A DNA stretch of 64,000 bases, from positions 1 to 64,000 of the forward strand of contig NZ_JAOASO010000023.1 of the NCBI RefSeq assembly GCF_030158645.1. Reading direction: 5' to 3'. Each line of letters begins with the position of its first letter. Within the stretch, counting starts at the first letter, position 1. The stretch comes from Hydrogenophaga sp. (GTDB taxonomy: Bacteria > Pseudomonadota > Gammaproteobacteria > Burkholderiales > Burkholderiaceae_C). Made by a program: the position numbers and the translations under genes. This document shows positions 1 through 64,000 of this stretch, in pieces. The notes under the pieces are model-generated. The model searched no databases, had not been told where the DNA came from, and saw only the letters and a list, made by a program, of their open reading frames with translations.

Positions 1-103
1 GCGCGGCCAGAAACAGGCCGTTCTGGGCGTCGCCAAAGGCGGTCTTGCCCTGGAGCTGGTGCACCAGCTCGTCGGCCAGGGCGGTGCGGGGGTAGGCGAT
101 CAT
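1..103 (-). CDS. N-terminus of a gene downstream of hsdS (truncated by window edge)
   Basis: An ATG at 103 opens a frame that runs off the left edge without a stop, giving only 34 residues that begin MIAYPRTALADELVHQL. It lies 76 bases after the end of hsdS on the same strand and has its own promoter-like sequence. The start does not resemble an HsdR N-terminus. From memory it resembles P-loop ATPases sometimes found inside type I restriction loci, but no nucleotide-binding motif is inside the visible part, so the function is not established. Confidence 0.55.
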   Translation of the reverse strand, partial: MIAYPRTALADELVHQLQGKTAFGDAQNGLFLAA

Positions 104-131
104 GTTTATCTCATTTTATGTTGACTTTGAT

Positions 132-159
132 AATTTATCGAAATCGAAATAAAAGTCAA
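132..159 (-). promoter_or_regulatory. Promoter candidate for the truncated gene at the left edge
   Basis: On the minus strand TTGACT (159-154) is followed after 16 bases by TAAATT (137-132), in a stretch far richer in A and T than its surroundings. The inverted repeat TTGACTTT (121-128) and AAAGTCAA (152-159) brackets the region and could be an operator. It would start a transcript about 20 bases before the ATG at 103. Confidence 0.4.
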
Positions 160-179
160 TAAAAGAGTGCCCTGCAGCG

Positions 180-1445
180 TCACACCAGCCGGATGCGCCC
201 GGTCAGCAGGGCCTGGGCCATGCCTTGTTTGAGCTGGCGGGCTTTGGTCAGGCGGACTTCGAGGGCAGAGATCTCAGTGTCCATGTCGGACAGGATGGTG
301 GCGATGGCGGTTTGCTCTGCGATCTCGGGAGCTCGCACAGATATTTGAGCCAAGGCGGCTGCGCTGATGTGAACAACCGCGTCCCCTTGACCTTTGCTGG
401 CCTTTTGCCGGTTGACTTCAGCGGCATTGAGCGCGTAGCCAAGAAATCGCGAATCGGAAGCCCTTGGCCGCAAGATCACGATATCGCTGCCGGCATAGGC
501 CTCAAAGTCATCCAGAAACGCGACGCACTTGCCGATGTCTTCTTTCGTTTCGCCAGACCCGGCGAACAGAATGTCCCCTTGTCGCAAAGGTGTAGCTGTT
601 GCAGCGACAGCTGGAGAAATTCCAGACTCGAAAGACCGAACGTGGTCTGTGTGGGTCGTGTAAATCTCACCGTAGCGAACGCAAGGAATGGCGCCACTTT
701 GTGCCTGTTCTCGCGTGATGCCTGAACCCTTCAAAAACGTACCTATTTCTCCCAAAGACACGGTACACCACTCAGCTTGGAATCCCGGCAAACGTCGCTG
801 GCCGGTGAGCAGTTCCTGCATCGCGCCTTGCTTGATTTGGCGCTTCTTGGCCAGCAGTTGCTCCAGCGATTCGATCAGAGCGTCGGCATCTTGGAGCGCC
901 TGAGCAATAGACTCTTGTTCCCGCTTGGGCGGTAGAACGACGCGCAGCGACTTGAAGGTGGGCATGTAGACAGTGTTGTGAATACTGCCGGCCATGAGCT
1001 TGCGCCATTCAGGAGCCATGTACCTGAACAGGTACACAAGGAAATGACTGTCAACAGCCGGACCACAAACATAGTTTGCAAAGTCCTGACTCGTGGCCAT
1101 TTCCCTACCCATCGATGTCGCTTTCCCTACCGTGGCGGTCCGCGAAAGAACAACAGTGCCCTTCGGTAGCAAACGGGCCGATGAGTTCTTCAGCCCAGCT
1201 TGCGAGATGTATTGTTGGGTCGCAAGTATCTCCAGGTCGTTCAGTGAGCCCGTGTCGTGGAGTGAAATCCAAGGAATGTTTCCACCCCAATAGGAGGGCT
1301 GCCGACGGCTCGGCGTGTGTCCGCTTTCAAGGCGAGCAACATCCGTGAGTTGCTGGTAGTTCCAGTCCACGGGGATCACACCACCTTCTGTCTGCTTATA
1401 GCCAGCCTGCACCAGGTACTTCGCATTTGGCTCGTTCAGTTCCAT
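180..1445 (-). CDS. hsdS: Type I restriction-modification specificity subunit HsdS
   Basis: A 421-residue protein with the standard HsdS plan: target recognition domain 1 (about residues 20-175), a central conserved helical region (about 180-220), target recognition domain 2 (about 225-375), and a distal helical repeat. The two helical segments are related: both contain a KKRQIKQG/KARQLKQG-type stretch followed by an LLTG motif. It decides which DNA sequence the methylase and nuclease recognise. The ATG overlaps the last 10 bases of hsdM, so translation is probably coupled. Both recognition domains look intact. The target sequence cannot be read from the protein alone. Confidence 0.93.
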   Translation of the reverse strand: MELNEPNAKYLVQAGYKQTEGGVIPVDWNYQQLTDVARLESGHTPSRRQPSYWGGNIPWISLHDTGSLNDLEILATQQYISQAGLKNSSARLLPKGTVVLSRTATVGKATSMGREMATSQDFANYVCGPAVDSHFLVYLFRYMAPEWRKLMAGSIHNTVYMPTFKSLRVVLPPKREQESIAQALQDADALIESLEQLLAKKRQIKQGAMQELLTGQRRLPGFQAEWCTVSLGEIGTFLKGSGITREQAQSGAIPCVRYGEIYTTHTDHVRSFESGISPAVAATATPLRQGDILFAGSGETKEDIGKCVAFLDDFEAYAGSDIVILRPRASDSRFLGYALNAAEVNRQKASKGQGDAVVHISAAALAQISVRAPEIAEQTAIATILSDMDTEISALEVRLTKARQLKQGMAQALLTGRIRLV

Positions 1446-3853
1446 GCGAACCCCATCCGGGCCAGATGCTCGTCCACCCGAGCCTGCAGTTCGTCGGCCC
1501 GTTTCGACACGGCAGGCAGGGGAAGGTCGTAGCGGTCAGCCAGCTCTTTCACCCGCTGCGTCAGGCTCTGGGTGATGCGGTTCAGTTCGGCGTGCATGGA
1601 GGTGTCCAGCGCTGCGAGCCATTTTTCATCCACTACCAAGGTCTGGATCTCGGCTTCGCTCAGGCGCGGGTAGTGGTCGTGGGCCAGTTTGTCCACGTGA
1701 GCGTCCAGCTCCTTGAGGGTTTTCTTGAGCTGGGCTTCTTGCTCGCTGAGCTGCAGCCACTGCCGGAGCACGCCGGCTTCGTCTTGCGCGTCGGCGTCGC
1801 GCTGAATCTCTTTCAGCCGTGCGCTCACCTGGGCCTTGTTCACCTTGTCCAGCTCGGCAAAGGCGCCTTCGTCGCCGCCGTGTTCTTCTTCCAGCTCGGC
1901 GAGCTGGGCGGCCATGGCGTCGAGCTGAGCGCTCATCTCGTTCATGAGCGCCTGCTCTTTGGCGTAGTACCGCGCCACCAGCGTGGCCTTGGACACCAGA
2001 TCGCAGGCCCAGCCCTTGTCCACCTGCTTGCCGGGTTTTCCGTCCTTGCCCTTCTTGGTTTCGATCACGCGGTAGGTGGCGGCCTTCCAGCCGTCGGCCG
2101 CCAGCAGGTAGGCGTCGTCTTGCCAGGTGCTAGCCCACAGGTCCATGAGGCGCTGGTACACGTCGTAGGCGTTGAGCAGCGGTTGGCCCTGGTAATGGGC
2201 CAGCAGGTCTTCGGCCAGCTCCACGATCAAAGCCTTGGGTTTGAAGCCAGGCTTGAGCTTTCTCAGGCGCTGGCTGGCGCGGCTGCGCCAGGCGTCAAAG
2301 TGCGCGGCCATGCGCTGGGTGTAGGCCACGAACTCGGGGTGCTGGTAGATGCTGGTCTGGATGGCGGCTTTGTCCACCGCCAGAGCCAGGTAGCCGGGGC
2401 GCAGCGGCGCGAAGAGGGCCGCGCGCAGCTGCGGGCAGGTGGCCCAGTAGGCCTGCAGCGCGTCCACATCGGCCTGGGGAATGCCGCCGCGCAGGTGGCC
2501 TTCAATGTCTTGCTGGTCTTCGGTCTGGCGGTTTTGCAGGTAGCGCGGCAGGTTGAGGTTGAAGTCGTTCTTTTCGATCTCGGCCAGGGGCACGAGGCGC
2601 GCGTAGGTGGGGTCGCTGCCGTCCTGCTTGCTGTAGGCGTCCACGATGCGGTGGATGTCTTGCTCGCGCAGGCGGTTCTTGGGGCCGTCTTTCATGAAGG
2701 CGGCGCTGCCGTCCACCATGAAGATGCCGCGCCGGGCCTGCGCGTCCTGCTTGTCGATGACGACGATGCAGGCCGGGATGCCGGTGCCAAAGAACAGGTT
2801 GGCCGGCAGGCCGATGATGCCTTGGATGAGCCCACGGCGAACGAGGTTCTTGCGGATCTCGGCTTCGGCATTGCCCCGGAACAGCACGCCATGCGGCAGG
2901 ATGCAGGCGGCTTTGCCCTGGGGCTTGAGCGAGCGGATGATGTGCAGCAGGTAGGCGTAGTCGCCCTGTTTGGTGGGCGGGATGCCAAAGCCCTTGAAGC
3001 GCTCAAACTTGTCGTTGTCGGGCGTGAGGCCGGTGCTCCAGCGCTTGTCTGAAAACGGCGGGTTCGCGACCACGTAGTCGAAGGTCTTGAGCGCAGCGCC
3101 GTCGAGGTGCTTGGGGTTGGCCAGGGTGTTGCCCTGGGTGATGAGGGCGCTGGCGTTGTTGTGCAGCACCATGTTCATCTGCGCCAGGCCGCTGGTGGCT
3201 TCGTCCATTTCTTGCCCGTACAGCGTGACCGGGGTGGGCGCGGCGTCGGCCACTTTCAAGAGCAGCGATCCGGACCCGCAGGTCGGGTCGTACACGGTGG
3301 TGTCGGGCGTGGTCTTGGCCTGGTGGATACCAATGACCTGCGCCAGGATACGGCTGACTTCGGCGGGTGTGTAGAACTGGCCTTTGCTCTTGCCGCTCTC
3401 GGTGGCGAAGTGGCGCATGAGGAATTCGTACGCGTCACCCAGGATGTCGTCACCATCGGCCCGGTTCTTGGAAAAATCGAGCGCCGGGTTTTCAAAGATG
3501 GCGATCAGGTTGCCCAGCTTCTCGACCATTTCCTTGCCCTGGCCGAGCAGAGCGGTGTCGTTGAAGTCGGCCTTGAGACGGATCTTGTTGGCTTTCTCAA
3601 GCGGCTGCAGGATGTGCTTGTTGATCTGGTCGCCAATGTCGGACTTACCCTTGAGGGCCACCATGTCTGCAAAGCTGGCGCCAGCGGGAATCTGGATTGC
3701 GGCGAAGGGCTGGCCCGCAAATTTGTCGCTGATGTATTTGATGAACAGCAGGACCAGCACGTAGTCCTTGTACTGACTGGCGTCCATGCCCCCGCGCAGC
3801 TCGTCGCACGAGGCCCAGAGGGAGGAATACAGCTCGGATTTCTTGATGGCCAT
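1436..3853 (-). CDS. hsdM: Type I restriction-modification DNA methyltransferase HsdM
   Basis: This N6-adenine methyltransferase has 805 residues when started at the ATG at 3853 (MAIKKSELYSSLW), a start familiar from HsdM proteins. The open frame extends to 4117, but the extra 88 residues are unlike the family. The SAM-binding motif DPTCGSGS is near residues 189-196 and the catalytic NPPF is at 264-267. It is longer than the roughly 500-residue classical HsdM. The C-terminal 300 residues are rich in Glu, Gln and Lys heptads and look coiled-coil, a feature of a known longer HsdM subgroup. No Shine-Dalgarno sequence precedes the start. A terminator-like hairpin ends nine bases upstream. Confidence 0.93.
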   Translation of the reverse strand: MAIKKSELYSSLWASCDELRGGMDASQYKDYVLVLLFIKYISDKFAGQPFAAIQIPAGASFADMVALKGKSDIGDQINKHILQPLEKANKIRLKADFNDTALLGQGKEMVEKLGNLIAIFENPALDFSKNRADGDDILGDAYEFLMRHFATESGKSKGQFYTPAEVSRILAQVIGIHQAKTTPDTTVYDPTCGSGSLLLKVADAAPTPVTLYGQEMDEATSGLAQMNMVLHNNASALITQGNTLANPKHLDGAALKTFDYVVANPPFSDKRWSTGLTPDNDKFERFKGFGIPPTKQGDYAYLLHIIRSLKPQGKAACILPHGVLFRGNAEAEIRKNLVRRGLIQGIIGLPANLFFGTGIPACIVVIDKQDAQARRGIFMVDGSAAFMKDGPKNRLREQDIHRIVDAYSKQDGSDPTYARLVPLAEIEKNDFNLNLPRYLQNRQTEDQQDIEGHLRGGIPQADVDALQAYWATCPQLRAALFAPLRPGYLALAVDKAAIQTSIYQHPEFVAYTQRMAAHFDAWRSRASQRLRKLKPGFKPKALIVELAEDLLAHYQGQPLLNAYDVYQRLMDLWASTWQDDAYLLAADGWKAATYRVIETKKGKDGKPGKQVDKGWACDLVSKATLVARYYAKEQALMNEMSAQLDAMAAQLAELEEEHGGDEGAFAELDKVNKAQVSARLKEIQRDADAQDEAGVLRQWLQLSEQEAQLKKTLKELDAHVDKLAHDHYPRLSEAEIQTLVVDEKWLAALDTSMHAELNRITQSLTQRVKELADRYDLPLPAVSKRADELQARVDEHLARMGFAWN

Positions 3854-3862
3854 GGAGAACAC

Positions 3863-3885
3863 AAAAAAGGTGCCTTTGGGCACCT
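3863..3885 (-). terminator. Intrinsic terminator-like hairpin just before hsdM
   Basis: On the minus strand AGGTGCC and GGCACCT form a perfect 7-bp stem with a CAAA loop, directly followed by a run of T (3868-3863). The T run ends nine bases before the hsdM ATG. Any transcript entering hsdM from upstream must pass through it, so it could act as an attenuator or mask the start. It could also be the terminator of the DUF1173 remnant or of the regulator gene. Confidence 0.6.
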
Positions 3886-3950
3886 GAAAAAACTGGGTTA
3901 ACCGGAGGAATGTTACGGCAGCGGGATGGCCGGTTGCCTGTGCTGTGGTA

Positions 3951-4190
3951 CGACAGGGCGGGCATTTCACATTCTGTGGTGTTCCACCGCCAGAGGGACG
4001 TGTTATCAGGGGTGGTCTGCGCCATGAAATCGGGCGGTAAGGGATCGTCATGGCCATGGTCGGGGACGATGAGCAGGGGCCGTGGAGCATCGCCACAGTC
4101 CAGCAGACTGACTGCAACCAAGGGCTGATCGGGCGCTTCGTTGTCTAGGAGCCCGTTAATAAAGCTTCGACCGTTTCGCACAATTGCGCC
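3951..4190 (-). pseudogene. Remnant of a DUF1173-family gene (C-terminal part)
   Basis: The minus-strand frame between the regulator and hsdM reads NGRSFINGLL, then VSLLDCGDAPRPLLIV, then SLWRWNTTECEMP. It aligns in order with the C-terminus of the intact DUF1173 protein at 10501-11844 (EGRSFIKCL, SASLTDCGASPHFLII, PWVWNALVEPLPKIP). The rest of the roughly 450-residue protein is missing and no proper start exists. Identity to the intact copy is only moderate, so it is not a fresh duplicate but a relic of another element. The frame stays open into hsdM, but the sequence after about 3950 no longer looks like the family. Confidence 0.6.
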
Positions 4191-4231
4191 CATAGGTTGT
4201 ATCTCATGGCTTCGCAATTTTTCAGTATTTT

Positions 4232-5188
4232 CTAGCTCCGACGCGCGCGTACTTGGGGGGAATCTTCGGTAACGGGATGTACATAACCAGGTGCCAGCTT
4301 TGCGCTGTCTGACCCATACAGCGAGAGCGGATCTTTAAGCCAGAGCGCGTGTTCATTCCAAGGCTCACTATGGTCTGGCGAACAATCCACCGCCCACAAC
4401 CTAAGCATGTATCCAGCCAGCGCAGCACGAACTGTTGCCCTCAACACGCCGTCTATCATTCGATAGTCTCTGACCACAACGTCAGGCATTTTGTGGTCGG
4501 GGTGAACCACCAAATCAAGTTCCATGATCCGACTCCACTGGGCATCGAATTCAGCGGTCTCCTCCCGCGTCACCTGACTGTCCGCCAAGACAACAGGGTT
4601 CTCCATGCGCGTGGGAACAAAGTCTAGAAACTTCTTCCGCTTGCGATCGAATGCGCGTACGTGCCATCGCGCGCCGCTATTCACCAAGGCAAGGGGAACG
4701 ATCTCGCGCACACCGCCACCACTGGTGACCGAGTAGTAGGTGAGGCGCAAAGGCTTTCTCAGGTTGATCGCGCGCGTAACCGGCGCTAGAACGGACATCG
4801 CCGGCAAGCTCAGTGGGATGGGGTATTCGCAGGGAAGCATGCTCATGGGATGGTCAGCTCCACCATCGCCAAAGCCTTGTGAGAGAGCTGTCAAAACCCT
4901 TTGGGGCGCGTGCTCAAAGAGTGGGACAAATTCGGCACTGGGCTTGTAGACCTTGCCAATCCCGTCGAAGTCCAGGTTTGCAGGAGCGAGCTCCCGATAC
5001 AAGGCGATGTCTCGTGTGGCTGCAGCGGGTCCGGTGCCAAATCGCTCCGTCACATCCGAACGCCGCAGCTTGCCCAGAAAGTACGCGGCGAAATCGATGT
5101 ACGAAAGCCGGTCTTGCTGCGCGCGTGACATGCCCTCCAGGCGGAGCGCGACATCGATTGCTTGGCGTTCTGACATGCCGCGCATCAT
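4232..5188 (-). CDS. WYL-domain transcriptional regulator of the BrxR/CapW type
   Basis: A 318-residue protein. Residues 25-85 form a winged helix ending in IALYRELAPANLDFD, a hallmark of the BrxR/CapW family of defence-associated repressors as I recall it. Residues 135-200 form a WYL-type ligand-sensing domain in which the WYL triplet reads WHV (residues 175-177). The rest matches the C-terminal dimerisation extension. Family members bind inverted repeats at the promoters of BREX, CBASS and other defence loci and release them on infection. The gene is divergent from the two-lipase cluster across a repeat-rich gap and lies upstream of hsdM on the same strand. Alternative ATGs at 5185 and 5176 exist. 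None has a strong ribosome-binding site. Confidence 0.85.
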   Translation of the reverse strand: MMRGMSERQAIDVALRLEGMSRAQQDRLSYIDFAAYFLGKLRRSDVTERFGTGPAAATRDIALYRELAPANLDFDGIGKVYKPSAEFVPLFEHAPQRVLTALSQGFGDGGADHPMSMLPCEYPIPLSLPAMSVLAPVTRAINLRKPLRLTYYSVTSGGGVREIVPLALVNSGARWHVRAFDRKRKKFLDFVPTRMENPVVLADSQVTREETAEFDAQWSRIMELDLVVHPDHKMPDVVVRDYRMIDGVLRATVRAALAGYMLRLWAVDCSPDHSEPWNEHALWLKDPLSLYGSDSAKLAPGYVHPVTEDSPQVRARRS

Positions 5189-5203
5189 ACATCTGGGGGA
5201 GTC

Positions 5204-5259
5204 GTGGTCAGATCACCACCATGCCTTGGCATGATCATTTTGATGATATAACATCGTCA
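5204..5259. promoter_or_regulatory. Divergent promoter region with stacked inverted repeats
   Basis: Rightward, TTGGCA (5226-5231) and TATAAC (5247-5252) form a promoter candidate with a short 15-base spacer. Overlapping it are CATGCC-TT-GGCATG (5220-5233, perfect), ATGATCAT (5231-5238, perfect) and TGATGAT-5-ATCGTCA (5241-5259, one mismatch). GTGGT-6-ACCAC lies at 5204-5219. The region separates a BrxR/CapW-type repressor from the two-lipase cluster, so these are the natural operator candidates. Which one is bound cannot be told from sequence. Confidence 0.5.
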
Positions 5260-5286
5260 TTACGAACTTCATCCGAGATCTATCCC

Positions 5287-5598
5287 ATGTACGAATCCAC
5301 CATGACCTTCTTTTTATCTCGCCCACGCCTGCTTGTTTCGTGCGGCAGGACGCTGATGAAGGCGGCTGCCTATCTGGCGCTGTTGGGGCTGATCGGCCAA
5401 GTCATGAAATCGGTGATGTCTGTCACAGGACGCATTTCCCAGACTCCACCAGTGCAAAGTCTTGCGGAAGCCTACGGCGCAGGTGTCACATGGTTCATAC
5501 CTGAGGGGTTGATCGGCTTTGCCGTCGTGTTGATCTTGGCCGTCACAGGACTGAGTGCCATTCGATTGGGCACAGAACTCGACCGCATGAGCCGCTAG
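5287..5598 (+). CDS. Small two-helix membrane protein, unknown function
   Basis: A 103-residue protein with two hydrophobic segments (about residues 13-45 and 72-95) separated by a short polar loop, so it is probably an inner-membrane protein with both ends on the same side. I recognise no family. It is the first gene of the cluster transcribed away from the BrxR/CapW-type regulator and sits 61 bases before the phospholipase C-like gene. Start is taken at the ATG at 5287; the ATG at 5302 is possible. Its position suggests a membrane anchor or partner for the lipases, which is inference. Confidence 0.6.
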   Translation: MYESTMTFFLSRPRLLVSCGRTLMKAAAYLALLGLIGQVMKSVMSVTGRISQTPPVQSLAEAYGAGVTWFIPEGLIGFAVVLILAVTGLSAIRLGTELDRMSR

Positions 5599-5659
5599 AC
5601 CGCGCAGCAGCTCCACCCGAAACAAATCACGACCAACTTAACCCTGAGAAAGAACGCTC

Positions 5660-6589
5660 ATGTCCGGCGCCTACACCCATCTTGCGATCGCCAATGACGC
5701 ACGCCCTTTGGCGGCAAGGGCTGGCCTGCGCAGCAGTACGCTGAAGTCCCTCGGGCTTCACCTGAAGTACGTTGAGCTTGGTGCCGTGAGTCCGGACTAC
5801 CCATACCTCTGCCTGGATCGGCGGCAAACGGTTTGGGCAGACTTGATGCATTACACGAGCACGGCAAGGCTTGTGCGTGCCGCGGTCAGTGCTGTTCACA
5901 AGCTGCCGCCTGACCTTCAACCACAGGCGACTGCTTGGTTGTTCGGGTTTGCTGCGCACATAACGACTGACATGACGATCCATCCCGTGGTCGAACTGAA
6001 AGTCGGTCCTTACAAAGGAAACGAAGCCGCACATCGACGGTGCGAGATGCATCAGGACGCATACATATTTCCTCGAGTGATGAACGCTGGGGCGACCAAC
6101 CTCACGGAACATCTGAGTACGGGAATCGCGGCATGCTGCGATGGGCAGGATGAAGATCGTCTCCACAAGGCGGTAGAGCAAGTCTGGCTTTCGATGCTGA
6201 AAGACACCTACCCAGACAGGTTCGCAAAAGAGCCCCCAACACCGAGCGCCTGGCATTCAGGCTTCAAAGGCATTGTGACGTCGCTCTCGAAGGCCAATCA
6301 CCTGTTTCCTTTCTCCCGGCATGTCACGGCGAACGCTGGCCTGACCTACCCACCGGAGCGCGACGTTGACAAACAGTACCTCGAGGATCTGGCCACGCCC
6401 GAAGGGCCCAAGAGCTTCGACGAAATCTACGCCAAAGCGCGCGACAACGTCCTCGCCATTTGGAAAGGACTCGATGATGCGTTGATCCTCGGAAATTCAC
6501 CCGAACTGGACCGACTTGAAGACTGGAACCTCGACACAGGACGAAGCGTTTCGACTGGACAACTTGTCTTTTGGGGGAACTCAAAATGA
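5660..6589 (+). CDS. Zinc-dependent phospholipase C-family protein
   Basis: A 309-residue protein that begins with the family-type start MSGAYTHLAIA. It carries the expected pattern of potential metal ligands: His7, Asp46 in GAVSPDYPYL, Asp61 and His64 (WADLMHY), His100 and Asp104 with His108 (AAHITTDMTIHP), and His125, His131 and Asp133 further on. This is the fold of the bacterial zinc-dependent phospholipase C family, which cleaves phospholipid headgroups. No secretion signal is visible, so it would act in the cytoplasm or be exported another way. The stop overlaps the start of the lipoprotein gene (ATGATG), which indicates one operon. Confidence 0.75.
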   Translation: MSGAYTHLAIANDARPLAARAGLRSSTLKSLGLHLKYVELGAVSPDYPYLCLDRRQTVWADLMHYTSTARLVRAAVSAVHKLPPDLQPQATAWLFGFAAHITTDMTIHPVVELKVGPYKGNEAAHRRCEMHQDAYIFPRVMNAGATNLTEHLSTGIAACCDGQDEDRLHKAVEQVWLSMLKDTYPDRFAKEPPTPSAWHSGFKGIVTSLSKANHLFPFSRHVTANAGLTYPPERDVDKQYLEDLATPEGPKSFDEIYAKARDNVLAIWKGLDDALILGNSPELDRLEDWNLDTGRSVSTGQLVFWGNSK

Positions 6590-6999
6590 TGCTGGTGCGA
6601 AAAGCAGCCGCGCTGTTTGCGGCACTCACCCTGCTGAGCTGTGCAACCCAGACAGACGAGCGGGAGATGAACTACCTCGCGTCAGCGCTCACCAAGATAT
6701 CTGCCGCGGTCGACGCAACTGTTCGATACGGCGCACTCGCACCCAACGTCACAGACGACCAGGTTTTGGAGATGGCAACTTCACAAGATCCAGCGCTACT
6801 GAAGAACTTCGCAGGTCAGACCGTCCGCGTGATTCGGCAAGGTGAAAACTCGGCCGTGCTTGTCTGTGAACGCGTCACTGGCAAGGCCTTGCTTGAGGAT
6901 GCCGGGTGCACAGCAAAAATGGACCTGCATCGATGGAACATGGCGGCAACGCGAACCTGCGAACCCGTTCTTGATTTGAATCGAGTTTGCGGTCAATAA
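6586..6999 (+). CDS. Small lipoprotein encoded between two lipase-like genes
   Basis: A 137-residue protein with a clear lipoprotein signal: charged start, hydrophobic core and the lipobox LLSC with Cys19. It should therefore be exported and lipid-anchored. The mature part has five further cysteines (two near residues 104-111 and three near 127-136), suggesting disulfides. Family unknown. A GGGGGA ribosome-binding site precedes the ATG at 6586, which overlaps the previous stop. Type VI lipase effectors of the Tle1 kind are often paired with lipoprotein immunity proteins, so an immunity role against the next gene is possible but unproven. Confidence 0.7.
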   Translation: MMLVRKAAALFAALTLLSCATQTDEREMNYLASALTKISAAVDATVRYGALAPNVTDDQVLEMATSQDPALLKNFAGQTVRVIRQGENSAVLVCERVTGKALLEDAGCTAKMDLHRWNMAATRTCEPVLDLNRVCGQ

Positions 7000-7019
7000 A
7001 AAAGGGCAGGGAGTTCCAA

Positions 7020-8297
7020 GTGTCAAAGAACATCGTCATCTTCTCCGACGGGACCGGGCAGGCTGGAGGGCTGAGGCCTGACCAAAATCTCAGCAACATC
7101 TACAAGCTGTTTCGTGCGTCACGCATTGGACCAGAGAGCCCAATTGATCCCAAGGAACAAGTGGCGTTCTACGACGCAGGGCTTGGCACTGACAACGATG
7201 GTGGAAGTATTCCATTCAGGTCGGTTCAGTGGTTTCGAAAGATGTGGAGCAGCGTGACCGGCACTGGCATCAGCCGAAACATCGCGGACTGCTATGAAGC
7301 AATCCTCAAACACCACGAGCCGGGCGACCGAGTTTTCCTGTTCGGGTTCAGTCGTGGAGCGTACACAGCCAGGTGTGTTGGTGGCGTGATGGCCCTTTGC
7401 GGCGTGCCCACGCGGGCTGCAGACGGAGGTCCTCTTCCACGCCTGGGAAGAGATCTGAGAAAGATCGCAGACGAGGCCGTTCAAGAGGTGTATGAGCATG
7501 GCTCCGGAAGCGACTTGCCCGAGCGAAAAGCGGAACGTTTGGAGAAGGCCCGGCGTTTTCGGCAGAAGTACCGTTGTGAGGACGAGTCTGGTGCGCCAAA
7601 CGCCGCGCCGTACTTCATTGGTGTTTTCGACACGGTAGCTTCTCTGGGGGCATCTGGCCTGCGAAGACTTGGGATGTTGCTTCTGCTTGTTGGCTTCGTC
7701 GCTCTCATGACCGCCATCGTGACCGGGGTCGTTAACGCGGTGCTGCCATTCGGAAGCTACTGGCGGACCCTTTTTGCTTTGTGTCTCGCAATCGGAGCAA
7801 TCATCCTTGCTTTATCTTTCAAGGTCAGCCTGAAAACGATCAAGGATTTTCCGAACAAAGGAAACTTCAGTTGGCACCTTGCTGCGTGGCGTTTCCGCTT
7901 CTACGACAACAACTTGAATCCAAACGTCCGGTATGCCAGGCACGCCATTGCCATCGACGAGGATCGAAGGGACTTTCAGCGGGTGCCATGGGGGTCGCCA
8001 AAGGACTGGCCAGATCGAAAAGGCGAACCAGAATGGCTGCGCCAGATATGGTTTGCGGGCAACCACTCTGACATTGGGGGGAGCTATCCAGAGGACGAAT
8101 CTCGCCTTTCTGATGTATCCCTTGAGTGGATGCTCGAGGAGGCAACCAGCCTGCCACATGCGCTACGGGTCGACAGATCACGGCTGCACCTCTTCCCTGA
8201 CCCTACGGGCATGCAGCACTGCGAAATCGAAAGCATGCGGAACTCGTACCCCTCGTGGATACCGGACCGGCTGCGCCCAGTCTGGGCACGTCAATAA
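7020..8297 (+). CDS. DUF2235 / Tle1-like alpha-beta hydrolase (predicted phospholipase)
   Basis: A 425-residue protein started at GTG 7020, which has AGGGAG seven bases upstream. An in-frame TTG at 6987 lacks this. The nucleophile motif GFSRG (Ser111) lies in GFSRGAYTAR, an acid candidate is Asp204 in GVFDTVASLG, and the C-terminal FAGNHSDIGG matches the DUF2235 family that includes type VI Tle1 phospholipases. Two transmembrane segments (about 216-240 and 248-268) interrupt the catalytic domain, so it is probably membrane-bound. No VgrG or PAAR gene is nearby, which argues against a plain type VI effector. It follows the lipoprotein gene by 20 bases. Confidence 0.8.
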   Translation: MSKNIVIFSDGTGQAGGLRPDQNLSNIYKLFRASRIGPESPIDPKEQVAFYDAGLGTDNDGGSIPFRSVQWFRKMWSSVTGTGISRNIADCYEAILKHHEPGDRVFLFGFSRGAYTARCVGGVMALCGVPTRAADGGPLPRLGRDLRKIADEAVQEVYEHGSGSDLPERKAERLEKARRFRQKYRCEDESGAPNAAPYFIGVFDTVASLGASGLRRLGMLLLLVGFVALMTAIVTGVVNAVLPFGSYWRTLFALCLAIGAIILALSFKVSLKTIKDFPNKGNFSWHLAAWRFRFYDNNLNPNVRYARHAIAIDEDRRDFQRVPWGSPKDWPDRKGEPEWLRQIWFAGNHSDIGGSYPEDESRLSDVSLEWMLEEATSLPHALRVDRSRLHLFPDPTGMQHCEIESMRNSYPSWIPDRLRPVWARQ

Positions 8298-8362
8298 CGC
8301 GACCTTAAAGCCCAAGCACCTTTGCACCCGTCAGTCGCCGTCCGCATACGCCATATGAACGG

Positions 8363-8376
8363 CGTACTGCAGTACG
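8363..8376. promoter_or_regulatory. Perfect 14-bp palindrome upstream of the CBASS genes
   Basis: CGTACTGCAGTACG is a perfect palindrome in the 228-base gap between the lipase cluster and the CBASS effector, about 150 bases before the effector start. It is a plausible dimer binding site. No good promoter could be assigned with confidence in the gap. Confidence 0.35.
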
Positions 8377-8525
8377 GTCGAAGAGCTCCTTACCGTCCTA
8401 CAAATTTGATTGCTCATGAAGTTGCGGTTGGTATTCTTCAAGAGCAAGGCGTGGATGGCTGAGCAAACTGCCTGAGCGAGCGAGGGAAGTCGCACGCGCC
8501 AACAACTACGATTCGGAAATGAAGC

Positions 8526-9164
8526 TTGACCTCAACTAACGATCATGAATACGCCGTGCTGGGCGGAATCAATCGCGCCAGCATCGGCCGCTATCTGGCC
8601 ATTTTGTCCAGTTCAATATCAGCGGGGCTTGTCTTTGTGCTGCTTCAAGCTCAGAACTTCGCCAGTTCGATGGGCTTGCACGTCAATTTGCCACCCATTG
8701 TGTTGTCACTTGCCGGTGCGGGCGCGGTGTACACGCTGCTCTTCTGGGTACTTAACAACCATGCGTGGAAATGGCGCCCACTGTCACTCATGCTAAAGGT
8801 GCCCAACCTCGCGGGCACCTGGGACTGCAAGGGCGAGAGCTTGGACCGTGATGGCAAAGTCGTCTATGCGTGGACGGCAGAGGTGGCGATCGTTCAATGC
8901 TGGGACAGACTCCGCGTGCGGCTCAAGACCTCGCAGTCTGGCTCCAACAGCATGGCAGCCGCGCTGACCCATGACAACGTCGATGGCTGGTTGCTTCTCT
9001 ATCAGTATCGGAACGATCCCAAGATTGGCGAGCCCGAGTTGCGCTCGCACGTCGGCACCTGCAGCGTGACGTTCTCCAAAGATCTCGCATACGCCTCCGC
9101 CGAGTACTTCAATGGTGTGGGGCGTGCGACGTTTGGCAAGATGACCTGGACCCGGAGGAAATGA
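8526..9164 (+). CDS. cap15: CBASS membrane effector, Cap15-like (2TM plus beta-barrel)
   Basis: A 212-residue protein with two transmembrane helices (about residues 22-42 and 56-77) and a beta-rich domain from residue 92 that opens with NLAGTWDCKG. This is the Cap15 layout, in which the beta domain binds the cyclic nucleotide and the membrane helices assemble to disrupt the inner membrane. The gene is coupled to the nucleotidyltransferase that follows (overlapping TGA/ATG). The best start is a TTG at 8526, as no ATG fits; a GTG at 8556 is the alternative. The identity as Cap15 rests on layout plus remembered family sequence. Confidence 0.85.
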   Translation: MTSTNDHEYAVLGGINRASIGRYLAILSSSISAGLVFVLLQAQNFASSMGLHVNLPPIVLSLAGAGAVYTLLFWVLNNHAWKWRPLSLMLKVPNLAGTWDCKGESLDRDGKVVYAWTAEVAIVQCWDRLRVRLKTSQSGSNSMAAALTHDNVDGWLLLYQYRNDPKIGEPELRSHVGTCSVTFSKDLAYASAEYFNGVGRATFGKMTWTRRK

Positions 9165-10282
9165 TGGCCCGTGATATCAATCAGCGACTGCAGCAACTGC
9201 GCATCCGACGTGACGGCTCGCGCGGCACTGCCATGGACAGCGCAACGCTCGGATCTATCTTTAGGTCGGCCCCGCCAATTGAGCTGTGGGAGTCACGCGG
9301 CACGGGTGACCAGCCCAATACGCGCTATGCGCTGGGATCCATGCAGGCCGTCAGCGACACCTACACACGAGTGAGCAAGGACACCGCCGATCGAGTAGCC
9401 AACCAATTGAAGGAGCGCCTTGCGAAGGACGGTATTGACGCTGAGTTCAAGCTGCAAGGATCGGTGCCGCTTGACGTACATATCAAGGGGGTCAGCGATG
9501 TCGATCTGCTGACACTGTCCAACGAGCTATTCTCATACCACCCGAACGGTATCAAGGCGCTGCGCGGCGACTATACGAACCCTGCAAGGCGCAACTCGCT
9601 GGGTGTCCTTATCGAATTGCGCAGCCGTGTAGAGGTCAGGCTGGAAGAAGCCTTTCCAGCGGCCAAGGTGGACAAGGCGGGCGCGAAGGCAGTGAAGATC
9701 TCAGGCGGGTCGCTGGCCCGTGATGTGGACGTCGTCCCTGCCCACTGGTCTGATACTGTCCAGTATCAAGCGACGGGTAGAGCATCGGATCGCGGCACCA
9801 AGATCCTGGACAAAAGAGCGATGACGACGATCGAGAACCAGCCATTTCGTCACATTGAACTCATAGGAGCGCGGTGCGACCTAAGCGGCGGCGGACTGCG
9901 CAAGGCGATTCGCCTGTGCAAGAACGTCAAGGCGGACTCTGACCGTAAGGTAACCTTGCCCAGCTTCGACATCGCTTCAGTCATGTACCACGCGGACCTG
10001 GATGCACTGAGGCACGGCCGCTACTATGAACTTTCGATCCTCGCCGAGACGCAGCGTCACTTGGACGTACTTGCTTGCAGTCACGCCATGGCCCAGACCT
10101 TATATGTGCCCGATGGCAGCCGGCTGATCTTTGACACTGCCGAGAAGCTGCAAGGCTTGAATGAGTTATCGCGCGATATGGACGAACTCCTGAGCGCAGT
10201 TCACGCTGAGCACGCGCCAAGTTATCTGTCGAACCAACTTATGAGCGAGAAGCGGCAGACGATCAGTGCGCTCGCCGCTTGA
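9164..10282 (+). CDS. CD-NTase (cGAS/DncV-like nucleotidyltransferase) of CBASS
   Basis: A 372-residue enzyme with the nucleotidyltransferase signature: Gly99-Ser100 in LQGSVPLDV, the metal-binding Asp112 and Asp114 (SDVDLL), and a third acidic site at RDVDVV (Asp187/Asp189). It should make a cyclic oligonucleotide on phage infection to switch on the Cap15-like effector. The start at 9164 is preferred over 9161 because GGAGG then lies five bases away. No Cap2/Cap3 or HORMA/TRIP13 genes follow, so this is a minimal two-gene (type I) system. The nucleotide product cannot be inferred here. Confidence 0.9.
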   Translation: MARDINQRLQQLRIRRDGSRGTAMDSATLGSIFRSAPPIELWESRGTGDQPNTRYALGSMQAVSDTYTRVSKDTADRVANQLKERLAKDGIDAEFKLQGSVPLDVHIKGVSDVDLLTLSNELFSYHPNGIKALRGDYTNPARRNSLGVLIELRSRVEVRLEEAFPAAKVDKAGAKAVKISGGSLARDVDVVPAHWSDTVQYQATGRASDRGTKILDKRAMTTIENQPFRHIELIGARCDLSGGGLRKAIRLCKNVKADSDRKVTLPSFDIASVMYHADLDALRHGRYYELSILAETQRHLDVLACSHAMAQTLYVPDGSRLIFDTAEKLQGLNELSRDMDELLSAVHAEHAPSYLSNQLMSEKRQTISALAA

Positions 10283-10296
10283 TGCACACCTAGCTA

Positions 10297-10312
10297 CCGC
10301 CGCCTCCGGCGG
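10297..10312 (+). terminator. GC-rich hairpin between CBASS and the conjugation operon
   Basis: CCGCCG and CGGCGG pair around a CCTC loop, 14 bases after the CD-NTase stop and between two convergent operons. No T run follows, so it is at best a weak or Rho-assisted terminator. The remaining 10313-10500 holds no recognisable gene. Confidence 0.3.
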
Positions 10313-10500
10313 GTACCAGCGCATCTTTCAGATCAAGACCGATGGCATCCAATGAGCGATCGCGAGAGCTTCGTCGTCCTTGCGATCGTTCAATCAGAAC
10401 AGAGTCACACGTAGGTCGTTGTGGGCAGGGAGCAGCAGCTGCCGGTCATCCGGGCCCACGGCACTAAGGACCGCTGTCGCTGCACGACGGACCTACAGCA

Positions 10501-11844
10501 TTAGGTTCTGGATGTCTGCATGGTCGATCGTGAGCCCCAATTCAATTGATCCCCCGACGCTGGTTTGAATAGCAGAGGCTCGATGTAGCTTCGACCTTTG
10601 ACAGGAATCTTCGGTAGTGGCTCAACGAGCGCGTTCCATACCCACGGGCGCTGACCCTCACTGGTGATCAATCGTTCAAGATCCCCAGCGCTCTCATCTT
10701 TGTTGAAGGATTGCCGTTCAATGATCAAGAAATGCGGCGAGGCACCACAGTCGGTGAGGCTGGCACTGACCCCCACCTTGGATGTCGGCGCGTTGTACCG
10801 AAGACATTTGATGAAAGAGCGGCCCTCTCCCACAAGCTTTTCAAGGAGTTGGCGGTCGAAATGATCCTCGATGAGGTGCCACTGCGCGGTGGCTGGCATC
10901 AGTGACAGCTCCACGATGTTGGGCAGGCCTGCATCAGTCATTCTGAAAGTCGCAATCATCAACATGTGCAGGTTTTCTACCGCGCTCCAAAGCGCCAACT
11001 CCTGCTCAAAACACCGGGCGAGCCGGCGGTACAGCTGGTCATCGAGCCCGAACGGTTGGTCGGGAACATGTTTGATGACTGCCTTGTGGCCATAACGGGC
11101 CGGGACGATCTCTTTGACCTCGACGATCATGAGCATCAATGGCTGGGGAGACCCCGATGTTGGTCTTGAGCGCGTCCACTGCTGCAGGCGGCGCGCGGTG
11201 ATGGCGTCCTTGTTTTCAACCGAAAACACCTCCGGGATGTAGAGGCTGGCCAAGAGCGGATGGCCGCCGACGACCTTGTTCTCGGCGGCGCGCAGCAGGT
11301 GGCGGCGCACGGTGGCCCAGGATCTTTTGCCAGTGAAGCTGGGTTGCCATCGCGTCAGTTCGGCCTGGTCCCACAGGTAGTGCAACAGGCTGCGCAGGGT
11401 CAGCTTGTTGCCTTGGGACGAGGCGCTGCTGGCGGTGCTGCTTGCCGGCGGTGGTGCCGAGCGCCCCGGCATCTTGGTCATCGGGAAGTCCAGCTTCAGC
11501 GTTGTTGTGCCGGTGGACGGATTTTCGAGAATGGCCGTTCCGAGAAGTTGCCCCAGACCGGAGAGATCTGCCGGTGGCTCGTAGGAGGGGCAGGCGGTGG
11601 CGTGTTGGCTGCCAGTGTTCGGCATGCGTTTGACGATGTAGCCGTCCAGCAGACGGGCCACATACATCTCGATGCCTTGGCCCTGAGTGTCTCGCTGGCA
11701 CAGGCAGCGGGGGCGCAGGTGCTGTTCGTGGGCTTGCGCGACGGCCTCTTCAAAACCTGTCGTGCCCTTGTTCCAGCGCTGGCCGCCGATCTCGTAAGCG
11801 ACTTGCGGCTCCGATGGTTCGAGAGCGTGTTCCGGGGCACGCAC
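10501..11844 (-). CDS. DUF1173 family protein (conjugative-element accessory)
   Basis: A 447-residue protein. Residues 15-75 include a cysteine-rich part (RCLCQRD and a later CPSYEPP) typical of the start of DUF1173 proteins. The middle has LLHYLWDQAELTRWQP, and the C-terminal third carries GRSFIKCL and SLTDCGASP. Members are found almost only in integrative and conjugative elements and related plasmids, with no settled function. It is the last gene of the leftward conjugation operon, 10 bases after the LPD7 gene. A diverged remnant of a second copy lies at 3951-4190. Confidence 0.8.
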   Translation of the reverse strand: MRAPEHALEPSEPQVAYEIGGQRWNKGTTGFEEAVAQAHEQHLRPRCLCQRDTQGQGIEMYVARLLDGYIVKRMPNTGSQHATACPSYEPPADLSGLGQLLGTAILENPSTGTTTLKLDFPMTKMPGRSAPPPASSTASSASSQGNKLTLRSLLHYLWDQAELTRWQPSFTGKRSWATVRRHLLRAAENKVVGGHPLLASLYIPEVFSVENKDAITARRLQQWTRSRPTSGSPQPLMLMIVEVKEIVPARYGHKAVIKHVPDQPFGLDDQLYRRLARCFEQELALWSAVENLHMLMIATFRMTDAGLPNIVELSLMPATAQWHLIEDHFDRQLLEKLVGEGRSFIKCLRYNAPTSKVGVSASLTDCGASPHFLIIERQSFNKDESAGDLERLITSEGQRPWVWNALVEPLPKIPVKGRSYIEPLLFKPASGDQLNWGSRSTMQTSRT

Positions 11845-11854
11845 AGCAGCATCC

Positions 11855-13033
11855 TCAACGAACAGGTGCCGCCCGTTCGCGGGTGCGTTGCGTTTCCCGA
11901 GGCGTGATCACTGCGGGGCGCCGGGAGGGGGCGTTCGTGTCGTAGACCTTGACCTTGGGCATCTGACCGTCGCGCATGCGTTGGGCGAGTTTCTCTGTGG
12001 CGACCGCCATGATCGCCATGCGCTGTTTCTCGGGCACCCGTTTGGCCAGCAGGATGGCATCGATGGCAGCCAGCACCGCCTTGCGTCCGCCGCTGCCACG
12101 GCCAGTGGGGGTCGCAGTGCTTGCCGTCTCCTTGCCCGTGATGGCATCCCGGGCCGGTTCAATGCGGTTGACCTGGCGCAACTCGCGTTCGACCTTGAGG
12201 CGCTCCAGATCGGCTGGGATGGGCTCGTAGCCCAGCGTTTTGACGCCACGTGCAGCGGCCTCCAACCAGACCAGGCGCTTGAAGTCTTCGTTGCCCGAGA
12301 TACGAAGCGAATGCCAGTTACGCGCCTCGGCCACATCGACCATGGAGCGCGCGACCGACGGGCTGTTGGTGTCGGTGGCCAGGCGGAACGTGGACTCGGT
12401 GAAGGCCACGCGGGAGGTGTCTCCCCGAAACCGGTATTCGGTCAGGCCAATGGTCAAGTCGCCCACAGTGACGGGCGCACGTTTGATCAGGTAGCGGTCG
12501 ATCAGCGCAGCTTCCAGCCGTGCCACGAGGGCTGCACGTTCTGCCTGGGCATCCATCTTGGCCAGGGCTTGTGCGTCGGCGACGTCGGTCGACCGAGGTG
12601 GTGGCTGGGTTGTCGGTGTCGTCGCCAACGGGATGACGTTGCTGGCGGGTACCGACCGATCCCTGTCCGGTGCGGCCTTTACCGGTCGCTCGGGCGTGGC
12701 CGCGCGTTGCGGCGAACGCGGAGTGTCGCGCAGCCATTGGCCATCCACCTTTTGCACCCACGATCGCTGGCCTTGTGCATCCAGGGCCACGAAGCGGCTC
12801 GCGCCAAGGCGGTCGGCCTTGGCCACCATGTCGGTAAAACGGTCGCTGCGGTAGGTCACGTCGGCAAATGGATCCCGCAACTCGAAGCGTTCAGCCGGTG
12901 GCTCTGCTGGCGTCTGAAAACGCTCAATGGCGACCGTGGTGCGGTTGGCGGGCTCGACAGTCCCGCCTTGCGGCGGAGTGTTGACCGGGGTCGCACGGGT
13001 CGCGCGGCGGCTGGGGGGGTTGTTGGCATCCAT
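11855..13033 (-). CDS. LPD7-domain protein of the conjugation operon
   Basis: A 392-residue protein. After a proline- and arginine-rich disordered N-terminus it has an LPD7-like domain (about residues 185-275) with TEYRFRGDTSRVAFTES, SMVDVAEARNWHSLRISG and a following GYEP. This large-polyvalent-protein-associated domain is known from the C-terminal parts of relaxases and from stand-alone proteins of conjugative elements. A role in DNA processing before transfer is likely but is an inference. A basic C-terminal tail follows. It lies 40 bases after the OmpA-domain lipoprotein gene. Confidence 0.7.
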   Translation of the reverse strand: MDANNPPSRRATRATPVNTPPQGGTVEPANRTTVAIERFQTPAEPPAERFELRDPFADVTYRSDRFTDMVAKADRLGASRFVALDAQGQRSWVQKVDGQWLRDTPRSPQRAATPERPVKAAPDRDRSVPASNVIPLATTPTTQPPPRSTDVADAQALAKMDAQAERAALVARLEAALIDRYLIKRAPVTVGDLTIGLTEYRFRGDTSRVAFTESTFRLATDTNSPSVARSMVDVAEARNWHSLRISGNEDFKRLVWLEAAARGVKTLGYEPIPADLERLKVERELRQVNRIEPARDAITGKETASTATPTGRGSGGRKAVLAAIDAILLAKRVPEKQRMAIMAVATEKLAQRMRDGQMPKVKVYDTNAPSRRPAVITPRETQRTRERAAPVR

Positions 13034-13073
13034 GGAAACCTCGCTCGGTTGGGCTGGCTGATGACAGATCGTT

Positions 13074-13751
13074 TCAGGGTTGAGGGGGAGGCGTCGCCCG
13101 CAGGGCCACCGGCAAAGCCCGGTACACCTCGATCTCGACCCGCCGGTTCAGGTCACGGCCCTGCGGGTGGTGGTTGTCGGCGACGTGGTCACCGCTGGGC
13201 TGGTGGGTGCTGCGGATGCGCGCAGCATCGACGCCGGCGGCCACCAGGTAGTCGCGCACGGCCGCGGCGCGGGCCTGGGCCATGCGGCTCTCGGCGGGTG
13301 TGTCGGTGTTGCCGTCGGTGCGTCCGCGCAGCACCACCAGCGGCGCGACTCTGGCGTCCTCCAGCAGCGCGGTGGCCACCTCGGTGGGGATGAGCACGCG
13401 CGCACTGCCAAAAGCGAAGCGCACCGTGTGCACGCTGTTGGCCAACGGGGCCGGTGACAAAGACGGCGGCGCGGGTGACGAAGGCATTTGCATGGCCGCG
13501 AGCAGTTGCTGGCGCGCCGCCAGGTGGGTAAGGGTCGCGGAGGCTGTGTCTGCCAACCGACCCGATTCGATCGCCAGAATGCGGGTGTTGTGCAGGTCGT
13601 TCTTGCAGACCTGCAGCTCCACCGCCATCTGTGCGTTGGCTGGACGCTTCTGCGATTCGTCCACCGTCGGTGGTTTGGGCGGCGAGCCACAGGCGCTCAG
13701 CAGCGCACCCAGCAAGCAGCACGCAGCGAGGCTAGGGGTGGGGATTTTCAT
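13074..13751 (-). CDS. OmpA-domain lipoprotein of the conjugation operon
   Basis: A 225-residue protein with a lipoprotein signal ending in the lipobox LLSAC (Cys21). A central helical stretch follows, then a C-terminal OmpA-type peptidoglycan-binding domain (about 105-215) with VRFAFGSARVL, a GRTDGNTDT segment and the conserved DLNRRVEIEV. It would link the outer membrane to the cell wall. Its start overlaps the virD4 stop by four bases. No classical virB7 is seen, so this may be the lipoprotein partner of the VirB9/VirB10 channel or a separate anchor. Confidence 0.8.
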   Translation of the reverse strand: MKIPTPSLAACCLLGALLSACGSPPKPPTVDESQKRPANAQMAVELQVCKNDLHNTRILAIESGRLADTASATLTHLAARQQLLAAMQMPSSPAPPSLSPAPLANSVHTVRFAFGSARVLIPTEVATALLEDARVAPLVVLRGRTDGNTDTPAESRMAQARAAAVRDYLVAAGVDAARIRSTHQPSGDHVADNHHPQGRDLNRRVEIEVYRALPVALRATPPPQP

Positions 13752-15814
13752 GGTCGGTCTCCTGTGGTCTCGAACAGTTCGCGGTTCACACCCGTCTGTG
13801 CGGGTGCCGCCGCTGAAGTCGTTGTGCCATCTGCGTCCGCAGCGGGGTTGAGCTCGACGGGCTCAATCGACCCACCATCGTCCAGAGTCGTTGACGGATT
13901 GGCCGGCAGACCTTGACTGAAAAACTCCAGCAGTGCCTCAGCAGTCTGTTCAGGAGACCCGTGAAAGTCGTCCGGCAGCAACGTGAGGTCGTGCGCGAGG
14001 GCTTCCACGGACAGGCTCTCGTCCGCTGCGAGTTCGTCGTCGGCAAAGCGCCAGCGCTGCTGCACCCGGGCCAGGTGCAGCTCAACATCCATGCGGGGCA
14101 CCAGCGGGGCGGGGAACAGGCGTGATTTGAAAGCCTTGTCACTGAAATAACGGATCTTCTCGGCCAGGATGGGTTTGCAGTTCTCGCAGATCACCACCAG
14201 TCGCTCACGGCCCAGTTCCTTGAACTCTTGCGGGAGCAGGAGGGCGCGGCGTTGGTCACTCTCGTTGCGACTCACCGTGCTGTGGCCGTGGCCACTGAAG
14301 GAACGGCTGCGCCCGCGCGAGGTGGCGCGTTCCGTGAAGTGGCCGAGCATGGCGCTGTACTCATCGGCGTCGCGCTGTTCACGCGGCGCGTAGAGGATCT
14401 GCAGGCCGTGGTTGGTGGCGAAGGTGCGCGCCTCCTTGTCGCCGTAGACCGCGTCCAGCTGCGACATGGCCTGCACCACCGTCAGCAGGCGCAGGTTGTA
14501 GCCCGCCAGAAAAGCCGCTGCGTTGGTGATGACACCCACCCGGCCCATGGCGGTGAACTCGTCGTTGACCAGCAGGCACTGCAGCTTCAGACTGGGGTCC
14601 TGCTCGGGCAGGTGCTGGGTGTTGAGGCTGACCAGTTGCGAGAAAAACAGGTTCAGCAGCGGGCGTGCGTTGGCCAGGCGGTTGGGCGGGATGCGCACAT
14701 AAATCGACATGCGCCGCCGCCTCAGGTCCTCCAGACGGAAATCGTTGGCGCTGGTCGCAGCATCCACCACCGCGTCCGCAAAAATCGTCAGCGGCGCGTG
14801 GAAGGTGGCGACCACACTGGCGAGTGTGTTCTCCGAGTTTGAGAGCAGGCGCTGCAGGGCATCGACACATTCGTCTGTCAGTGCACGGCCATCGTCACGG
14901 CGCTGGGTGATCAGGCTGCTCAGGTGGTCTTTGAGGGGGCGACCTTGGCCTGAGGACTGGCGCAACATCTCGCCGACCGTGCGCGGGAGCTCGGGGGTCT
15001 CCAGCAGGAGCAAGCCCAAACCCAGGAACAGGTTGCGCGCTTGGTCGTTGAAGAATGCTTCGGACGAGCTACCACCCCCGTCGTTCGGAAAAAACACCTG
15101 TCCGATGCCCAGCAGGTCCCCCACCCTGTGCAGCGGGCTGGTGCGCACAGCACTCAGCGGGTTCCAGCGGTGGCTGCGCGCCTCTTCGTCGAACGGCGAG
15201 AAAGCGAACACCGTCTGACCGTGCGCGGCACGAATACCGGCCGTGATCGCGTGGTTCTCGCCCTTGATGTCGAGCACCACGACCGAATCGGGCCAGTTGA
15301 GCAGGTTGGGGATCACCACGCCCACACCTTTGCCGCTGCGTGTGGGCGCGGACAACATGACCGAGAGCTGGCCGGGCAGGGCGAGGAACCGACCCCGGAA
15401 GCGCCCGATCAGGATGCTGGGCCCGGAGGACGGATTGTTTGAGGCGATCAAACCAGCGCGCGCGACCTCGGACGGGGTGGCAAAGCGTGCATCGCCGTGC
15501 AAGGCCCGGCGCGGCCTGGCTGCCGCGATCAGCGCGCCGGGCAACACCACGAGCAGCCCGATGCCGGACAAGGCCATGGCAGCCAGCAACTGTTTGCGCA
15601 GCGCAGCGTCGGTGGCGTAGATCTGCCAGTAGCCGACGACGCTTCCCCACCGGGCCTGGCGCGGATCTGCCTTGTTGAACACCAGAAACAGCACACCCGC
15701 CAGATACACGGCCGCGCAGGTGAGCGCTCCGTAGGCCGCGACCGAAAAAATGCCCGCCGCGATCTTTCGACCCAGAGGCCACGCCGAAAAGGATACCGAG
15801 GTCAGTGCGCTCAT
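13748..15814 (-). CDS. virD4: Type IV coupling protein VirD4/TraG
   Basis: A 688-residue ATPase that brings the DNA-relaxase complex to the secretion channel. Two N-terminal membrane segments (about 15-45 and 78-98) are followed by Walker A in APTRSGKGVG (about 156-165) and a DIKGE stretch. The ATG at 15814 overlaps the virB11 stop (ATGA). An in-frame ATG 30 bases upstream is less likely. The full length and intact ATPase motifs suggest a working protein. The C-terminal tail is acidic and Thr/Ala-rich, possibly for substrate recognition. Confidence 0.92.
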   Translation of the reverse strand: MSALTSVSFSAWPLGRKIAAGIFSVAAYGALTCAAVYLAGVLFLVFNKADPRQARWGSVVGYWQIYATDAALRKQLLAAMALSGIGLLVVLPGALIAAARPRRALHGDARFATPSEVARAGLIASNNPSSGPSILIGRFRGRFLALPGQLSVMLSAPTRSGKGVGVVIPNLLNWPDSVVVLDIKGENHAITAGIRAAHGQTVFAFSPFDEEARSHRWNPLSAVRTSPLHRVGDLLGIGQVFFPNDGGGSSSEAFFNDQARNLFLGLGLLLLETPELPRTVGEMLRQSSGQGRPLKDHLSSLITQRRDDGRALTDECVDALQRLLSNSENTLASVVATFHAPLTIFADAVVDAATSANDFRLEDLRRRRMSIYVRIPPNRLANARPLLNLFFSQLVSLNTQHLPEQDPSLKLQCLLVNDEFTAMGRVGVITNAAAFLAGYNLRLLTVVQAMSQLDAVYGDKEARTFATNHGLQILYAPREQRDADEYSAMLGHFTERATSRGRSRSFSGHGHSTVSRNESDQRRALLLPQEFKELGRERLVVICENCKPILAEKIRYFSDKAFKSRLFPAPLVPRMDVELHLARVQQRWRFADDELAADESLSVEALAHDLTLLPDDFHGSPEQTAEALLEFFSQGLPANPSTTLDDGGSIEPVELNPAADADGTTTSAAAPAQTGVNRELFETTGDRP

Positions 15815-16947
15815 CTGTGCGCGCCCTCGAAGGCCGATGCACATGATGTGGGACGATCGATCCCGCGTTCCTGCGCCGGCGAGTCGTACCGGCGTTGGGG
15901 TTCGTAACGAATATCGGCGATGAAGCGCCCCCGCTCGTCCCGGTCGAATTGCACGATGACATCGATAACGATGTGCAGCAGCGCCTTGATCTCGTCCATG
16001 CGCAGGCCACCACCCGCGCCACTTTCACGGATCATCAGCGACATCTGTTCCAGGGCCAGGGCACAGCTGCCGGCGTGCACGCTGGTGATGCTGCCCGGAT
16101 GGCCGGAGGCCGCCAGCCGGATGAACGAAAAACACTCTTCGCCGCGAAGCTCGGCGAGGAAGATGCGGTCTGGCTTCATGCGCAGGCAGGCTTCCAGGAG
16201 CGACTTGGCCGATACACGCGCGGTGCCCTGGGCGTCCTTGCTGTAGAAGAGGTGCACCACGTTCGGGTGATTCGGCAAGGTGAGCTCGGCCGTGTCCTGG
16301 ATCGTGATCAGCCGCTCGTGCTTCGGCACCTCCTCGACCAGGCCTTTCATGAAGGTGGTTTTGCCCGACCCGGTTTTGCCGCTGACCACGATGGTCTGGT
16401 GGTGGCGCACGGCCAGGCGCAGGAACTCGGCGAACTGTCCCGCCGATTTCAAGTTGATCAGCTCCTGCTCAAAAGGACGCAGGCCTTCGTTGGTCGAGCC
16501 GCCGTCCTTGCTGTTGTGTTCACCGAGGCGATCGAACAGCCCATCGCGCTCAAAATCGCCCAGCCGCAAAATCAGCTCGGACGGTTTGCGCACCGTGATC
16601 GAGACCGTGCCGCGTGGCACCGCCGGTGGAATGGCGAACTGGATGCGCTCGCCGCTGGGCAAGGTGGCCGAGAGCAGGGGCCGTTCCTGGTTGATCTGCT
16701 GGTCGCAGAACGTGGCCACGGCGGTGGCCAGGGACAGGCAACGCTCCTGCGTCATCTCGGGCACAGCAACAGTTTTCCAGCCGCGCGCGGTCTCCACCTG
16801 GAGTTCACCTGGCCGGTTCACACAGACCTCCAGCACGCCCGGCGCGTCGAGCTGCTCACGCAGCGGGCGCAGAAACTCGATGACCGAGGTGGCGTCACCG
16901 CACCAGCCTTCGAAGAGCACTTCCTGGTCGTGGGCCATGGTGGTCAT
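15811..16947 (-). CDS. virB11: Type IV secretion ATPase VirB11
   Basis: A 378-residue hexameric traffic ATPase with Walker A GKTGSGKT at residues 190-197, an Asp box (TIQDTAELTL), a Walker B-type segment DRIFLAELRG and a His box ASGHPGSITSVHA. It powers pilus assembly and switches the channel between pilus and DNA transfer modes. Its ATG overlaps the virB10 stop by four bases. Confidence 0.95.
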   Translation of the reverse strand: MTTMAHDQEVLFEGWCGDATSVIEFLRPLREQLDAPGVLEVCVNRPGELQVETARGWKTVAVPEMTQERCLSLATAVATFCDQQINQERPLLSATLPSGERIQFAIPPAVPRGTVSITVRKPSELILRLGDFERDGLFDRLGEHNSKDGGSTNEGLRPFEQELINLKSAGQFAEFLRLAVRHHQTIVVSGKTGSGKTTFMKGLVEEVPKHERLITIQDTAELTLPNHPNVVHLFYSKDAQGTARVSAKSLLEACLRMKPDRIFLAELRGEECFSFIRLAASGHPGSITSVHAGSCALALEQMSLMIRESGAGGGLRMDEIKALLHIVIDVIVQFDRDERGRFIADIRYEPQRRYDSPAQERGIDRPTSCASAFEGAHR

Positions 16948-18347
16948 CGCGCCACCGGGTTCAGTTCGTAGACCGATGAAAAGTCCACGTCACGCGCCAC
17001 GTAGATGCCGACGATGCCGCCCTGGTTCTGGTAGATCAGCGGCGGGATGTTGATGGTGCTGTCCAGCACTTTTTCGGCGAGCTTGCTGGTGTTGTTGGTG
17101 GTCGAGGGCAGGATGATGGTGTTGGCCTGCTGGTCCTGCGCCTGGTTCTGGATCACCAGCTTGACCGAGTCGTCGATGAGCGAGAGCAGCATGGCTGCGC
17201 CGATGCGCTCGCCCCAGCGGTTGTCGACATAACCATCGATGCCCGACTCACCCAGTTGGCCTGTGCCTGGGGAATCGATTTCCACCGTCACGCCCAGCGG
17301 CGTTCGGATGCGGGTCCACAAAACGGGTATGCGCACCGTTCCCGGCCGCACCGAAGTGATGCGGTACTCCCCGTCCAGATGCGAGCCGCGCTCGATCAGT
17401 AGCACCCGGCCGTTGTCGCCGAACACGTTGCGCTGGACCTGGCAGCCCACCAGGCCCGAGGTGGCGCTGATCACCTTGGTCTTGAGGGCGCAGGTGAAGG
17501 CCGTGCCTTTGGGCAGGGTGAGGCTTCGGTCGCCGAGCAGGGTGGCCGCCACCCTGGGCATGGCCGAGCCCTGGAGTTGCCCGCCGAAGAGCCCGGCAGC
17601 AGCCTGTGGAGCAGCCGCCCCCATGGGCCCGCCCGCCATGGCGGGCGTTTGGACCGGGCTGCTGTTCGGGCCCGTTGCGATCGCTGCACTTTGGGTCAGG
17701 TCGTCGAGCAAACCTTGCAGCTGGCGCTGGTAGGCCTGGAGGTTGCGCGAGGTGGCGGCGAGCGGGTCGTCGGGGTCGGTCGGCCCTTCATCCATTCCGC
17801 CTCCTGCTTCTGTCATCGGGGCGGCGGCCACCTGCCTTGGGGGTGCAATACCCGATGAACTGGGCGGTGCACCAGGGCGCGAGGACACCACCAACACCGG
17901 GGCGTCTTCGGGTGGCACACCCTTGGGGCCGCCTGCGGTCGGAGCCGCTTCCCCGTTGCGGCGCACACCAATGGGTTCGACCACTTCGTTGGCCGTGGGC
18001 AACAGGGCCGGAATGCGGGGTGAGGAGGGTGGTGCAACAACCGCCATGTCCAGCCTGCGGGGCTCCGTCGTGGCAGCAGAGGGGAGGTCGTGCGCGAGCT
18101 TGGACGCCTCTTTGTCGGCCTCGTGACCGCTGGCGGCAAAGCGGTGGATGGAGAACGCCGAGACCGCGATCAAGGACAGCATGAGCAGGGCCACCGCGAG
18201 CAGGCCTTTGGCCGACCACGAGACGCGCTGGCGTGCGGCGACGTTCGGGATGCCCGCCTCACCGAGCAGCGGCGAGATGGTGTTGCCGTCTGTCTCAGCG
18301 GAAGGTTCGGCCGAGGGAAGACCCGCCGGGACGTCTCGATCGTTCAT
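16944..18347 (-). CDS. virB10: Type IV secretion channel protein VirB10
   Basis: A 467-residue protein with one N-terminal membrane helix (about residues 46-66) and a long proline- and alanine-rich periplasmic linker. The C-terminal beta-barrel domain (about 250-467) contains LPKGTAFTCALKTKV and LIERGSHLDGEY, typical of VirB10/TrbI. It spans both membranes and lines the channel with VirB9. Start and stop each overlap the neighbouring genes by four bases. Confidence 0.93.
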   Translation of the reverse strand: MNDRDVPAGLPSAEPSAETDGNTISPLLGEAGIPNVAARQRVSWSAKGLLAVALLMLSLIAVSAFSIHRFAASGHEADKEASKLAHDLPSAATTEPRRLDMAVVAPPSSPRIPALLPTANEVVEPIGVRRNGEAAPTAGGPKGVPPEDAPVLVVSSRPGAPPSSSGIAPPRQVAAAPMTEAGGGMDEGPTDPDDPLAATSRNLQAYQRQLQGLLDDLTQSAAIATGPNSSPVQTPAMAGGPMGAAAPQAAAGLFGGQLQGSAMPRVAATLLGDRSLTLPKGTAFTCALKTKVISATSGLVGCQVQRNVFGDNGRVLLIERGSHLDGEYRITSVRPGTVRIPVLWTRIRTPLGVTVEIDSPGTGQLGESGIDGYVDNRWGERIGAAMLLSLIDDSVKLVIQNQAQDQQANTIILPSTTNNTSKLAEKVLDSTINIPPLIYQNQGGIVGIYVARDVDFSSVYELNPVAR

Positions 18348-19282
18348 GGTGCGCCTCCCGTTTGGCGATCGGCCGGTGAGGAGCCAACCGCTTTGAGCAT
18401 GCGGCGCACACCTGGCACGGTGGTGGCGCCTTCAGTGGGGGCGCCGTCCAGATCGAAAGCCTCGTTCCAGACGCCCACCACGGCCGAGCCCGCTCGCAGC
18501 ATCAAGCGGCGGCTGACCCGATCCACCACGAGCAGGTCGTCTTCCATGCGCGCGTTGACCAGGGTCTCACCGCCATCGCCCAGCACGTGAAAGACGGCGG
18601 GCACCTCGCGGTTGCCTGGAAAACGCAAGTAGGTGAAACGCCCGTCGTCATAAATCAGCGTGGGCACGATGTCCAACGATCCTGCACCTTCGGCAATCGA
18701 GTACTGGGTGTTCATCACCGATGGCCTGGCCTGCAGCCGTTCGGCCACCACTTGCTGGGGCGAGAGGGGTCGGGGCAGCGCTGGGAGCGTGGCGAGGCCG
18801 GGCGTGTCGCGCAGCGCGAGCCGAGGCGGTGGCACGGGCCGGGCTGGTGCCTGGATCGTCAAGCGGTACACCGGTTGTTGGCGGTCGTTGTCTGACAGCA
18901 CCACGAAGCGCAAGCTGTGTGAGCGCCGGTCGGTGACCACGGCCAGGTTGTTGGGATTGCTGGCGCTGCTTTTGGCCTTGACGAACAAATGGCGCCCACC
19001 GGGCTGGGCTGCCACACACCACACGGTATCGGCCTTGCTGCAGTCACCGCCCAAGCCGGCGGCCACTTCGGTGATGGCTTCGTCCGTGTCGAACACCACG
19101 AGCGTCACGACGCCCCGTTTGACCGGCACGGTCACCACGGCATGCGGGTCGTAGATTACTTCGCGCAGCCGTGGGTCAGCGGGCGTGTTTGTAGAGGCCG
19201 CAGCGGTGTCAGCAGCCGCCCCCGGCGCAAGGGCGAAGGACAGCGCACTGGCGAGCACCAAGGCGACCGGCGTGCGACTCAT
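18344..19282 (-). CDS. virB9: Type IV secretion channel protein VirB9
   Basis: A 312-residue periplasmic protein with a signal peptide (cleavage near residue 25, after APGAAA). The body matches VirB9/TrbG/CagX, with an N-terminal beta domain (VVTLVVFDTDEAITEVAAG) and the C-terminal TYLRFPGNREVPAVF stretch that contacts the lipoprotein partner. It forms the outer-membrane core complex with VirB10. The start overlaps the virB8 stop by four bases. Confidence 0.92.
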   Translation of the reverse strand: MSRTPVALVLASALSFALAPGAAADTAAASTNTPADPRLREVIYDPHAVVTVPVKRGVVTLVVFDTDEAITEVAAGLGGDCSKADTVWCVAAQPGGRHLFVKAKSSASNPNNLAVVTDRRSHSLRFVVLSDNDRQQPVYRLTIQAPARPVPPPRLALRDTPGLATLPALPRPLSPQQVVAERLQARPSVMNTQYSIAEGAGSLDIVPTLIYDDGRFTYLRFPGNREVPAVFHVLGDGGETLVNARMEDDLLVVDRVSRRLMLRAGSAVVGVWNEAFDLDGAPTEGATTVPGVRRMLKAVGSSPADRQTGGAP

Positions 19283-20049
19283 GGCTTGTCTCCCGCTGGG
19301 ACGGTGTTGATCTCCGGGTCGGAGCGGTAGGCCGTGACCACAAAGCCAAACGGGTTCTCCAGCCGATCACCTTCTTTGGCGAGCACCTTGGGCTGGTACT
19401 GGTAAACGATGCTGGCCACGTGCCGGGTCTTGACCTCGGGCAGGCTTCGGTCGGTGAGCCGCACCACCTTGTCGTAGGTGACGGTGGCGTCGCTCTGGTT
19501 GCCCGTGCGGCCCGACGCGGCCAGGCGCACGCCCACGATCTGGATGCGCCAGTCCTCGGTGGCGCCGAGTTTTTTCTGCAGAGCGCCTTCACCCTCGAAA
19601 CGGCGGTTGTAGTCGGAGAAGACGCCCGGGACCGCCATGCGCGCCACCTGGTCGAAGTCGCGCTGCAGGAACATCCAGCTGTAGCCCTCGCGGGCGCGCA
19701 CGAAGGTGGCCAGGTTGTGCTTGTCCAAGGCCTCCATGGGCGGAATGGTTTCTTCGCTCAAGCGCTGCTGGATGGTGGTTTCACCGGTGAGGCGGTCCAC
19801 CACGATCGGGATCTCGACCACGCGGCGCAGCGGTCCCTGCACGAACACCGCCGCGATGCCGATCAGACCCATGACCAGCCCGGCGATTGCCACCGCCCAG
19901 GCGCGGCGCTCCGAACGTTCGAGCATCAGGGCACGGTCGATTTCCCAGTCGCGGTTCGCGATGAAGGTCGGTGATTCGGCTGCATGCCCGGGGTCGCTGT
20001 TGCGATCCGGCCATGCGGCGGCTTGTCCTGAGGTCAGGATGGCGCTCAT
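19279..20049 (-). CDS. virB8: Type IV secretion inner-membrane protein VirB8
   Basis: A 256-residue protein with a cytoplasmic N-terminus, one membrane helix (about 48-72) and a periplasmic NTF2-like domain containing FVRAREGYSW and a later HVASIVYQYQPKVLAKEGD, as in VirB8/TrbF. It nucleates assembly of the secretion machine. It lies 37 bases after virB5 and is coupled to virB9. Confidence 0.92.
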   Translation of the reverse strand: MSAILTSGQAAAWPDRNSDPGHAAESPTFIANRDWEIDRALMLERSERRAWAVAIAGLVMGLIGIAAVFVQGPLRRVVEIPIVVDRLTGETTIQQRLSEETIPPMEALDKHNLATFVRAREGYSWMFLQRDFDQVARMAVPGVFSDYNRRFEGEGALQKKLGATEDWRIQIVGVRLAASGRTGNQSDATVTYDKVVRLTDRSLPEVKTRHVASIVYQYQPKVLAKEGDRLENPFGFVVTAYRSDPEINTVPAGDKP

Positions 20050-20086
20050 GGGGGGCTCCTGTGAGGCTGGTGGTCAGGGCAGCGGG

Positions 20087-20782
20087 TCAGGGAAGGAAGT
20101 CGGACACCTTGCCAGTGCGCCCGAGCATCTGGTACTGGCGTTCGCGCTCGCGGGAGCGTGCGATGCGCTCCTCGCTGTCGGCCATGCCTTGCAGCATCTG
20201 CACCTGCGACATCTCATGAGACAGCAGCGCGTTCTCAGCGCCCACGCGGGCCTGGATCTCCTGAACGGACTTCTGATCTGTGGTCGCGTTGATCTGGCCC
20301 ATCAGCGACTGGATTTGCGAGAGCCGACCGGCCGCCGACTTCATCGCGTCCTGCAACAGGCCTTTCTGCTGGTAAGGCTGCGCCAGCGTTGCCTGGCAAC
20401 TGGTGCGCGCGTCACCCGTGAGGTCCATGCAGTTGTAGACCATACCTGCGTCGCGCAGGGCCTTCGCGGTCGTGTTGAGACCGGAGTAACCCGAGGTGTT
20501 CACCGCATTGAGGTGGGTGTAGGCATCTGCCGGCACGTAGTTCTTCAACAGCGGGTTGTTGAACACGTTGCCCAGATTGCGCACGCCGTTGATGCTGCTC
20601 AACTGGCTTTGCAACTGGGTGATCTGCTGCACCTGGTTGTTGATCTGGGTGATGTCGTTGACCACCTGCTGCACCGTCTGAACCAGGTTGGCGACATCGA
20701 TGACCGGGATGCCACCCGCTCGCGCGTGGTTCGCGCCGAAGGCGATCAGGACGGCGGCCGCAACTTTGAGATGCATGCGCAT
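20087..20782 (-). CDS. virB5: Minor pilus protein VirB5 (TrbJ-like)
   Basis: A 231-residue exported protein with a signal peptide (AAAVLIAFGANHARA) followed by Gln- and Asn-rich helices, and a second helical region near the C-terminus. VirB5 proteins sit at the pilus tip and help contact the recipient. The ATG at 20782 is chosen because AAGGAG lies just upstream. The open frame runs back to 20962 but that part overlaps virB6. Here virB5 comes after virB6, the reverse of the Agrobacterium order. Confidence 0.85.
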   Translation of the reverse strand: MRMHLKVAAAVLIAFGANHARAGGIPVIDVANLVQTVQQVVNDITQINNQVQQITQLQSQLSSINGVRNLGNVFNNPLLKNYVPADAYTHLNAVNTSGYSGLNTTAKALRDAGMVYNCMDLTGDARTSCQATLAQPYQQKGLLQDAMKSAAGRLSQIQSLMGQINATTDQKSVQEIQARVGAENALLSHEMSQVQMLQGMADSEERIARSRERERQYQMLGRTGKVSDFLP

Positions 20783-20810
20783 GGTGAGGCTCCTTGTGCT
20801 GGGTTGACGA

Positions 20811-21878
20811 TCAGGACCGCCCTCGCAGGGCGGCGAGTTTGTAGGCGGCAGAACGGGCAGCTCCATAGCCGCGTCGTGCCATGTTGCTGGTGTAGCGCCC
20901 GGTGGCGGCAGTGGCTGCGCCTGCGGTATAGGGCAGGCCAGTGCCGGCGCGGATAACGCCACCGGCCCCTGCAGCAGCGCCCGCGCCCCGTGATGACGAT
21001 GCAGAACGCAATCCAGACACCATCATGGCGTTCTGAATCATCTGGATGCCTTGTTGAACGGCGGCGCCTCCCGTCAGCGCGGAGGCGAGACTGGGTGCCT
21101 GGAAGCAGATGATGGCCATCAAGATCATGACGACGCAGTACTTCAGGCTTTCGCCGACCACGTTGAAGGTTGGACCGAGGAAGCCGCCGTTCACTTGGAT
21201 GGCTTGCACAAGCGCATCCCCCATGAACGCACTGAGTCCGAGCGCGAAGAAGGCAAACCAGGTTAGAACTACAGCGTTCAGCACCATGGACAGCCAGCTG
21301 TCGAAGAACCGGGCCGTGGGGCGCCATGCCAGGCACAGGACGAACAGGGGGCCGACGGCGATGACGAAGGTCAGAAATAGCTTTGCCAATGTCACCACAA
21401 ACAGTGCGATGCACAGGAAGACGACATTGCCGATTGAACAAACTACTGCAGCGAAGAGAAGATCCAACCTGAGGATGCCAGCATCTTTCAGCAGATCCAG
21501 CACCAGCTTGCTCGCTTCATCGTTGAAGCTATCCAGCAGTGCATAGGGCGAGGAAATCGTCATTGGATCGGCGGCTGATGGGAGGAAGGTCGTTGCGACG
21601 CCGGTCGCCAGTGCATTCGCGGTATCGGAGACGTTGGAGATATAGAGGCCAGACTGCAGCGCGAATGCGAGCACCAAACCTATCTTGAAGACTTTCCAGA
21701 GGAAGGTCGGCACGGTCTCTGAGACCTCGTTGCGAAGGACAGCCCAACCGTAGAGGCTCACCCAGATCGTCATGGCAGTCAGTGCTATGGGCGCAATCCC
21801 CGCCATGAGCGAACTCACGACACCGAGCACATAGGTGCTCAAGACCGCGTCAAACTGAGAACCAACCCAGGCAAACAT
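20811..21878 (-). CDS. virB6: Polytopic channel protein VirB6/TrbL
   Basis: A 355-residue integral membrane protein with about six hydrophobic segments between residues 15 and 255, then a glycine-, alanine- and serine-rich tail ending in basic residues. The pattern is that of VirB6/TrbL, which forms part of the inner-membrane passage for DNA. Codon use here and in the next gene upstream seems less GC-biased than in virB4 or virB8, which may mean the pair was exchanged by recombination. Confidence 0.85.
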   Translation of the reverse strand: MFAWVGSQFDAVLSTYVLGVVSSLMAGIAPIALTAMTIWVSLYGWAVLRNEVSETVPTFLWKVFKIGLVLAFALQSGLYISNVSDTANALATGVATTFLPSAADPMTISSPYALLDSFNDEASKLVLDLLKDAGILRLDLLFAAVVCSIGNVVFLCIALFVVTLAKLFLTFVIAVGPLFVLCLAWRPTARFFDSWLSMVLNAVVLTWFAFFALGLSAFMGDALVQAIQVNGGFLGPTFNVVGESLKYCVVMILMAIICFQAPSLASALTGGAAVQQGIQMIQNAMMVSGLRSASSSRGAGAAAGAGGVIRAGTGLPYTAGAATAATGRYTSNMARRGYGAARSAAYKLAALRGRS

Positions 21879-21893
21879 GACGTTTCCTTCCTG

Positions 21894-22301
21894 TCATTGG
21901 ACGGCACTGATTGGGAAGCTCTTTAGGCTGACACACTTCCCGGAGATATCGGGCCGCTCGCACTGCGCCCACTCGCCCTTGATCTTGACGATCCATACGC
22001 GTGATCGTTTTTCTGTGCCGTACGTGGCTGGGCGACAGGTCGCAGGACGGGCGAAGACTTCAGTGCATTCAACCAGTCCCGAATCACTCTCTAGCATCTT
22101 CCAGCCGCCGCCAGCGCATCCTGGCTTCGTTGCGGGGCATGGCGATCCCAGAGACACGGATGGAACTGGCGGCACATCCACTTGTTTGCGTCCATCCGGC
22201 ATGACCTTGACGGCCTCATTGCCCTTCACGAACTGGGCACTGGCTGCGGTGGATGCCAGTACCATCAAGGCCAGCGAAAGGTGATGAAAAATCGGTTTCA
22301 T
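21894..22301 (-). CDS. Exported cysteine-rich protein of the secretion operon, unknown
   Basis: A 135-residue protein with a signal peptide (cleavage near residue 22, after STAASA). The mature part has six cysteines (two in SPCPATKPGC), so it is probably a disulfide-stabilised periplasmic protein. I recognise no family. It sits between virB4 and virB6, where other systems encode small accessory or exclusion proteins, and its ATG overlaps the virB4 stop by four bases. Confidence 0.75.
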   Translation of the reverse strand: MKPIFHHLSLALMVLASTAASAQFVKGNEAVKVMPDGRKQVDVPPVPSVSLGSPCPATKPGCAGGGWKMLESDSGLVECTEVFARPATCRPATYGTEKRSRVWIVKIKGEWAQCERPDISGKCVSLKSFPISAVQ

Positions 22302-24826
22302 GCAGATCTCCTGGAGGTTCGAGATTTGCGATCCTGAACCTCACGCAGCAGAACGGGAAGCCACTGAAACGGATCGTTACCATGACGCTCACGCACGGCA
22401 TCGAGCAGCGCCACGTTGTCGGTGGTGGCCGAGAGCACGGTGATGAAATCGTCCAGACCGGTGAGGTCCAGTTCACAGATCGCGCTGGTGTGGCCTTGTT
22501 TGACCAGAAAGCGCCGGCCACCTTGCGCACCGAGGCTGCGCACGATGCCGAACTCGGCCTCACTCAGGCCAAACCCCTCGATGTATTCCTCGCGCACAGC
22601 CTCCGGGTTGGCCAGGAAGATTTTGGTCACGCTCTGCTCAACCATGGTGCGCCCGATGGGGTGGCGCAAGACGTCGGACGGGCTCTGGGTGTCGAAGATG
22701 CCCAGGCCGTTCTGCTTGCGGATGGTCTTTTGCTTTTGTTTGGCGAAGTCGCTGAAGATCTCGTGGTCCAGGGCCTTCCAGAACTCGGAGATCACGTAGA
22801 TGAGCCGCTCCCCGTTGACCAGCTCTTCCATCACCTGAAGCAGGTACAGCATGACCGGGGTGCGGACCTCGGGCAGATCGAGAAACTCGGTGGTGTCAAA
22901 CCCGATCACCGAGGACGCATCCAGGTCCATCAGCTGGTCGTTGGCCTGATCGAACACCCAGCCCAGCGCACCCCCTTCGCACCAGCGCCCCAGGCGCTCG
23001 TACAGGCTGTTCTCGCCGGCTTTGGGCAGGTTTTGCCTCACGGTGGAAAAGCGGCGCAGCGCCGCCGGCATCGTGGCCACGGTTTTCACGGCATCGGCGA
23101 TGGCGCGTTCGTCAGCGGGCAACAGCGGCAGGGCCGGTGTGGCGATGCAGGTGCGGATCAACTGCTCCCAGAACTGGACACGTGCTGGTGTGGGGTCTCG
23201 CTGCAGCGGGTTCAGGTGCGTGGGCTTGCCGGCCTCGAGCGTGAAGTAACGCCCACCGAGCGCCCGGATGGCGATCTCACAACCGCGGTCGAGGTCAAAC
23301 AGCACCAGGCGCGGTGCCGGGTCCCACTTGCGGGTGAGTGTCAGCAGGAACATCTCCAGCGTGGTCTTGCCCACCCCGGTCGATCCGATGATGAGGGTGT
23401 TGCCGGGCAGCTTTTTGTCGCCCGAGTCTTCACCGTCCGGGCTGCTGTGCAGGTTCAAGTAAAACGGCTGGCCCGAGGGCGTGCGCAGCAGCGCGAGCGC
23501 TTCGCCCCAGGGATTGCCATCGCGTTTGCCGCGGGCGAAGTTGTGGCCGCTGGCCAGGGCTGCAAAGGCGCGCGAGGACAGTTTGGCGTCGCGGGGCCGC
23601 CACTGCCAGTTGCCCGGCATCTGGGCAAACCAGGCCGCGTCGGCCACCAGGTCCACCGGTGACATCTGCAGGCTGGACGCTTCACCAACCGCACCGATGG
23701 CCTGCGCCGCCCGGCGCCCCGCATTGGCCAGGCTGTCGGGCCCGACGTTGCCGAACACCACCAGGCTGTAGTGGTACTCACCCATGCAGAACTGGCCGTC
23801 GCCCAGATCATTGAGCGCTTCATCCATGTCGGCGATCTGGCTGGCGACCACGTCGTCGCTGGCGATCAACTGATCGCGCTGCAGTTGCAGTGCGCGTGTC
23901 GCTTCGCGCCGGGGCAGGATCGAAAAACTCTGGGTTTCGATGAACTCGCTATCTTCGTAGAGCAGGGCGTTCAGGATGCCGGGCTCCACCGCGTCGGCGT
24001 ATTCCTTGATGTCGACCAGTGCGGCACAACGGCGCTGGTCACCGTGGCGCAACTCCAGCTTGTCACCACCGAACGAGAGGCGGGTGCTCGGCAGCGTGCG
24101 GTACAGGGGGCCGGCGGCCAGGGGCACCGTGCGCCAGTGCCCGTTGACCAGGTAGCCCAGAAACTCGGCCACTTCGGAACAGGACCGGCCGCGCTGCTCG
24201 CGCCGGCCCAACAACTGCGGACCAAAGCCGCGCAAGACACGTTCGACGAAGGCGGAACGTTCTTCCATGGCCCGCAGGGCTTCGGCCTGCGCTTCGAGCA
24301 ACGCCGCGCGTGAGCGCTGGGTCGATTGCAGGGCCCGACCAATGCGTGAGGCATGGGGTCGGTACACCAGGGTGAGGTACAGCTCGTTGCTCATCATGGG
24401 TTGTGTGCCCAGCCGTGCCTGGTAAGCGCGGGAGAGATCGCGGGCGAATCCGGGTGCGGTGGGGTCCTGCAGGGAGTCTTGGACCGCGCGGTGCAGCCGG
24501 TGGGTCCACACCGCCCACTGGCCGCCGGCCAGGTTGCGCAACAGACTGCACAGCGCTTCATGCCGCTCGGTGATCAGGTGCTCGTCGGCGCATTCGAAGG
24601 CCACACCGTCGAGCCGCCAGACCCTTAGGTAGTCCCCACCGCGTGTGATCACGTCGTGTTCACTGACGAGCGAGGAGAACGGCACGAAGCGCGTGAGCGG
24701 GTTGTCTGCTAAGGCTTGTTTCCAGTGGCGCGGCTGGGTCTGATTTTGCGCACCGAGGTTGGGGCGGTTCAGAGGAGCCGGGCGGCGGGTGACCGCCCTG
24801 CCGAGCGAATCAAAGATGCCAAGCAT
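22298..24826 (-). CDS. virB4: Type IV secretion ATPase VirB4
   Basis: An 842-residue ATPase started at ATG 24826 (MLGIFDSLGRAV), overlapping virB3 by 17 bases. The frame is open to 24982 but that part overlaps virB3 further. The N-terminal CagE/VirB4 domain is followed by Walker A GSTGVGKT (about residues 481-488) and LVLFDLDRGCEI. VirB4 energises pilus assembly and works with VirB11. The protein is full length with no visible damage. Confidence 0.95.
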   Translation of the reverse strand: MLGIFDSLGRAVTRRPAPLNRPNLGAQNQTQPRHWKQALADNPLTRFVPFSSLVSEHDVITRGGDYLRVWRLDGVAFECADEHLITERHEALCSLLRNLAGGQWAVWTHRLHRAVQDSLQDPTAPGFARDLSRAYQARLGTQPMMSNELYLTLVYRPHASRIGRALQSTQRSRAALLEAQAEALRAMEERSAFVERVLRGFGPQLLGRREQRGRSCSEVAEFLGYLVNGHWRTVPLAAGPLYRTLPSTRLSFGGDKLELRHGDQRRCAALVDIKEYADAVEPGILNALLYEDSEFIETQSFSILPRREATRALQLQRDQLIASDDVVASQIADMDEALNDLGDGQFCMGEYHYSLVVFGNVGPDSLANAGRRAAQAIGAVGEASSLQMSPVDLVADAAWFAQMPGNWQWRPRDAKLSSRAFAALASGHNFARGKRDGNPWGEALALLRTPSGQPFYLNLHSSPDGEDSGDKKLPGNTLIIGSTGVGKTTLEMFLLTLTRKWDPAPRLVLFDLDRGCEIAIRALGGRYFTLEAGKPTHLNPLQRDPTPARVQFWEQLIRTCIATPALPLLPADERAIADAVKTVATMPAALRRFSTVRQNLPKAGENSLYERLGRWCEGGALGWVFDQANDQLMDLDASSVIGFDTTEFLDLPEVRTPVMLYLLQVMEELVNGERLIYVISEFWKALDHEIFSDFAKQKQKTIRKQNGLGIFDTQSPSDVLRHPIGRTMVEQSVTKIFLANPEAVREEYIEGFGLSEAEFGIVRSLGAQGGRRFLVKQGHTSAICELDLTGLDDFITVLSATTDNVALLDAVRERHGNDPFQWLPVLLREVQDRKSRTSRRSA

Positions 24827-25142
24827 CAAGGGCTCCCCGGTACAGCGTGGGCGAATAACTGCGTGCGTGCCAGAAGCGGCGGTTGTGGTCGTGCAGGCGC
24901 AGCTTGAGCGCAACGAACATCTGCCGAAAGCGCTGGTCGTCCCGGGCGGTGACCCAGCGCATCCACAGCAGGGCGGGCACAAATGACAGCAGCACGCCAG
25001 CAGCGATCCACCAGCTCAGCAAGATGCCGCCCCAAATGATCAGCAGCATGCCGCTGCCGAAGAGCACGACCAGGGGCACCAGGGGGATGCCCAGTTTCAT
25101 GGCCGGTCGCGTAGCGCCTTTGTAGATGACTTCGGCTTGCAT
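24810..25142 (-). CDS. virB3: Type IV secretion protein VirB3
   Basis: A 110-residue membrane protein starting MQAEVIYKGATRPAMKLGIP, the usual VirB3 N-terminus. Two closely spaced hydrophobic segments (about 18-62) follow, and the C-terminal half is polar. VirB3 sits in the inner membrane next to VirB4 and is needed for pilus assembly. It lies 18 bases after virB2. Confidence 0.9.
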   Translation of the reverse strand: MQAEVIYKGATRPAMKLGIPLVPLVVLFGSGMLLIIWGGILLSWWIAAGVLLSFVPALLWMRWVTARDDQRFRQMFVALKLRLHDHNRRFWHARSYSPTLYRGALDAWHL

Positions 25143-25160
25143 GGTGAACGCCCGGTGTCA

Positions 25161-25460
25161 TCAAGTGACGATGTAGCTGGCGAAGGCGCCTGCCCCACCG
25201 ACCAGGGTGCCGCCGATCAGCACGTTGGCCACATCGGCCAGACGCGCGCCCTGGAAAATCATCTTGAAGCCGGCCCAGATGATTGCGATGGTTACCACGG
25301 CGATCGAGATCGTGACCAAGATCGCGCTCACATTGAGGACCGTGGTGTTGATCTTGGCGAAGCCCTGGGCGCGAGCGTTGCAGGCCAGGGACAACAGGAG
25401 CAGGGCGATCAGCGGCCGTGCCTGGCGCAGGATGGGGTGTGTGGAGTGGATGGGGGTCAT
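25161..25460 (-). CDS. virB2: Major pilin VirB2/TrbC
   Basis: A 99-residue prepilin with a long signal peptide (cleavage near residue 31, after NARA) and two hydrophobic helices (about 45-66 and 75-97) around a short basic loop, the VirB2/TrbC form. The mature peptide of about 68 residues would build the conjugative pilus. The start overlaps the virB1 stop by four bases. Confidence 0.9.
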   Translation of the reverse strand: MTPIHSTHPILRQARPLIALLLLSLACNARAQGFAKINTTVLNVSAILVTISIAVVTIAIIWAGFKMIFQGARLADVANVLIGGTLVGGAGAFASYIVT

Positions 25461-25966
25461 GACGCCTCCTGGGTTGAAGTGGATGAACTGGGGCGGGACG
25501 TTGAACGGACGGCTGCCACGACCTTGCGCACGTAACCATGGCGAAACCCGGTGGAAAAGTTGCCGCTGTAGTAGCAGGAGAGGGCGCGATGCAGCGCTGT
25601 TTGGGCATGCGGCGAACCGTTGGCCGATCTGCTGGCGCGCTCATAACACTCGCCGAGCACGGTCTGCATCGCAGCCAGGTTGGTGCAAGGCTCAAAGGCC
25701 GAGCCCAGCGTCAACCCCAGGCGCGCGAAGTTGCCGACATTGATTTGCCCCAGGCCCACGCTGAAGCTCCAGCCGGCCGCCTGCAGCGATTGCGCCGTGG
25801 CCAGCGCTTCGGCGCGGTGGCGCGGTTGGCGCACCAAAGCACCGCCCACCACACCAATGGCCCAAGGGTTGAAGCCACTCTCCACACGAACCAGGGCGTG
25901 TGCGGTGTCGCTGTGCACCTGCGGGGCGCAGGCCAATGTTAGGGCGAGGAAGGTGGGGGCGTCCAT
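25457..25966 (-). CDS. virB1: Lytic transglycosylase VirB1
   Basis: A 169-residue SLT-type muramidase that opens the cell wall for the secretion channel. The catalytic Glu29 lies in VRVESGFNPWAIGV. The SVGLGQINVGNF motif and the later ALSCYYSGNF complete the fold. No strong signal peptide is seen. It lies 11 bases after the TrbM-like gene. Confidence 0.9.
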   Translation of the reverse strand: MDAPTFLALTLACAPQVHSDTAHALVRVESGFNPWAIGVVGGALVRQPRHRAEALATAQSLQAAGWSFSVGLGQINVGNFARLGLTLGSAFEPCTNLAAMQTVLGECYERASRSANGSPHAQTALHRALSCYYSGNFSTGFRHGYVRKVVAAVRSTSRPSSSTSTQEAS

Positions 25967-25977
25967 GCTGGTCTTCC

Positions 25978-26547
25978 TCAGCGTGTGGAGTCCGCTGCCA
26001 CGGGTGGGGGCAGGGCGGCGCGCCAGGCGGCGTGCTCGTCGTCGAAGCGGGTGTCCCAGCTGCCGAGTTGGGCCTTGGCGGCCGGGCTGAACTCGGTCAC
26101 CGTGTCACCAGCCATGGCCCACCAGGTTTGGGCGAAAGGCGCGCCGTTGATGGCAACCGAGACCGCGCCGGTGTAGTCGCAGGTGTAGACCCGACCCACT
26201 TTAGTTTCGCGCTCACGGGTGTATTGCGGCGGGCAGTGGCTGGGTGCGCGGGCCCAAGTGTGCTGGGCCGAGTTGCCCGCGCCGGCCATGGCGCAGGTGG
26301 GGAATGCTTTGCCACGGGCGAGGTCGCGCAACACCTGACGGATCGGCGGCACGCACTGGGGCACAGCGCGCCAGTTGGGTGCGGCAAAGCACAGCAACAC
26401 CAGGCATCCGTCGACCGCCAGCGCCGGAGCGGACAGCAGGCAGAGCGTGGCCGTCCCTAGCCCTGCGATGCAACGCCGCGTTACAGAGGCGGGGGTTTTC
26501 CGCTTGTTGACGGCAGCTCGGGGGTCTAGAGTGTGGTCGGTGTGCAT
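25978..26547 (-). CDS. Exported TrbM/KikA-like conjugation protein
   Basis: A 189-residue protein started at ATG 26547, with GGAGGA upstream. The frame open to 26670 would overlap the divergent gene. After an N-terminal basic stretch comes a signal peptide ending SAPALA, then DGCLVLLCFAAP and a Cys-containing helix (PQCVPPIRQVL), which recall TrbM/KikA proteins of conjugation systems. It would be periplasmic and is the first gene of the long leftward operon. Confidence 0.6.
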   Translation of the reverse strand: MHTDHTLDPRAAVNKRKTPASVTRRCIAGLGTATLCLLSAPALAVDGCLVLLCFAAPNWRAVPQCVPPIRQVLRDLARGKAFPTCAMAGAGNSAQHTWARAPSHCPPQYTRERETKVGRVYTCDYTGAVSVAINGAPFAQTWWAMAGDTVTEFSPAAKAQLGSWDTRFDDEHAAWRAALPPPVAADSTR

Positions 26548-26587
26548 GCGGCGGTCCTCCAGAAAATCGCCCAAGGGAGCCTTCGTT

Positions 26588-26613
26588 TCGTGTCGCGGTC
26601 GCTTGCGGCACGA
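26588..26613. promoter_or_regulatory. Imperfect inverted repeat in front of the secretion operon
   Basis: TCGTGTCGC (26588-26596) and GCGGCACGA (26605-26613) match as a 9-bp inverted repeat with one mismatch and an 8-base spacer. It lies in the 101-base gap between the divergent starts of the secretion operon and the selenouridine-synthase-like gene, so it is a fair operator candidate for both. Confidence 0.4.
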
Positions 26614-26648
26614 CTTCAATGTAGGTTCGCCAACCCTTGGTTCACGCG

Positions 26649-27791
26649 ATGACTTTGATTCCAGAATCATCGGCAGACGGCCCGACTCCGGGCATCTATG
26701 CCGGCATCGAATCCCTCGCGGGTGTTTTTCACCCCCATGCGATCGAGGTGCAGGACTTCTCCCACTACCGCGCCATCATTGACCTGCGATCTGCGGCGGC
26801 GTTTGAGGACGACCACATCCCCGGTGCGCTGCATGCCGATGTGCGTGATTGGGCGATCGGTGCGGCAGGTATGACGTCCGATTCCCCCGCGACAGCGCCT
26901 CTCGCGGTGCCCGAACCGACAAAGTTGGAGCTGCCACCCGCGCTGCAGGCCTCTGTGGCTGCGGTGGGTCGGGACCAGGCCCTGCTTGTCTATTGCGACC
27001 AGGGAGGGCGGGTCAGCAACCCGGTGGCCCGCGCCTTGCGCTGGCGCGGCTGGACGGTCGATGTGTTGCCCGGTGGCTGGATCAACTACCGCCGCTGGGT
27101 GTTGGCCGGGCTGGAGGTACTGCCGCGCTTGGTCCCATTCCGCGTGATCGCGTCAGCTCTCGGCAGTGAGACGTTGCGCATCATGGCCGCCCTTCGCACC
27201 CTGGGGCAGCAGGTGCTCCACATCGAAGCACTGGCTGGGGTACGACGCAATGCGTTGTCTGTGCCCGTGTCAGCCGCCTCTCAACCCTCCCAAGCTTGGT
27301 TCGACAGTCAACTGCTGCAGGCGCTGCGCGCGCTGGACCCGCGCGCGGCGGTGTGGGTGACTGACACTGGCGCCCGGATCGGGGAGGTCATGTTGCCAGG
27401 GGCCCTGAACGACGCGCTCGCCATTGCACCGGTGGGCCAGCTGCGGATCGATGTGGCGATTCGGGCGGCGACATGGGCACAGGATGAACCCCTTTGCGCG
27501 AATGCCGATGCTTTGATCGAAACCGTGGCCAATCTGGATCCGCAGCCCCCGCCTGCTCTTGTGGCCCATTGGCTCGATCTGGCGAGACGTGGCGGCGGTA
27601 TCCCCCTGTGGTCGAGCGTGTTGAGCGGGCACCTGGAGCCGATCTATCAATTTCAGCGCGCGCCGCGCGCTGATCGGCAGCATGCGCTGCCGTCGTTGCA
27701 GGTGGCGTCTATGTCCGGGCCAGTGCTCGCGCAGGCCTTGCGGCACTGGATACCCACACCAGGTGATGGTCGCTCAGCTGCGGTTACTTGA
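26649..27791 (+). CDS. SelU/MnmH-like rhodanese protein with degenerate P-loop
   Basis: A 380-residue protein. Residues 35-155 form a rhodanese domain with IDLRSAAAFEDDHIPGA and VYCDQGGRVS (Cys116). The remainder follows tRNA 2-selenouridine synthase: LHIEALAGVR, then SQAWFDSQL and AVWVTDTGARIGEV. Where that family has a GxTGSGKT P-loop, this protein has SALGSETL (169-176), so the Walker A lysine is lost. The active-site loop also lacks the usual arginines (YCxRGGxRS becomes YCDQGGRVS). A repurposed ICE-borne version is likely. It is divergent from the secretion operon, and its end overlaps the LuxR gene by 8 bases. Confidence 0.75.
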   Translation: MTLIPESSADGPTPGIYAGIESLAGVFHPHAIEVQDFSHYRAIIDLRSAAAFEDDHIPGALHADVRDWAIGAAGMTSDSPATAPLAVPEPTKLELPPALQASVAAVGRDQALLVYCDQGGRVSNPVARALRWRGWTVDVLPGGWINYRRWVLAGLEVLPRLVPFRVIASALGSETLRIMAALRTLGQQVLHIEALAGVRRNALSVPVSAASQPSQAWFDSQLLQALRALDPRAAVWVTDTGARIGEVMLPGALNDALAIAPVGQLRIDVAIRAATWAQDEPLCANADALIETVANLDPQPPPALVAHWLDLARRGGGIPLWSSVLSGHLEPIYQFQRAPRADRQHALPSLQVASMSGPVLAQALRHWIPTPGDGRSAAVT

Positions 27792-28593
27792 GGATCAGGC
27801 CGAATTCCACGGCAAGTTGCACCGCCATGCGCCGGTTACCCACACCCAGCTTGGCGTTCATGCGCTGAAACCGTGAGTTGATGGAGCTTTTGCTGACCTG
27901 CATCTCATTTGCAATTTTTTTGCTGCTGTGACCTTGGCATTCGTGCTGCAGCAGCACGAGGTCGGCCGGTGTGATGCGGGCCTTGGCGATCAGGTCGCGC
28001 CGAATGCGAGCCAACCACCAATCGTGCAGTTCCAGCGCCAACATGCGCGCGCTCACACGCAAGCGGGGCAGACCTGCATCCTCGAAATAGCCCGGGGTCG
28101 CTGAGCCCAGGCACAACAAGCTGATGCGTGAGTGCCCGGCGCCGGAATGGGCCGGCACCAGCACGGCCGATACAAAACCGGCGCGCGCTGCAAGGTCGAT
28201 GACACGTCGGTGATCATTGTCCAATAAGTTCAGCGCGCTGGCGACGATGGGCTCGGAGTGGTGCGCGGCATAGGCGAGCCACGGGTCGTGGACAAAGTGT
28301 CCTTCCTGGACGTAAATGCGGGCCCAGGCGGGGTCGCAGGCCAGCATGAAACGGCAGGCCGCCAGGTCCCCATCGTCACGCACGAAACTCACAAAGACCG
28401 CACTCGTTGCCCCCAGGGCTGTGACGCCTTCAAGGAACAACGTGTGCACGGTCGGCTGATCGTTCGCCGCCGTGATCTGGGCAGCAATGGTGGCCACGCG
28501 CGCGGGGTAACGTTCGTCGGCAACCCGGGTGAGCAACGTCTCAGCGGGGGAGGGCGCAGTTGGTGGATTCGATGTCCCACAGTGCTTCTGCAT
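27784..28593 (-). CDS. LuxR-family regulator with autoinducer-binding domain
   Basis: A 269-residue protein when started at ATG 28593. The start is uncertain because it overlaps the upstream gene by 53 bases. Residues 45-190 match the acyl-homoserine-lactone-binding domain, including CDPAWARIY and the conserved Asp-Pro in HFVHDPW (103-105). Residues 205-265 are a GerE-type helix-turn-helix (SSKKIANEMQVSKSSINSRF). No luxI-like synthase is in the window, so it is a solo receptor here. By analogy with TraR it may link conjugation to cell density; this is inference. Confidence 0.8.
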   Translation of the reverse strand: MQKHCGTSNPPTAPSPAETLLTRVADERYPARVATIAAQITAANDQPTVHTLFLEGVTALGATSAVFVSFVRDDGDLAACRFMLACDPAWARIYVQEGHFVHDPWLAYAAHHSEPIVASALNLLDNDHRRVIDLAARAGFVSAVLVPAHSGAGHSRISLLCLGSATPGYFEDAGLPRLRVSARMLALELHDWWLARIRRDLIAKARITPADLVLLQHECQGHSSKKIANEMQVSKSSINSRFQRMNAKLGVGNRRMAVQLAVEFGLILK

Positions 28594-28900
28594 CCCGCTG
28601 GAGCTGGAGGTAGAGCAGGGGCTGCTCGAATCGGATGGGGTCGTCCTCTCGCCAACGTTCGAACTTTCCCCGTTCGTCAAAGTGCAGGGACTGGCAGACA
28701 CGGATGCCGCGGCGGGGGACTTCTTCGCGTTCGACATACAAACCTCCTTGGACGCGTTGCAGGAAGAACTGCACCGACCCCTGCGGGCCCTGTGCGCTGC
28801 AGTGGCGCTCTGTGGGTGTGGCGACCGGCGAGCCCGAACCCACCCAAGGCGGACTGCGTGTGGCCCTGCGCCGTTGTGGCGGAAGCGGGCTGGTTGTCAT
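28541..28900 (-). CDS. Small conserved-looking protein upstream of luxR, unknown
   Basis: A 119-residue frame started at ATG 28900. The N-terminal 40 residues look disordered. The rest (VQFFLQRVQGGLYVEREE, RGIRVCQSLHFDERGKFERW, DDPIRFEQP) reads like a real folded domain, and similar short proteins occur in ICEs to my memory. It overlaps the start of the LuxR gene and probably forms one transcript with it. No motif tells its function. The frame is open further upstream to 29809, but that part lacks protein-like composition. Confidence 0.5.
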   Translation of the reverse strand: MTTSPLPPQRRRATRSPPWVGSGSPVATPTERHCSAQGPQGSVQFFLQRVQGGLYVEREEVPRRGIRVCQSLHFDERGKFERWREDDPIRFEQPLLYLQLQRDAEALWDIESTNCALPR

Positions 28901-29593
28901 GAACACGCTCTCAAGCGGCAGTCGGCCACGACGGCCACGCCAAGGGCGCGGCGGGCATTCACCGATGGGGAGTCCTTCGACGCCGCAGATGCTGCGGCCG
29001 ACACCATGACCAAGAGGTGCATAGCTGCTCCGAGCGAATCGTTCAATGACACGGTCCGCACGGACAGGCGGCTTGAGGTGGCCCGAAGTGCACGGGCTTC
29101 TGAAGGGTCCCAAGTAGTGACCAAGACATCCCGTTGTGTCCATACCGAGCCCCAATTGTTTTGTTAAAAATCGTACGAATATGCTGCAAAGGCTGGCGCC
29201 GAGATGCAGACAATTTGGCATTAGCGCACCAAGGTTTTTACGGCTGGCTTTGGTTCCCTCGATGCGTGACATGAGGCTCTTTCGCGCCATCGTGAGCGGC
29301 TGGTTCCCGTTGAGACTTTTACGAAATGTTGCCGTGTCGTTTCTATCCGGTATCGGGTTGTTGCTTGATCGAGGGGTGTTGAATCGGCTCGCCCTGCAGC
29401 AGTCGCCGACGTCCAAGGAAGGAGAAACGCATGCCAAGAAACCAGGAACAAACTTTGATGAATCAGATGTGCAATGACGAGCTCGATTGCACATGGCGCG
29501 TGTCCTGCGGGGATGTTGGTCCTTGTAGTTGTGATGCAGCGGGTGGCGCCCACGGGTGCATTGTTCTGGCAAAACGTGCAAGGGGGGCGTGCC
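28901..29593. other. 693-base stretch without a recognised gene
   Basis: No frame here looks like a protein in composition, and no RNA gene was recognised. The segment is less GC-rich around 29155-29185 and contains the 8-bp palindrome TCGTACGA (29171-29178). It probably holds the promoters of the luxR transcript (leftward) and of the small membrane protein gene (rightward). Confidence 0.4.
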
Positions 29594-29899
29594 ATGTGGC
29601 TGTTGGTCGCCCGTGAAGCGCCGCCCGACGCGCCGTTTTGGCCAGGCCGTCATCTGCTGGCCGCGGTGGATGCGGTGCTGTGGCCGCTCCTCTGGGTGAT
29701 GGTCTTCAGCGCTGCGCCGGCACCGATGGGCGTGGTGGGGCCGTTCGTGTCGGCCCTGGCGTTGCTGGCGGGACTGAGTCGGTTGCACCGCGCCCTGTGG
29801 GTAAACCACCGCTACCGGTTCACGACCTGGCGTTGGGGGCGCGTGGTGGCCGTCCTGTTGCTGGTCGGATTCGTGATGAAGGTGATGCTGGTTGTCTAG
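29594..29899 (+). CDS. Small membrane protein, unknown
   Basis: A 101-residue protein with hydrophobic segments near residues 19-35, 38-55 and 80-100. Start is set at ATG 29594, which has AAGGGGGG at good distance. The same frame is open to 29474 with another ATG at 29513, so a longer form is possible. No family recognised. It faces the AlpA gene tail to tail. Confidence 0.5.
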   Translation: MWLLVAREAPPDAPFWPGRHLLAAVDAVLWPLLWVMVFSAAPAPMGVVGPFVSALALLAGLSRLHRALWVNHRYRFTTWRWGRVVAVLLLVGFVMKVMLVV

Positions 29900-30016
29900 G
29901 TTGCGGCGGTGGGAGCGCGCCGTTTAAGTTGAGCTTGGCGCGCGGAAATATCGCGACTCGCTTTCAGTTGAGTGTGGTGGTGGCCCACCACGCCGATCCA
30001 TCCGCCCTGCAACACG

Positions 30017-30244
30017 TCAATGGCTGGCTGTGGGACGTGCTGCGCTCCACCGTTCCAGATCGGCTCGGTGCCAGCCGATGGCACGGCTCGACAACTTGAC
30101 GGGGGAGGGGAATTTGTCCTCTGCCACCAGACGGTAAATCGTCGAACGGCCCAAGCCGGTCAATCGAGTGACCGCAGGCAGTCGCAGGAACGTCAGAGCG
30201 TCCGTGTGGGTGGACTCCATGGGGGGAGGCGGGTTGGTGCGCAT
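30017..30244 (-). CDS. AlpA-family regulatory protein
   Basis: A 75-residue DNA-binding protein. The MerR-like helix-turn-helix RLPAVTRLTGLGRSTIYRL is followed by the wing and KLSSRAIGWHRADLERW, the AlpA signature found in phages and ICEs, where it controls integrase or excision genes. A GGAG seven bases before ATG 30244 supports this start. An inner ATG at 30220 is the alternative. It lies about 1.4 kb from the integrase gene. Confidence 0.85.
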   Translation of the reverse strand: MRTNPPPPMESTHTDALTFLRLPAVTRLTGLGRSTIYRLVAEDKFPSPVKLSSRAIGWHRADLERWSAARPTASH

Positions 30245-30313
30245 GGGTGTGCTCCAAGTGAGGAATGCTTTCCACTGTAGGCAGGTCGCAAACACCCGAG
30301 CCGATGACTTTGG

Positions 30314-30333
30314 GATAAAAATAGTCTTTTATC
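30314..30333. promoter_or_regulatory. Inverted repeat upstream of alpA
   Basis: GATAAAA (30314-30320) and TTTTATC (30327-30333) form a perfect 7-bp inverted repeat with a 6-base spacer, in an A/T-rich patch 70 bases before the alpA start. It may be the operator or promoter of alpA. Confidence 0.35.
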
Positions 30334-30457
30334 TCGTGTGCCGCCCCTTGGCGATCGATACCCCCCTCAAGGTTGTCCTGCCTGCCGTCGACCACCGTTC
30401 ACTCAGGTGCAGCAGCAAACAGCCCGCAACAACAACTGAGTTCCACCGTTACCCACC

Positions 30458-30718
30458 ATGCGAGCCCTGTTTCTGAAAGCCAACAACGGTTTGCGTCGAA
30501 CACTGCGCCATGCACTGGTCGCTCTTTTGCTGTTGATTTTGTGTGTGTACGGGATCCGCGCGGCGTTGACGTTCCTGCTCGGTAGGTTGCCTTCGATCTG
30601 GGAGTTGGTGGGCATTACGCTGCCGCTGGGTCTTGTGGTGGTCCTGATGCTGCGGTGGCACCACAACCGACGAATGCGGCGCACGATCGTGAGCTTGCAA
30701 GACTCCGCACTTTGGTGA
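30458..30718 (+). CDS. Small membrane protein, unknown
   Basis: An 86-residue protein with a basic start, two hydrophobic helices (about 19-41 and 47-66) and a basic C-terminal part (RWHHNRRMRR). No family recognised. It could be ICE cargo transcribed with the LysE-type exporter gene 172 bases downstream. No clear ribosome-binding site is seen, so the start is uncertain. Confidence 0.45.
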   Translation: MRALFLKANNGLRRTLRHALVALLLLILCVYGIRAALTFLLGRLPSIWELVGITLPLGLVVVLMLRWHHNRRMRRTIVSLQDSALW

Positions 30719-30890
30719 TCAGACGTCGCGCCAACCAGCTTTGCCAGCCCAGCGCTGCGGTACGACTGATCGAACCACTTTCAAATGGACAAGCGACGTT
30801 GGGCCCTCTGTGTTGTGAGCGCTGTCAGGGAGAATGGCGAGCCATAGGCTGCACCTTGTTGACAGCCTCACTTCATCCAACACCTACCCC

Positions 30891-31523
30891 ATGACTCTTT
30901 CCACCTGGTTGCTGTACGCGGTAGCGGTCCTCGTCTTGACGGTCACTCCCGGGCCAAGTGTGCTCATGTGCATTTCTACGTCGGTTCAGCTCGGTTCGCG
31001 CCGTGCGCTCATAGCGGCACTGGGGAGCACGACGGCCATCGCTTGCATCATGTTTCTGTCCATGCTCGGCCTGGGTGCCGTTCTCGCCGCATCGGACGTG
31101 CTCTTCTCAGCTCTGAAGTGGATGGGCGCCGCCTACTTGGCCTACCTGGGGCTGACCTCCTTGTTGTCGAAGGCCGCTGGCCTGAAGGTTCCAAGTGACG
31201 CGCGTGGGTCCAACAGCACTCGCTCGTTGTTTTCGCGTGGCATGCTGGTGGGTGCCAGCAACCCGAAAGCCTTGCTTTTCTTTGGCGCACTGTTTCCCCA
31301 GTTCATCGACTCCTCGGCGTCGCAAGCTCCGCAGTTCGTGGTTCTGGGAGTCACCTTCGTCTTTTTCGAACTCTTTTGGCTGTCGATCTACGCACTGACC
31401 GCGGCGCGTGCAAGGCAGTGGCTGCAACAGCCACGCCGAGCACTTGCCTTCAACCGCGTCACGGGTGTGGTGTTTCTGCTGGCTGCAGGGTTCCTGGCCG
31501 CCACCAAACGCACCGCGCCTTGA
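30891..31523 (+). CDS. LysE/RhtB-family amino acid exporter
   Basis: A 210-residue protein with six predicted membrane helices and the family start around VTPGPSVLMCIS (about 19-30). A GASNPKALLFFGALFPQFI stretch sits at the fourth helix. Members export amino acids or related small molecules through the inner membrane. The ATG at 30891 fits the family; the frame is open upstream to 30834. It is cargo between alpA and the integrase gene. The substrate is unknown. Confidence 0.85.
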   Translation: MTLSTWLLYAVAVLVLTVTPGPSVLMCISTSVQLGSRRALIAALGSTTAIACIMFLSMLGLGAVLAASDVLFSALKWMGAAYLAYLGLTSLLSKAAGLKVPSDARGSNSTRSLFSRGMLVGASNPKALLFFGALFPQFIDSSASQAPQFVVLGVTFVFFELFWLSIYALTAARARQWLQQPRRALAFNRVTGVVFLLAAGFLAATKRTAP

Positions 31524-31529
31524 CCAGCG

Positions 31530-31652
31530 TCACCCATACAACTGCTCGGGTTGGATCGGCATGTCTGCAGGATCGAGTCGGCGCGCCAGATATTGGTCAG
31601 TCAACACACTAGATAAGGATTGAATCTCAGATAAGCCAACGGTCAAAGACAT
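31530..31652 (-). CDS. 40-residue ORF with a strong ribosome-binding site
   Basis: A 40-codon frame starting MSLTVGLSEIQSL. AAGGAGG lies five bases before the ATG at 31652, one of the strongest ribosome-binding sites in the window. It starts 25 bases after the integrase stop on the same strand, so it may be co-transcribed, perhaps as an excision or regulatory peptide. No family recognised; the role is a guess. Confidence 0.45.
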   Translation of the reverse strand: MSLTVGLSEIQSLSSVLTDQYLARRLDPADMPIQPEQLYG

Positions 31653-31677
31653 CGAGTCCTCCTTCAAAAGGGCGCCT

Positions 31678-32892
31678 CTACGCACGGTGCTTTTTGGTGG
31701 CCACGACGTTGCCCGCCACGCAGGCATCCAGAAAGTTGCTCCACGCCTGCATCATGGCTGCGCGCGGCTGAAGATACAGGGCGTGGTTGTAGGACGCGCT
31801 GACCTGGTTGCGCTCTTGGTGGGCCAGCTGCAGCTCGATGTGCTCATGTGGCCAGCCCTGCTCGTGCAGCAGGGTGGACGCGATCCCACGAAATCCATGG
31901 CCCGTCATTCGGCCCTTGTAGCCCATGCGGTCGAGTGCACCCAAGATCGTGTTGTTGCTCATGGATTTTTCGTGATCGCGTTCGCCAGGAAAGAGTAAGG
32001 TGCTGTGGCCAGTCAGCGTGTGCAAGCTGCGCAGCAGTGTCACCGCTTGAGAGGACAACGGCACAATGTGCGGGGACTTCATCTTCATGCGTGAGGCCGG
32101 AATGTCCCAACGAGCCCCATCCAAATCGAACTCTTCCCAGCGAGCGCCGATCAGTTCACTGGTGCGCACGAAGGTCATCGCCATCAGCTTGATGGCGACA
32201 CGTGTGACGGTGCTGCCGTTGTACACCTCAATCTTGCGCAGCAACTGCGGTAGCTCCTTGCCGTCGACCCGGGCGTAGTTCTCCTTCTTGCGTGTGGCCA
32301 GTACGTCGCTCGGGCGAATGTCCACGGCTGGGTTGCGGCGGGCCACGCCGTGCGCTATGGCGTAGCGGAAGATCTGGGAGCAGGTTTGAAGGGCACGCTT
32401 GGCGATGTCTAGCGCGCCACGCTTTTCGATGGCTTTCATCATCGCAACCAGTTCGGGCGCTTCTATCTCTGCGATGGGGCGCGTTCCGATCGCTGGAATG
32501 ACGTCGGCTTCCAGGCGGCGCCAGACGTAGACGGTGTGGCTGTCGCTGCGTGCGGATTTCCAGCTTTCCCACCATTTTTTCGCCACGGCAGCAAAGGTGT
32601 CCTCCACGGCCAAGCGGCGGGCGATCTTCTCGGATTTGCGGGCCGCCATCGGGTCAGACCCAGAGGCCAGGAGTTTGCGGGCTTCGTCCACCTTGTCTCG
32701 GGCTTGGGCAAGCGAGATATCCGGGTAAGAGCCCAGGGCCATGAGCTTTTGTTTGCCGTCAAAGCGGTAGGCCCAGCGCCACAACTTCGAGCCTTGAGGC
32801 GTGACATGCAGCTGCAAGCCACGCCCATCAGAGAGTTTAAAGGCGGTGTTCGTGGGCTTGCTGGCTTTGATGGCTATGTCGGTCAGGGCCAT
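31678..32892 (-). CDS. int: P4-type tyrosine integrase of the ICE
   Basis: A 404-residue recombinase. It has the DUF4102-type arm-binding N-terminus (MALTDIAIKASKPT), a core-binding domain (about 95-190) and the catalytic domain with Arg243 (FVRTSELIGARW), His332/Arg335 (HGFR), His358 and the nucleophile Tyr368. All catalytic residues are present. ATG 32892 has AGGGGG upstream. The frame open to 33003 is ignored. The gene points away from the tRNA-Ser, which is its likely integration target. Confidence 0.93.
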   Translation of the reverse strand: MALTDIAIKASKPTNTAFKLSDGRGLQLHVTPQGSKLWRWAYRFDGKQKLMALGSYPDISLAQARDKVDEARKLLASGSDPMAARKSEKIARRLAVEDTFAAVAKKWWESWKSARSDSHTVYVWRRLEADVIPAIGTRPIAEIEAPELVAMMKAIEKRGALDIAKRALQTCSQIFRYAIAHGVARRNPAVDIRPSDVLATRKKENYARVDGKELPQLLRKIEVYNGSTVTRVAIKLMAMTFVRTSELIGARWEEFDLDGARWDIPASRMKMKSPHIVPLSSQAVTLLRSLHTLTGHSTLLFPGERDHEKSMSNNTILGALDRMGYKGRMTGHGFRGIASTLLHEQGWPHEHIELQLAHQERNQVSASYNHALYLQPRAAMMQAWSNFLDACVAGNVVATKKHRA

Positions 32893-33003
32893 GTTTCCCC
32901 CTGTTGGTAGAGGAGATACCAACACGGCATCACCTGCATACCCACAACGATACCAACAGAAAACCTTGGATGACAAGAAGTGTTTTGGGACGCCGAAAAA
33001 CAA

Positions 33004-33038
33004 AAAAGCCCCGAATCACTAGGTGAAACGGGGCTTTT
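33004..33038 (-). terminator. Intrinsic terminator after tRNA-Ser
   Basis: AAAAGCCCCG (33004-33013) and CGGGGCTTTT (33029-33038) pair perfectly over 10 bases with a 15-base loop, followed by a T run on the minus strand. It lies 43 bases beyond the tRNA 3' end and would end the tRNA transcript before the integrase gene. Confidence 0.75.
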
Positions 33039-33080
33039 CGGGGTCTGTCGAGATGCCTTGGGAGGCTCTGAAACTCAATT

Positions 33081-33171
<91 letters not shown>

Positions 33172-33207
33172 GCGAAGCCTGCGATTGTAGCAGTCTTGCC
33201 GACCTGC

Positions 33208-33600
33208 TCAGGCGGTCGGGCTGCCATCGGCGGTCTTGTGCCAGGCGTGTTGTTGCAGAACCTCCAGTGAAACGTGTTGCAAGGTGGTGGCGTTGGTGCT
33301 CTCCAGCACCACGGGTGGGGCCACGCCGGCTTGCAAGGCCTCTTTCCAGCGCTGCACGCACAGGCACCAGCGATCGCCCGGCTTGAGGCCGGCGAAGCGC
33401 CATTCGGGCCGCGGCGTGCTCAGGTCGTTGCCGCGCTCTCTCGAGAACTCGAGAAAGGTCGCCGTCACGCGTGCGCACACGACGTGGGTGCCATGGTCGT
33501 CGGGGCCGGTCTCGCAGCAGCCGTCGCGGTAGAAGCCGGTGAGTGGGTCGTACGAGCAGGGCAGCAGCTCGGTGCCAAGGACGTTGCGGGCGGTGGTCAT
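33208..33600 (-). CDS. DUF2237 family protein
   Basis: A 130-residue protein matching DUF2237: NVLGTELLPCSYDPLTGFYR, then a CCETGPDDHG turn, then LKPGDRWCLC near the middle. The conserved cysteines may bind metal. Function is not established in the literature I know. It is the first chromosomal gene next to the tRNA and lies 22 bases from the SPFH gene upstream on the same strand. Confidence 0.85.
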   Translation of the reverse strand: MTTARNVLGTELLPCSYDPLTGFYRDGCCETGPDDHGTHVVCARVTATFLEFSRERGNDLSTPRPEWRFAGLKPGDRWCLCVQRWKEALQAGVAPPVVLESTNATTLQHVSLEVLQQHAWHKTADGSPTA

Positions 33601-33622
33601 GGTTGTTCGATCTGCAGAAAGT

Positions 33623-34537
33623 TCACGGGGTCTTGGTGGCGCCGACCATTTTCATGGCGGACGCAATCAGGGCAGACACCTCCGTCATGTTGCTTGGCAC
33701 GATGAGCGTGGTGGTGGCGTCGGCAGCAACCTTGCTGTAAGCATCCACCGCGCGCTCGGCCACCTTGAGCTGCACGGCTTCCTGGCCACCCGGCTGGCGG
33801 ATGGCTTCGGCCACCACACGGATGGCTTCTGCGGTGGCCTCGGCCACCGCCAGAATGGCCGACGCTTCGCCCTGTGCATTGTTGATCTCGGCTTGCTTCT
33901 CACCTTCGGATCGGGCGATGAAAGCCTCGCGCTCACCGGTGGCGATGTTGATCTGCTCCTGACGGCGACCTTCGGAGGCCGCAATCAGCGCGCGCTTCTC
34001 GCGCTCGGCGGTGATCTGGGCCTGCATGGCCAGCAAGATCTCTTTCGGCGGGGTGAGGTCCTTGATTTCGTATCGCAGCACCTTCACACCCCAGTTCAGC
34101 GCGGCCTCGTCGATGGCGTGCACCACCTGGGCGTTGATGATGTCGCGCTCCTCGAACGTCTTGTCGAGTTCGAGTTTGCCGATCACCGAACGCAGCGAGG
34201 TCTGGGCCAGCTGGGTCACGGCGACGATGTAGTTGGACGAGCCATAGCTCGCACGCATCGGATCGGTGACCTGGAAGTACAGGATGCCGTCGACCTGCAG
34301 CTGGGTGTTGTCGCGCGTGATGCACACCTGGCTGGGCACATCCAGCGGGATTTCCTTCAGGCTGTGCTTGTAGGCCACCTTGTCGATGAAGGGCACCAGA
34401 AAATTCAGGCCCGGTGCCAGCGACGAGTGGTACTTGCCCAGTCGCTCGACTACCCAGGCGTTCTGCTGCGGCACCACCTTGACGGAACGCGTGATGAAGA
34501 TGGCAGCAACGATGAGCAGGAGGATGGCGATTTCCAT
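33623..34537 (-). CDS. SPFH/stomatin-like membrane protein (paraslipin type)
   Basis: A 304-residue protein with an N-terminal membrane helix (residues 2-18), the PQQNAWVVERLGKYH start of the SPFH domain and a long Glu/Ala-rich helical region (about 180-255). Such proteins form membrane rings with NfeD partners and influence membrane organisation or protein quality control. The partner nfeD gene is directly upstream, as is usual. Confidence 0.9.
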   Translation of the reverse strand: MEIAILLLIVAAIFITRSVKVVPQQNAWVVERLGKYHSSLAPGLNFLVPFIDKVAYKHSLKEIPLDVPSQVCITRDNTQLQVDGILYFQVTDPMRASYGSSNYIVAVTQLAQTSLRSVIGKLELDKTFEERDIINAQVVHAIDEAALNWGVKVLRYEIKDLTPPKEILLAMQAQITAEREKRALIAASEGRRQEQINIATGEREAFIARSEGEKQAEINNAQGEASAILAVAEATAEAIRVVAEAIRQPGGQEAVQLKVAERAVDAYSKVAADATTTLIVPSNMTEVSALIASAMKMVGATKTP

Positions 34538-34603
34538 GGCGGGCGGTTCTCGATGAAGTTGGAGAGTGGTGAGGGTAGCGCAGGCGCGCCAAGCTGTCCG
34601 GGG

Positions 34604-35029
34604 TCAGACCTTGTCGACCAGCAGGCGGCTGCCCACGAGCTCGGCCACACGGTAGCTGCCGGGTGTGGGCGTGTTGCCCGGACGGTGGATGGCGGTCCAC
34701 TGGGCGCCCCGGTATTTGACGCTGGCGGTGCCATCGACGTTCCATTCGTCGATCTGCAGGATCTCGCCCACATCGAGGTTCACGCTGCGCAGGGCGCGCA
34801 CCGACGGGTCGCTCTCGCGCCGCTTCTTGATGAAATACCAGGCCACCACGGCCGCCGAGCCGGTGATCGCGGCAACGAGCAACTGGCCAACCATCCCCAG
34901 GCCGGCGTGAGCGGCCACGGCGCCCGCGGCCATGCCCACCGCCAGCATGAGCAGGTAAAACGTGCCCGTGAACAGTTCGAGTGCGACGGTGGAGCCCGCC
35001 AGCAGCCACCACAATGTTGAATCCGACAT
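34604..35029 (-). CDS. NfeD-like membrane protein
   Basis: A 141-residue protein with membrane helices between residues 7 and 65 and a C-terminal OB-fold domain (about 80-141) containing LDVGEILQIDEWNVDG. It is the short NfeD type that partners stomatin-like proteins, and the SPFH gene follows 66 bases downstream. ATG 35029 is used; the frame open to 35161 reads through the intergenic gap. Confidence 0.88.
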   Translation of the reverse strand: MSDSTLWWLLAGSTVALELFTGTFYLLMLAVGMAAGAVAAHAGLGMVGQLLVAAITGSAAVVAWYFIKKRRESDPSVRALRSVNLDVGEILQIDEWNVDGTASVKYRGAQWTAIHRPGNTPTPGSYRVAELVGSRLLVDKV

Positions 35030-35256
35030 GCCTGCTCCCGTTACTTGGATGGATGGTTCTGGCCGGTGTGCCCACCGCTCCGCTGGGGCCGAGGGTGGCG
35101 TTTGTCTGACCAACGCCACATTTTGCGGCAAATGAGTGGCGTCGCCCGGACCCGGACACACGTTGTCCGTACACTTCGCGCCTGCTTTGCCTTTGGTGGC
35201 ATGCGCACGACCCGCACCCTTTTGCCCGATGGCCGCTCCGGCGGCTGGAGAACCTC

Positions 35257-37539
35257 ATGAAATTCCGTTTCCCCATCGTCATCATCGACGAGGACTTCCG
35301 CTCCGAAAACACCTCGGGTCTGGGCATTCGCGCTTTGGCGCAGGCCATCGAGGTCGAGGGCTTCGAGGTGGTGGGTGTGACCAGCTACGGCGACATGAGC
35401 CAGTTCGCCCAGCAGCAGAGCCGGGCCAGCGCGTTCATCCTGTCGATCGACGACGAAGAATTCAGCCATGGCGCAGACCTCGACCCGGTCGTGCTCAACC
35501 TGCGCAACTTCATCGACGAGGTGCGGCGCAAGAACTCGGATGTGCCGATCTACATCTACGGCGAAACCAAGACCAGCCGGCATCTGCCCAACGACATCCT
35601 GCGCGAGCTGCACGGCTTCATCCACATGTTCGAGGACACGCCCGAGTTCGTGGCGCGCCACATCATCCGCGAGGCCAAAAGCTACCTCGAAGGCATCCAG
35701 CCGCCGTTCTTCAAGGCGCTGCTGGACTACGCCGAAGACGGTTCCTATTCGTGGCACTGCCCTGGCCATTCGGGCGGCGTGGCGTTCCTCAAGAGCCCGG
35801 TGGGCCAGATGTTCCACCAGTTCTTCGGCGAAAACATGCTGCGCGCCGACGTGTGCAACGCGGTGGAAGAGCTGGGCCAATTGCTGGACCACAACGGCGC
35901 CATCGGTGCCAGCGAGCGCAATGCGGCCCGCATCTTCAACGCCGACCACTGCTTCTTCGTCACCAACGGCACCAGCACCAGCAACAAGATGGTGTGGCAC
36001 CACACGGTGGCGCCGGGCGACGTGGTGGTGGTCGACCGCAACTGCCACAAGTCGATCCTGCACGCGATCATCATGACCGGCGCGGTGCCGGTGTTCTTGC
36101 GGCCCACGCGCAACCACTACGGCATCATCGGCCCGATCCCTCAAGCCGAGTTCTCGCCCGAGGCGATCCGCCAGAAGATCGCTGCCAACCCGCTGCTCAA
36201 GGGCGTCAATGCCAAGACCGTCAAGCCGCGCATCCTGACCTTGACGCAGAGCACCTACGACGGCGTGCTCTACAACACCGAGACCATCAAGCACGCGCTC
36301 GACGGCTACATCGACACGCTGCATTTCGACGAGGCCTGGCTGCCACACGCAGCTTTCCACCGCTTCTACGGCAGCTTCCACGCCATGGGCAAGAAGCGCG
36401 CACGGCCGAAGGACCAGATCGTCTTCGCGACGCAGTCCACCCACAAGCTGCTCGCCGGCATCAGCCAGGCCAGCCAGGTGCTGGTGCAGGACGCGGTCGA
36501 TCGCAAGCTCGACCGCCACCTCTTCAACGAGGCCTACCTGATGCACACCAGCACCAGCCCGCAGTACGCGATCATCGCCAGCTGCGATGTGGCCGCGGCC
36601 ATGATGGAGCCGCCCGGTGGCAAGGCGCTGGTGGAAGAGAGCATTTTCGAGGCGCTCGACTTCCGCCGCGCCATGCGCAAGATCGACGCCGAGTTCGGTG
36701 ACGACGACTGGTGGTTCAAGGTCTGGGGACCGGACGATCTGGCCGACGAAGGCATGGGTGAGGCCGTCGACTGGGTGCTCAACCCCGACCCGGCGGGCTC
36801 GCAGGCCACCGCCAAGGAATGGCACGGCTTTGGCGACATGGCGCCCGGCTTCAACATGCTGGATCCGATCAAGGCGACCATCGTCACGCCGGGTCTGAAC
36901 CTGGATGGCCGCTTCGAGCCCGAAGGCATCCCCGCGTCCATCGTCACCAAGTTTCTCGCCGAGCACGGCGTGGTGGTGGAGAAAACGGGTCTGTACAGCT
37001 TCTTCATCATGTTCACCATCGGCATCACCAAGGGCCGCTGGAACACGCTGCTGACCGCGCTGCAGCAGTTCAAGGACGACTACGCCAAGAACCAGCCGAT
37101 GTGGCGCATCCTGCCGGAGTTCTGCCAGAAGCACCCGCGCTACGAGCAGATGGGCCTGCGCGACCTGTGCCAGCACGTGCACGAGCTCTACGCCCGCTAC
37201 GACATCGCGCGCCTGACGACCGAGATGTACCTGAGCGACCTGACGCCGGCCATGAAGCCGACCGACGCGTTCGCGCACATCGCGCAGCGAACCACCGAGC
37301 GTGTGCCCATCGACGAGCTCGAAGGCCGCATCACCACCAGCCTGGTCACGCCATACCCACCGGGCATTCCGCTGCTGATCCCGGGCGAGGTGTTCAACAA
37401 AAAGATCGTGGATTACCTCAAGTTCGCGCGCGAGTTCAACGCCCTGTGCCCCGGCTTCGAGACCGACATCCACGGTCTCGTGGAGATGGTGGGCGACGAT
37501 GGCAAGAAGCGTTACTTTGCCGACTGCGTGAAAGCCTGA
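35257..37539 (+). CDS. PLP-dependent Orn/Lys/Arg decarboxylase
   Basis: A 760-residue enzyme of the large group of arginine, lysine and ornithine decarboxylases (fold type I). It has an N-terminal response-regulator-like wing domain (about 1-130), the cofactor domain with FVTNGTSTSNKMVWHH, and the PLP-binding Lys397 in STHKLLAGISQ. A C-terminal domain follows. The length is closest to biodegradative arginine decarboxylase, but the substrate cannot be fixed by eye. It supports acid resistance or polyamine supply in relatives. It ends 8 bases from the convergent ligase gene. Confidence 0.92.
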   Translation: MKFRFPIVIIDEDFRSENTSGLGIRALAQAIEVEGFEVVGVTSYGDMSQFAQQQSRASAFILSIDDEEFSHGADLDPVVLNLRNFIDEVRRKNSDVPIYIYGETKTSRHLPNDILRELHGFIHMFEDTPEFVARHIIREAKSYLEGIQPPFFKALLDYAEDGSYSWHCPGHSGGVAFLKSPVGQMFHQFFGENMLRADVCNAVEELGQLLDHNGAIGASERNAARIFNADHCFFVTNGTSTSNKMVWHHTVAPGDVVVVDRNCHKSILHAIIMTGAVPVFLRPTRNHYGIIGPIPQAEFSPEAIRQKIAANPLLKGVNAKTVKPRILTLTQSTYDGVLYNTETIKHALDGYIDTLHFDEAWLPHAAFHRFYGSFHAMGKKRARPKDQIVFATQSTHKLLAGISQASQVLVQDAVDRKLDRHLFNEAYLMHTSTSPQYAIIASCDVAAAMMEPPGGKALVEESIFEALDFRRAMRKIDAEFGDDDWWFKVWGPDDLADEGMGEAVDWVLNPDPAGSQATAKEWHGFGDMAPGFNMLDPIKATIVTPGLNLDGRFEPEGIPASIVTKFLAEHGVVVEKTGLYSFFIMFTIGITKGRWNTLLTALQQFKDDYAKNQPMWRILPEFCQKHPRYEQMGLRDLCQHVHELYARYDIARLTTEMYLSDLTPAMKPTDAFAHIAQRTTERVPIDELEGRITTSLVTPYPPGIPLLIPGEVFNKKIVDYLKFAREFNALCPGFETDIHGLVEMVGDDGKKRYFADCVKA

Positions 37540-37547
37540 AGAGACGC

Positions 37548-38402
37548 TTATCGGGGCGGAGCATCAGCCCGCACCCGCAAGAAGCTGGCGAAGCGCGGCA
37601 CGCCGCTCTCGTTGACACCGCGGAAGCGGAAAGTCACCCACTCGCCCACGGCGGGCGGACGCTCGCGCTGGGCGTCGGTGAAGCCAGTGCCCAGACGGAA
37701 CCGCACACCTTCCTGTGTCTCCACCAGCAAGGCGCCCATGCGACCGGCGTGTCGGCCCTGACCGGGCAAGTGCTGCAACACGCGCGCCTCGGCGTCTTCG
37801 TGCGTCTTCACCTTCAGCAGGTCGTCGTTGCGCTCGGCTCGATAGAACGAGTCGCCCCGGTGCAGCATCAGGCCTTCGCCGCCGGCTTTCACCACTTGGT
37901 CCAGCCGCGCCATCAACTCGGTGTGGCTGGCGACGCGCTCCTGAGGGACGGCCTGGACCCAGGGGCGATGGAGTTGTCGCACCAGCGCCTGACAGGCCTG
38001 GATGCGGTCGGTGAAGCGGCCCGGGTGGGCGGGCAGGTCGAACACCATGAAACGCACGCGTCGCCAGGCGTCATCCATGGGGGTTTGGCGGCGCACGGTG
38101 GCGAGCGCTGCTTCAAATTTCCCTCGACCGATCCAGAGTTCGCCGTCCATGGGCTCGGCGGGCCATCCGGCGGTGAACCAGCCGGGCGCTGCGATGACTT
38201 CACCGCCGCGGGTCAGCAGCTGCTGGCCATCCCAGAAGCCGCGAAGGCCATCGTATTTTTCACTCAGCCAGTAGTCGTGCAGCGGCACACCGGGCCGGTA
38301 CACGTTGGCAAGCATCAGGGCCGGTGCATCGGCAGCCAAAACAGGGGCAGACAGGCCACAGGTGACCAGGCCCAACCAGCCAAGCAGCTCGCGTCGCCTC
38401 AT
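37548..38402 (-). CDS. Exported ATP-dependent DNA ligase (LigE type)
   Basis: A 284-residue protein with an N-terminal export signal (MRRRELLGWLG...APVLAA). The nucleotidyltransferase motif I is SEKYDGLRG with the adenylated Lys49. EPMDGELWIG, EGLMLHRGD and LLKVK follow, and an OB domain ends the protein. Small periplasmic ligases of this kind occur in many proteobacteria and may seal incoming DNA. It is chromosomal, not part of the ICE. Confidence 0.88.
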   Translation of the reverse strand: MRRRELLGWLGLVTCGLSAPVLAADAPALMLANVYRPGVPLHDYWLSEKYDGLRGFWDGQQLLTRGGEVIAAPGWFTAGWPAEPMDGELWIGRGKFEAALATVRRQTPMDDAWRRVRFMVFDLPAHPGRFTDRIQACQALVRQLHRPWVQAVPQERVASHTELMARLDQVVKAGGEGLMLHRGDSFYRAERNDDLLKVKTHEDAEARVLQHLPGQGRHAGRMGALLVETQEGVRFRLGTGFTDAQRERPPAVGEWVTFRFRGVNESGVPRFASFLRVRADAPPR

Positions 38403-38426
38403 GGCGGCCCCCGAAGCGCAGAGGAA

Positions 38427-39224
38427 TCAGCTCAGCGCGTCGCTGTCGCGGCTCACGCCCGTGGTGTGGCTGTAGCCACCGTCCACGTAGGTGATCTCGG
38501 CGGTGACGCCAGCGGCCAGGTCGCTCAGCAGAAACGCGGCCACGTTGCCCACGTCTTCAATGGTCACGTTGCGGCGGATCGGTGAAGCGCTGGCGACCAT
38601 GCCCAGCAACTTGCCGAAGTCCTTGATGCCGCTGGCGGCCAGGGTCTTGATGGGGCCAGCGCTGATGCCGTTGACGCGCATGCCCTTGGGACCCAACGAC
38701 TCGGCCAGGTAACGGACCGATGCTTCCAGGCTGGCTTTGGCCAGACCCATGGTGTTGTAGTTGGGCACGGCGCGCAGGGCTCCGAGGTAAGTGAGGGTCA
38801 GCAGCGCCGACTTCTCGTTGAGCATGGGCAGCGCGGCCTTGGCCATGGCAGGGAAACTGTAAGCGCTGATGTCGTGCGCGATGCGGAAGTTCTCGCGCGT
38901 CAGGCCGTCCAAAAAATCCCCGGCAATCGCTTCGCGCGGTGCAAAGCCGATGCTGTGCACAAAGCCGTCGAACTTCGGCCACACCTGCGCCAGGTCGGCA
39001 AACAGCTTCTCGATCTGGGCGTCGTCGCCCACATCGCAATCAAAGATGAGCTTGGAGTCGAAATCGGCAGCGAACTCGGTGATGCGGTCCTTGAAACGCT
39101 CGCCGACGTAGCTGAACGCGAGCTCGGCACCCTGCTGGTGGCAGGCCCTGGCGATGCCGTAGGCGATGGACCGGTTGGACAGCACGCCCGTGATCAGCAA
39201 TTTCTTGCCGGTGAGAAAACCCAT
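38427..39224 (-). CDS. fabI: Enoyl-[acyl-carrier-protein] reductase FabI
   Basis: A 265-residue NADH-dependent enzyme that reduces the enoyl-ACP double bond in fatty acid elongation. It has the family start [20 protein letters not shown], and the catalytic residues Tyr146, Tyr156 and Lys163 are in place (YNTMGLAK). GGAGAC precedes the ATG. It is divergent from the yejA-like gene across only 38 bases. Confidence 0.97.
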
Positions 39225-39262
39225 GTTTCTGTCTCCAATGAAAAATCCTTCAGAATTGTCGC

Positions 39263-41110
39263 ATGCACTTCTCCCGCATCTGCCCCGGCCACCGACTCGT
39301 CTCGACGTCCCTGGCCGCGTTGCTGGTGCTCTGGAGCACGGCGGGTTGGGCCGCTCACGGCTATGCGCTGTGGGGCCAGCTCAAGTACCCCGACGGGTTC
39401 ACCCATTTCAACTATGTCAACCCCACCGCACCCAAGGGCGGTGAGTTGCGGCTGGTGAGCAACCTTCGGCTGTCCACCTTCGACAAGTACAACCCGTTCA
39501 CGCTGCGCGGCAGTGCGCCGGCCTATTTGTCCAACTTGATGTTCGACTCCTTGCTCGCTGGCGCGCTGGACGAAAACGGGGCCGCCTACGGCCTGCTGGC
39601 CGAGGACGTGGTGACCGCGCCCGATGGCCTGTCGGTCACGTTCAAGTTGCGCGACACCGCGCGCTTTCACAACGGCGACCCGGTGCTCGCCGCCGACGTG
39701 AAGCACAGCTTCGACACGTTGCTGGGTCCACACACCTCACCCGCCTTCAAGACCGTGCTGCAAGACGTGGCCGGACTGGACGTGCTGGGCGAGAGAACCG
39801 TGCGCTACCGCTTCAAGAAGCCCAACCGGGAACTGCCACTGACCGTGGGCGGGCTGCCGGTGTTCAGCCGTGCCTGGGGCAATGCCATCGACCCCAAGAC
39901 CGGCCAGCGCAAGACCTTCGACCAGGTCGTGACCGACATTCCCATCGGCAGCGGGCCTTACAAAATCGGTCCGGTTCAGTTCGGCCGGGACATCACCTAC
40001 GTGCGCGACCCGGCCTACTGGGCGCGCGACCTGCCGGTTCGCCGGGGCACCGCCAATTTCGACCGCATCGTCGTCAAGATCTACAAGGACAACACGGCCA
40101 AGCTTGAAGCGCTGAAGGCGGGCGAGTTCGACCTCATGCGCTTTTTCTCGGCAGGGGACTGGGCGCGTCGCGTCAACGGCAAACGTTTCAATACCGGTGA
40201 ACTCGTCAAGGGCGAGTTCACCCACCGCCTGCCCACCGGCTTTCAAAGCTATGTGCTCAACACACGCCGACCGCCGCTGGACGACATCCGCGTGCGCGAG
40301 GCGCTGGGTCTGGCGATGGACTACGAGTGGATGAACCGGCAGATGTTCTACAACGCCTACCAGCGCGTGCAGGGGCTGTTCGGCAACACCGATTGTTCGC
40401 CGCAGGGCACGCCCCCGCCCGAGGAGCTGGCCTTGCTGGAGCCCTGGCGCAAACAACTGCCACCCGCCGTGTTCGGCCCGGTGTATGCAGCGCCGCGCAC
40501 CGATGGCACGGACTCCCTGCGCGGCAACCTCAAACGCGCGCAGGCCTTGCTGCGTGAGGCCGGCTGGACCGTGCAGGGCGGCCAACTGCGCAACGCGCAG
40601 GGCAAGTCCATGACGATCGAGTACCTCGACAGCAACGAGACCGGCGCTCGCGTGGTCACCCCCTGGATCCGCAACCTCACCAAGCTGGGTGTTGAACTGA
40701 AGTTCCGCCCGGTGGACTTCGCGCTGTACCAGCAGCGCCTGCGCAGCTTTGATTTCGACATCGTTTCGCTGGCCTACGGCGGCACCAACAACCCGGGTGC
40801 GGAGTACGCCGACCTGTTCGGCAGCGCTGCTGCCAAGACCGAAGACTCGGGCAACCACACCGGCACCGCCAACCCGGCCGTGGATGCGCTGATCGAGCGC
40901 ATGGTGGAAGCCCCCACACAACCCGAATTTCTGGCCGCCTGCCGTGCGCTGGACCGCGCCATCACCCACAGCCATGTGCTGATCCCGCAGTGGTCAGCCA
41001 CGACCCACCGCATGGCCTACAACGCATGGCGGCTGGCTCGCCCGAAAGACATGCCCCCTTATGCATCCGGTGAGGTCTGGGCCATCGACACCTGGTGGGC
41101 TCAGAAATGA
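39263..41110 (+). CDS. yejA: Peptide ABC transporter substrate-binding protein, YejA-like
   Basis: A 615-residue periplasmic protein with a signal peptide (cleavage near residue 31, after GWA). The SBP family 5 fold shows [20 protein letters not shown] and the [10 protein letters not shown] stretch. It delivers oligopeptides or similar ligands to the permeases encoded next. It is first in a yejABEF-like operon but separated from yejB by a palindromic repeat. Confidence 0.92.
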
Positions 41111-41200
41111 TGCCCCCACGCTCCACCGCTGCGCGGGTCGCTGCCCCCCGAGGGGGCTGGCCTTGCCTGGGGCGGCCCGGCGCGGCGGCCTTCTCACCTC
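41111..41200. repeat. Intergenic palindromic (REP-like) element
   Basis: The 107-base gap between yejA and yejB contains GCCCCC-CGA-GGGGGC (41143-41157) and further GC-rich inverted segments (CTTGCCTGGGGCGGCCCGGC). I recognise this kind of element as widespread between genes in Comamonadaceae. There is no second copy in this window. It can fold in the mRNA and may lower yejB expression relative to yejA. Confidence 0.55.
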
Positions 41201-41217
41201 GGAGCAACTGACACGCC

Positions 41218-42246
41218 ATGTGGGTCTACATCCTCAAACGCCTGCTGCTCATGATCCCGACGCTGTTCGGGGTGCTGTTGCTGACCTTCGTGGTGATCCA
41301 GTTCGTGCCAGGCGGTCCGGTGGACCAGTACCTGGCCGAAGCCCGTGCGGGTGCCGGGGCAGCGGGCGCCGAAGGTGGCTCGGTCTACCGCGGCGCGCAA
41401 GGTGTGGACCCCAAACGCATCGAGCAGATCAAAGCCCTCTACGGCTTCGACAAGCCGGCGCACGAACGTTTCTTCCAGATGCTCGGTCAGTTCGCGCGCT
41501 TCGATCTGGGCACCAGCTTCTTCCAGAACAAGGCCGTGTCCGAACTCATCCTGGAGAAGCTGCCGGTCTCCATCACGCTCGGCTTGTGGACCTTCCTCAT
41601 CAGCTACGGGGTGGCGGTGCCGCTGGGCGTGGCCAAGGCGGTGCGGGCCGGCTCGCGTTTCGATCTGGCCACCACCTTGCTCGTGCTCATCGGCTACGCC
41701 ATCCCGGGGTTCGTGCTGGGTGTCGCGCTGCTGGTAATCTTTGGCGGTCAGCTGCAGTGGTTTCCCCTGCGTGGTCTCACATCCTCCAACTGGGAAGAGC
41801 TCAGCTGGGGGGCGCGCATCGTCGACTACCTCTGGCACATCACCCTGCCGGTCACCGCCATGGTGCTGGGCAGCTTCGCCGTCACGGCCATGCTGACCAA
41901 GAACGCGTTTCTGGAAGAGATCCGCAAGCAGTACGTGATGACCGCGCGTGCCAAGGGCCTGAGCGAGCGGCAGGTGCTTTGGAAACACGTTTTTCGCAAC
42001 GCGCTCATCCCCATCGTCACCGGCTTTCCCTCGGCCTTCATCGGCGCTTTCTTCGCGGGCTCGCTGCTGATCGAAACCCTGTTCTCGCTCGACGGCCTGG
42101 GCTTGCTCAGCTATGAGAGCGTGATCCGGCGCGACTATCCCGTCGTGCTCGGCACGCTGTTTTTCTTCACGCTGATCGGCCTGGTGACCAAGCTGATTTC
42201 CGACCTCTGCTACGTCTGGGTGGACCCGCGTGTCAAATTCGACTGA
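41218..42246 (+). CDS. yejB: Peptide ABC transporter permease YejB
   Basis: A 342-residue inner-membrane permease with the DppB-type start MWVYILKRLLLMIPTLFGVL, about six membrane helices, and the conserved EAA-like loop (TARAKGLSERQVLWKHVFRN) that contacts the ATPase. It pairs with YejE. The end overlaps the yejE start by 17 bases. Confidence 0.93.
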   Translation: MWVYILKRLLLMIPTLFGVLLLTFVVIQFVPGGPVDQYLAEARAGAGAAGAEGGSVYRGAQGVDPKRIEQIKALYGFDKPAHERFFQMLGQFARFDLGTSFFQNKAVSELILEKLPVSITLGLWTFLISYGVAVPLGVAKAVRAGSRFDLATTLLVLIGYAIPGFVLGVALLVIFGGQLQWFPLRGLTSSNWEELSWGARIVDYLWHITLPVTAMVLGSFAVTAMLTKNAFLEEIRKQYVMTARAKGLSERQVLWKHVFRNALIPIVTGFPSAFIGAFFAGSLLIETLFSLDGLGLLSYESVIRRDYPVVLGTLFFFTLIGLVTKLISDLCYVWVDPRVKFD

Positions 42247-43282
42247 AGCCGTGACACCCTCGTTGTCGCCGAGCGCCCGCGCCTGGCGCCGCTTCAAGCG
42301 CAACCGCCTGGGCTACTGGAGTCTCGTGCTGTTCTGCCTGCTGGTGGTGGGCAGCCTGTTCGCCGAGGTGCTGTCGAACGACCGGCCCTTGGTCGTTCGC
42401 TACGAGGGCACGACCTATTTCCCCATGCTGAAGGACCATGCGGAGACGGTGTTCGGTGGCGACTTCGACACCACCACCGACTACCTCGACCCCTTCATCC
42501 GCGAACAACTGAGCAAGGGCGACAACTGGGCGATATACGCACCCAATCCCTACGGCCCGCAGACGCTGAACTACTTCGCCAAACTGCCCAACCCGTCGCC
42601 GCCCACGCTGGACAACCTGTTCGGCACCGACGATCGCGGCCGCGACCTGCTGGCCCAGCTGATCTACGGCTTTCGCGTGAGCGTGCTGTTCGCACTGGCG
42701 CTCACCGTCATCGGCGTGCTGCTGGGGGTGGTCACCGGTGCCATCCAGGGCTTCTTCGGTGGCAAAACCGATCTCGCTTTCCAGCGTTTCATCGAGATCT
42801 GGGGCTCCATGCCCGAGCTGTATTTGCTCATCATCTTTTCGGCCGTGTTCGCGCCCAGCATCAGCCTGCTGCTGATCCTGCTCAGCCTGTTCGGCTGGAT
42901 GGGTCTGTCCGACTACGTGCGCGCCGAGTTCCTGCGCAACCGCCAGCTGGACTACGTGCGCGCAGCGCGCGCGCTGGGCCTGTCCAACTGGCAGATCATC
43001 TGGCGCCATGTGCTGCCCAACAGCCTCACACCAGTGGTCACCTTTCTACCGTTTCGCATGAGCGCAGCCATCCTGGCGCTCACCTCGCTTGACTTTCTGG
43101 GCCTGGGCGTGCCACCCGGTACACCGTCGCTGGGCGAGCTGCTGAGCCAGGGCAAGAACAACATCGACGCCTGGTGGATTTCGCTCTCGACCTTCGCGGT
43201 GCTGGTGATCACGCTGCTGCTCTTGACCTTCATGGGGGATGCCTTGCGCGATGCGTTGGACCCGCGGAAAGCGGACAAATGA
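42230..43282 (+). CDS. yejE: Peptide ABC transporter permease YejE
   Basis: A 350-residue permease of the DppC type with an N-terminal ARAWRRFKRNRLGYWSLVL segment, a large periplasmic loop, and the EAA-like loop AARALGLSNWQIIWRHVLPN. Start is a GTG at 42230 inside the end of yejB. The stop overlaps the yejF start (ATGATG). Confidence 0.93.
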   Translation: MSNSTEAVTPSLSPSARAWRRFKRNRLGYWSLVLFCLLVVGSLFAEVLSNDRPLVVRYEGTTYFPMLKDHAETVFGGDFDTTTDYLDPFIREQLSKGDNWAIYAPNPYGPQTLNYFAKLPNPSPPTLDNLFGTDDRGRDLLAQLIYGFRVSVLFALALTVIGVLLGVVTGAIQGFFGGKTDLAFQRFIEIWGSMPELYLLIIFSAVFAPSISLLLILLSLFGWMGLSDYVRAEFLRNRQLDYVRAARALGLSNWQIIWRHVLPNSLTPVVTFLPFRMSAAILALTSLDFLGLGVPPGTPSLGELLSQGKNNIDAWWISLSTFAVLVITLLLLTFMGDALRDALDPRKADK

Positions 43283-44889
43283 TGGCCCCCAAGCTCCTCG
43301 ACGTGAAAGGCCTGCGCGTGTCCTTCGGTGGGCAGGACGTCGTGCACGGCATCGACTTCGCCATCCGGGCCGGCGAGAAGCTCGCGCTGGTGGGCGAATC
43401 CGGCTCGGGCAAGACGGTGTCGGCGCTGTCGCTGCTGCGCCTGGTGCACAACGCCGATGTGAGCGGCTTGGCGCTGCTCAACGGCCGCGACCTGCTGCAG
43501 ATGACCGAGCACCAGTTGCGCGGTGTGCGCGGGGACGAGGTGGCCATCATCTTCCAGGAGCCCATGACGGCGCTCAACCCGCTCTACACCGTGGGTGACC
43601 AGATCGGCGAGGTGCTTCAGCTGAAGAAGGGTCTCACGCCGCGTCAGGCGCTGTCGTCCACCATCGAGCTGCTGGCCTCCACCGGCATCCCCGAGCCAGC
43701 GCGCCGCGCCAACGCCTTCCCGCACCAGCTCAGCGGCGGCCAGCGCCAGCGCGCCATGATCGCCATGGCGCTGGCCAGCAGCCCGAAGCTGCTGCTGGCC
43801 GACGAGCCCACCACCGCGTTGGATGTCAGCTTGCGCGGCCAGATCCTGGACCTGTTGGCCGATCTGCAGCGCCAGCACGGCATGGCGGTGCTGCTCATCA
43901 CGCACGACCTCAACCTGGTGCGCCGCTTTGCCGACCGGGTGGCCGTGATGGAGCAGGGCCATCTGGTGGAGCAGGGCGGCGTGAGCGACGTGTTTGCCGC
44001 GCCCCGGCACCCCTACACACGGATGCTGCTGGCCAGCAAACCCGAGCGTGACGTGGTGCCCGCTGGCCCGCCTGCTGCCGACGCCACACCGGTGCTGCAA
44101 GCCCGCGGCCTGCGCGTGGGTTACCCCGTTCCATTGCCCGGCCTGAGGGGCTGGTTCAAGAAGGGCGAGTTCATCGCGGTGCAGGGCGCCGATCTGGATC
44201 TGGGGCCGGGCCAGACGCTGGGCGTGATCGGCGAATCGGGTTCGGGGAAATCCACGTTGGCGCTGGCCGCGCTGGGTCTGCTGCCCTACCAAGGCAACTT
44301 GCAGGTCACAGGATCCGACTGGACGCAGGCCCTGAAGAACGGCGAGAGCAGGGCGCTGCGCCAGCGGGTGCAGGTTGTGTTCCAGGACCCGTTTTCATCG
44401 CTCTCGCCGCGCATGACCATCGAGCAGATCGTCGGCGAAGGCCTGCTGGTGCACCAGCCGGGTCTTTCAGTGGCGCAGCGCCGTGACCGCGTCGTCATGG
44501 CACTGGCGGATGTGGGCCTGGTCGACGATCCCCGGCGCGGCGGTGACTGGCTGCAGCGCTACCCGCACGAGTTCTCGGGCGGGCAGCGCCAGCGCCTGGC
44601 GATTGCGCGTGCGCTCATCATCGACCCGCAACTGCTGGTGCTGGACGAACCCACCAGCGCGCTCGATGTGACGGTGCAGAAACAGGTGCTGGCCTTGCTT
44701 CAGCGCCTGCAGCGCGAACGCGGTCTGAGCTACCTGCTGATCACGCACGACGTGGATGTCATCCAGGCCATGGCGCACCACGTCATCGTGATGAAAGACG
44801 GCGCCGTGGTCGAGAGCGGGCCGGTCGAGCAGGTGTTGCGCGCGCCCGCGCATCCCTACACACGCACGCTGGTGCAGGCGGCCGCCTGA
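43279..44889 (+). CDS. yejF: Peptide ABC transporter ATPase YejF (two fused ATPase domains)
   Basis: A 536-residue protein with two complete ABC domains in tandem: Walker A GESGSGKT near residue 40 with signature LSGGQRQR, and a second GESGSGKS near residue 320 with FSGGQRQR. It powers the YejABE importer. The ATG at 43279 is coupled to yejE. The frame open upstream to 43174 is a shadow. Confidence 0.94.
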   Translation: MMAPKLLDVKGLRVSFGGQDVVHGIDFAIRAGEKLALVGESGSGKTVSALSLLRLVHNADVSGLALLNGRDLLQMTEHQLRGVRGDEVAIIFQEPMTALNPLYTVGDQIGEVLQLKKGLTPRQALSSTIELLASTGIPEPARRANAFPHQLSGGQRQRAMIAMALASSPKLLLADEPTTALDVSLRGQILDLLADLQRQHGMAVLLITHDLNLVRRFADRVAVMEQGHLVEQGGVSDVFAAPRHPYTRMLLASKPERDVVPAGPPAADATPVLQARGLRVGYPVPLPGLRGWFKKGEFIAVQGADLDLGPGQTLGVIGESGSGKSTLALAALGLLPYQGNLQVTGSDWTQALKNGESRALRQRVQVVFQDPFSSLSPRMTIEQIVGEGLLVHQPGLSVAQRRDRVVMALADVGLVDDPRRGGDWLQRYPHEFSGGQRQRLAIARALIIDPQLLVLDEPTSALDVTVQKQVLALLQRLQRERGLSYLLITHDVDVIQAMAHHVIVMKDGAVVESGPVEQVLRAPAHPYTRTLVQAAA

Positions 44890-44952
44890 GGCGCTCAAGG
44901 GCTTGACCTGCGTCAGGCCGCTGGCGGGTGGGGCGGCGTATAACCGTCGGTC

Positions 44953-45702
44953 ATGACCGACCCATCACCCCCTTCAACGCGCCCTGTCTCGCTTCAGTCG
45001 TCCTGGCGCTGGCTGGCCCTGGGTTGGGCCGACCTGCGGCGCAACCCGGTGCCCGGCCTGGTTCACGGCCTGCTGCTCACCGCCTTCGGCTGGCTGCTGC
45101 TGTGGGCTGCGCGCGACCAGTTCTGGCTGCTGGCCGGCGCCTTCTCGGGTTTCCTCATCGTCGCGCCCATCCTGGCCACCGGTCTCTACCAGGTCAGCCG
45201 CCAGCGCAACGCCGGGTTGGGCGAGGTGGTGCAGCTTTGGCGCTCGGGCGACGGCCGTCTGGTGAAGTTCGGCCTGCTGCTGGGACTGGCCGGCACCGGC
45301 TGGGTGCTCACCTCGGCCGGCCTGATCACGCTCTGGTCGCCCGTGCCCATCCAGAAGCCGGTGGACTTCCTGCGTCATGTGGTGCTGGTGCGCGAAGTGG
45401 GCCTGTTCGAGGTCTGGCTGGTGCTCGGCGCCTTGTTGGCCGCTCCCGTGTTCGCCTCCACCGTGGTGGCCCTCCCCATGCTGGTGGACACACGCGCTTC
45501 GGTGATGGAGGCGGTGGCCGAGAGCTGGCGTGCCGTGGCCAGCCACCCCGGGCCCATGGTGACATGGGCGGTGGTGATCGCCTTGCTGGTCGGCATCGGC
45601 ATGCTCACCGCCTTGCTCGGTCTGATCGTGCTGATCCCGCTGCTGGCGCACGCAAGCTGGCATGCCTACCGCGACCTGACGGCCCATCGGCTGGAGGGCT
45701 GA
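44953..45702 (+). CDS. DUF2189-domain membrane protein
   Basis: A 249-residue protein with about six membrane helices. It contains GWADLRRNPVPGLVHGLLLT near the start and ATGLYQVSRQ later, typical of DUF2189. The function of the family is unknown. It overlaps nothing and is followed after 3 bases by the DUF2788 gene, so the two are probably co-transcribed. Confidence 0.8.
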   Translation: MTDPSPPSTRPVSLQSSWRWLALGWADLRRNPVPGLVHGLLLTAFGWLLLWAARDQFWLLAGAFSGFLIVAPILATGLYQVSRQRNAGLGEVVQLWRSGDGRLVKFGLLLGLAGTGWVLTSAGLITLWSPVPIQKPVDFLRHVVLVREVGLFEVWLVLGALLAAPVFASTVVALPMLVDTRASVMEAVAESWRAVASHPGPMVTWAVVIALLVGIGMLTALLGLIVLIPLLAHASWHAYRDLTAHRLEG

Positions 45703-45705
45703 TTG

Positions 45706-45927
45706 ATGGGCAACACCCTGTTCGGCTACACCGAAGGCCAGATCGCACAGTTCGGGCTGACGTTTGGCGTCGGTGCCTTCATCCTCTACATGCTCTTCAT
45801 CGTGTTCAACCTGGCCCGGGAATCCAAGGCCGGCAAGTTCGGCACCTTCGTGCTGTTTCTGGTGCTCTCATTCGGTATGTTGGGGTTTCTGGCCAAAAAC
45901 CTCATTCAATGGGTGCTGGGTATTTGA
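45706..45927 (+). CDS. DUF2788 small membrane protein
   Basis: A 73-residue protein with two membrane helices (about 15-35 and 44-65) joined by a LARESKAGKFG turn, which matches DUF2788. It is widespread in betaproteobacteria with no known role. The ATG at 45706 follows the DUF2189 stop directly; a TTG three bases earlier is less likely. Confidence 0.85.
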   Translation: MGNTLFGYTEGQIAQFGLTFGVGAFILYMLFIVFNLARESKAGKFGTFVLFLVLSFGMLGFLAKNLIQWVLGI

Positions 45928-45957
45928 ACGGTGTTCAGCATTGAACGGTCGATTGGG

Positions 45958-45987
45958 TTGCCAATCGGTGGTTGCAGGCGTTACAAT
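45958..45987 (+). promoter_or_regulatory. Promoter candidate of the rimP-nusA-infB operon
   Basis: TTGCCA (45958-45963) is followed after 18 bases by TACAAT (45982-45987). A transcript would start near 45994, only about nine bases before a strong terminator-like hairpin and 115 bases before rimP. Confidence 0.55.
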
Positions 45988-46002
45988 GCGAGCTTCACGA
46001 CC

Positions 46003-46035
46003 AAATGGGCGGGTAACTACCGGCCCATTTTTTTT
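46003..46035 (+). terminator. Terminator/attenuator in the rimP leader
   Basis: AAATGGGC (46003-46010) and GCCCATTT (46023-46030) pair with a 12-base loop and are followed by a run of eight T (46028-46035), a textbook intrinsic terminator. Because it lies after the likely promoter and before rimP, it is either an attenuator of the operon or the terminator of the DUF2788 gene upstream. Confidence 0.75.
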
Positions 46036-46108
46036 GGCCGAACGCTTTTGACCCTGGGGTAATCCACAGGGTGGATCGAACGGCGCACCCTGGGCAGACA
46101 CCATCAGC

Positions 46109-46708
46109 ATGGCTTGGCAAGAGATCGTAGAGCAGACCGTCACCGGACTGGGTTTTGACCTGGTGGAGTTGGAGCGCTCGGGCAGCGGCTTGCTGAAGGT
46201 CACGATCGACCTGCCTTGGGAGGCGCCCGTTGCCGGCCAACCGGTGCCGGCCGAGCGTTTTGTCACGGTCGAAGATTGCGAAAAAATCACGCGTCAGTTG
46301 CAATACCTGCTGGAAGTCGAGGGCCTGGAATACCGACGCCTCGAAGTGGGTTCGCCGGGCATTGACCGGCCCCTCAAACGCGAGATTGACTACGTGCGGT
46401 TTGAAGGTCACGTGATTGACCTCACCTTGAAGGCGCCGATCGGCGCCACCGGGACCGACGTGGCGGCGAACCGCAAGAAATTCAGGGGCACGCTGGAGCG
46501 TGCTGACGATGGCGTGCAGTGGCAGGTGGTCTGGAGCGATGCGCCCGAACCCAAGCCCGGCGCTCGGGTGAGCAAGAAACGCGCGCCCGTGGCCCTGCAG
46601 GCCATGACCTTTTCGCTGGACGACATCCAGCAGGCGCGCTTGGCGCCGATCGTGAATTTCAAGGGCCGCCAGGCCCCTGGAGCCAACGCTTCAGACAGTG
46701 ACGAATGA
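46109..46708 (+). CDS. rimP: Ribosome maturation factor RimP
   Basis: A 199-residue protein that helps 30S subunit assembly. It shows the family start (WQEIVEQTVTGLGFDLVELE), the YLLEVEGLEYRRLEVGSPGIDRPL core and a C-terminal Sm-like domain. First gene of the rimP-nusA-infB-rbfA-truB operon, the standard order. It has a modest internal insertion in the C-terminal domain (about 128-160), as in other Burkholderiales. Confidence 0.96.
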   Translation: MAWQEIVEQTVTGLGFDLVELERSGSGLLKVTIDLPWEAPVAGQPVPAERFVTVEDCEKITRQLQYLLEVEGLEYRRLEVGSPGIDRPLKREIDYVRFEGHVIDLTLKAPIGATGTDVAANRKKFRGTLERADDGVQWQVVWSDAPEPKPGARVSKKRAPVALQAMTFSLDDIQQARLAPIVNFKGRQAPGANASDSDE

Positions 46709-46759
46709 GAGAAATCAAAGTGAGCCAGGACATGCAATTCGGAAAGGTGGGCGAGTGAA

Positions 46760-48259
46760 ATGAACCGCGAAATGTTGATGCTGATCGACGCGATCTCGCG
46801 CGAAAAAAACGTCGAGCGCGACGTCGTGTTGGGCGCCGTGGAACTGGCGCTGGCCTCGGCCACCAAAAAACTCTACAAGGGCGACGTGGACATCCGCGTG
46901 GCCATGGACCCGGACACCGGTGCCTACGAGACCTTCCGCCGCTGGCTGGTCGTGCCCGATGAGGCCGGCCTGCAGAACCCCGACGCCGAAGAGCTGCTGA
47001 CCGACGCTCGCGACGAACTCGCCGACATCGAAGAAGGCGACTTCATCGAGAAGCCGGTGGAGAGCGTGCCGATCGGCCGCATTGGCGCCATGGCCGCCAA
47101 GCAGGTCATCCTGCAGAAGATCCGCGACGCCGAGCGCGAAATGTTGCTCAACGACTTCATGTCGCGCGGCGACAAGATCTTCGTGGGCACCGTCAAGCGC
47201 ATGGACAAGGGCGACCTCATCGTCGAGAGCGGCCGTGTTGAAGGTCGCCTCAAGCGCGGCGAGATGATCCCCAAGGAAAACTTCCGCACCGGCGACCGCG
47301 TGCGCGCCATGATCATGGACGTGGACCTGACGCTGCGCGGCGCACCCATCCTGTTGTCGCGCTCGGCCCCCTCTTTCATGATCGAACTCTTCCGCCAGGA
47401 AGTGCCCGAGATTGAACAAGGCCTGCTGGAGATCAAGACCTGCGCCCGCGACCCGGGTTCGCGCGCCAAGATTGCCGTGCACACCAACGACCGCCGCATC
47501 GACCCCATCGGCACCTGTGTCGGCGTGCGCGGTTCGCGCGTCAACGGCGTGACCAACGAACTCGCGGGTGAGCGTGTGGACATCGTGCTGTGGTCGGAAG
47601 ACCCGGCGCAGTTCGTCATCGGCGCGCTGGCGCCGGCCAACGTGGTCTCCATCGTCGTGGACGAAGAGCGTCACGCCATGGACGTGGTGGTGGACGAAGA
47701 AAACCTCGCCATCGCCATCGGCCGCGGCGGTCAGAACGTGCGCCTGGCGTCCGAGTTGACCGGCTGGCGCATCAACATCATGACGGCCGACGAGTCGGCC
47801 CAGAAGCAGGCCGAAGAGGCCGACGGCATCCGCAAGGTCTTCATGGCCAAGCTCGACGTCGACCAGGAAATTGCCGACATCCTGATCGAGGAAGGTTTCA
47901 CCAGCCTTGAAGAAGTGGCCTATGTGCCGCTGCAGGAAATGCTGGAGATCGAGTCGTTCGACGAAGACACGGTCAATGAGCTGCGCACCCGCGCCAAGGA
48001 TGCCCTGCTGACCATGGAAATCGCTCGCGAAGAGAGCGTCGAAGAAGTTTCGCAAGACCTGCGCGACCTCGAAGGCGTGACCCCGGAGCTGATCGCCAAG
48101 CTGGCCGACGGCGGCATCCACACCCGCGACGAGCTGGCCGATCTGGCCACCGACGAGCTCACCGACATCACCGCACAGACGCCTGAAGAGGCCACCGCGC
48201 TGATCATGCTGGCACGCGCTCACTGGTTCACCGGTGACGAAGCGCAATCCACGACCTGA
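46760..48259 (+). CDS. nusA: Transcription termination/antitermination protein NusA
   Basis: A 499-residue RNA polymerase-binding factor. It has an N-terminal domain (1-135), S1 ([20 protein letters not shown]), two KH domains (through about 345), and two C-terminal acidic repeats (for example [19 protein letters not shown]). It modulates pausing and termination and so could act on the terminator-like leader of its own operon. Confidence 0.97.
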
Positions 48260-48290
48260 CCAGCGGAGGCCCATCGGAGAATAGAGACCT

Positions 48291-51164
48291 ATGACAAGTA
48301 CCACCGTCGCCGAACTGGCTGCCGAGCTGAACAAGCCCACCACCGTCCTGCTGGAGCAACTCTCCGCAGCGGGCGTGCCCAAGTCGTCCGGGACCGATCC
48401 GGTCACCGAATCCGACAAGCAATCGTTGCTGGGCCACCTCAAAGCCAGCCACGGCACGGCCGGCGGCGAGCGCAAGAAAATCACCTTGGTGAAGAAATCG
48501 ACCTCCGAAATCAAGCAGGCCGACTCCACCGGACGCGCCCGCACGATCCAGGTGGAAGTGCGCAAGAAGCGCACCTTCATCAAGCGTGATGACGAAGTGG
48601 CCGTGCCCGAAGCGGTCGAAGAGCCGGTCGCGGCCGCGCCGGTGATCGACACCGAAGAACTGGCCCGCCGCGAGGAAGACGCGCGCCGCCAGGCCGAGCT
48701 GCTGCGCCGCCAGGAAGAAGAGTTCAACGAGAAGCGCCAGGCCCGCGAAGCAGAAGAAGCCCGCCTGGCACAAGCGGTTGTCGAGCAGGAACGTGCCGCT
48801 GCAGCAGCCGCCGACGCGGCTGAGGCAGCCGCCCGCGCAGCCGCTGAAGCCGCTTCGCCCGAAGGCATCGCCGAAGCCATTGCAGCCCGCACCGCCAAGG
48901 ACGCCAAGGCCAAGACCGATTCGCTCGAACGCGATTCAGCCGCCCGTGTGATCGCCGACCGCAACGCCGAGAGCAAACGTGCGGACGACCTGCGCGCGCA
49001 GGATCTGGTGGAGCGCCGCCGCAAGGCCGAGGCCGAAGCTGCGAACATCCGCGCCATGATGTCGGCACCCGCCAAGACCATGGTGGCCAAGAAGCCCGAG
49101 CCAGCGCCTGTCGACCCGAAGGCCGGCATCAAGGGCACGCTGCACAAGCCCGCCGGCACACCCGGCAAGCCCGCCACCACCGCCGCTGGTGCTGCCGCCG
49201 TCGGAGTGGCCGGCAAGAAAGAGATCAAGTCGGAGAACCTGTCGTCCACCTGGAAAGACGACGCGGCCAAGAAAAAAGAAATCAAGACACGTGGCGACAC
49301 CAGCGCCGGGCGTTCGACCAACTGGCGCGGAGGTCCGCGCGGTCGCCGCGACTCGCGCGATTCGCGCGACACGGGTCAGAGCAACTTCGTGGCGCCGACC
49401 GAAGTCAAGGTCATTGAAGTCCACGTGCCGGAGACCATCACGGTGGCTGAACTGGCTCACAAGATGAGCCTGAAGTCGTCCGAGGTCATCAAGCAATTGA
49501 TGAAGCTGGGCCAGATGGTCACGATCAACCAGCCGCTGGACCAGGACACCGCCATGATCGTGGTGGAAGAGCTGGGCCACAAGGCGGTGGTGGCGGCACT
49601 GGACGATCCAGAAGCCTTTGCCGACGACGAAACCTCGCAGCAGGAACATGCCTTGCTGCCGCGCGCCCCCGTCGTCACCGTCATGGGTCACGTGGACCAC
49701 GGCAAGACCTCGCTGCTGGACTACATCCGCCGCGCCAAGGTGGCGGCGGGCGAAGCGGGCGGCATCACGCAGCACATCGGGGCGTACCACGTCGAGACCG
49801 AGCGCGGCATGATCTCGTTCCTCGACACCCCGGGTCACGAGGCCTTCACCGCCATGCGTGCCCGTGGTGCCCAGGCGACCGACATCGTCATCCTGGTCTG
49901 CGCGGCGGACGACGGCGTGATGCCACAGACCAAGGAAGCCATCAAACACGCCAAGGCGGCGGGCGTGCCCATCGTCGTGGCGCTGACCAAGATCGACAAG
50001 CCGGGCATCAACCTGGAAAAGGTCCGCTCGGAACTCGTGGCCGAAGAAGTCGTGCCCGAAGAGTTCGGTGGTGACGTGCCTTTTGTGGGCGTGTCCGCCA
50101 AGACCGGCGTGGGCATCGATGCCCTGCTGGAGCAGGTGCTGCTGCAGGCCGAAGTGCTGGAACTCAAGGCGCCGGTGGAATCCATGGCCAAGGGCCTGGT
50201 GATCGAAGCCCGTCTGGACAAAGGACGCGGTGCGGTGGCCACGGTGCTGGTGCAGAGCGGCACGCTCAAGACCGGCGACGTGGTGCTGGTGGGTCAGACC
50301 TCCGGCCGCGTGCGCGCCATGCTGGACGAGAACGGCAAGCCGATCAAGGCGGCCGGTCCGTCGATCCCGGTGGAAATTCAGGGTCTGTCGGAAGTGCCGC
50401 AGGCCGGCGACGACTTCATGGTGATGACCGACGAGCGCCGTGCGCGCGAAATCGCCACCTACCGTGCCGGCAAGTTCCGCAACACCAAGCTGGCCCGCCA
50501 GCAAGCCGCCAAGCTGGAGAACATGTTCTCCGACATGTCGGCCGGCGAGGTCAAGCTGCTGCCCATCATCGTCAAGTCCGATGTGCAGGGCTCGCAAGAA
50601 GCGCTGGCCCAGTCGCTGCTCAAGCTCTCGACCGACGAGGTCAAGGTGCAGCTGGTCTTCGCAGGTGTGGGCGGTATCAGCGAGTCCGACGTGAACCTGG
50701 CCATCGCCTCCAAGGCGGTGATCATCGGCTTCAACGTGCGCGCCGACGTGGGTGCGCGCAAGCTGGCCGAAGGCAACGATGTGGACCTGCGCTACTACAA
50801 CATCATCTACGACGCTGTGGACGAGTTGAAGGCGGCGATGTCCGGCATGCTGGCGCCCGAGAAGCGCGAAGAGGTCATCGGTTCGGCCGAGATCCGCACT
50901 GTGTTCGTGGCCACCAAGATCGGCACGATTGCCGGCTGTATGGTCACAGCTGGCCAGGTCACCCGCAGCGCGCATTTCCGCCTGCTGCGCGACAACGTGG
51001 TCATCTACACCGGCGAGATCGACACGCTCAAGCGCCTCAAGGACGACGTGCGCGAAGTCAAGGAAGGCTTCGAGTGCGGTATCAAGCTGAAGAACTACAA
51101 CGACATCAAAGAAGGCGACCAGCTCGAATTCTTCGAGGTCAAGGAAGTGGCGCGGACGCTGTAA
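48291..51164 (+). CDS. infB: Translation initiation factor IF-2
   Basis: A 957-residue GTPase that places initiator tRNA on the ribosome. The N-terminal IF2_N domain is followed by a long Ala/Glu/Arg-rich coiled linker, a second IF2_N-like segment (about 380-430), and the G domain with [11 protein letters not shown] near residue 465. DTPGHEAF and TKIDKPG follow, then domains II-IV. The length is typical for Burkholderiales. Confidence 0.97.
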
Positions 51165-51167
51165 ACC

Positions 51168-51539
51168 ATGCCTCGCAAAGCCTCATCCGTCCCCAACCGC
51201 GGTTTCCGCGTGGCCGACCAGATCCAGCGCGATCTGGCCGAGCTGATCGCGCGCGAGTTGAAAGACCGGCGGGTGGGCATGGTCACGATCAATGCGGTCG
51301 AGGTCACGCCCGACTACGCACACGCCAAGGTGTTCTTCAGCCTGCTCACGGGCGACCCGGATGAAACGCTGGAAGGTCTCAACGCAGCGGCGGGTTTCCT
51401 GCGCAGCGGCCTGTTCAAGCGGCTGCACATCCACACCGTGCCCACGCTGCACTTCGTGTTCGACCGCACCACCGAGCGCGCGGCCGACATGAACGCCTTG
51501 ATTTCCAAGGCGGTTTCCTCTCGTTCAAAGGAAGAGTGA
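51168..51539 (+). CDS. rbfA: Ribosome-binding factor A
   Basis: A 123-residue 30S maturation and cold-adaptation factor with a KH-like fold. It starts after three bases from the infB stop, with [20 protein letters not shown] and [15 protein letters not shown]. The last codons contain the ribosome-binding site of truB. Confidence 0.95.
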
Positions 51540-51541
51540 AC

Positions 51542-52531
51542 ATGCACGCGCCACGCACGAGGGTGCAACGGCGCCCTGTGCATGGGGTGCTGTTGCTCGA
51601 CAAACCGCTGGGTCTCTCCAGCAACCAGGCTTTGCAAAAAGCCAAGTGGTTGTTGCGCGCGGAAAAGGCGGGCCACACCGGCACGCTCGACCCACTGGCC
51701 AGCGGTGTGCTGCCGCTGTGTTTCGGTGCGGCCACCAAGTTCAGCCAGATCCATCTGGATGCCGACAAGACCTACGAGACCGTGGTGCGCCTGGGCGTGA
51801 AGACCAGCACCGGCGACGCCGAGGGCGAGGTGATCGAGACCCGAACCGTGGCTTGCACGCCGGGGCAGGTGGTCGAGGTGCTCGACGGCTTCATGGGCCC
51901 CATCAGCCAGGTACCGCCCATGCACAGCGCCCTGAAGAAGGACGGCAAGCCGCTGTACGAATACGCCCGCGAGGGCGAGACGGTGGAGCGCGAAGCGCGC
52001 AACGTCGTCATTCACGACCTGGACCTGCTGGACATGCAGCTCCAGGGTGATGCACCGCATCTGCGCCTGCGCGTGCGCTGCAGCAAAGGCACCTACATCC
52101 GCACGCTGGGCGAAGACATCGCCGAGGCCCTGGGCTGTGGCGGTCATCTGAGCATGTTGCGCCGCACCGAAACCGGCCCGTTCAACGCTTCGCAGTGCAT
52201 CACGCTGCAAGCCCTGGAAGCGCTGGACGAGAACGAACGCACGGCGCTGTTGCTGCCGGTGCAGATCTTGCTGGACGGACACGAAACCGTCACGCTGGCC
52301 GCTGACGATGCGGGGCGTTTCTTGAGCGGCCTGCGCCGCCGGGGCGCCTGGGCCGACAACGAGCGCGTGGCCGTTTTCGGTCCAGTGCCGGCGGGCGACG
52401 AATCGTTCTCACAAGAAGCCGTGCTGCTGGGCAGCGCGCACACCCAAGCGGGTGAACTGATCCCGGGGCGGCTGCTGAGCCCCATCGAAATACAGCAAAT
52501 CCTGGAAACCTCACCGGAACTCGCATCATGA
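51542..52531 (+). CDS. truB: tRNA pseudouridine-55 synthase TruB
   Basis: A 329-residue enzyme that makes pseudouridine 55 in the tRNA T loop. The catalytic Asp50 lies in [14 protein letters not shown]-terminal PUA-like part follows (about 250-329). ATG 51542 is used because AAAGGAAGAG lies just before it; a GTG at 51536 overlapping rbfA is possible. The stop overlaps the typA start (ATGA). Confidence 0.95.
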
Positions 52532-54351
52532 GCAAACAAATCCGCAACATCGCCATCATTGCCCACGTTGACCATGGCAAAACCACCATGGTGGACCAGC
52601 TGCTTCGCCAGTCGGGCACCTTCGCCGAGCACGAAAAAATCGTCGACACGGTGATGGACAACAACGCCATCGAACGCGAGCGCGGCATCACCATCCTGGC
52701 CAAGAACTGCGCTGTGAGCTGGGAAGGCACGCACATCAACATCGTCGACACCCCCGGCCACGCGGACTTCGGTGGTGAAGTCGAACGCGCGCTGTCCATG
52801 GTTGACGGTGTCGTGCTGCTGATCGACGCGCAAGAAGGCCCGATGCCACAGACGCGTTTCGTGACCAAGAAAGCGCTGGCCCTGGGTCTGAAACCCATCG
52901 TGGTGGTGAACAAGGTCGACAAGCCGGGCGCGCGCCCCGACGCGGTGATCAACGCCGCGTTTGATCTGTTCGACAAGCTCGGCGCCAACGACGAGCAGCT
53001 CGACTTCCCGGTCGTTTACGCCTCGGGCATCAACGGCTGGACCTCGCTGGTCGAAGGTGCACCGGGCGAGCAGTGGGGCCCCGACATGTCGGCCCTGTTC
53101 AACACCGTGCTCAAGCACGTCAAGCCGCAAGACGGCGACCCGGCGGCACCGCTGCAGTTGCAAGTCTCCGCGCTCGACTTCTCCACCTTCGTCGGCCGCA
53201 TCGGTGTCGGCCGCATCAGCCAGGGCACCATCAGGCCCAACATGGACGTGGTTGTGATGGAAGGCGTGGACGGCAAGGTCGTCAAAGGCCGCGTCAACCA
53301 GGTGCTGAAGTTCCAGGGTCTGGACCGCGTGCAGGTGACCGAAGCCGGCCCGGGCGACATCGTCTTGATCAACGGCATTCCCGACATCGGCATCGGCGTG
53401 ACCGTGACCGATCCGTTGAACCCCGCGCCGCTGCCCATGCTCAAGATCGACGAGCCGACGCTGACCATGAACTTCTGCGTGAACACCAGCCCGCTGGCCG
53501 GCCGCGAAGGCAAGTACGTGACCAGCCGCCAGATCTGGGACCGCCTGCAGAAAGAGCTGCAGCACAACGTCGCGCTGCGCGTGAAGGAAACCGACGAAGA
53601 CGGCATCTTCGAAGTGATGGGCCGCGGTGAACTGCACCTGACGATCCTGCTGGAAAACATGCGCCGCGAAGGCTACGAACTCGCGGTGTCCAAGCCGCGC
53701 GTGGTGTTCCGCGACATCGACGGTGTGCGCCACGAGCCTATCGAGATGGTGACGGCCGACATCGAAGAACAACACCAGGGCGGCGTGATGCAGGCCCTGG
53801 GCGAGCGCAAAGGCGAACTGGCCAACATGGAGCCCGATGGCCGTGGGCGTGTGCGCCTGGAATACCGCATTCCGGCGCGTGGCCTGATCGGGTTCACCAA
53901 CGAATTCCTGAACCTGACGCGCGGCTCCGGCCTGATCGCCAACATCTTCGACGGCTACGAGCCGCACAAGGGCGACATCGCCAGCCGCAAGAACGGCGTG
54001 CTGATCTCCATGGACGATGGCGAGATCTTCACCTACGCCCTGGGCAAGCTCGACGACCGCGGCCGCATGTTCGTGCGCGCCGGTGACCCGGTGTACGAAG
54101 GCATGATTGTGGGCATCCACAACCGCGACAACGATCTGATCGTCAACGCCACCCGCACCAAGCAGCTGACCAACTTCCGCGTCAGCGGCAAGGAAGACGC
54201 GATCAAGATCACCCCGCCGGTCGACCTCAACCTCGAATACGGCGTGGAATTCATCGAGGACGACGAGCTGGTTGAAATCACGCCCAAGAGCGTGCGCCTG
54301 CGCAAGCGTTTCCTCAAGGAAAGCGACCGCAAGCGCGCTTCGAAGAGCTGA
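52528..54351 (+). CDS. typA: Translational GTPase TypA/BipA
   Basis: A 607-residue ribosome-associated GTPase for growth at low temperature or stress. It has the G1 motif [10 protein letters not shown] near residue 12, switch [29 protein letters not shown], and the TypA-specific C-terminal domain ([18 protein letters not shown]). It is coupled to truB, an arrangement seen across betaproteobacteria. Confidence 0.97.
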
Positions 54352-54401
54352 TCCGCGCGGGCCGCAGCGCTGTGCTGCGGCAGCGGCGACCTGAACTGGC
54401 C

Positions 54402-55421
54402 ATGCCTTTTCAAGCCCTCAACCGCCTGACGCACACCCAGGCGGTTTTCCTCATGCTGGCGGTCACGCTGATGTGGTCGATCGCCGGTGTGGTGTCGCGC
54501 CAGCTGGAGTCGGCGGCGCGGTTCGAGGTAACGTTCTGGCGCAGCGCCTTCACCGCGCTGTCCCTGTTGGTCATCCTGCCCGTCTGGCGGAAAGTGGACC
54601 GCGGTCAGGGTCGGCTTGTCGAAACCGCCTCAGGTTCTGCTGTGCGCGGATGGCTCAAGCGCCACTGGGGCCTGATTCCCGAATCGCCGGCGTTCTGGAT
54701 CTCGGGCGTGTGCTGGTCGGTGATGTTCACCGCTTTCATGCTGGCCCTGACCTTCACCAGCGTGGCCAATGTGCTGATCATCATGTCGATCGGCCCGCTG
54801 CTCACCGCATTGGTGGCACGCATCTTCATCGGCCAGAAGCTGGCAGCACGCACCTGGCTGGCCATTCTGGCGGCCGGCGCCGGCATTGCCTACATGTACG
54901 GCAGTCAGTTTGTCCAGGCGCTCACGCGGCCTGAAATGGACACCGGCGGCCTGCTGCTGGGTTCACTCACCGCGCTGTGTGTGCCTGTGGCAGGCGCCAT
55001 CAACTGGACGGTGGTGCAACGCAGCCAGACCCACGGCGAAAAAATCGACCTCGTGCCCTCGGTGCTGCTCGGTGCCGTCATCTCCTCACTCCTCACGCTG
55101 CCGTTCGCGTCCCCCTTTGCAGCCACCAGGAACGACGTGGCCTGGCTGGCCATGCTCGGGCTGGTGCAACTGGCGATTCCCTGCGCGCTGTCGGTGGTGT
55201 GCGCGCGCGTGCTCAAGGCGCCCGAGGTCTCGCTCCTGGCTTTGCTGGAGGTGATTTTTGGCATCCTGCTGGCCTGGGTCTGGGCCCACGAAGTGCCGGG
55301 CGGCGAGGTGTTTCGCGGTGGCAGCCTGGTGATCGGCGCCCTGGTGATCAACGAGCTGCTGGGCTGGCGTTCTCGTGCGGGAACACCGCGCATCCAGACC
55401 GTCGACCAGCCACCCCAATGA
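54402..55421 (+). CDS. EamA/DMT-family transporter
   Basis: A 339-residue membrane protein with ten predicted helices in two EamA repeats (first around VTLMWSIAGVVSRQLESAAR, second around LLLGSLTALCVPVAGAINWT). Members export metabolites; the substrate is unknown. ATG 54402 is chosen; the frame is open to 54372. Confidence 0.88.
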   Translation: MPFQALNRLTHTQAVFLMLAVTLMWSIAGVVSRQLESAARFEVTFWRSAFTALSLLVILPVWRKVDRGQGRLVETASGSAVRGWLKRHWGLIPESPAFWISGVCWSVMFTAFMLALTFTSVANVLIIMSIGPLLTALVARIFIGQKLAARTWLAILAAGAGIAYMYGSQFVQALTRPEMDTGGLLLGSLTALCVPVAGAINWTVVQRSQTHGEKIDLVPSVLLGAVISSLLTLPFASPFAATRNDVAWLAMLGLVQLAIPCALSVVCARVLKAPEVSLLALLEVIFGILLAWVWAHEVPGGEVFRGGSLVIGALVINELLGWRSRAGTPRIQTVDQPPQ

Positions 55422-55443
55422 ACGATTTTCCGGAAGAACAACG

Positions 55444-56544
55444 ATGAACGTCCCTGTGCCTGAAACCCACGTCATTGCCGAAGTGATGGGCCGCGTCGGC
55501 TGCATCACGCTCAACCGGCCCAAGGCCCTCAACGCCTTGTCGCTCGACATGATCCGCAGCATCGCAAAGGCATTGGAGCGCTGGAGAGACGACGACGCGG
55601 TGCTGGCTGTGGCGATCCGCGGCGTCAACAAGGAAGGCCCGTTCGGCAGCTTCTGCGCCGGTGGCGACATCCGTTACTTCCACCAGGCGGCGCTTTCGGG
55701 GGACGCGTCGCTGGAGGACTTTTTCACCGAAGAGTACGCACTCAACCACCTGATCCACACCTACCGCAAGCCCTACATCGCCTTCATGGACGGCATCGTC
55801 ATGGGCGGCGGCATGGGCATCAGCCAGGGCGCGAGCCTGCGCATCGTCACCGAACGCAGCAAACTCGCCATGCCCGAGACCCACATCGGCTTGTTCCCCG
55901 ACGTGGGCGGCGGCTACTTTCTGAGCCGATGCCCGGGTCGCCTGGGGGAGTACCTTGCGCTCACCGGGCAGGTGCTGGGCGGGCGCGATGCCATGGCCGC
56001 CGGCCTGGCCGACGGCTTCATCGATGCCGGTCGTCTCGCCGGTCTGTGGAATTCGCTGGCGCAGACCCCGTTCGAGAACGGTGCCTCGGTGGAGCGCTGG
56101 TGCGCCAGCCACCTGAGCATTTCAGTGGCCACAGGCAGCTGGCCCGCCAAAGACATCGACCGGGTATTCGGCCTGCCCGACGTGCACGCCATCATCTCCA
56201 CACTGGAGTCGGACAACAGCGACTGGGCCCAGGCCACCGCCGCCACGCTGCGTCACCGCTCGCCGCTGATGCTGCACGTGGTGCTGGAGCAGGTACGCCG
56301 CGCCCGCGGTCTCGGCCTGGCCGACAACCTGCGCATGGAGCGCGGCATGGTCTACCGATGCTTCCACCTGGGCCCAGGGGCGGCCAGTGAAACCGTGGAA
56401 GGGATTCGTGCGTTGGCGGTGGACAAGGACCACCAGCCGCGCTGGAACCCCGAGCGCATTGAAGACGTGGGAAGAGCGCAGGTGGCCGCCTTCTTCGAGA
56501 GCCCGTGGGCAGCGGAGGCGCACCCGCTCAGGCACCTGCGCTGA
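55444..56544 (+). CDS. Enoyl-CoA hydratase/3-hydroxyisobutyryl-CoA hydrolase family protein
   Basis: A 366-residue crotonase-fold enzyme. FCAGGDIRYF forms the first half of the oxyanion hole and DGIVMGGGMGISQGA the second. PETHIGLFPDVGGGYFLS and the length match 3-hydroxyisobutyryl-CoA hydrolase of valine breakdown rather than plain enoyl-CoA hydratase. It sits alone between a transporter and smpB, so context does not confirm the substrate. Confidence 0.85.
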   Translation: MNVPVPETHVIAEVMGRVGCITLNRPKALNALSLDMIRSIAKALERWRDDDAVLAVAIRGVNKEGPFGSFCAGGDIRYFHQAALSGDASLEDFFTEEYALNHLIHTYRKPYIAFMDGIVMGGGMGISQGASLRIVTERSKLAMPETHIGLFPDVGGGYFLSRCPGRLGEYLALTGQVLGGRDAMAAGLADGFIDAGRLAGLWNSLAQTPFENGASVERWCASHLSISVATGSWPAKDIDRVFGLPDVHAIISTLESDNSDWAQATAATLRHRSPLMLHVVLEQVRRARGLGLADNLRMERGMVYRCFHLGPGAASETVEGIRALAVDKDHQPRWNPERIEDVGRAQVAAFFESPWAAEAHPLRHLR

Positions 56545-56559
56545 TGGTGCAGCGCAGCC

Positions 56560-57054
56560 TCAGCGGTTGCGCGACTTCATGGCGCGGTCGACTTCGCGCT
56601 TGCCTTCGCGGTCCTTGATCGTGTCGCGCTTGTCGTGCTCGGCCTTGCCCTTGGCCAGCGCCAACTCGCATTTGACCTTGCCGTTCTTCCAGTGCAGGTT
56701 GAGCGGCACGAGTGTGTAGCCCTTCTGCTCGACCTTGCCGATGAGGCGGCGGATTTCGTCCTTGTGCAGCAGCAGTTTTTTGGTGCGCACCGAGTCCGGG
56801 CTGATGTGGGTGGACGCCGTGTACAGCGCGTTGATCTGGCAGCCAATGAGGAACAGCTCCCCGGTGCGGATGACCACGTAGCCATCGGTGAGCTGCACCT
56901 TGCCTTCACGCAGGGCTTTCACCTCCCAACCTTCGAGCACCATGCCTGCTTCAAAACGTTCCTCGATGGCGTAGTTGAAGAACGCCTTCTTGTTGTCGGC
57001 GATGCGGCTGTCGACGCCTTTGGTGGGGGTTGCTTTGCTGTTTTTGGTGGCCAT
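56560..57054 (-). CDS. smpB: tmRNA-binding protein SmpB
   Basis: A 164-residue protein that brings tmRNA to stalled ribosomes. It has the conserved [20 protein letters not shown] and [16 protein letters not shown] core and a basic C-terminal tail ([20 protein letters not shown]). It is divergent from ratA, the same arrangement as in E. coli. No tmRNA gene is visible in the window. Confidence 0.97.
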
Positions 57055-57084
57055 GACGCGCGAGGTGCGGCCGTTTCAGGCCAA

Positions 57085-57090
57085 TACAAT
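57085..57090 (+). promoter_or_regulatory. -10 box close to the ratA start
   Basis: TACAAT sits 12 bases before the ratA ATG, so a transcript started from it would carry a leader of only a few bases. No clear -35 box was identified. Confidence 0.3.
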
Positions 57091-57102
57091 GCGGTTGATT
57101 GT

Positions 57103-57549
57103 ATGAAAACGATTCACAAGTCCGTCCTGCTGTGGCACAGCGCTCCCGAAATGTTTGCGCTGGTCACCAACATCGAACACTACCCGCAGTTTCTGCCTTG
57201 GTGCGATCACGGCGAGGTGATCGAGCAAGTCGACGATGGCATGGTCGCTCGCGTGGGCATGGCCATCAGCGGGCTGCGTCAGAGCTTCACCACCCGCAAC
57301 ACCCACGAGACCGACCGCAAGGTGCTCATGGAGCTGGTCGACGGCCCGTTCTCCAAGCTCGATGGCGTGTGGGAATTCACCCCGATTGGCGACGGCACGC
57401 AGCGCGCCTGCAAAGTGGAGTTCACCCTGAGCTACGGTTTCTCCAGCACCACACTGGCCGCGCTGGTGGGTCCGGTGTTTGACAAGATCGCCGGCAGCCT
57501 GGTGGACGCCTTCGTCAAGCGCGCCGATCAGGTCTACGGCGCCGACTGA
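57103..57549 (+). CDS. ratA: RatA/COQ10-type START-domain protein
   Basis: A 148-residue START-like lipid-binding protein with the start KTIHKSVLLWHSAPEMFALV, IEHYPQFLPWC near residue 24 and the C-terminal helix VGPVFDKIAGSLVDAFVKRA. Homologues bind ubiquinone (COQ10) or are annotated as the RatA toxin of E. coli. The coenzyme Q role is the better supported for most bacteria. Divergent from smpB and followed by rnfH. Confidence 0.9.
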   Translation: MKTIHKSVLLWHSAPEMFALVTNIEHYPQFLPWCDHGEVIEQVDDGMVARVGMAISGLRQSFTTRNTHETDRKVLMELVDGPFSKLDGVWEFTPIGDGTQRACKVEFTLSYGFSSTTLAALVGPVFDKIAGSLVDAFVKRADQVYGAD

Positions 57550-57554
57550 TCCGC

Positions 57555-57884
57555 ATGCAGGTCACCTTGATGTTTTCGCCTGCACCGCGCGAGGTGCTCG
57601 AACTCCAGTTGCGGGTGCCCGCCGGATGCACGGCCCACGTGGCGCTGGATCAGGCAGGCTGGCTGAAGGCATACCCCGATCTGGGCACGCAGGCACTCAC
57701 GCTGGGCGTGTGGGGGCGGCGCGTGGGACGCGAACATGTCCTGCGTGAAGGCGATCGCCTGGAGGTCTACCGGGCGTTGCGCGTGGACCCGAAGGTAGCT
57801 CGGCGGGAGCGCTTTGTGGGGCAGGGCGCGCGGGGCACCGGCCTGTTCGCGCGAAGAAAAGCCGGCTCCAAGGCCGGCTACTGA
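57555..57884 (+). CDS. rnfH: RnfH family protein
   Basis: A 109-residue beta-grasp protein (VTLMFSPAPREVLELQLRVP, then LGVWGRRVGREHVLREGDRL and EVYRAL), formerly YfjF/RatB. It is encoded 5 bases after ratA, the common pair. Its last codons contain the terminator of the convergent DUF4124 gene. Confidence 0.88.
   Translation: MQVTLMFSPAPREVLELQLRVPAGCTAHVALDQAGWLKAYPDLGTQALTLGVWGRRVGREHVLREGDRLEVYRALRVDPKVARRERFVGQGARGTGLFARRKAGSKAGY
57853..57879 (-). terminator. Intrinsic terminator of the DUF4124 gene, inside rnfH
   Basis: On the minus strand AGCCGGC pairs with GCCGGCT around a CTTGGA loop, followed by TTTTCTTC. It lies 28 bases beyond the DUF4124 stop and overlaps the 3' end of the convergent rnfH. 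Confidence 0.55.
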
Positions 57885-57906
57885 AACTTCGCTGCCCGGA
57901 GGCGGA

Positions 57907-58446
57907 TCACTGTTTGGGCAGCGGTCCGCAGTCGCTGCGAATGATCCCTTCCATGCGCTGTGTTTCGGCGGCCCTCGCTTTGTCGTCCATGACCTCGCGT
58001 TCGCCCTTGGCGTTGGTGGTCGCCAGGCGGACGCCGGAATCCATGGTGACCTTCGCCTTGCGGGCGCGCTCGCAACTGTCCGCACGCGCTTTGAGCTGCC
58101 GTTCCATCTCGACCTTCTTCTTGGCCTCTTCGGCCTGCTCAGCCTGCTTCTTTTTGGCTTCGAGTTCGGTGTCGCGAACCGGGATTTGCGGCGCGGCCGG
58201 CGCTGCGGTGGCCCCGGGCGCTGCCGCTGGCTCGGCGATGGGTGCGGGCAGCGTCATGCCCGAACCGGGTTTCTTGAGGATGCTTTTGTCGGGGATGCTG
58301 GCCGGTGGCGGGGTATCGCTGAAAACCTTGCGGCCGGTGCCGTCGATCCATTGCCATTGCGCCATGGCGGCAGAGCTGCAGGCCAGCAGCAGACCCATCA
58401 ACAAGGTGGCGCGCCAGGACGGTCGGGAGGTGAGGGCTTGTGACAT
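57907..58446 (-). CDS. DUF4124-domain exported protein
   Basis: A 179-residue protein with a signal peptide (cleavage after SSAAMA, near residue 29) and the DUF4124 start [21 protein letters not shown] right after it. A proline/alanine linker and a charged coiled region (about 118-150) follow, so it is probably periplasmic. The function is unknown; this family is common in beta- and gammaproteobacteria. Confidence 0.85.
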
Positions 58447-58590
58447 TTCGCGAGTTTAGCCCTGAGTGCCGAGGTGGCCCCACTCCACGGGGCGAGGGCG
58501 CCGCACCAGCAGACGCAGCGGTGGTTTTTCCGCACTGAGCGGTCGGGCAGGGACGTTCCCAACCGTGGGTTTGCCCGCGGAGCGGGCGGC

Positions 58591-58596
58591 TACAAT
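58591..58596 (+). promoter_or_regulatory. -10 box of the guaB promoter
   Basis: TACAAT lies 21 bases before the guaB ATG. A -35 box at normal distance is not clear (TTGCCC at 58571 is too close). Confidence 0.35.
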
Positions 58597-58617
58597 CGAC
58601 GCTTTTGGAGCTTTCCC

Positions 58618-60087
<1,470 letters not shown>

Positions 60088-60103
60088 ACACCCCTGCGCC
60101 AGT

Positions 60104-60128
60104 GGCCGTCCCGATGGACGGCCTTTTT
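60104..60128 (+). terminator. Intrinsic terminator between guaB and guaA
   Basis: GGCCGTCC and GGACGGCC pair perfectly over 8 bases around CGAT, followed by five T. It ends 30 bases before the guaA start, so guaA needs readthrough or its own promoter. Confidence 0.85.
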
Positions 60129-60158
60129 GCTTTCTGAACAGCCCTGCCAGACAACGCC

Positions 60159-61775
60159 ATGCAGCACCAGAAAATCCTCATCCTCGATTTCGGTTCCCAG
60201 GTCACCCAGCTGATCGCCCGCCGTGTGCGCGAGGCGCATGTCTATTGCGAAGTGCATCCGTGCGACGTCAGCAGCGACTGGGTGCGCGAGTTCGCCGCCG
60301 ACGGGCAGCTCAAGGGCGTGATCCTCTCCGGCAGCCACGCCAGCGTGTACGAGGTGGACGACAAGGCGCCCGATGCGGTTTACGAACTCGGCATCCCGGT
60401 GCTGGGCATCTGCTACGGCATGCAGACGATGGCACAGCAGCTCGGCGGCAAGGTGGAAGGCTCGAACTCGCGCGAGTTCGGCTACGCCGAGGTGCGTGCG
60501 CGCGGCCACACCGCGCTGCTGAAAGACATCGCCGACTTCCACACCCCCGAAGGCCACGGCATGCTCAAGGTCTGGATGAGCCACGGCGACAAGGTCACCG
60601 AGCTGCCGCCCGGCTTCAAGCTCATGGCCAGCACCCCGAGCTGCCCGATCGCCGGCATGGCCGACGAAGCGCGCGGCTACTACGCGCTGCAGTTCCACCC
60701 CGAGGTGACGCACACGCTGCAGGGCGCGGCGATGCTGACGCGCTTCGTGCGCGACATCGCCGGCTGCCGCGGCGACTGGATCATGGGCGACTACATCGCC
60801 GAAGCCGTGGCGCACATCCGCGCCCAGGTCGGCGACGAAGAGGTGATCCTCGGCCTGTCGGGCGGTGTCGATTCGTCGGTGGCCGCGGCGCTGATCCACC
60901 GCGCCATCGGCGACCAGCTCACCTGTGTGTTCGTCGACCACGGCCTGCTGCGCCTGAACGAGGGCGACATGGTGATGGACATGTTTGTCGGCAAGCTGCA
61001 CGCCAAGGTGATCCGCGTGGACGCGGCCGACCAGTTCCTGGGGCACTTGGCCGGCGTGAGCGAGCCGGAGGCCAAGCGCAAGATCATCGGCCGCGAATTC
61101 GTCGAGGTTTTCAAGGCCGAAGCCGCCAAACTCATTTCAAGTGGTGCATCAACAAAAGGCGCCAAGTGGTTGGCACAAGGCACTATTTACCCGGACGTGA
61201 TCGAATCCGGCGGCGCCAAGAGCAAGAAGGCCGTGACCATCAAGAGCCACCACAACGTGGGTGGCCTGCCCGAGCAGCTGGGCCTGAAACTCCTGGAGCC
61301 GCTGCGCGATCTGTTCAAGGACGAAGTGCGCGAACTCGGCGTGGCGCTCGGTCTGCCGCACGACATGGTCTACCGCCACCCCTTCCCAGGCCCCGGGCTG
61401 GGCGTTCGCATCCTGGGCGAAGTGAAGAAGGAGTACGCGGATCTGCTGCGCCGGGCCGACGCGATCTTCATTGAAGAACTGCGCTCCACCATCGACCACA
61501 ACAGTGGCAAGAGCTGGTACGACCTCACCAGCCAGGCCTTCACCGTCTTCCTGCCGGTCAAGAGCGTCGGCGTGATGGGCGACGGCCGCACCTACGACTA
61601 CGTGGTCGCGCTGCGCGCGGTGCAGACCAGCGACTTCATGACCGCCGACTGGGCCGAGCTGCCGTATTCATTGTTCAAGAAGGTCAGCAGCCGCATCATC
61701 AACGAGGTGCGCGGCATCAACCGCGTGACCTACGACGTGAGCAGCAAGCCGCCGGCCACGATCGAGTGGGAGTGA
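60159..61775 (+). CDS. guaA: GMP synthase (glutamine-hydrolysing)
   Basis: A 538-residue enzyme. The N-terminal glutamine amidotransferase has the nucleophile Cys85 in GICYGMQTM. The ATP pyrophosphatase domain has the P-loop LSGGVDSS (233-240), and a dimerisation domain ends with the conserved PPATIEWE. It converts XMP to GMP. A short stretch near 61128-61195 has more A and T than the rest but the frame is intact. Confidence 0.97.
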
Positions 61776-61787
61776 GGTAGCCGCCGC

Positions 61788-62546
61788 ATGGGCGAGCAAC
61801 TCGACCGCCAGCTCGGCCTGCTGCGTTCGCTGCTGGTCTACCGGACCATTCCCTGGCGCGGCACGCAGTTGCGGCGGTTCTACCGCCGTTTTGTGCCCGC
61901 TGGCGGCCTGGCTTTTGATGTGGGAGCGCACGCCGGCAACCGGGTCGCGGCGTTTCGCGGGCTGGGCGCGCGGGTGGTGGCGCTGGAGCCGCAGGCCGAT
62001 TTTTTGAAGCTGTTGCAGCGCCGCTTCGGTGGCGATCGCCAGGTGACGCTGCTGCCGCAGGCGCTGGGCCGTGCACCGGGTCAGGCGCGCTTGATGGCCA
62101 GTCCTCGCACCCCCACGGTGGCCACGCTCTCCACCGATTTTGTGGAACGCGCAGGGGCCGCGCCGTCGTTTCGTGGCGTGCAATGGCAGGTGGGGCCGAT
62201 GGTGGAGGTGACCACGCTGGACGCCTTGATCGCCACACACGGCATCCCCGACTTCGTGAAAATCGACGTGGAAGGTTTCGAGCTGGACGTGCTCATGGGT
62301 CTGAGCCAGCCGGTGCCGGCGGTGTCGTTCGAGTTCCTGCCAGCGGTGCGCGATGTGGCCTTGGGTTGCATCGACCGGCTGGAAACCCTGGCCGGCAAAG
62401 GGCGCTACCGGTATGCCGTGTCGCTGGGTGAACGGCTGCGCCTCTTGCAGCCACAAGGTGCGTCGGCCGACACCATGCGCGCGTGGTTGCGGGACATGCC
62501 CATCGACGGCCCGTCCGGCGACGTGCACGCCTGGCGGGAGCCCTGA
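61788..62546 (+). CDS. FkbM-family methyltransferase
   Basis: A 252-residue SAM-dependent methyltransferase with motif I LAFDVGAHAGNRVAAFRGLG, ALEPQADFLKLL, and the family signature PDFVKIDVEGFELDVLMG. The substrate is unknown; members modify sugars or secondary metabolites. It starts 12 bases after guaA and may be read from the same transcript. Its end is 2 bases from the convergent sulfatase gene. Confidence 0.88.
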   Translation: MGEQLDRQLGLLRSLLVYRTIPWRGTQLRRFYRRFVPAGGLAFDVGAHAGNRVAAFRGLGARVVALEPQADFLKLLQRRFGGDRQVTLLPQALGRAPGQARLMASPRTPTVATLSTDFVERAGAAPSFRGVQWQVGPMVEVTTLDALIATHGIPDFVKIDVEGFELDVLMGLSQPVPAVSFEFLPAVRDVALGCIDRLETLAGKGRYRYAVSLGERLRLLQPQGASADTMRAWLRDMPIDGPSGDVHAWREP

Positions 62547-62548
62547 GA

Positions 62549-64000
62549 TCAGGAGCCAGACGGCGATCGGTCTTTTGACGAGGCGGGATCGGCTGGTCGC
62601 GCCACATGGTCGATGCCCCGGGTCTCGCGGGCGCCGGGCGCATCGAAGGCATTCAACAACACCGCAGTGAGGGCCGGCATGCTGCCCATCGACGTGGGCG
62701 GCGGGGTGAGTCCCGCCACGAAACCGCTGCCCAGCAAGCGCTGCAGCCAGGCCGCATCGTCACTGATCACGTGCACCGGCACGTCCCAGGACGCTCCCCG
62801 CCCGCTCACCAGGGCCGGTGGCTGGTGATCGCCCACGATCACCATCACCATGGGGCGAGGCGCCCGTTGACGCAGGTAGTCGGCCATCCACGCGTGCTGG
62901 TAGCGCATGCCTTCCAGGTACTGGGGCCAGGGTTGGATCAACGACCCCGTGGCGGGCGCTGTGGCCACGCCGGCAAACGCGTCGGGCCGGGTCAACGAGG
63001 CCCAGTCGTTCACGAAGGGCGCGATCGGGTGAAACGGCGCATGGGTGCTGGTGGTGGCGAACACGGCGAAGCGCGGCTGGCGCGGCGCGGTGCGCTCGAG
63101 TTCCTGCGCCTGCAGCAGCGCCATCGCCGCCTGGTCGGGGATGCGCCAGTAGCCGAAGTCGGGTCCCCGATAGCCGATGCCGGCGTCGTCGGCCAAGCGA
63201 TCGAAGCCGTAGAACGCGCCCTCGGGCCAGGGCTGCTTGAGGCCGGGCATCCAGCCGACCGTGCGGTAGCCGTGGCGGGCGAAGTGGCTCACGAGGGTGG
63301 GTCGCTGGCTGGTCATCAGCAGGTCGTGGTCGGCGGGGTCGGCGGTGTCCACACCACTGAGCAGCGCGGCGTGGGAGAGCCAGGACGAGCCGCCGAAGGT
63401 GGGTGCGGTGACGCGCGCCGAGACCACAAAGCGTCCGCTGGCGTCGATGGCCTGCGCCAGCTCGGCGCGCGGCCCGGCCAGCGCGGCAGCCTGGCGGGCG
63501 TCGTCGAAGGTGATGGCGCCGTAGGACTCGGCAAACACCAGCAACACGTCGGCGGGACCGTTGGCACCCACCAGGCCGGACAGGTCACCGTCGAACCGGG
63601 GGCTGGGTCCCAGCGCCGCCCGCGCCCTCCCCGGCAGCCACACCTGGGCCAGCAGCTGGCCCTGCTTCAACAGCGTCGGGGTGACGGGCAACGAGAAGAA
63701 CCAGCGCGTGTCACGCTGGTCGGGCACGTACGCGGCAAAGCTGAGCGCACAAGCGCCCACGCCGGACAGCAGCCACGGCCGGGGACGGGTCCACACCAGG
63801 CAGCCCGCGAGCAAACCGATGGACCCGCGCACCACCAGCGCGAGCACCAGACCACCCACCAGCAGCGCGAAGATCGCTGCGGCCACTTGCCAGCCCGGCA
63901 TCGCCTGCGCCGCCACCCGGAGCAATTCGCCCGCGTGACGCCCGTCCCAGTACACATTGACCGGGCGCCCCATCACGGCGGGCGCGGTGACGTTGGCGTA
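62549..64000 (-). CDS. Sulfatase-family membrane protein (5' part beyond window)
   Basis: The frame stays open to the right edge, so the N-terminus is missing; at least 483 residues are present. Membrane helices near the visible start are followed by an alkaline-phosphatase-type domain with ADVLLVFAESYG, a TFGGSSWLSHAALLSG nucleophile region and the metal site VIVGDHQPP. The layout resembles LtaS/phosphoethanolamine-transferase-like enzymes that modify envelope polymers. The substrate is not evident. Confidence 0.82.
   Translation of the reverse strand, partial: YANVTAPAVMGRPVNVYWDGRHAGELLRVAAQAMPGWQVAAAIFALLVGGLVLALVVRGSIGLLAGCLVWTRPRPWLLSGVGACALSFAAYVPDQRDTRWFFSLPVTPTLLKQGQLLAQVWLPGRARAALGPSPRFDGDLSGLVGANGPADVLLVFAESYGAITFDDARQAAALAGPRAELAQAIDASGRFVVSARVTAPTFGGSSWLSHAALLSGVDTADPADHDLLMTSQRPTLVSHFARHGYRTVGWMPGLKQPWPEGAFYGFDRLADDAGIGYRGPDFGYWRIPDQAAMALLQAQELERTAPRQPRFAVFATTSTHAPFHPIAPFVNDWASLTRPDAFAGVATAPATGSLIQPWPQYLEGMRYQHAWMADYLRQRAPRPMVMVIVGDHQPPALVSGRGASWDVPVHVISDDAAWLQRLLGSGFVAGLTPPPTSMGSMPALTAVLLNAFDAPGARETRGIDHVARPADPASSKDRSPSGS

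Follow-up and report, generated by a model that had tools for sequence, protein, structure and literature searches.

Membrane phospholipases are known effectors of CBASS, among them the patatin-type CapE beside CapV. The window analyzed here, the whole 64,000-nucleotide stretch of a Hydrogenophaga sp. contig (NZ_JAOASO010000023.1), holds both a CBASS cyclase gene (CD-NTase) and a recognized CBASS effector (Cap15), with lipase genes in front of them (Table 1). CapW stands on the minus strand, followed on the plus strand by the genes for the small membrane protein, PLC, lipoprotein, DUF2235, Cap15, and CD-NTase. The spacing is operon-like: 98 bp separate the divergent WYL and membrane protein genes, and the next intervals measure 61, -4, and 20 bp. 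CapW is reported on the opposite strand, upstream of CBASS, in the accessible part of PMC9122588. Because of the gene order and this known place of CapW, we consider it more likely that the cassette and Cap15/CD-NTase belong to the same region than that they are mere neighbors; as Cap15 and CD-NTase lie downstream on the same strand, the whole would be a single CBASS region, headed by CapW and lengthened by a lipase cassette. That the cassette is the front part of such a region, carried on an integrative conjugative element and with DUF2235 as a second effector, has in our judgment about even chances of being right.

Table 1. Features of the window and the matches by which they were recognized
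Feature	Position	Strand	Evidence or remark
Type I restriction HsdS	180-1445		
Type I restriction HsdM	about 1436-3832		
CapW/BrxR-type WYL repressor	4232..5188	-	divergent; Pfam WYL and PDB matches
Divergent control region, presumed CapW operator	5189..5286		98 bp
Small membrane protein, 103 aa	5287..5598	+	hydrophobic segments
Zinc-dependent phospholipase C (PLC), 309 aa	5660..6589	+	PF00882, 80.8 bits
Lipoprotein, 137 aa, PLC partner	6586..6999	+	N terminus and lipobox-like Cys
DUF2235 lipase, 425 aa, GTG start, shortened by in-frame stop	7020..8297	+	PF09994, 224.6 bits
Post-stop in-frame codons (n = 54), resembling relatives' C terminus	8298..8462	+	local alignment
Cap15, CBASS membrane effector	8526..9164	+	PF18153, 134.5 bits; PF23471, 52.8 bits; PADLOC 2TM effector, 278.8 bits
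CD-NTase, CBASS cyclase	9161..10282	+	PADLOC Cyclase PDLC00772, 468.7 bits
Mobile-element integrase	31678..33003	-	Phage_integrase; adjoins tRNA-Ser
tRNA-Ser	33082-33171		adjoins integrase

All genes that an earlier note on this DNA had reported were found where it had put them, and it had named the neighbors correctly (HsdS and HsdM on one side, Cap15 and CD-NTase on the other), with CBASS counted as one of these. It had let the cassette begin at 5204; the genes are real, but that position falls in the divergent control region, ahead of the membrane protein gene. Its BrxR/CapW-type regulator, divergent from the lipase genes, belongs to this sequence family and has a WYL domain (Pfam WYL, 40.9 bits), with PDB matches to 7qfz (1.5e-77), CapW (9c5g, 1.4e-26), and BrxR (7t8k, 1.3e-19). 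In the control region, sigma-70-like matches lie at 5226-5254(+) and 5211-5184(-), the whole scan giving 3 against 2.4 in shuffles. The best inverted repeat there pairs 7 of 10 arm positions and was equaled by 207 of 300 shuffles; the inverted repeats, no better than chance, were set aside as a sign of the CapW operator.

Residues 74 to 92 of the small membrane protein form a hydrophobic segment above threshold (2.46), and a weaker one starts at residue 26. The two helices proposed earlier are plausible, the first of them borderline because its segment scores just 1.52. A database search returned three proteins at 85 to 99% identity, one probably the window's own, and direct comparison revealed a diverged homologue (27%) upstream of the PLC-lipoprotein pair in locus L008. 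The PLC joins its PF00882 domain match to conserved His, Asp, and Glu metal-ligand candidates: D46, H64, H100, D104, H108, H125, E129, and D133 are identical across 42 of 42 rows, and particular residues among them presumably bind metal. A hydrophobic segment scan of the PLC found none, and no signal segment. The lipoprotein has a hydrophobic N terminus with a lipobox-like Cys visible in the sequence, 142 database matches, invariant cysteines at positions 94, 108, 125, and 135 (22 rows), and an AlphaFold2 model with a pLDDT of 82.5. Family searches, PADLOC and NCBIfam included, placed it in no family, and the latter two assigned none to the PLC or DUF2235 either.

Two unrelated phospholipid-cleaving folds share one gene run, as had been claimed, the second being the PF09994 lipase DUF2235. 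D10, S111 (of GFSRG), D204, and H349 are identical across 35 rows, and a hydrophobic insertion separates the catalytic Asp and His in 34 of 34 gathered members of the subfamily. None of the 55 DUF2235 proteins from outside the subfamily that could be assessed has this insertion, a 56th (L050) being a fragment in which it cannot be judged. The Asp-His distance is 138 to 158 residues, with hydrophobic segments, in the subfamily and 60 to 89 in the others. The in-frame stop of the window copy had been overlooked in the first reading. The open reading frame is short, for 54 in-frame codons beyond the stop still match the C termini of all five relatives tried (local scores of 86 to 132, against 35 to 50 for the best of 300 shuffles each). 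Relatives are all 469 to 548 aa long among the matches listed (120 of 4738), which are 90% cluster representatives that could hide shorter members. Since the window protein lacks this conserved C terminus, its DUF2235 arm may be weak or dead. Domain search recognized no nucleotide-binding or sensor domain in the window's DUF2235/lipase genes.

The earlier note had envisaged a four-gene cassette, complete in itself and under a WYL repressor of its own; a count over 39 PLC loci (tblastn, E<=1e-3) does not support this. The lipoprotein adjoins the PLC in 37 and DUF2235 does so in 7, every one in Comamonadaceae; a WYL gene is near the PLC in 1 (29.5% identity, same strand), and the small membrane protein was found by tblastn in 0. 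A fixed four-gene system with WYL was rejected on these counts. The genes of unannotated loci came from a simple caller, and some frames were misread (L007, L030); at L008, the PLC neighbors were read as gyrB-dnaN-dnaA from their proteins, without a family search. What recurs is the trio of PLC, lipoprotein, and DUF2235, an association beyond chance because its order and spacing repeat in 7 Comamonadaceae loci besides the window, with a 4-bp PLC-lipoprotein overlap in 7 of 7 and a lipoprotein-DUF2235 gap of 16 to 24 bp. In the trees, the eight trio DUF2235s form one clade (support, 100/98) and the trio PLCs need one label change (support just 64/32). Regulators other than WYL lie upstream of the trio in relatives: divergent XRE and CapP genes in L005 and L022 and a same-strand gene for an RmrA-like HTH and IrrE protein in L002 (scanned) and L004 (by similarity). 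The next gene 3' of DUF2235 is CD-NTase in L022, PDC-M48B in L001, and an AAA ATPase in L002 and L004.

The DUF2235 subfamily was followed through 34 loci, made up of 8 trio loci, 20 of the 128 matching plasmid records (in 26 of these 128, a single place spans 80% of the query), and 6 further genomes; outside the 34 stand two partial phylum hits (L120 and L121), a remote one (L070), and one added later (L142). CBASS genes accompany 8 of the 34, window and L022 included, with five different best cyclase models. DUF2235 lies 3 to 30 bp 3' of CBASS genes (CD-NTase and SLATT) in L108, L111, L115, and L116, equally close behind cyclase, HORMA, TRIP13, and NucC genes in L125, and 108 bp behind CBASS genes in L138. 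Two loci have ThsB-type genes nearby, 566 bp (L112, a call from a separate neighbor scan, as its piece in the PADLOC comparison was in the wrong frame) and 272 bp (L132) from DUF2235, and one has another TIR gene at 198 bp (L127). In L103, annotated metallohydrolase and E2/Mov34 genes precede DUF2235; the E2 domain exceeds the curated Pfam cutoff, and the MBL and E1 assignments come from annotation and sub-cutoff Pfam scores. With the queries used, searching 1.5 kb around DUF2235 gave a CBASS, SLATT, TIR, or E2/E1 gene at 13 of the 34 loci and none of these at the other 21. DUF2235 stands among annotated metabolic genes in L107, and L126 and L128 have metabolic surroundings too, judged by reading open reading frames. 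The defense association claimed in the earlier note is supported. Among the PLC loci without DUF2235, 0 of 32 matched defense queries drawn from the DUF2235 subfamily's own neighborhoods.

A PADLOC comparison, which has no query bias but still sets plasmids and mixed taxa against Burkholderiales chromosomes, gave cyclase, ThsB, NucC, TRIP13, and 2TM effector models around the subfamily (best 25 of 70 families; 11 PLC/lipoprotein pieces had been removed beforehand, 79 to 68) and none of these around 57 other DUF2235 loci (15 neighbor families). The defense-like models at the latter were type I REase, mad2/mad3, GajB, and MBL-type, in one or two pieces each of 114. A Fisher value of 5.7e-6 for defense linkage (10 of 29 clusters compared with 0 of 57) is not relied on, because its queries came from the subfamily's own neighborhoods and its samples share that mismatch in origin.

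A different account would make PLC-lipoprotein(-DUF2235) a membrane-lipid turnover or envelope module on mobile elements, present in a defense island by chance, with CBASS independent of it. The PLC is without DUF2235 in 32 of its 39 loci and keeps the lipoprotein in 30 of those, several of them in stable chromosomal places; some neighbors are constant across species (the ABC transporter gene adjoining the PLC in 8 of 9 Nitrosomonadaceae loci; L008), and no defense neighbor was recognized at the trio loci L003, whose contig stops just behind DUF2235, and L006. We nevertheless consider this account unlikely, if worth keeping in view, as the DUF2235 subfamily adjoins several unrelated nucleotide-signaling systems, in L108, L111, L115, L116, and L125 almost directly, and the PADLOC scan around other DUF2235 loci shows neither cyclase nor ThsB. 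Alternatively, the PLC could be autotoxic and the lipoprotein its dedicated restraint, as a toxin-antidote pair to which DUF2235 was a separate later arrival. The near-constant PLC-lipoprotein pairing and the overlap of the two genes would suit this, whereas the PLC has no hydrophobic export signal and the lipoprotein is expected outside the cytosol; the stable chromosomal homes are also unlike those of toxin-antitoxin loci, and we judge the idea improbable.

The earlier note had itself offered a Tle1-type T6SS toxin with the lipoprotein as immunity partner, an alternative that fares worst of all. PF09994 is named for Tle1, and DUF2235 has a weak profile match (E 5.8e-4) to 4o5p, recorded as an uncharacterized protein, which we take to be Tle1. 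However, neither TssC (PF05943) nor VgrG (PF05954) had a match in the host genome (92.78% complete), which bears out the remark in that note that VgrG is absent, and a T6SS toxin is very unlikely for this reason. The lipoprotein, moreover, pairs with the PLC and not with DUF2235, 26 of the 34 subfamily loci having no PLC or lipoprotein match. A T6SS effector was rejected on the absence of TssC and VgrG together with the subfamily-specific membrane insertion. The idea of a phage gene was likewise dropped: the phage collection yielded neither PLC nor DUF2235, and the viral contigs yielded no PLC and a lone DUF2235 (L142), without a defense neighbor by the queries used.

The best reading of these sequences, in our view, is that DUF2235, whose subfamily turns up next to CBASS genes of different kinds as well as Thoeris-type TIR and E2/E1 genes, acts as an accessory inner-membrane lipase effector of nucleotide-signaling defenses. 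Infection or DNA stress would cause CapW to release the divergent promoter, and the cyclase signal would open Cap15. The hydrophobic hairpin would anchor DUF2235 in the inner membrane, both halves of the Ser-Asp-His site staying cytosolic, and the enzyme could then cleave inner-leaflet phospholipids as a second effector. Against this counts that DUF2235-bearing CBASS operons already possess other effectors (Cap15, SLATT, and NucC). The PLC and lipoprotein, elsewhere a free-standing chromosomal pair, would have been joined to DUF2235 in Comamonadaceae; we infer a role in defense for them, the PLC probably stripping the headgroups from phospholipids within a shared abortive response. Somewhat more tentatively, at a little under even confidence, the membrane-hairpin DUF2235 may be an unrecognized phospholipase effector family of CBASS (at least five cyclase models), Thoeris-type TIR, and E2/E1 systems, operon-tied in Comamonadaceae to the PLC and lipoprotein as a two-enzyme membrane-destruction cassette. 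A T6SS-toxin fold appears here membrane-anchored behind several unrelated immune-signaling genes. If this is true, one effector family would be common to CBASS and Thoeris-type TIR signaling, which raises the question of what activates DUF2235.

Within the open-licence PMC literature (most subscription papers lie outside this scope), DUF2235 was not found together with CBASS, and lipase and defense terms jointly gave none among the matches listed. In the same literature, DUF2235 with nucleotidyltransferase led to a polymorphic toxin context, and DUF2235 with phage led to titles on secretion systems, polymorphic toxins, and interbacterial competition. A phospholipase-cGAS system is described in PMC13092281, whose accessible part does not mention DUF2235; the accessible part of PMC12839542 holds no comparable lipase.

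Set beside Thoeris, the relatives have ThsB-type (L112 and L132) or TIR (L127) genes nearby, but no ThsA was recognized among the few relatives' neighbors scanned, and around the window's own DUF2235 the ThsB queries had no match out to 1.5 kb. With BrxR/CapW loci, as far as the accessible part of PMC9122588 describes them, the window shares the sequence match and divergent position of the repressor; it differs in the four additional genes between CapW and Cap15 and in an operator repeat no better than chance. CBASS with the patatin-type CapV has in common with the window a cyclase-led anti-phage operon, a phospholipase expected to harm the inner membrane, and a divergent CapW. In contrast, no patatin model matches the window's PF00882 PLC or its DUF2235, a Tle1-type alpha/beta-hydrolase, PADLOC names neither lipase, and the operon already has Cap15. 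The Tle1 T6SS effectors share with DUF2235 the PF09994 domain, the GFSRG nucleophile motif, and the Asp and His sites, whereas the subfamily is set apart by its longer Asp-His interval with hydrophobic segments.

The genes at 5204-8297, which the earlier note read as a candidate new WYL-controlled two-lipase defence cassette, all exist, as gene content and family matches bear out (see table), and the AlphaFold2 structure model of the lipoprotein has a pLDDT of 82.5. HsdS and HsdM lie upstream of the lipase and CBASS genes. Across 4100-10600, terminator-like sites are no more numerous than in shuffles, and there are zero between the DUF2235 gene and Cap15. An integrative conjugative element carries the defence region as cargo, with its own genes at 10501-33171 (DUF1173, LPD7, T4SS genes, and an integrase).

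Features of the window locus, its mobile element, and related DUF2235 loci
Feature	Coordinates	Strand	Remark
CapW/BrxR-type WYL regulator	4232-5188		divergent from genes at 5287-8297
Membrane protein, 103 aa	5287-5598	+	first gene of run
Phospholipase C (PLC), PF00882	5660-6589	+	family match
Lipoprotein	6586-6999	+	4-bp overlap with PLC gene
DUF2235 lipase, PF09994	7020-8297	+	20 bp after lipoprotein gene
Cap15	8526-9164	+	strand shared with lipase genes
CD-NTase	9161-10282	+	CBASS pair with Cap15
TraG (T4SS)	13748-15844
TrbI (T4SS)	16944-18347
TrbL (T4SS)	20811-21878
LuxR-type autoinducer-binding regulator	27784-28737		on same element
Integrase	31678-33003		beside tRNA-Ser
tRNA-Ser	33082-33171
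ThsB	L112:3725-4435		198-566 bp from DUF2235 (range for L112, L132, L127)
ThsB	L132:3785-4729		as for L112
TIR gene	L127:8781-9494		as for L112
SLATT remnant	L106:7597-7740		directly 3' of DUF2235

The window DUF2235 frame stops at 8297, after all of its catalytic motifs, and 54 further in-frame codons resemble the C-termini of relatives; for each of the five relatives tried, these codons align better than all 300 shuffles. The closest database match is 480 aa long and 95% identical, and all 120 matches listed out of 4738 (representatives of 90% clusters) measure 469-548 aa. Intact copies thus exist, and the window copy is either a truncated gene or an assembly misread.

Six exact peptide patterns, run against 84,980 species with one genome apiece, recovered 39 PLC relatives. 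By tblastn, the PLC gene is adjoined by the lipoprotein gene at 37 of the 39 loci, by DUF2235 at seven, by a WYL gene at one, and by the membrane-protein gene at none, so the proposed fixed four-gene set with a WYL regulator does not hold. The seven DUF2235-bearing loci (L001-L006 and L022) are all from Comamonadaceae, and their PLC-lipoprotein-DUF2235 trios have the gene order and spacing of the window. With that of the window, their DUF2235 proteins form one clade (support 100/98); on the PLC tree, one label change suffices for the eight trio rows, but the support is weak (64/32, with 62% of bootstrap trees). Full-length PLC occurs in one of 250 sampled family genomes, namely the window's own. 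Loci with PLC and no DUF2235 include nine from Nitrosospira/Nitrosovibrio (the same ABC transporter gene adjoining in eight), three from Shewanella with neighbours common to them, and L008 from Hydrogenophaga, where we read the adjoining genes as gyrB-dnaN-dnaA; the PLC-lipoprotein pair therefore also lives outside defence. At L008:7618-9331, beside these putative genes, membrane protein, PLC, and lipoprotein occur together, possibly an ancestral form with three genes. On an Aliarcobacter plasmid, L109, a PLC pair without DUF2235 lies behind E2/E1 and JAB genes; the consecutive genes at L109:3814-7335 are E2/E1 (ThiF), JAB, PLC, and a small gene that weakly matches the lipoprotein.

Immediately 3' of the trio, L022 has a CD-NTase (a SLATT/2TM gene lies further downstream), L001 a PDC-M48B defence-candidate protein, and L002 and L004 each an AAA ATPase. 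The upstream regulators differ in family: L005 and L022 have XRE with CapP, L002 and L004 an RmrA-like protein, and L001 WYL with a membrane protein. Near the trio in L001 there are also a TIR-pAgo component and an E2/E1 gene; with these and MBL-like genes upstream, this trio locus (L001:702-6238) is a dense defence island. None of these neighbours was seen at L003 or L006, and the contig ends shortly after DUF2235 in L003 and L005.

The more general finding, stronger than the claim of a four-gene cassette, is that DUF2235 proteins with a membrane insertion form a family whose genes neighbour several immune-signalling systems. In all 34 members sampled (eight trio loci, 20 plasmid regions, and six further genomes), the catalytic Asp and His are separated by 138-158 residues, with a hydrophobic stretch (mean hydropathy of at least 1.6 over 19 residues); among other DUF2235 proteins from family and order samples (55 judgeable of 56), the gap is 60-89 residues and the stretch occurs in none of the 55. 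CBASS genes lie in or beside eight of the 34 loci, with best cyclase models of five kinds (PDLC00772, 00817, 00796, 00809, and 00808). Besides the window and L022, these are L108, L111, L115, and L116 (CD-NTase, SLATT, and DUF2235), L138 (HORMA, cyclase, NucC-type, and DUF2235), and L125 (divergent WYL, cyclase, HORMA, TRIP13, NucC, DUF2235, and nuclease). The DUF2235s of L115 and L138 are >90% identical, each behind a different CBASS type; the CBASS front seems to have been swapped and the DUF2235 kept. The same annotated T4SS gene follows DUF2235 on both plasmids. In L106, the SLATT remnant (75% identical) is probably a decayed CBASS. ThsB genes adjoin DUF2235 in L112 and L132, and the TIR gene adjoining it in L127 is 32% identical to that of L132 over 145 residues; these are possible Thoeris-like pairs, and no ThsA was recognised in the small number of neighbours scanned. 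In L103, DUF2235 comes after a gene annotated as a metallohydrolase and a Mov34 gene with an E2 domain.

PADLOC recognised cyclase, ThsB, NucC, TRIP13, and 2TM effector genes among 68 pieces neighbouring the subfamily and none of these among the 15 families around 57 other DUF2235 loci, 55 of which supplied the 114 pieces scanned; the two samples are unlike in taxa and replicon. Models for type I REase, mad2, mad3, GajB, and MBL-type proteins matched one or two pieces each around the other loci. Several observations weigh against reading the subfamily as part of immune signalling. By the queries used, a signalling-defence gene lies within 1.5 kb at 13 of the 34 subfamily loci, belonging to 10 of the 29 clusters formed at 90% identity, and at none of the remaining 21; annotated metabolic genes surround DUF2235 in L107, and we read the surroundings of L126 and L128 as metabolic. 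Among the 33 subfamily loci other than the window, two have a WYL match (L001 and L125) and none has the window's Cap15 or cyclase type.

A further point against is that a CBASS operon carrying DUF2235 has an effector of its own, to which DUF2235 would be added. The sequences themselves show the gene content, the catalytic residues, the insertion, and the recurrence; the mechanism is proposed. On release of repression by CapW, the DUF2235 lipase, anchored in the membrane with its active site in the cytosol, may hydrolyse phospholipids as a second killing arm, and PLC would remove headgroups. For comparison, CapE is a patatin effector. In 160 systems, CapW is reported to lie on the opposite strand, upstream of the core genes of CBASS (PMC9122588, which also names CapV); BrxR homologues are reported to adjoin diverse defence systems (PMC9122601), and DUF2235 is absent from both main texts. 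We conclude that the window locus is real and is best classed with membrane attack linked to CBASS, as a new variant of it and not as a new stand-alone system.
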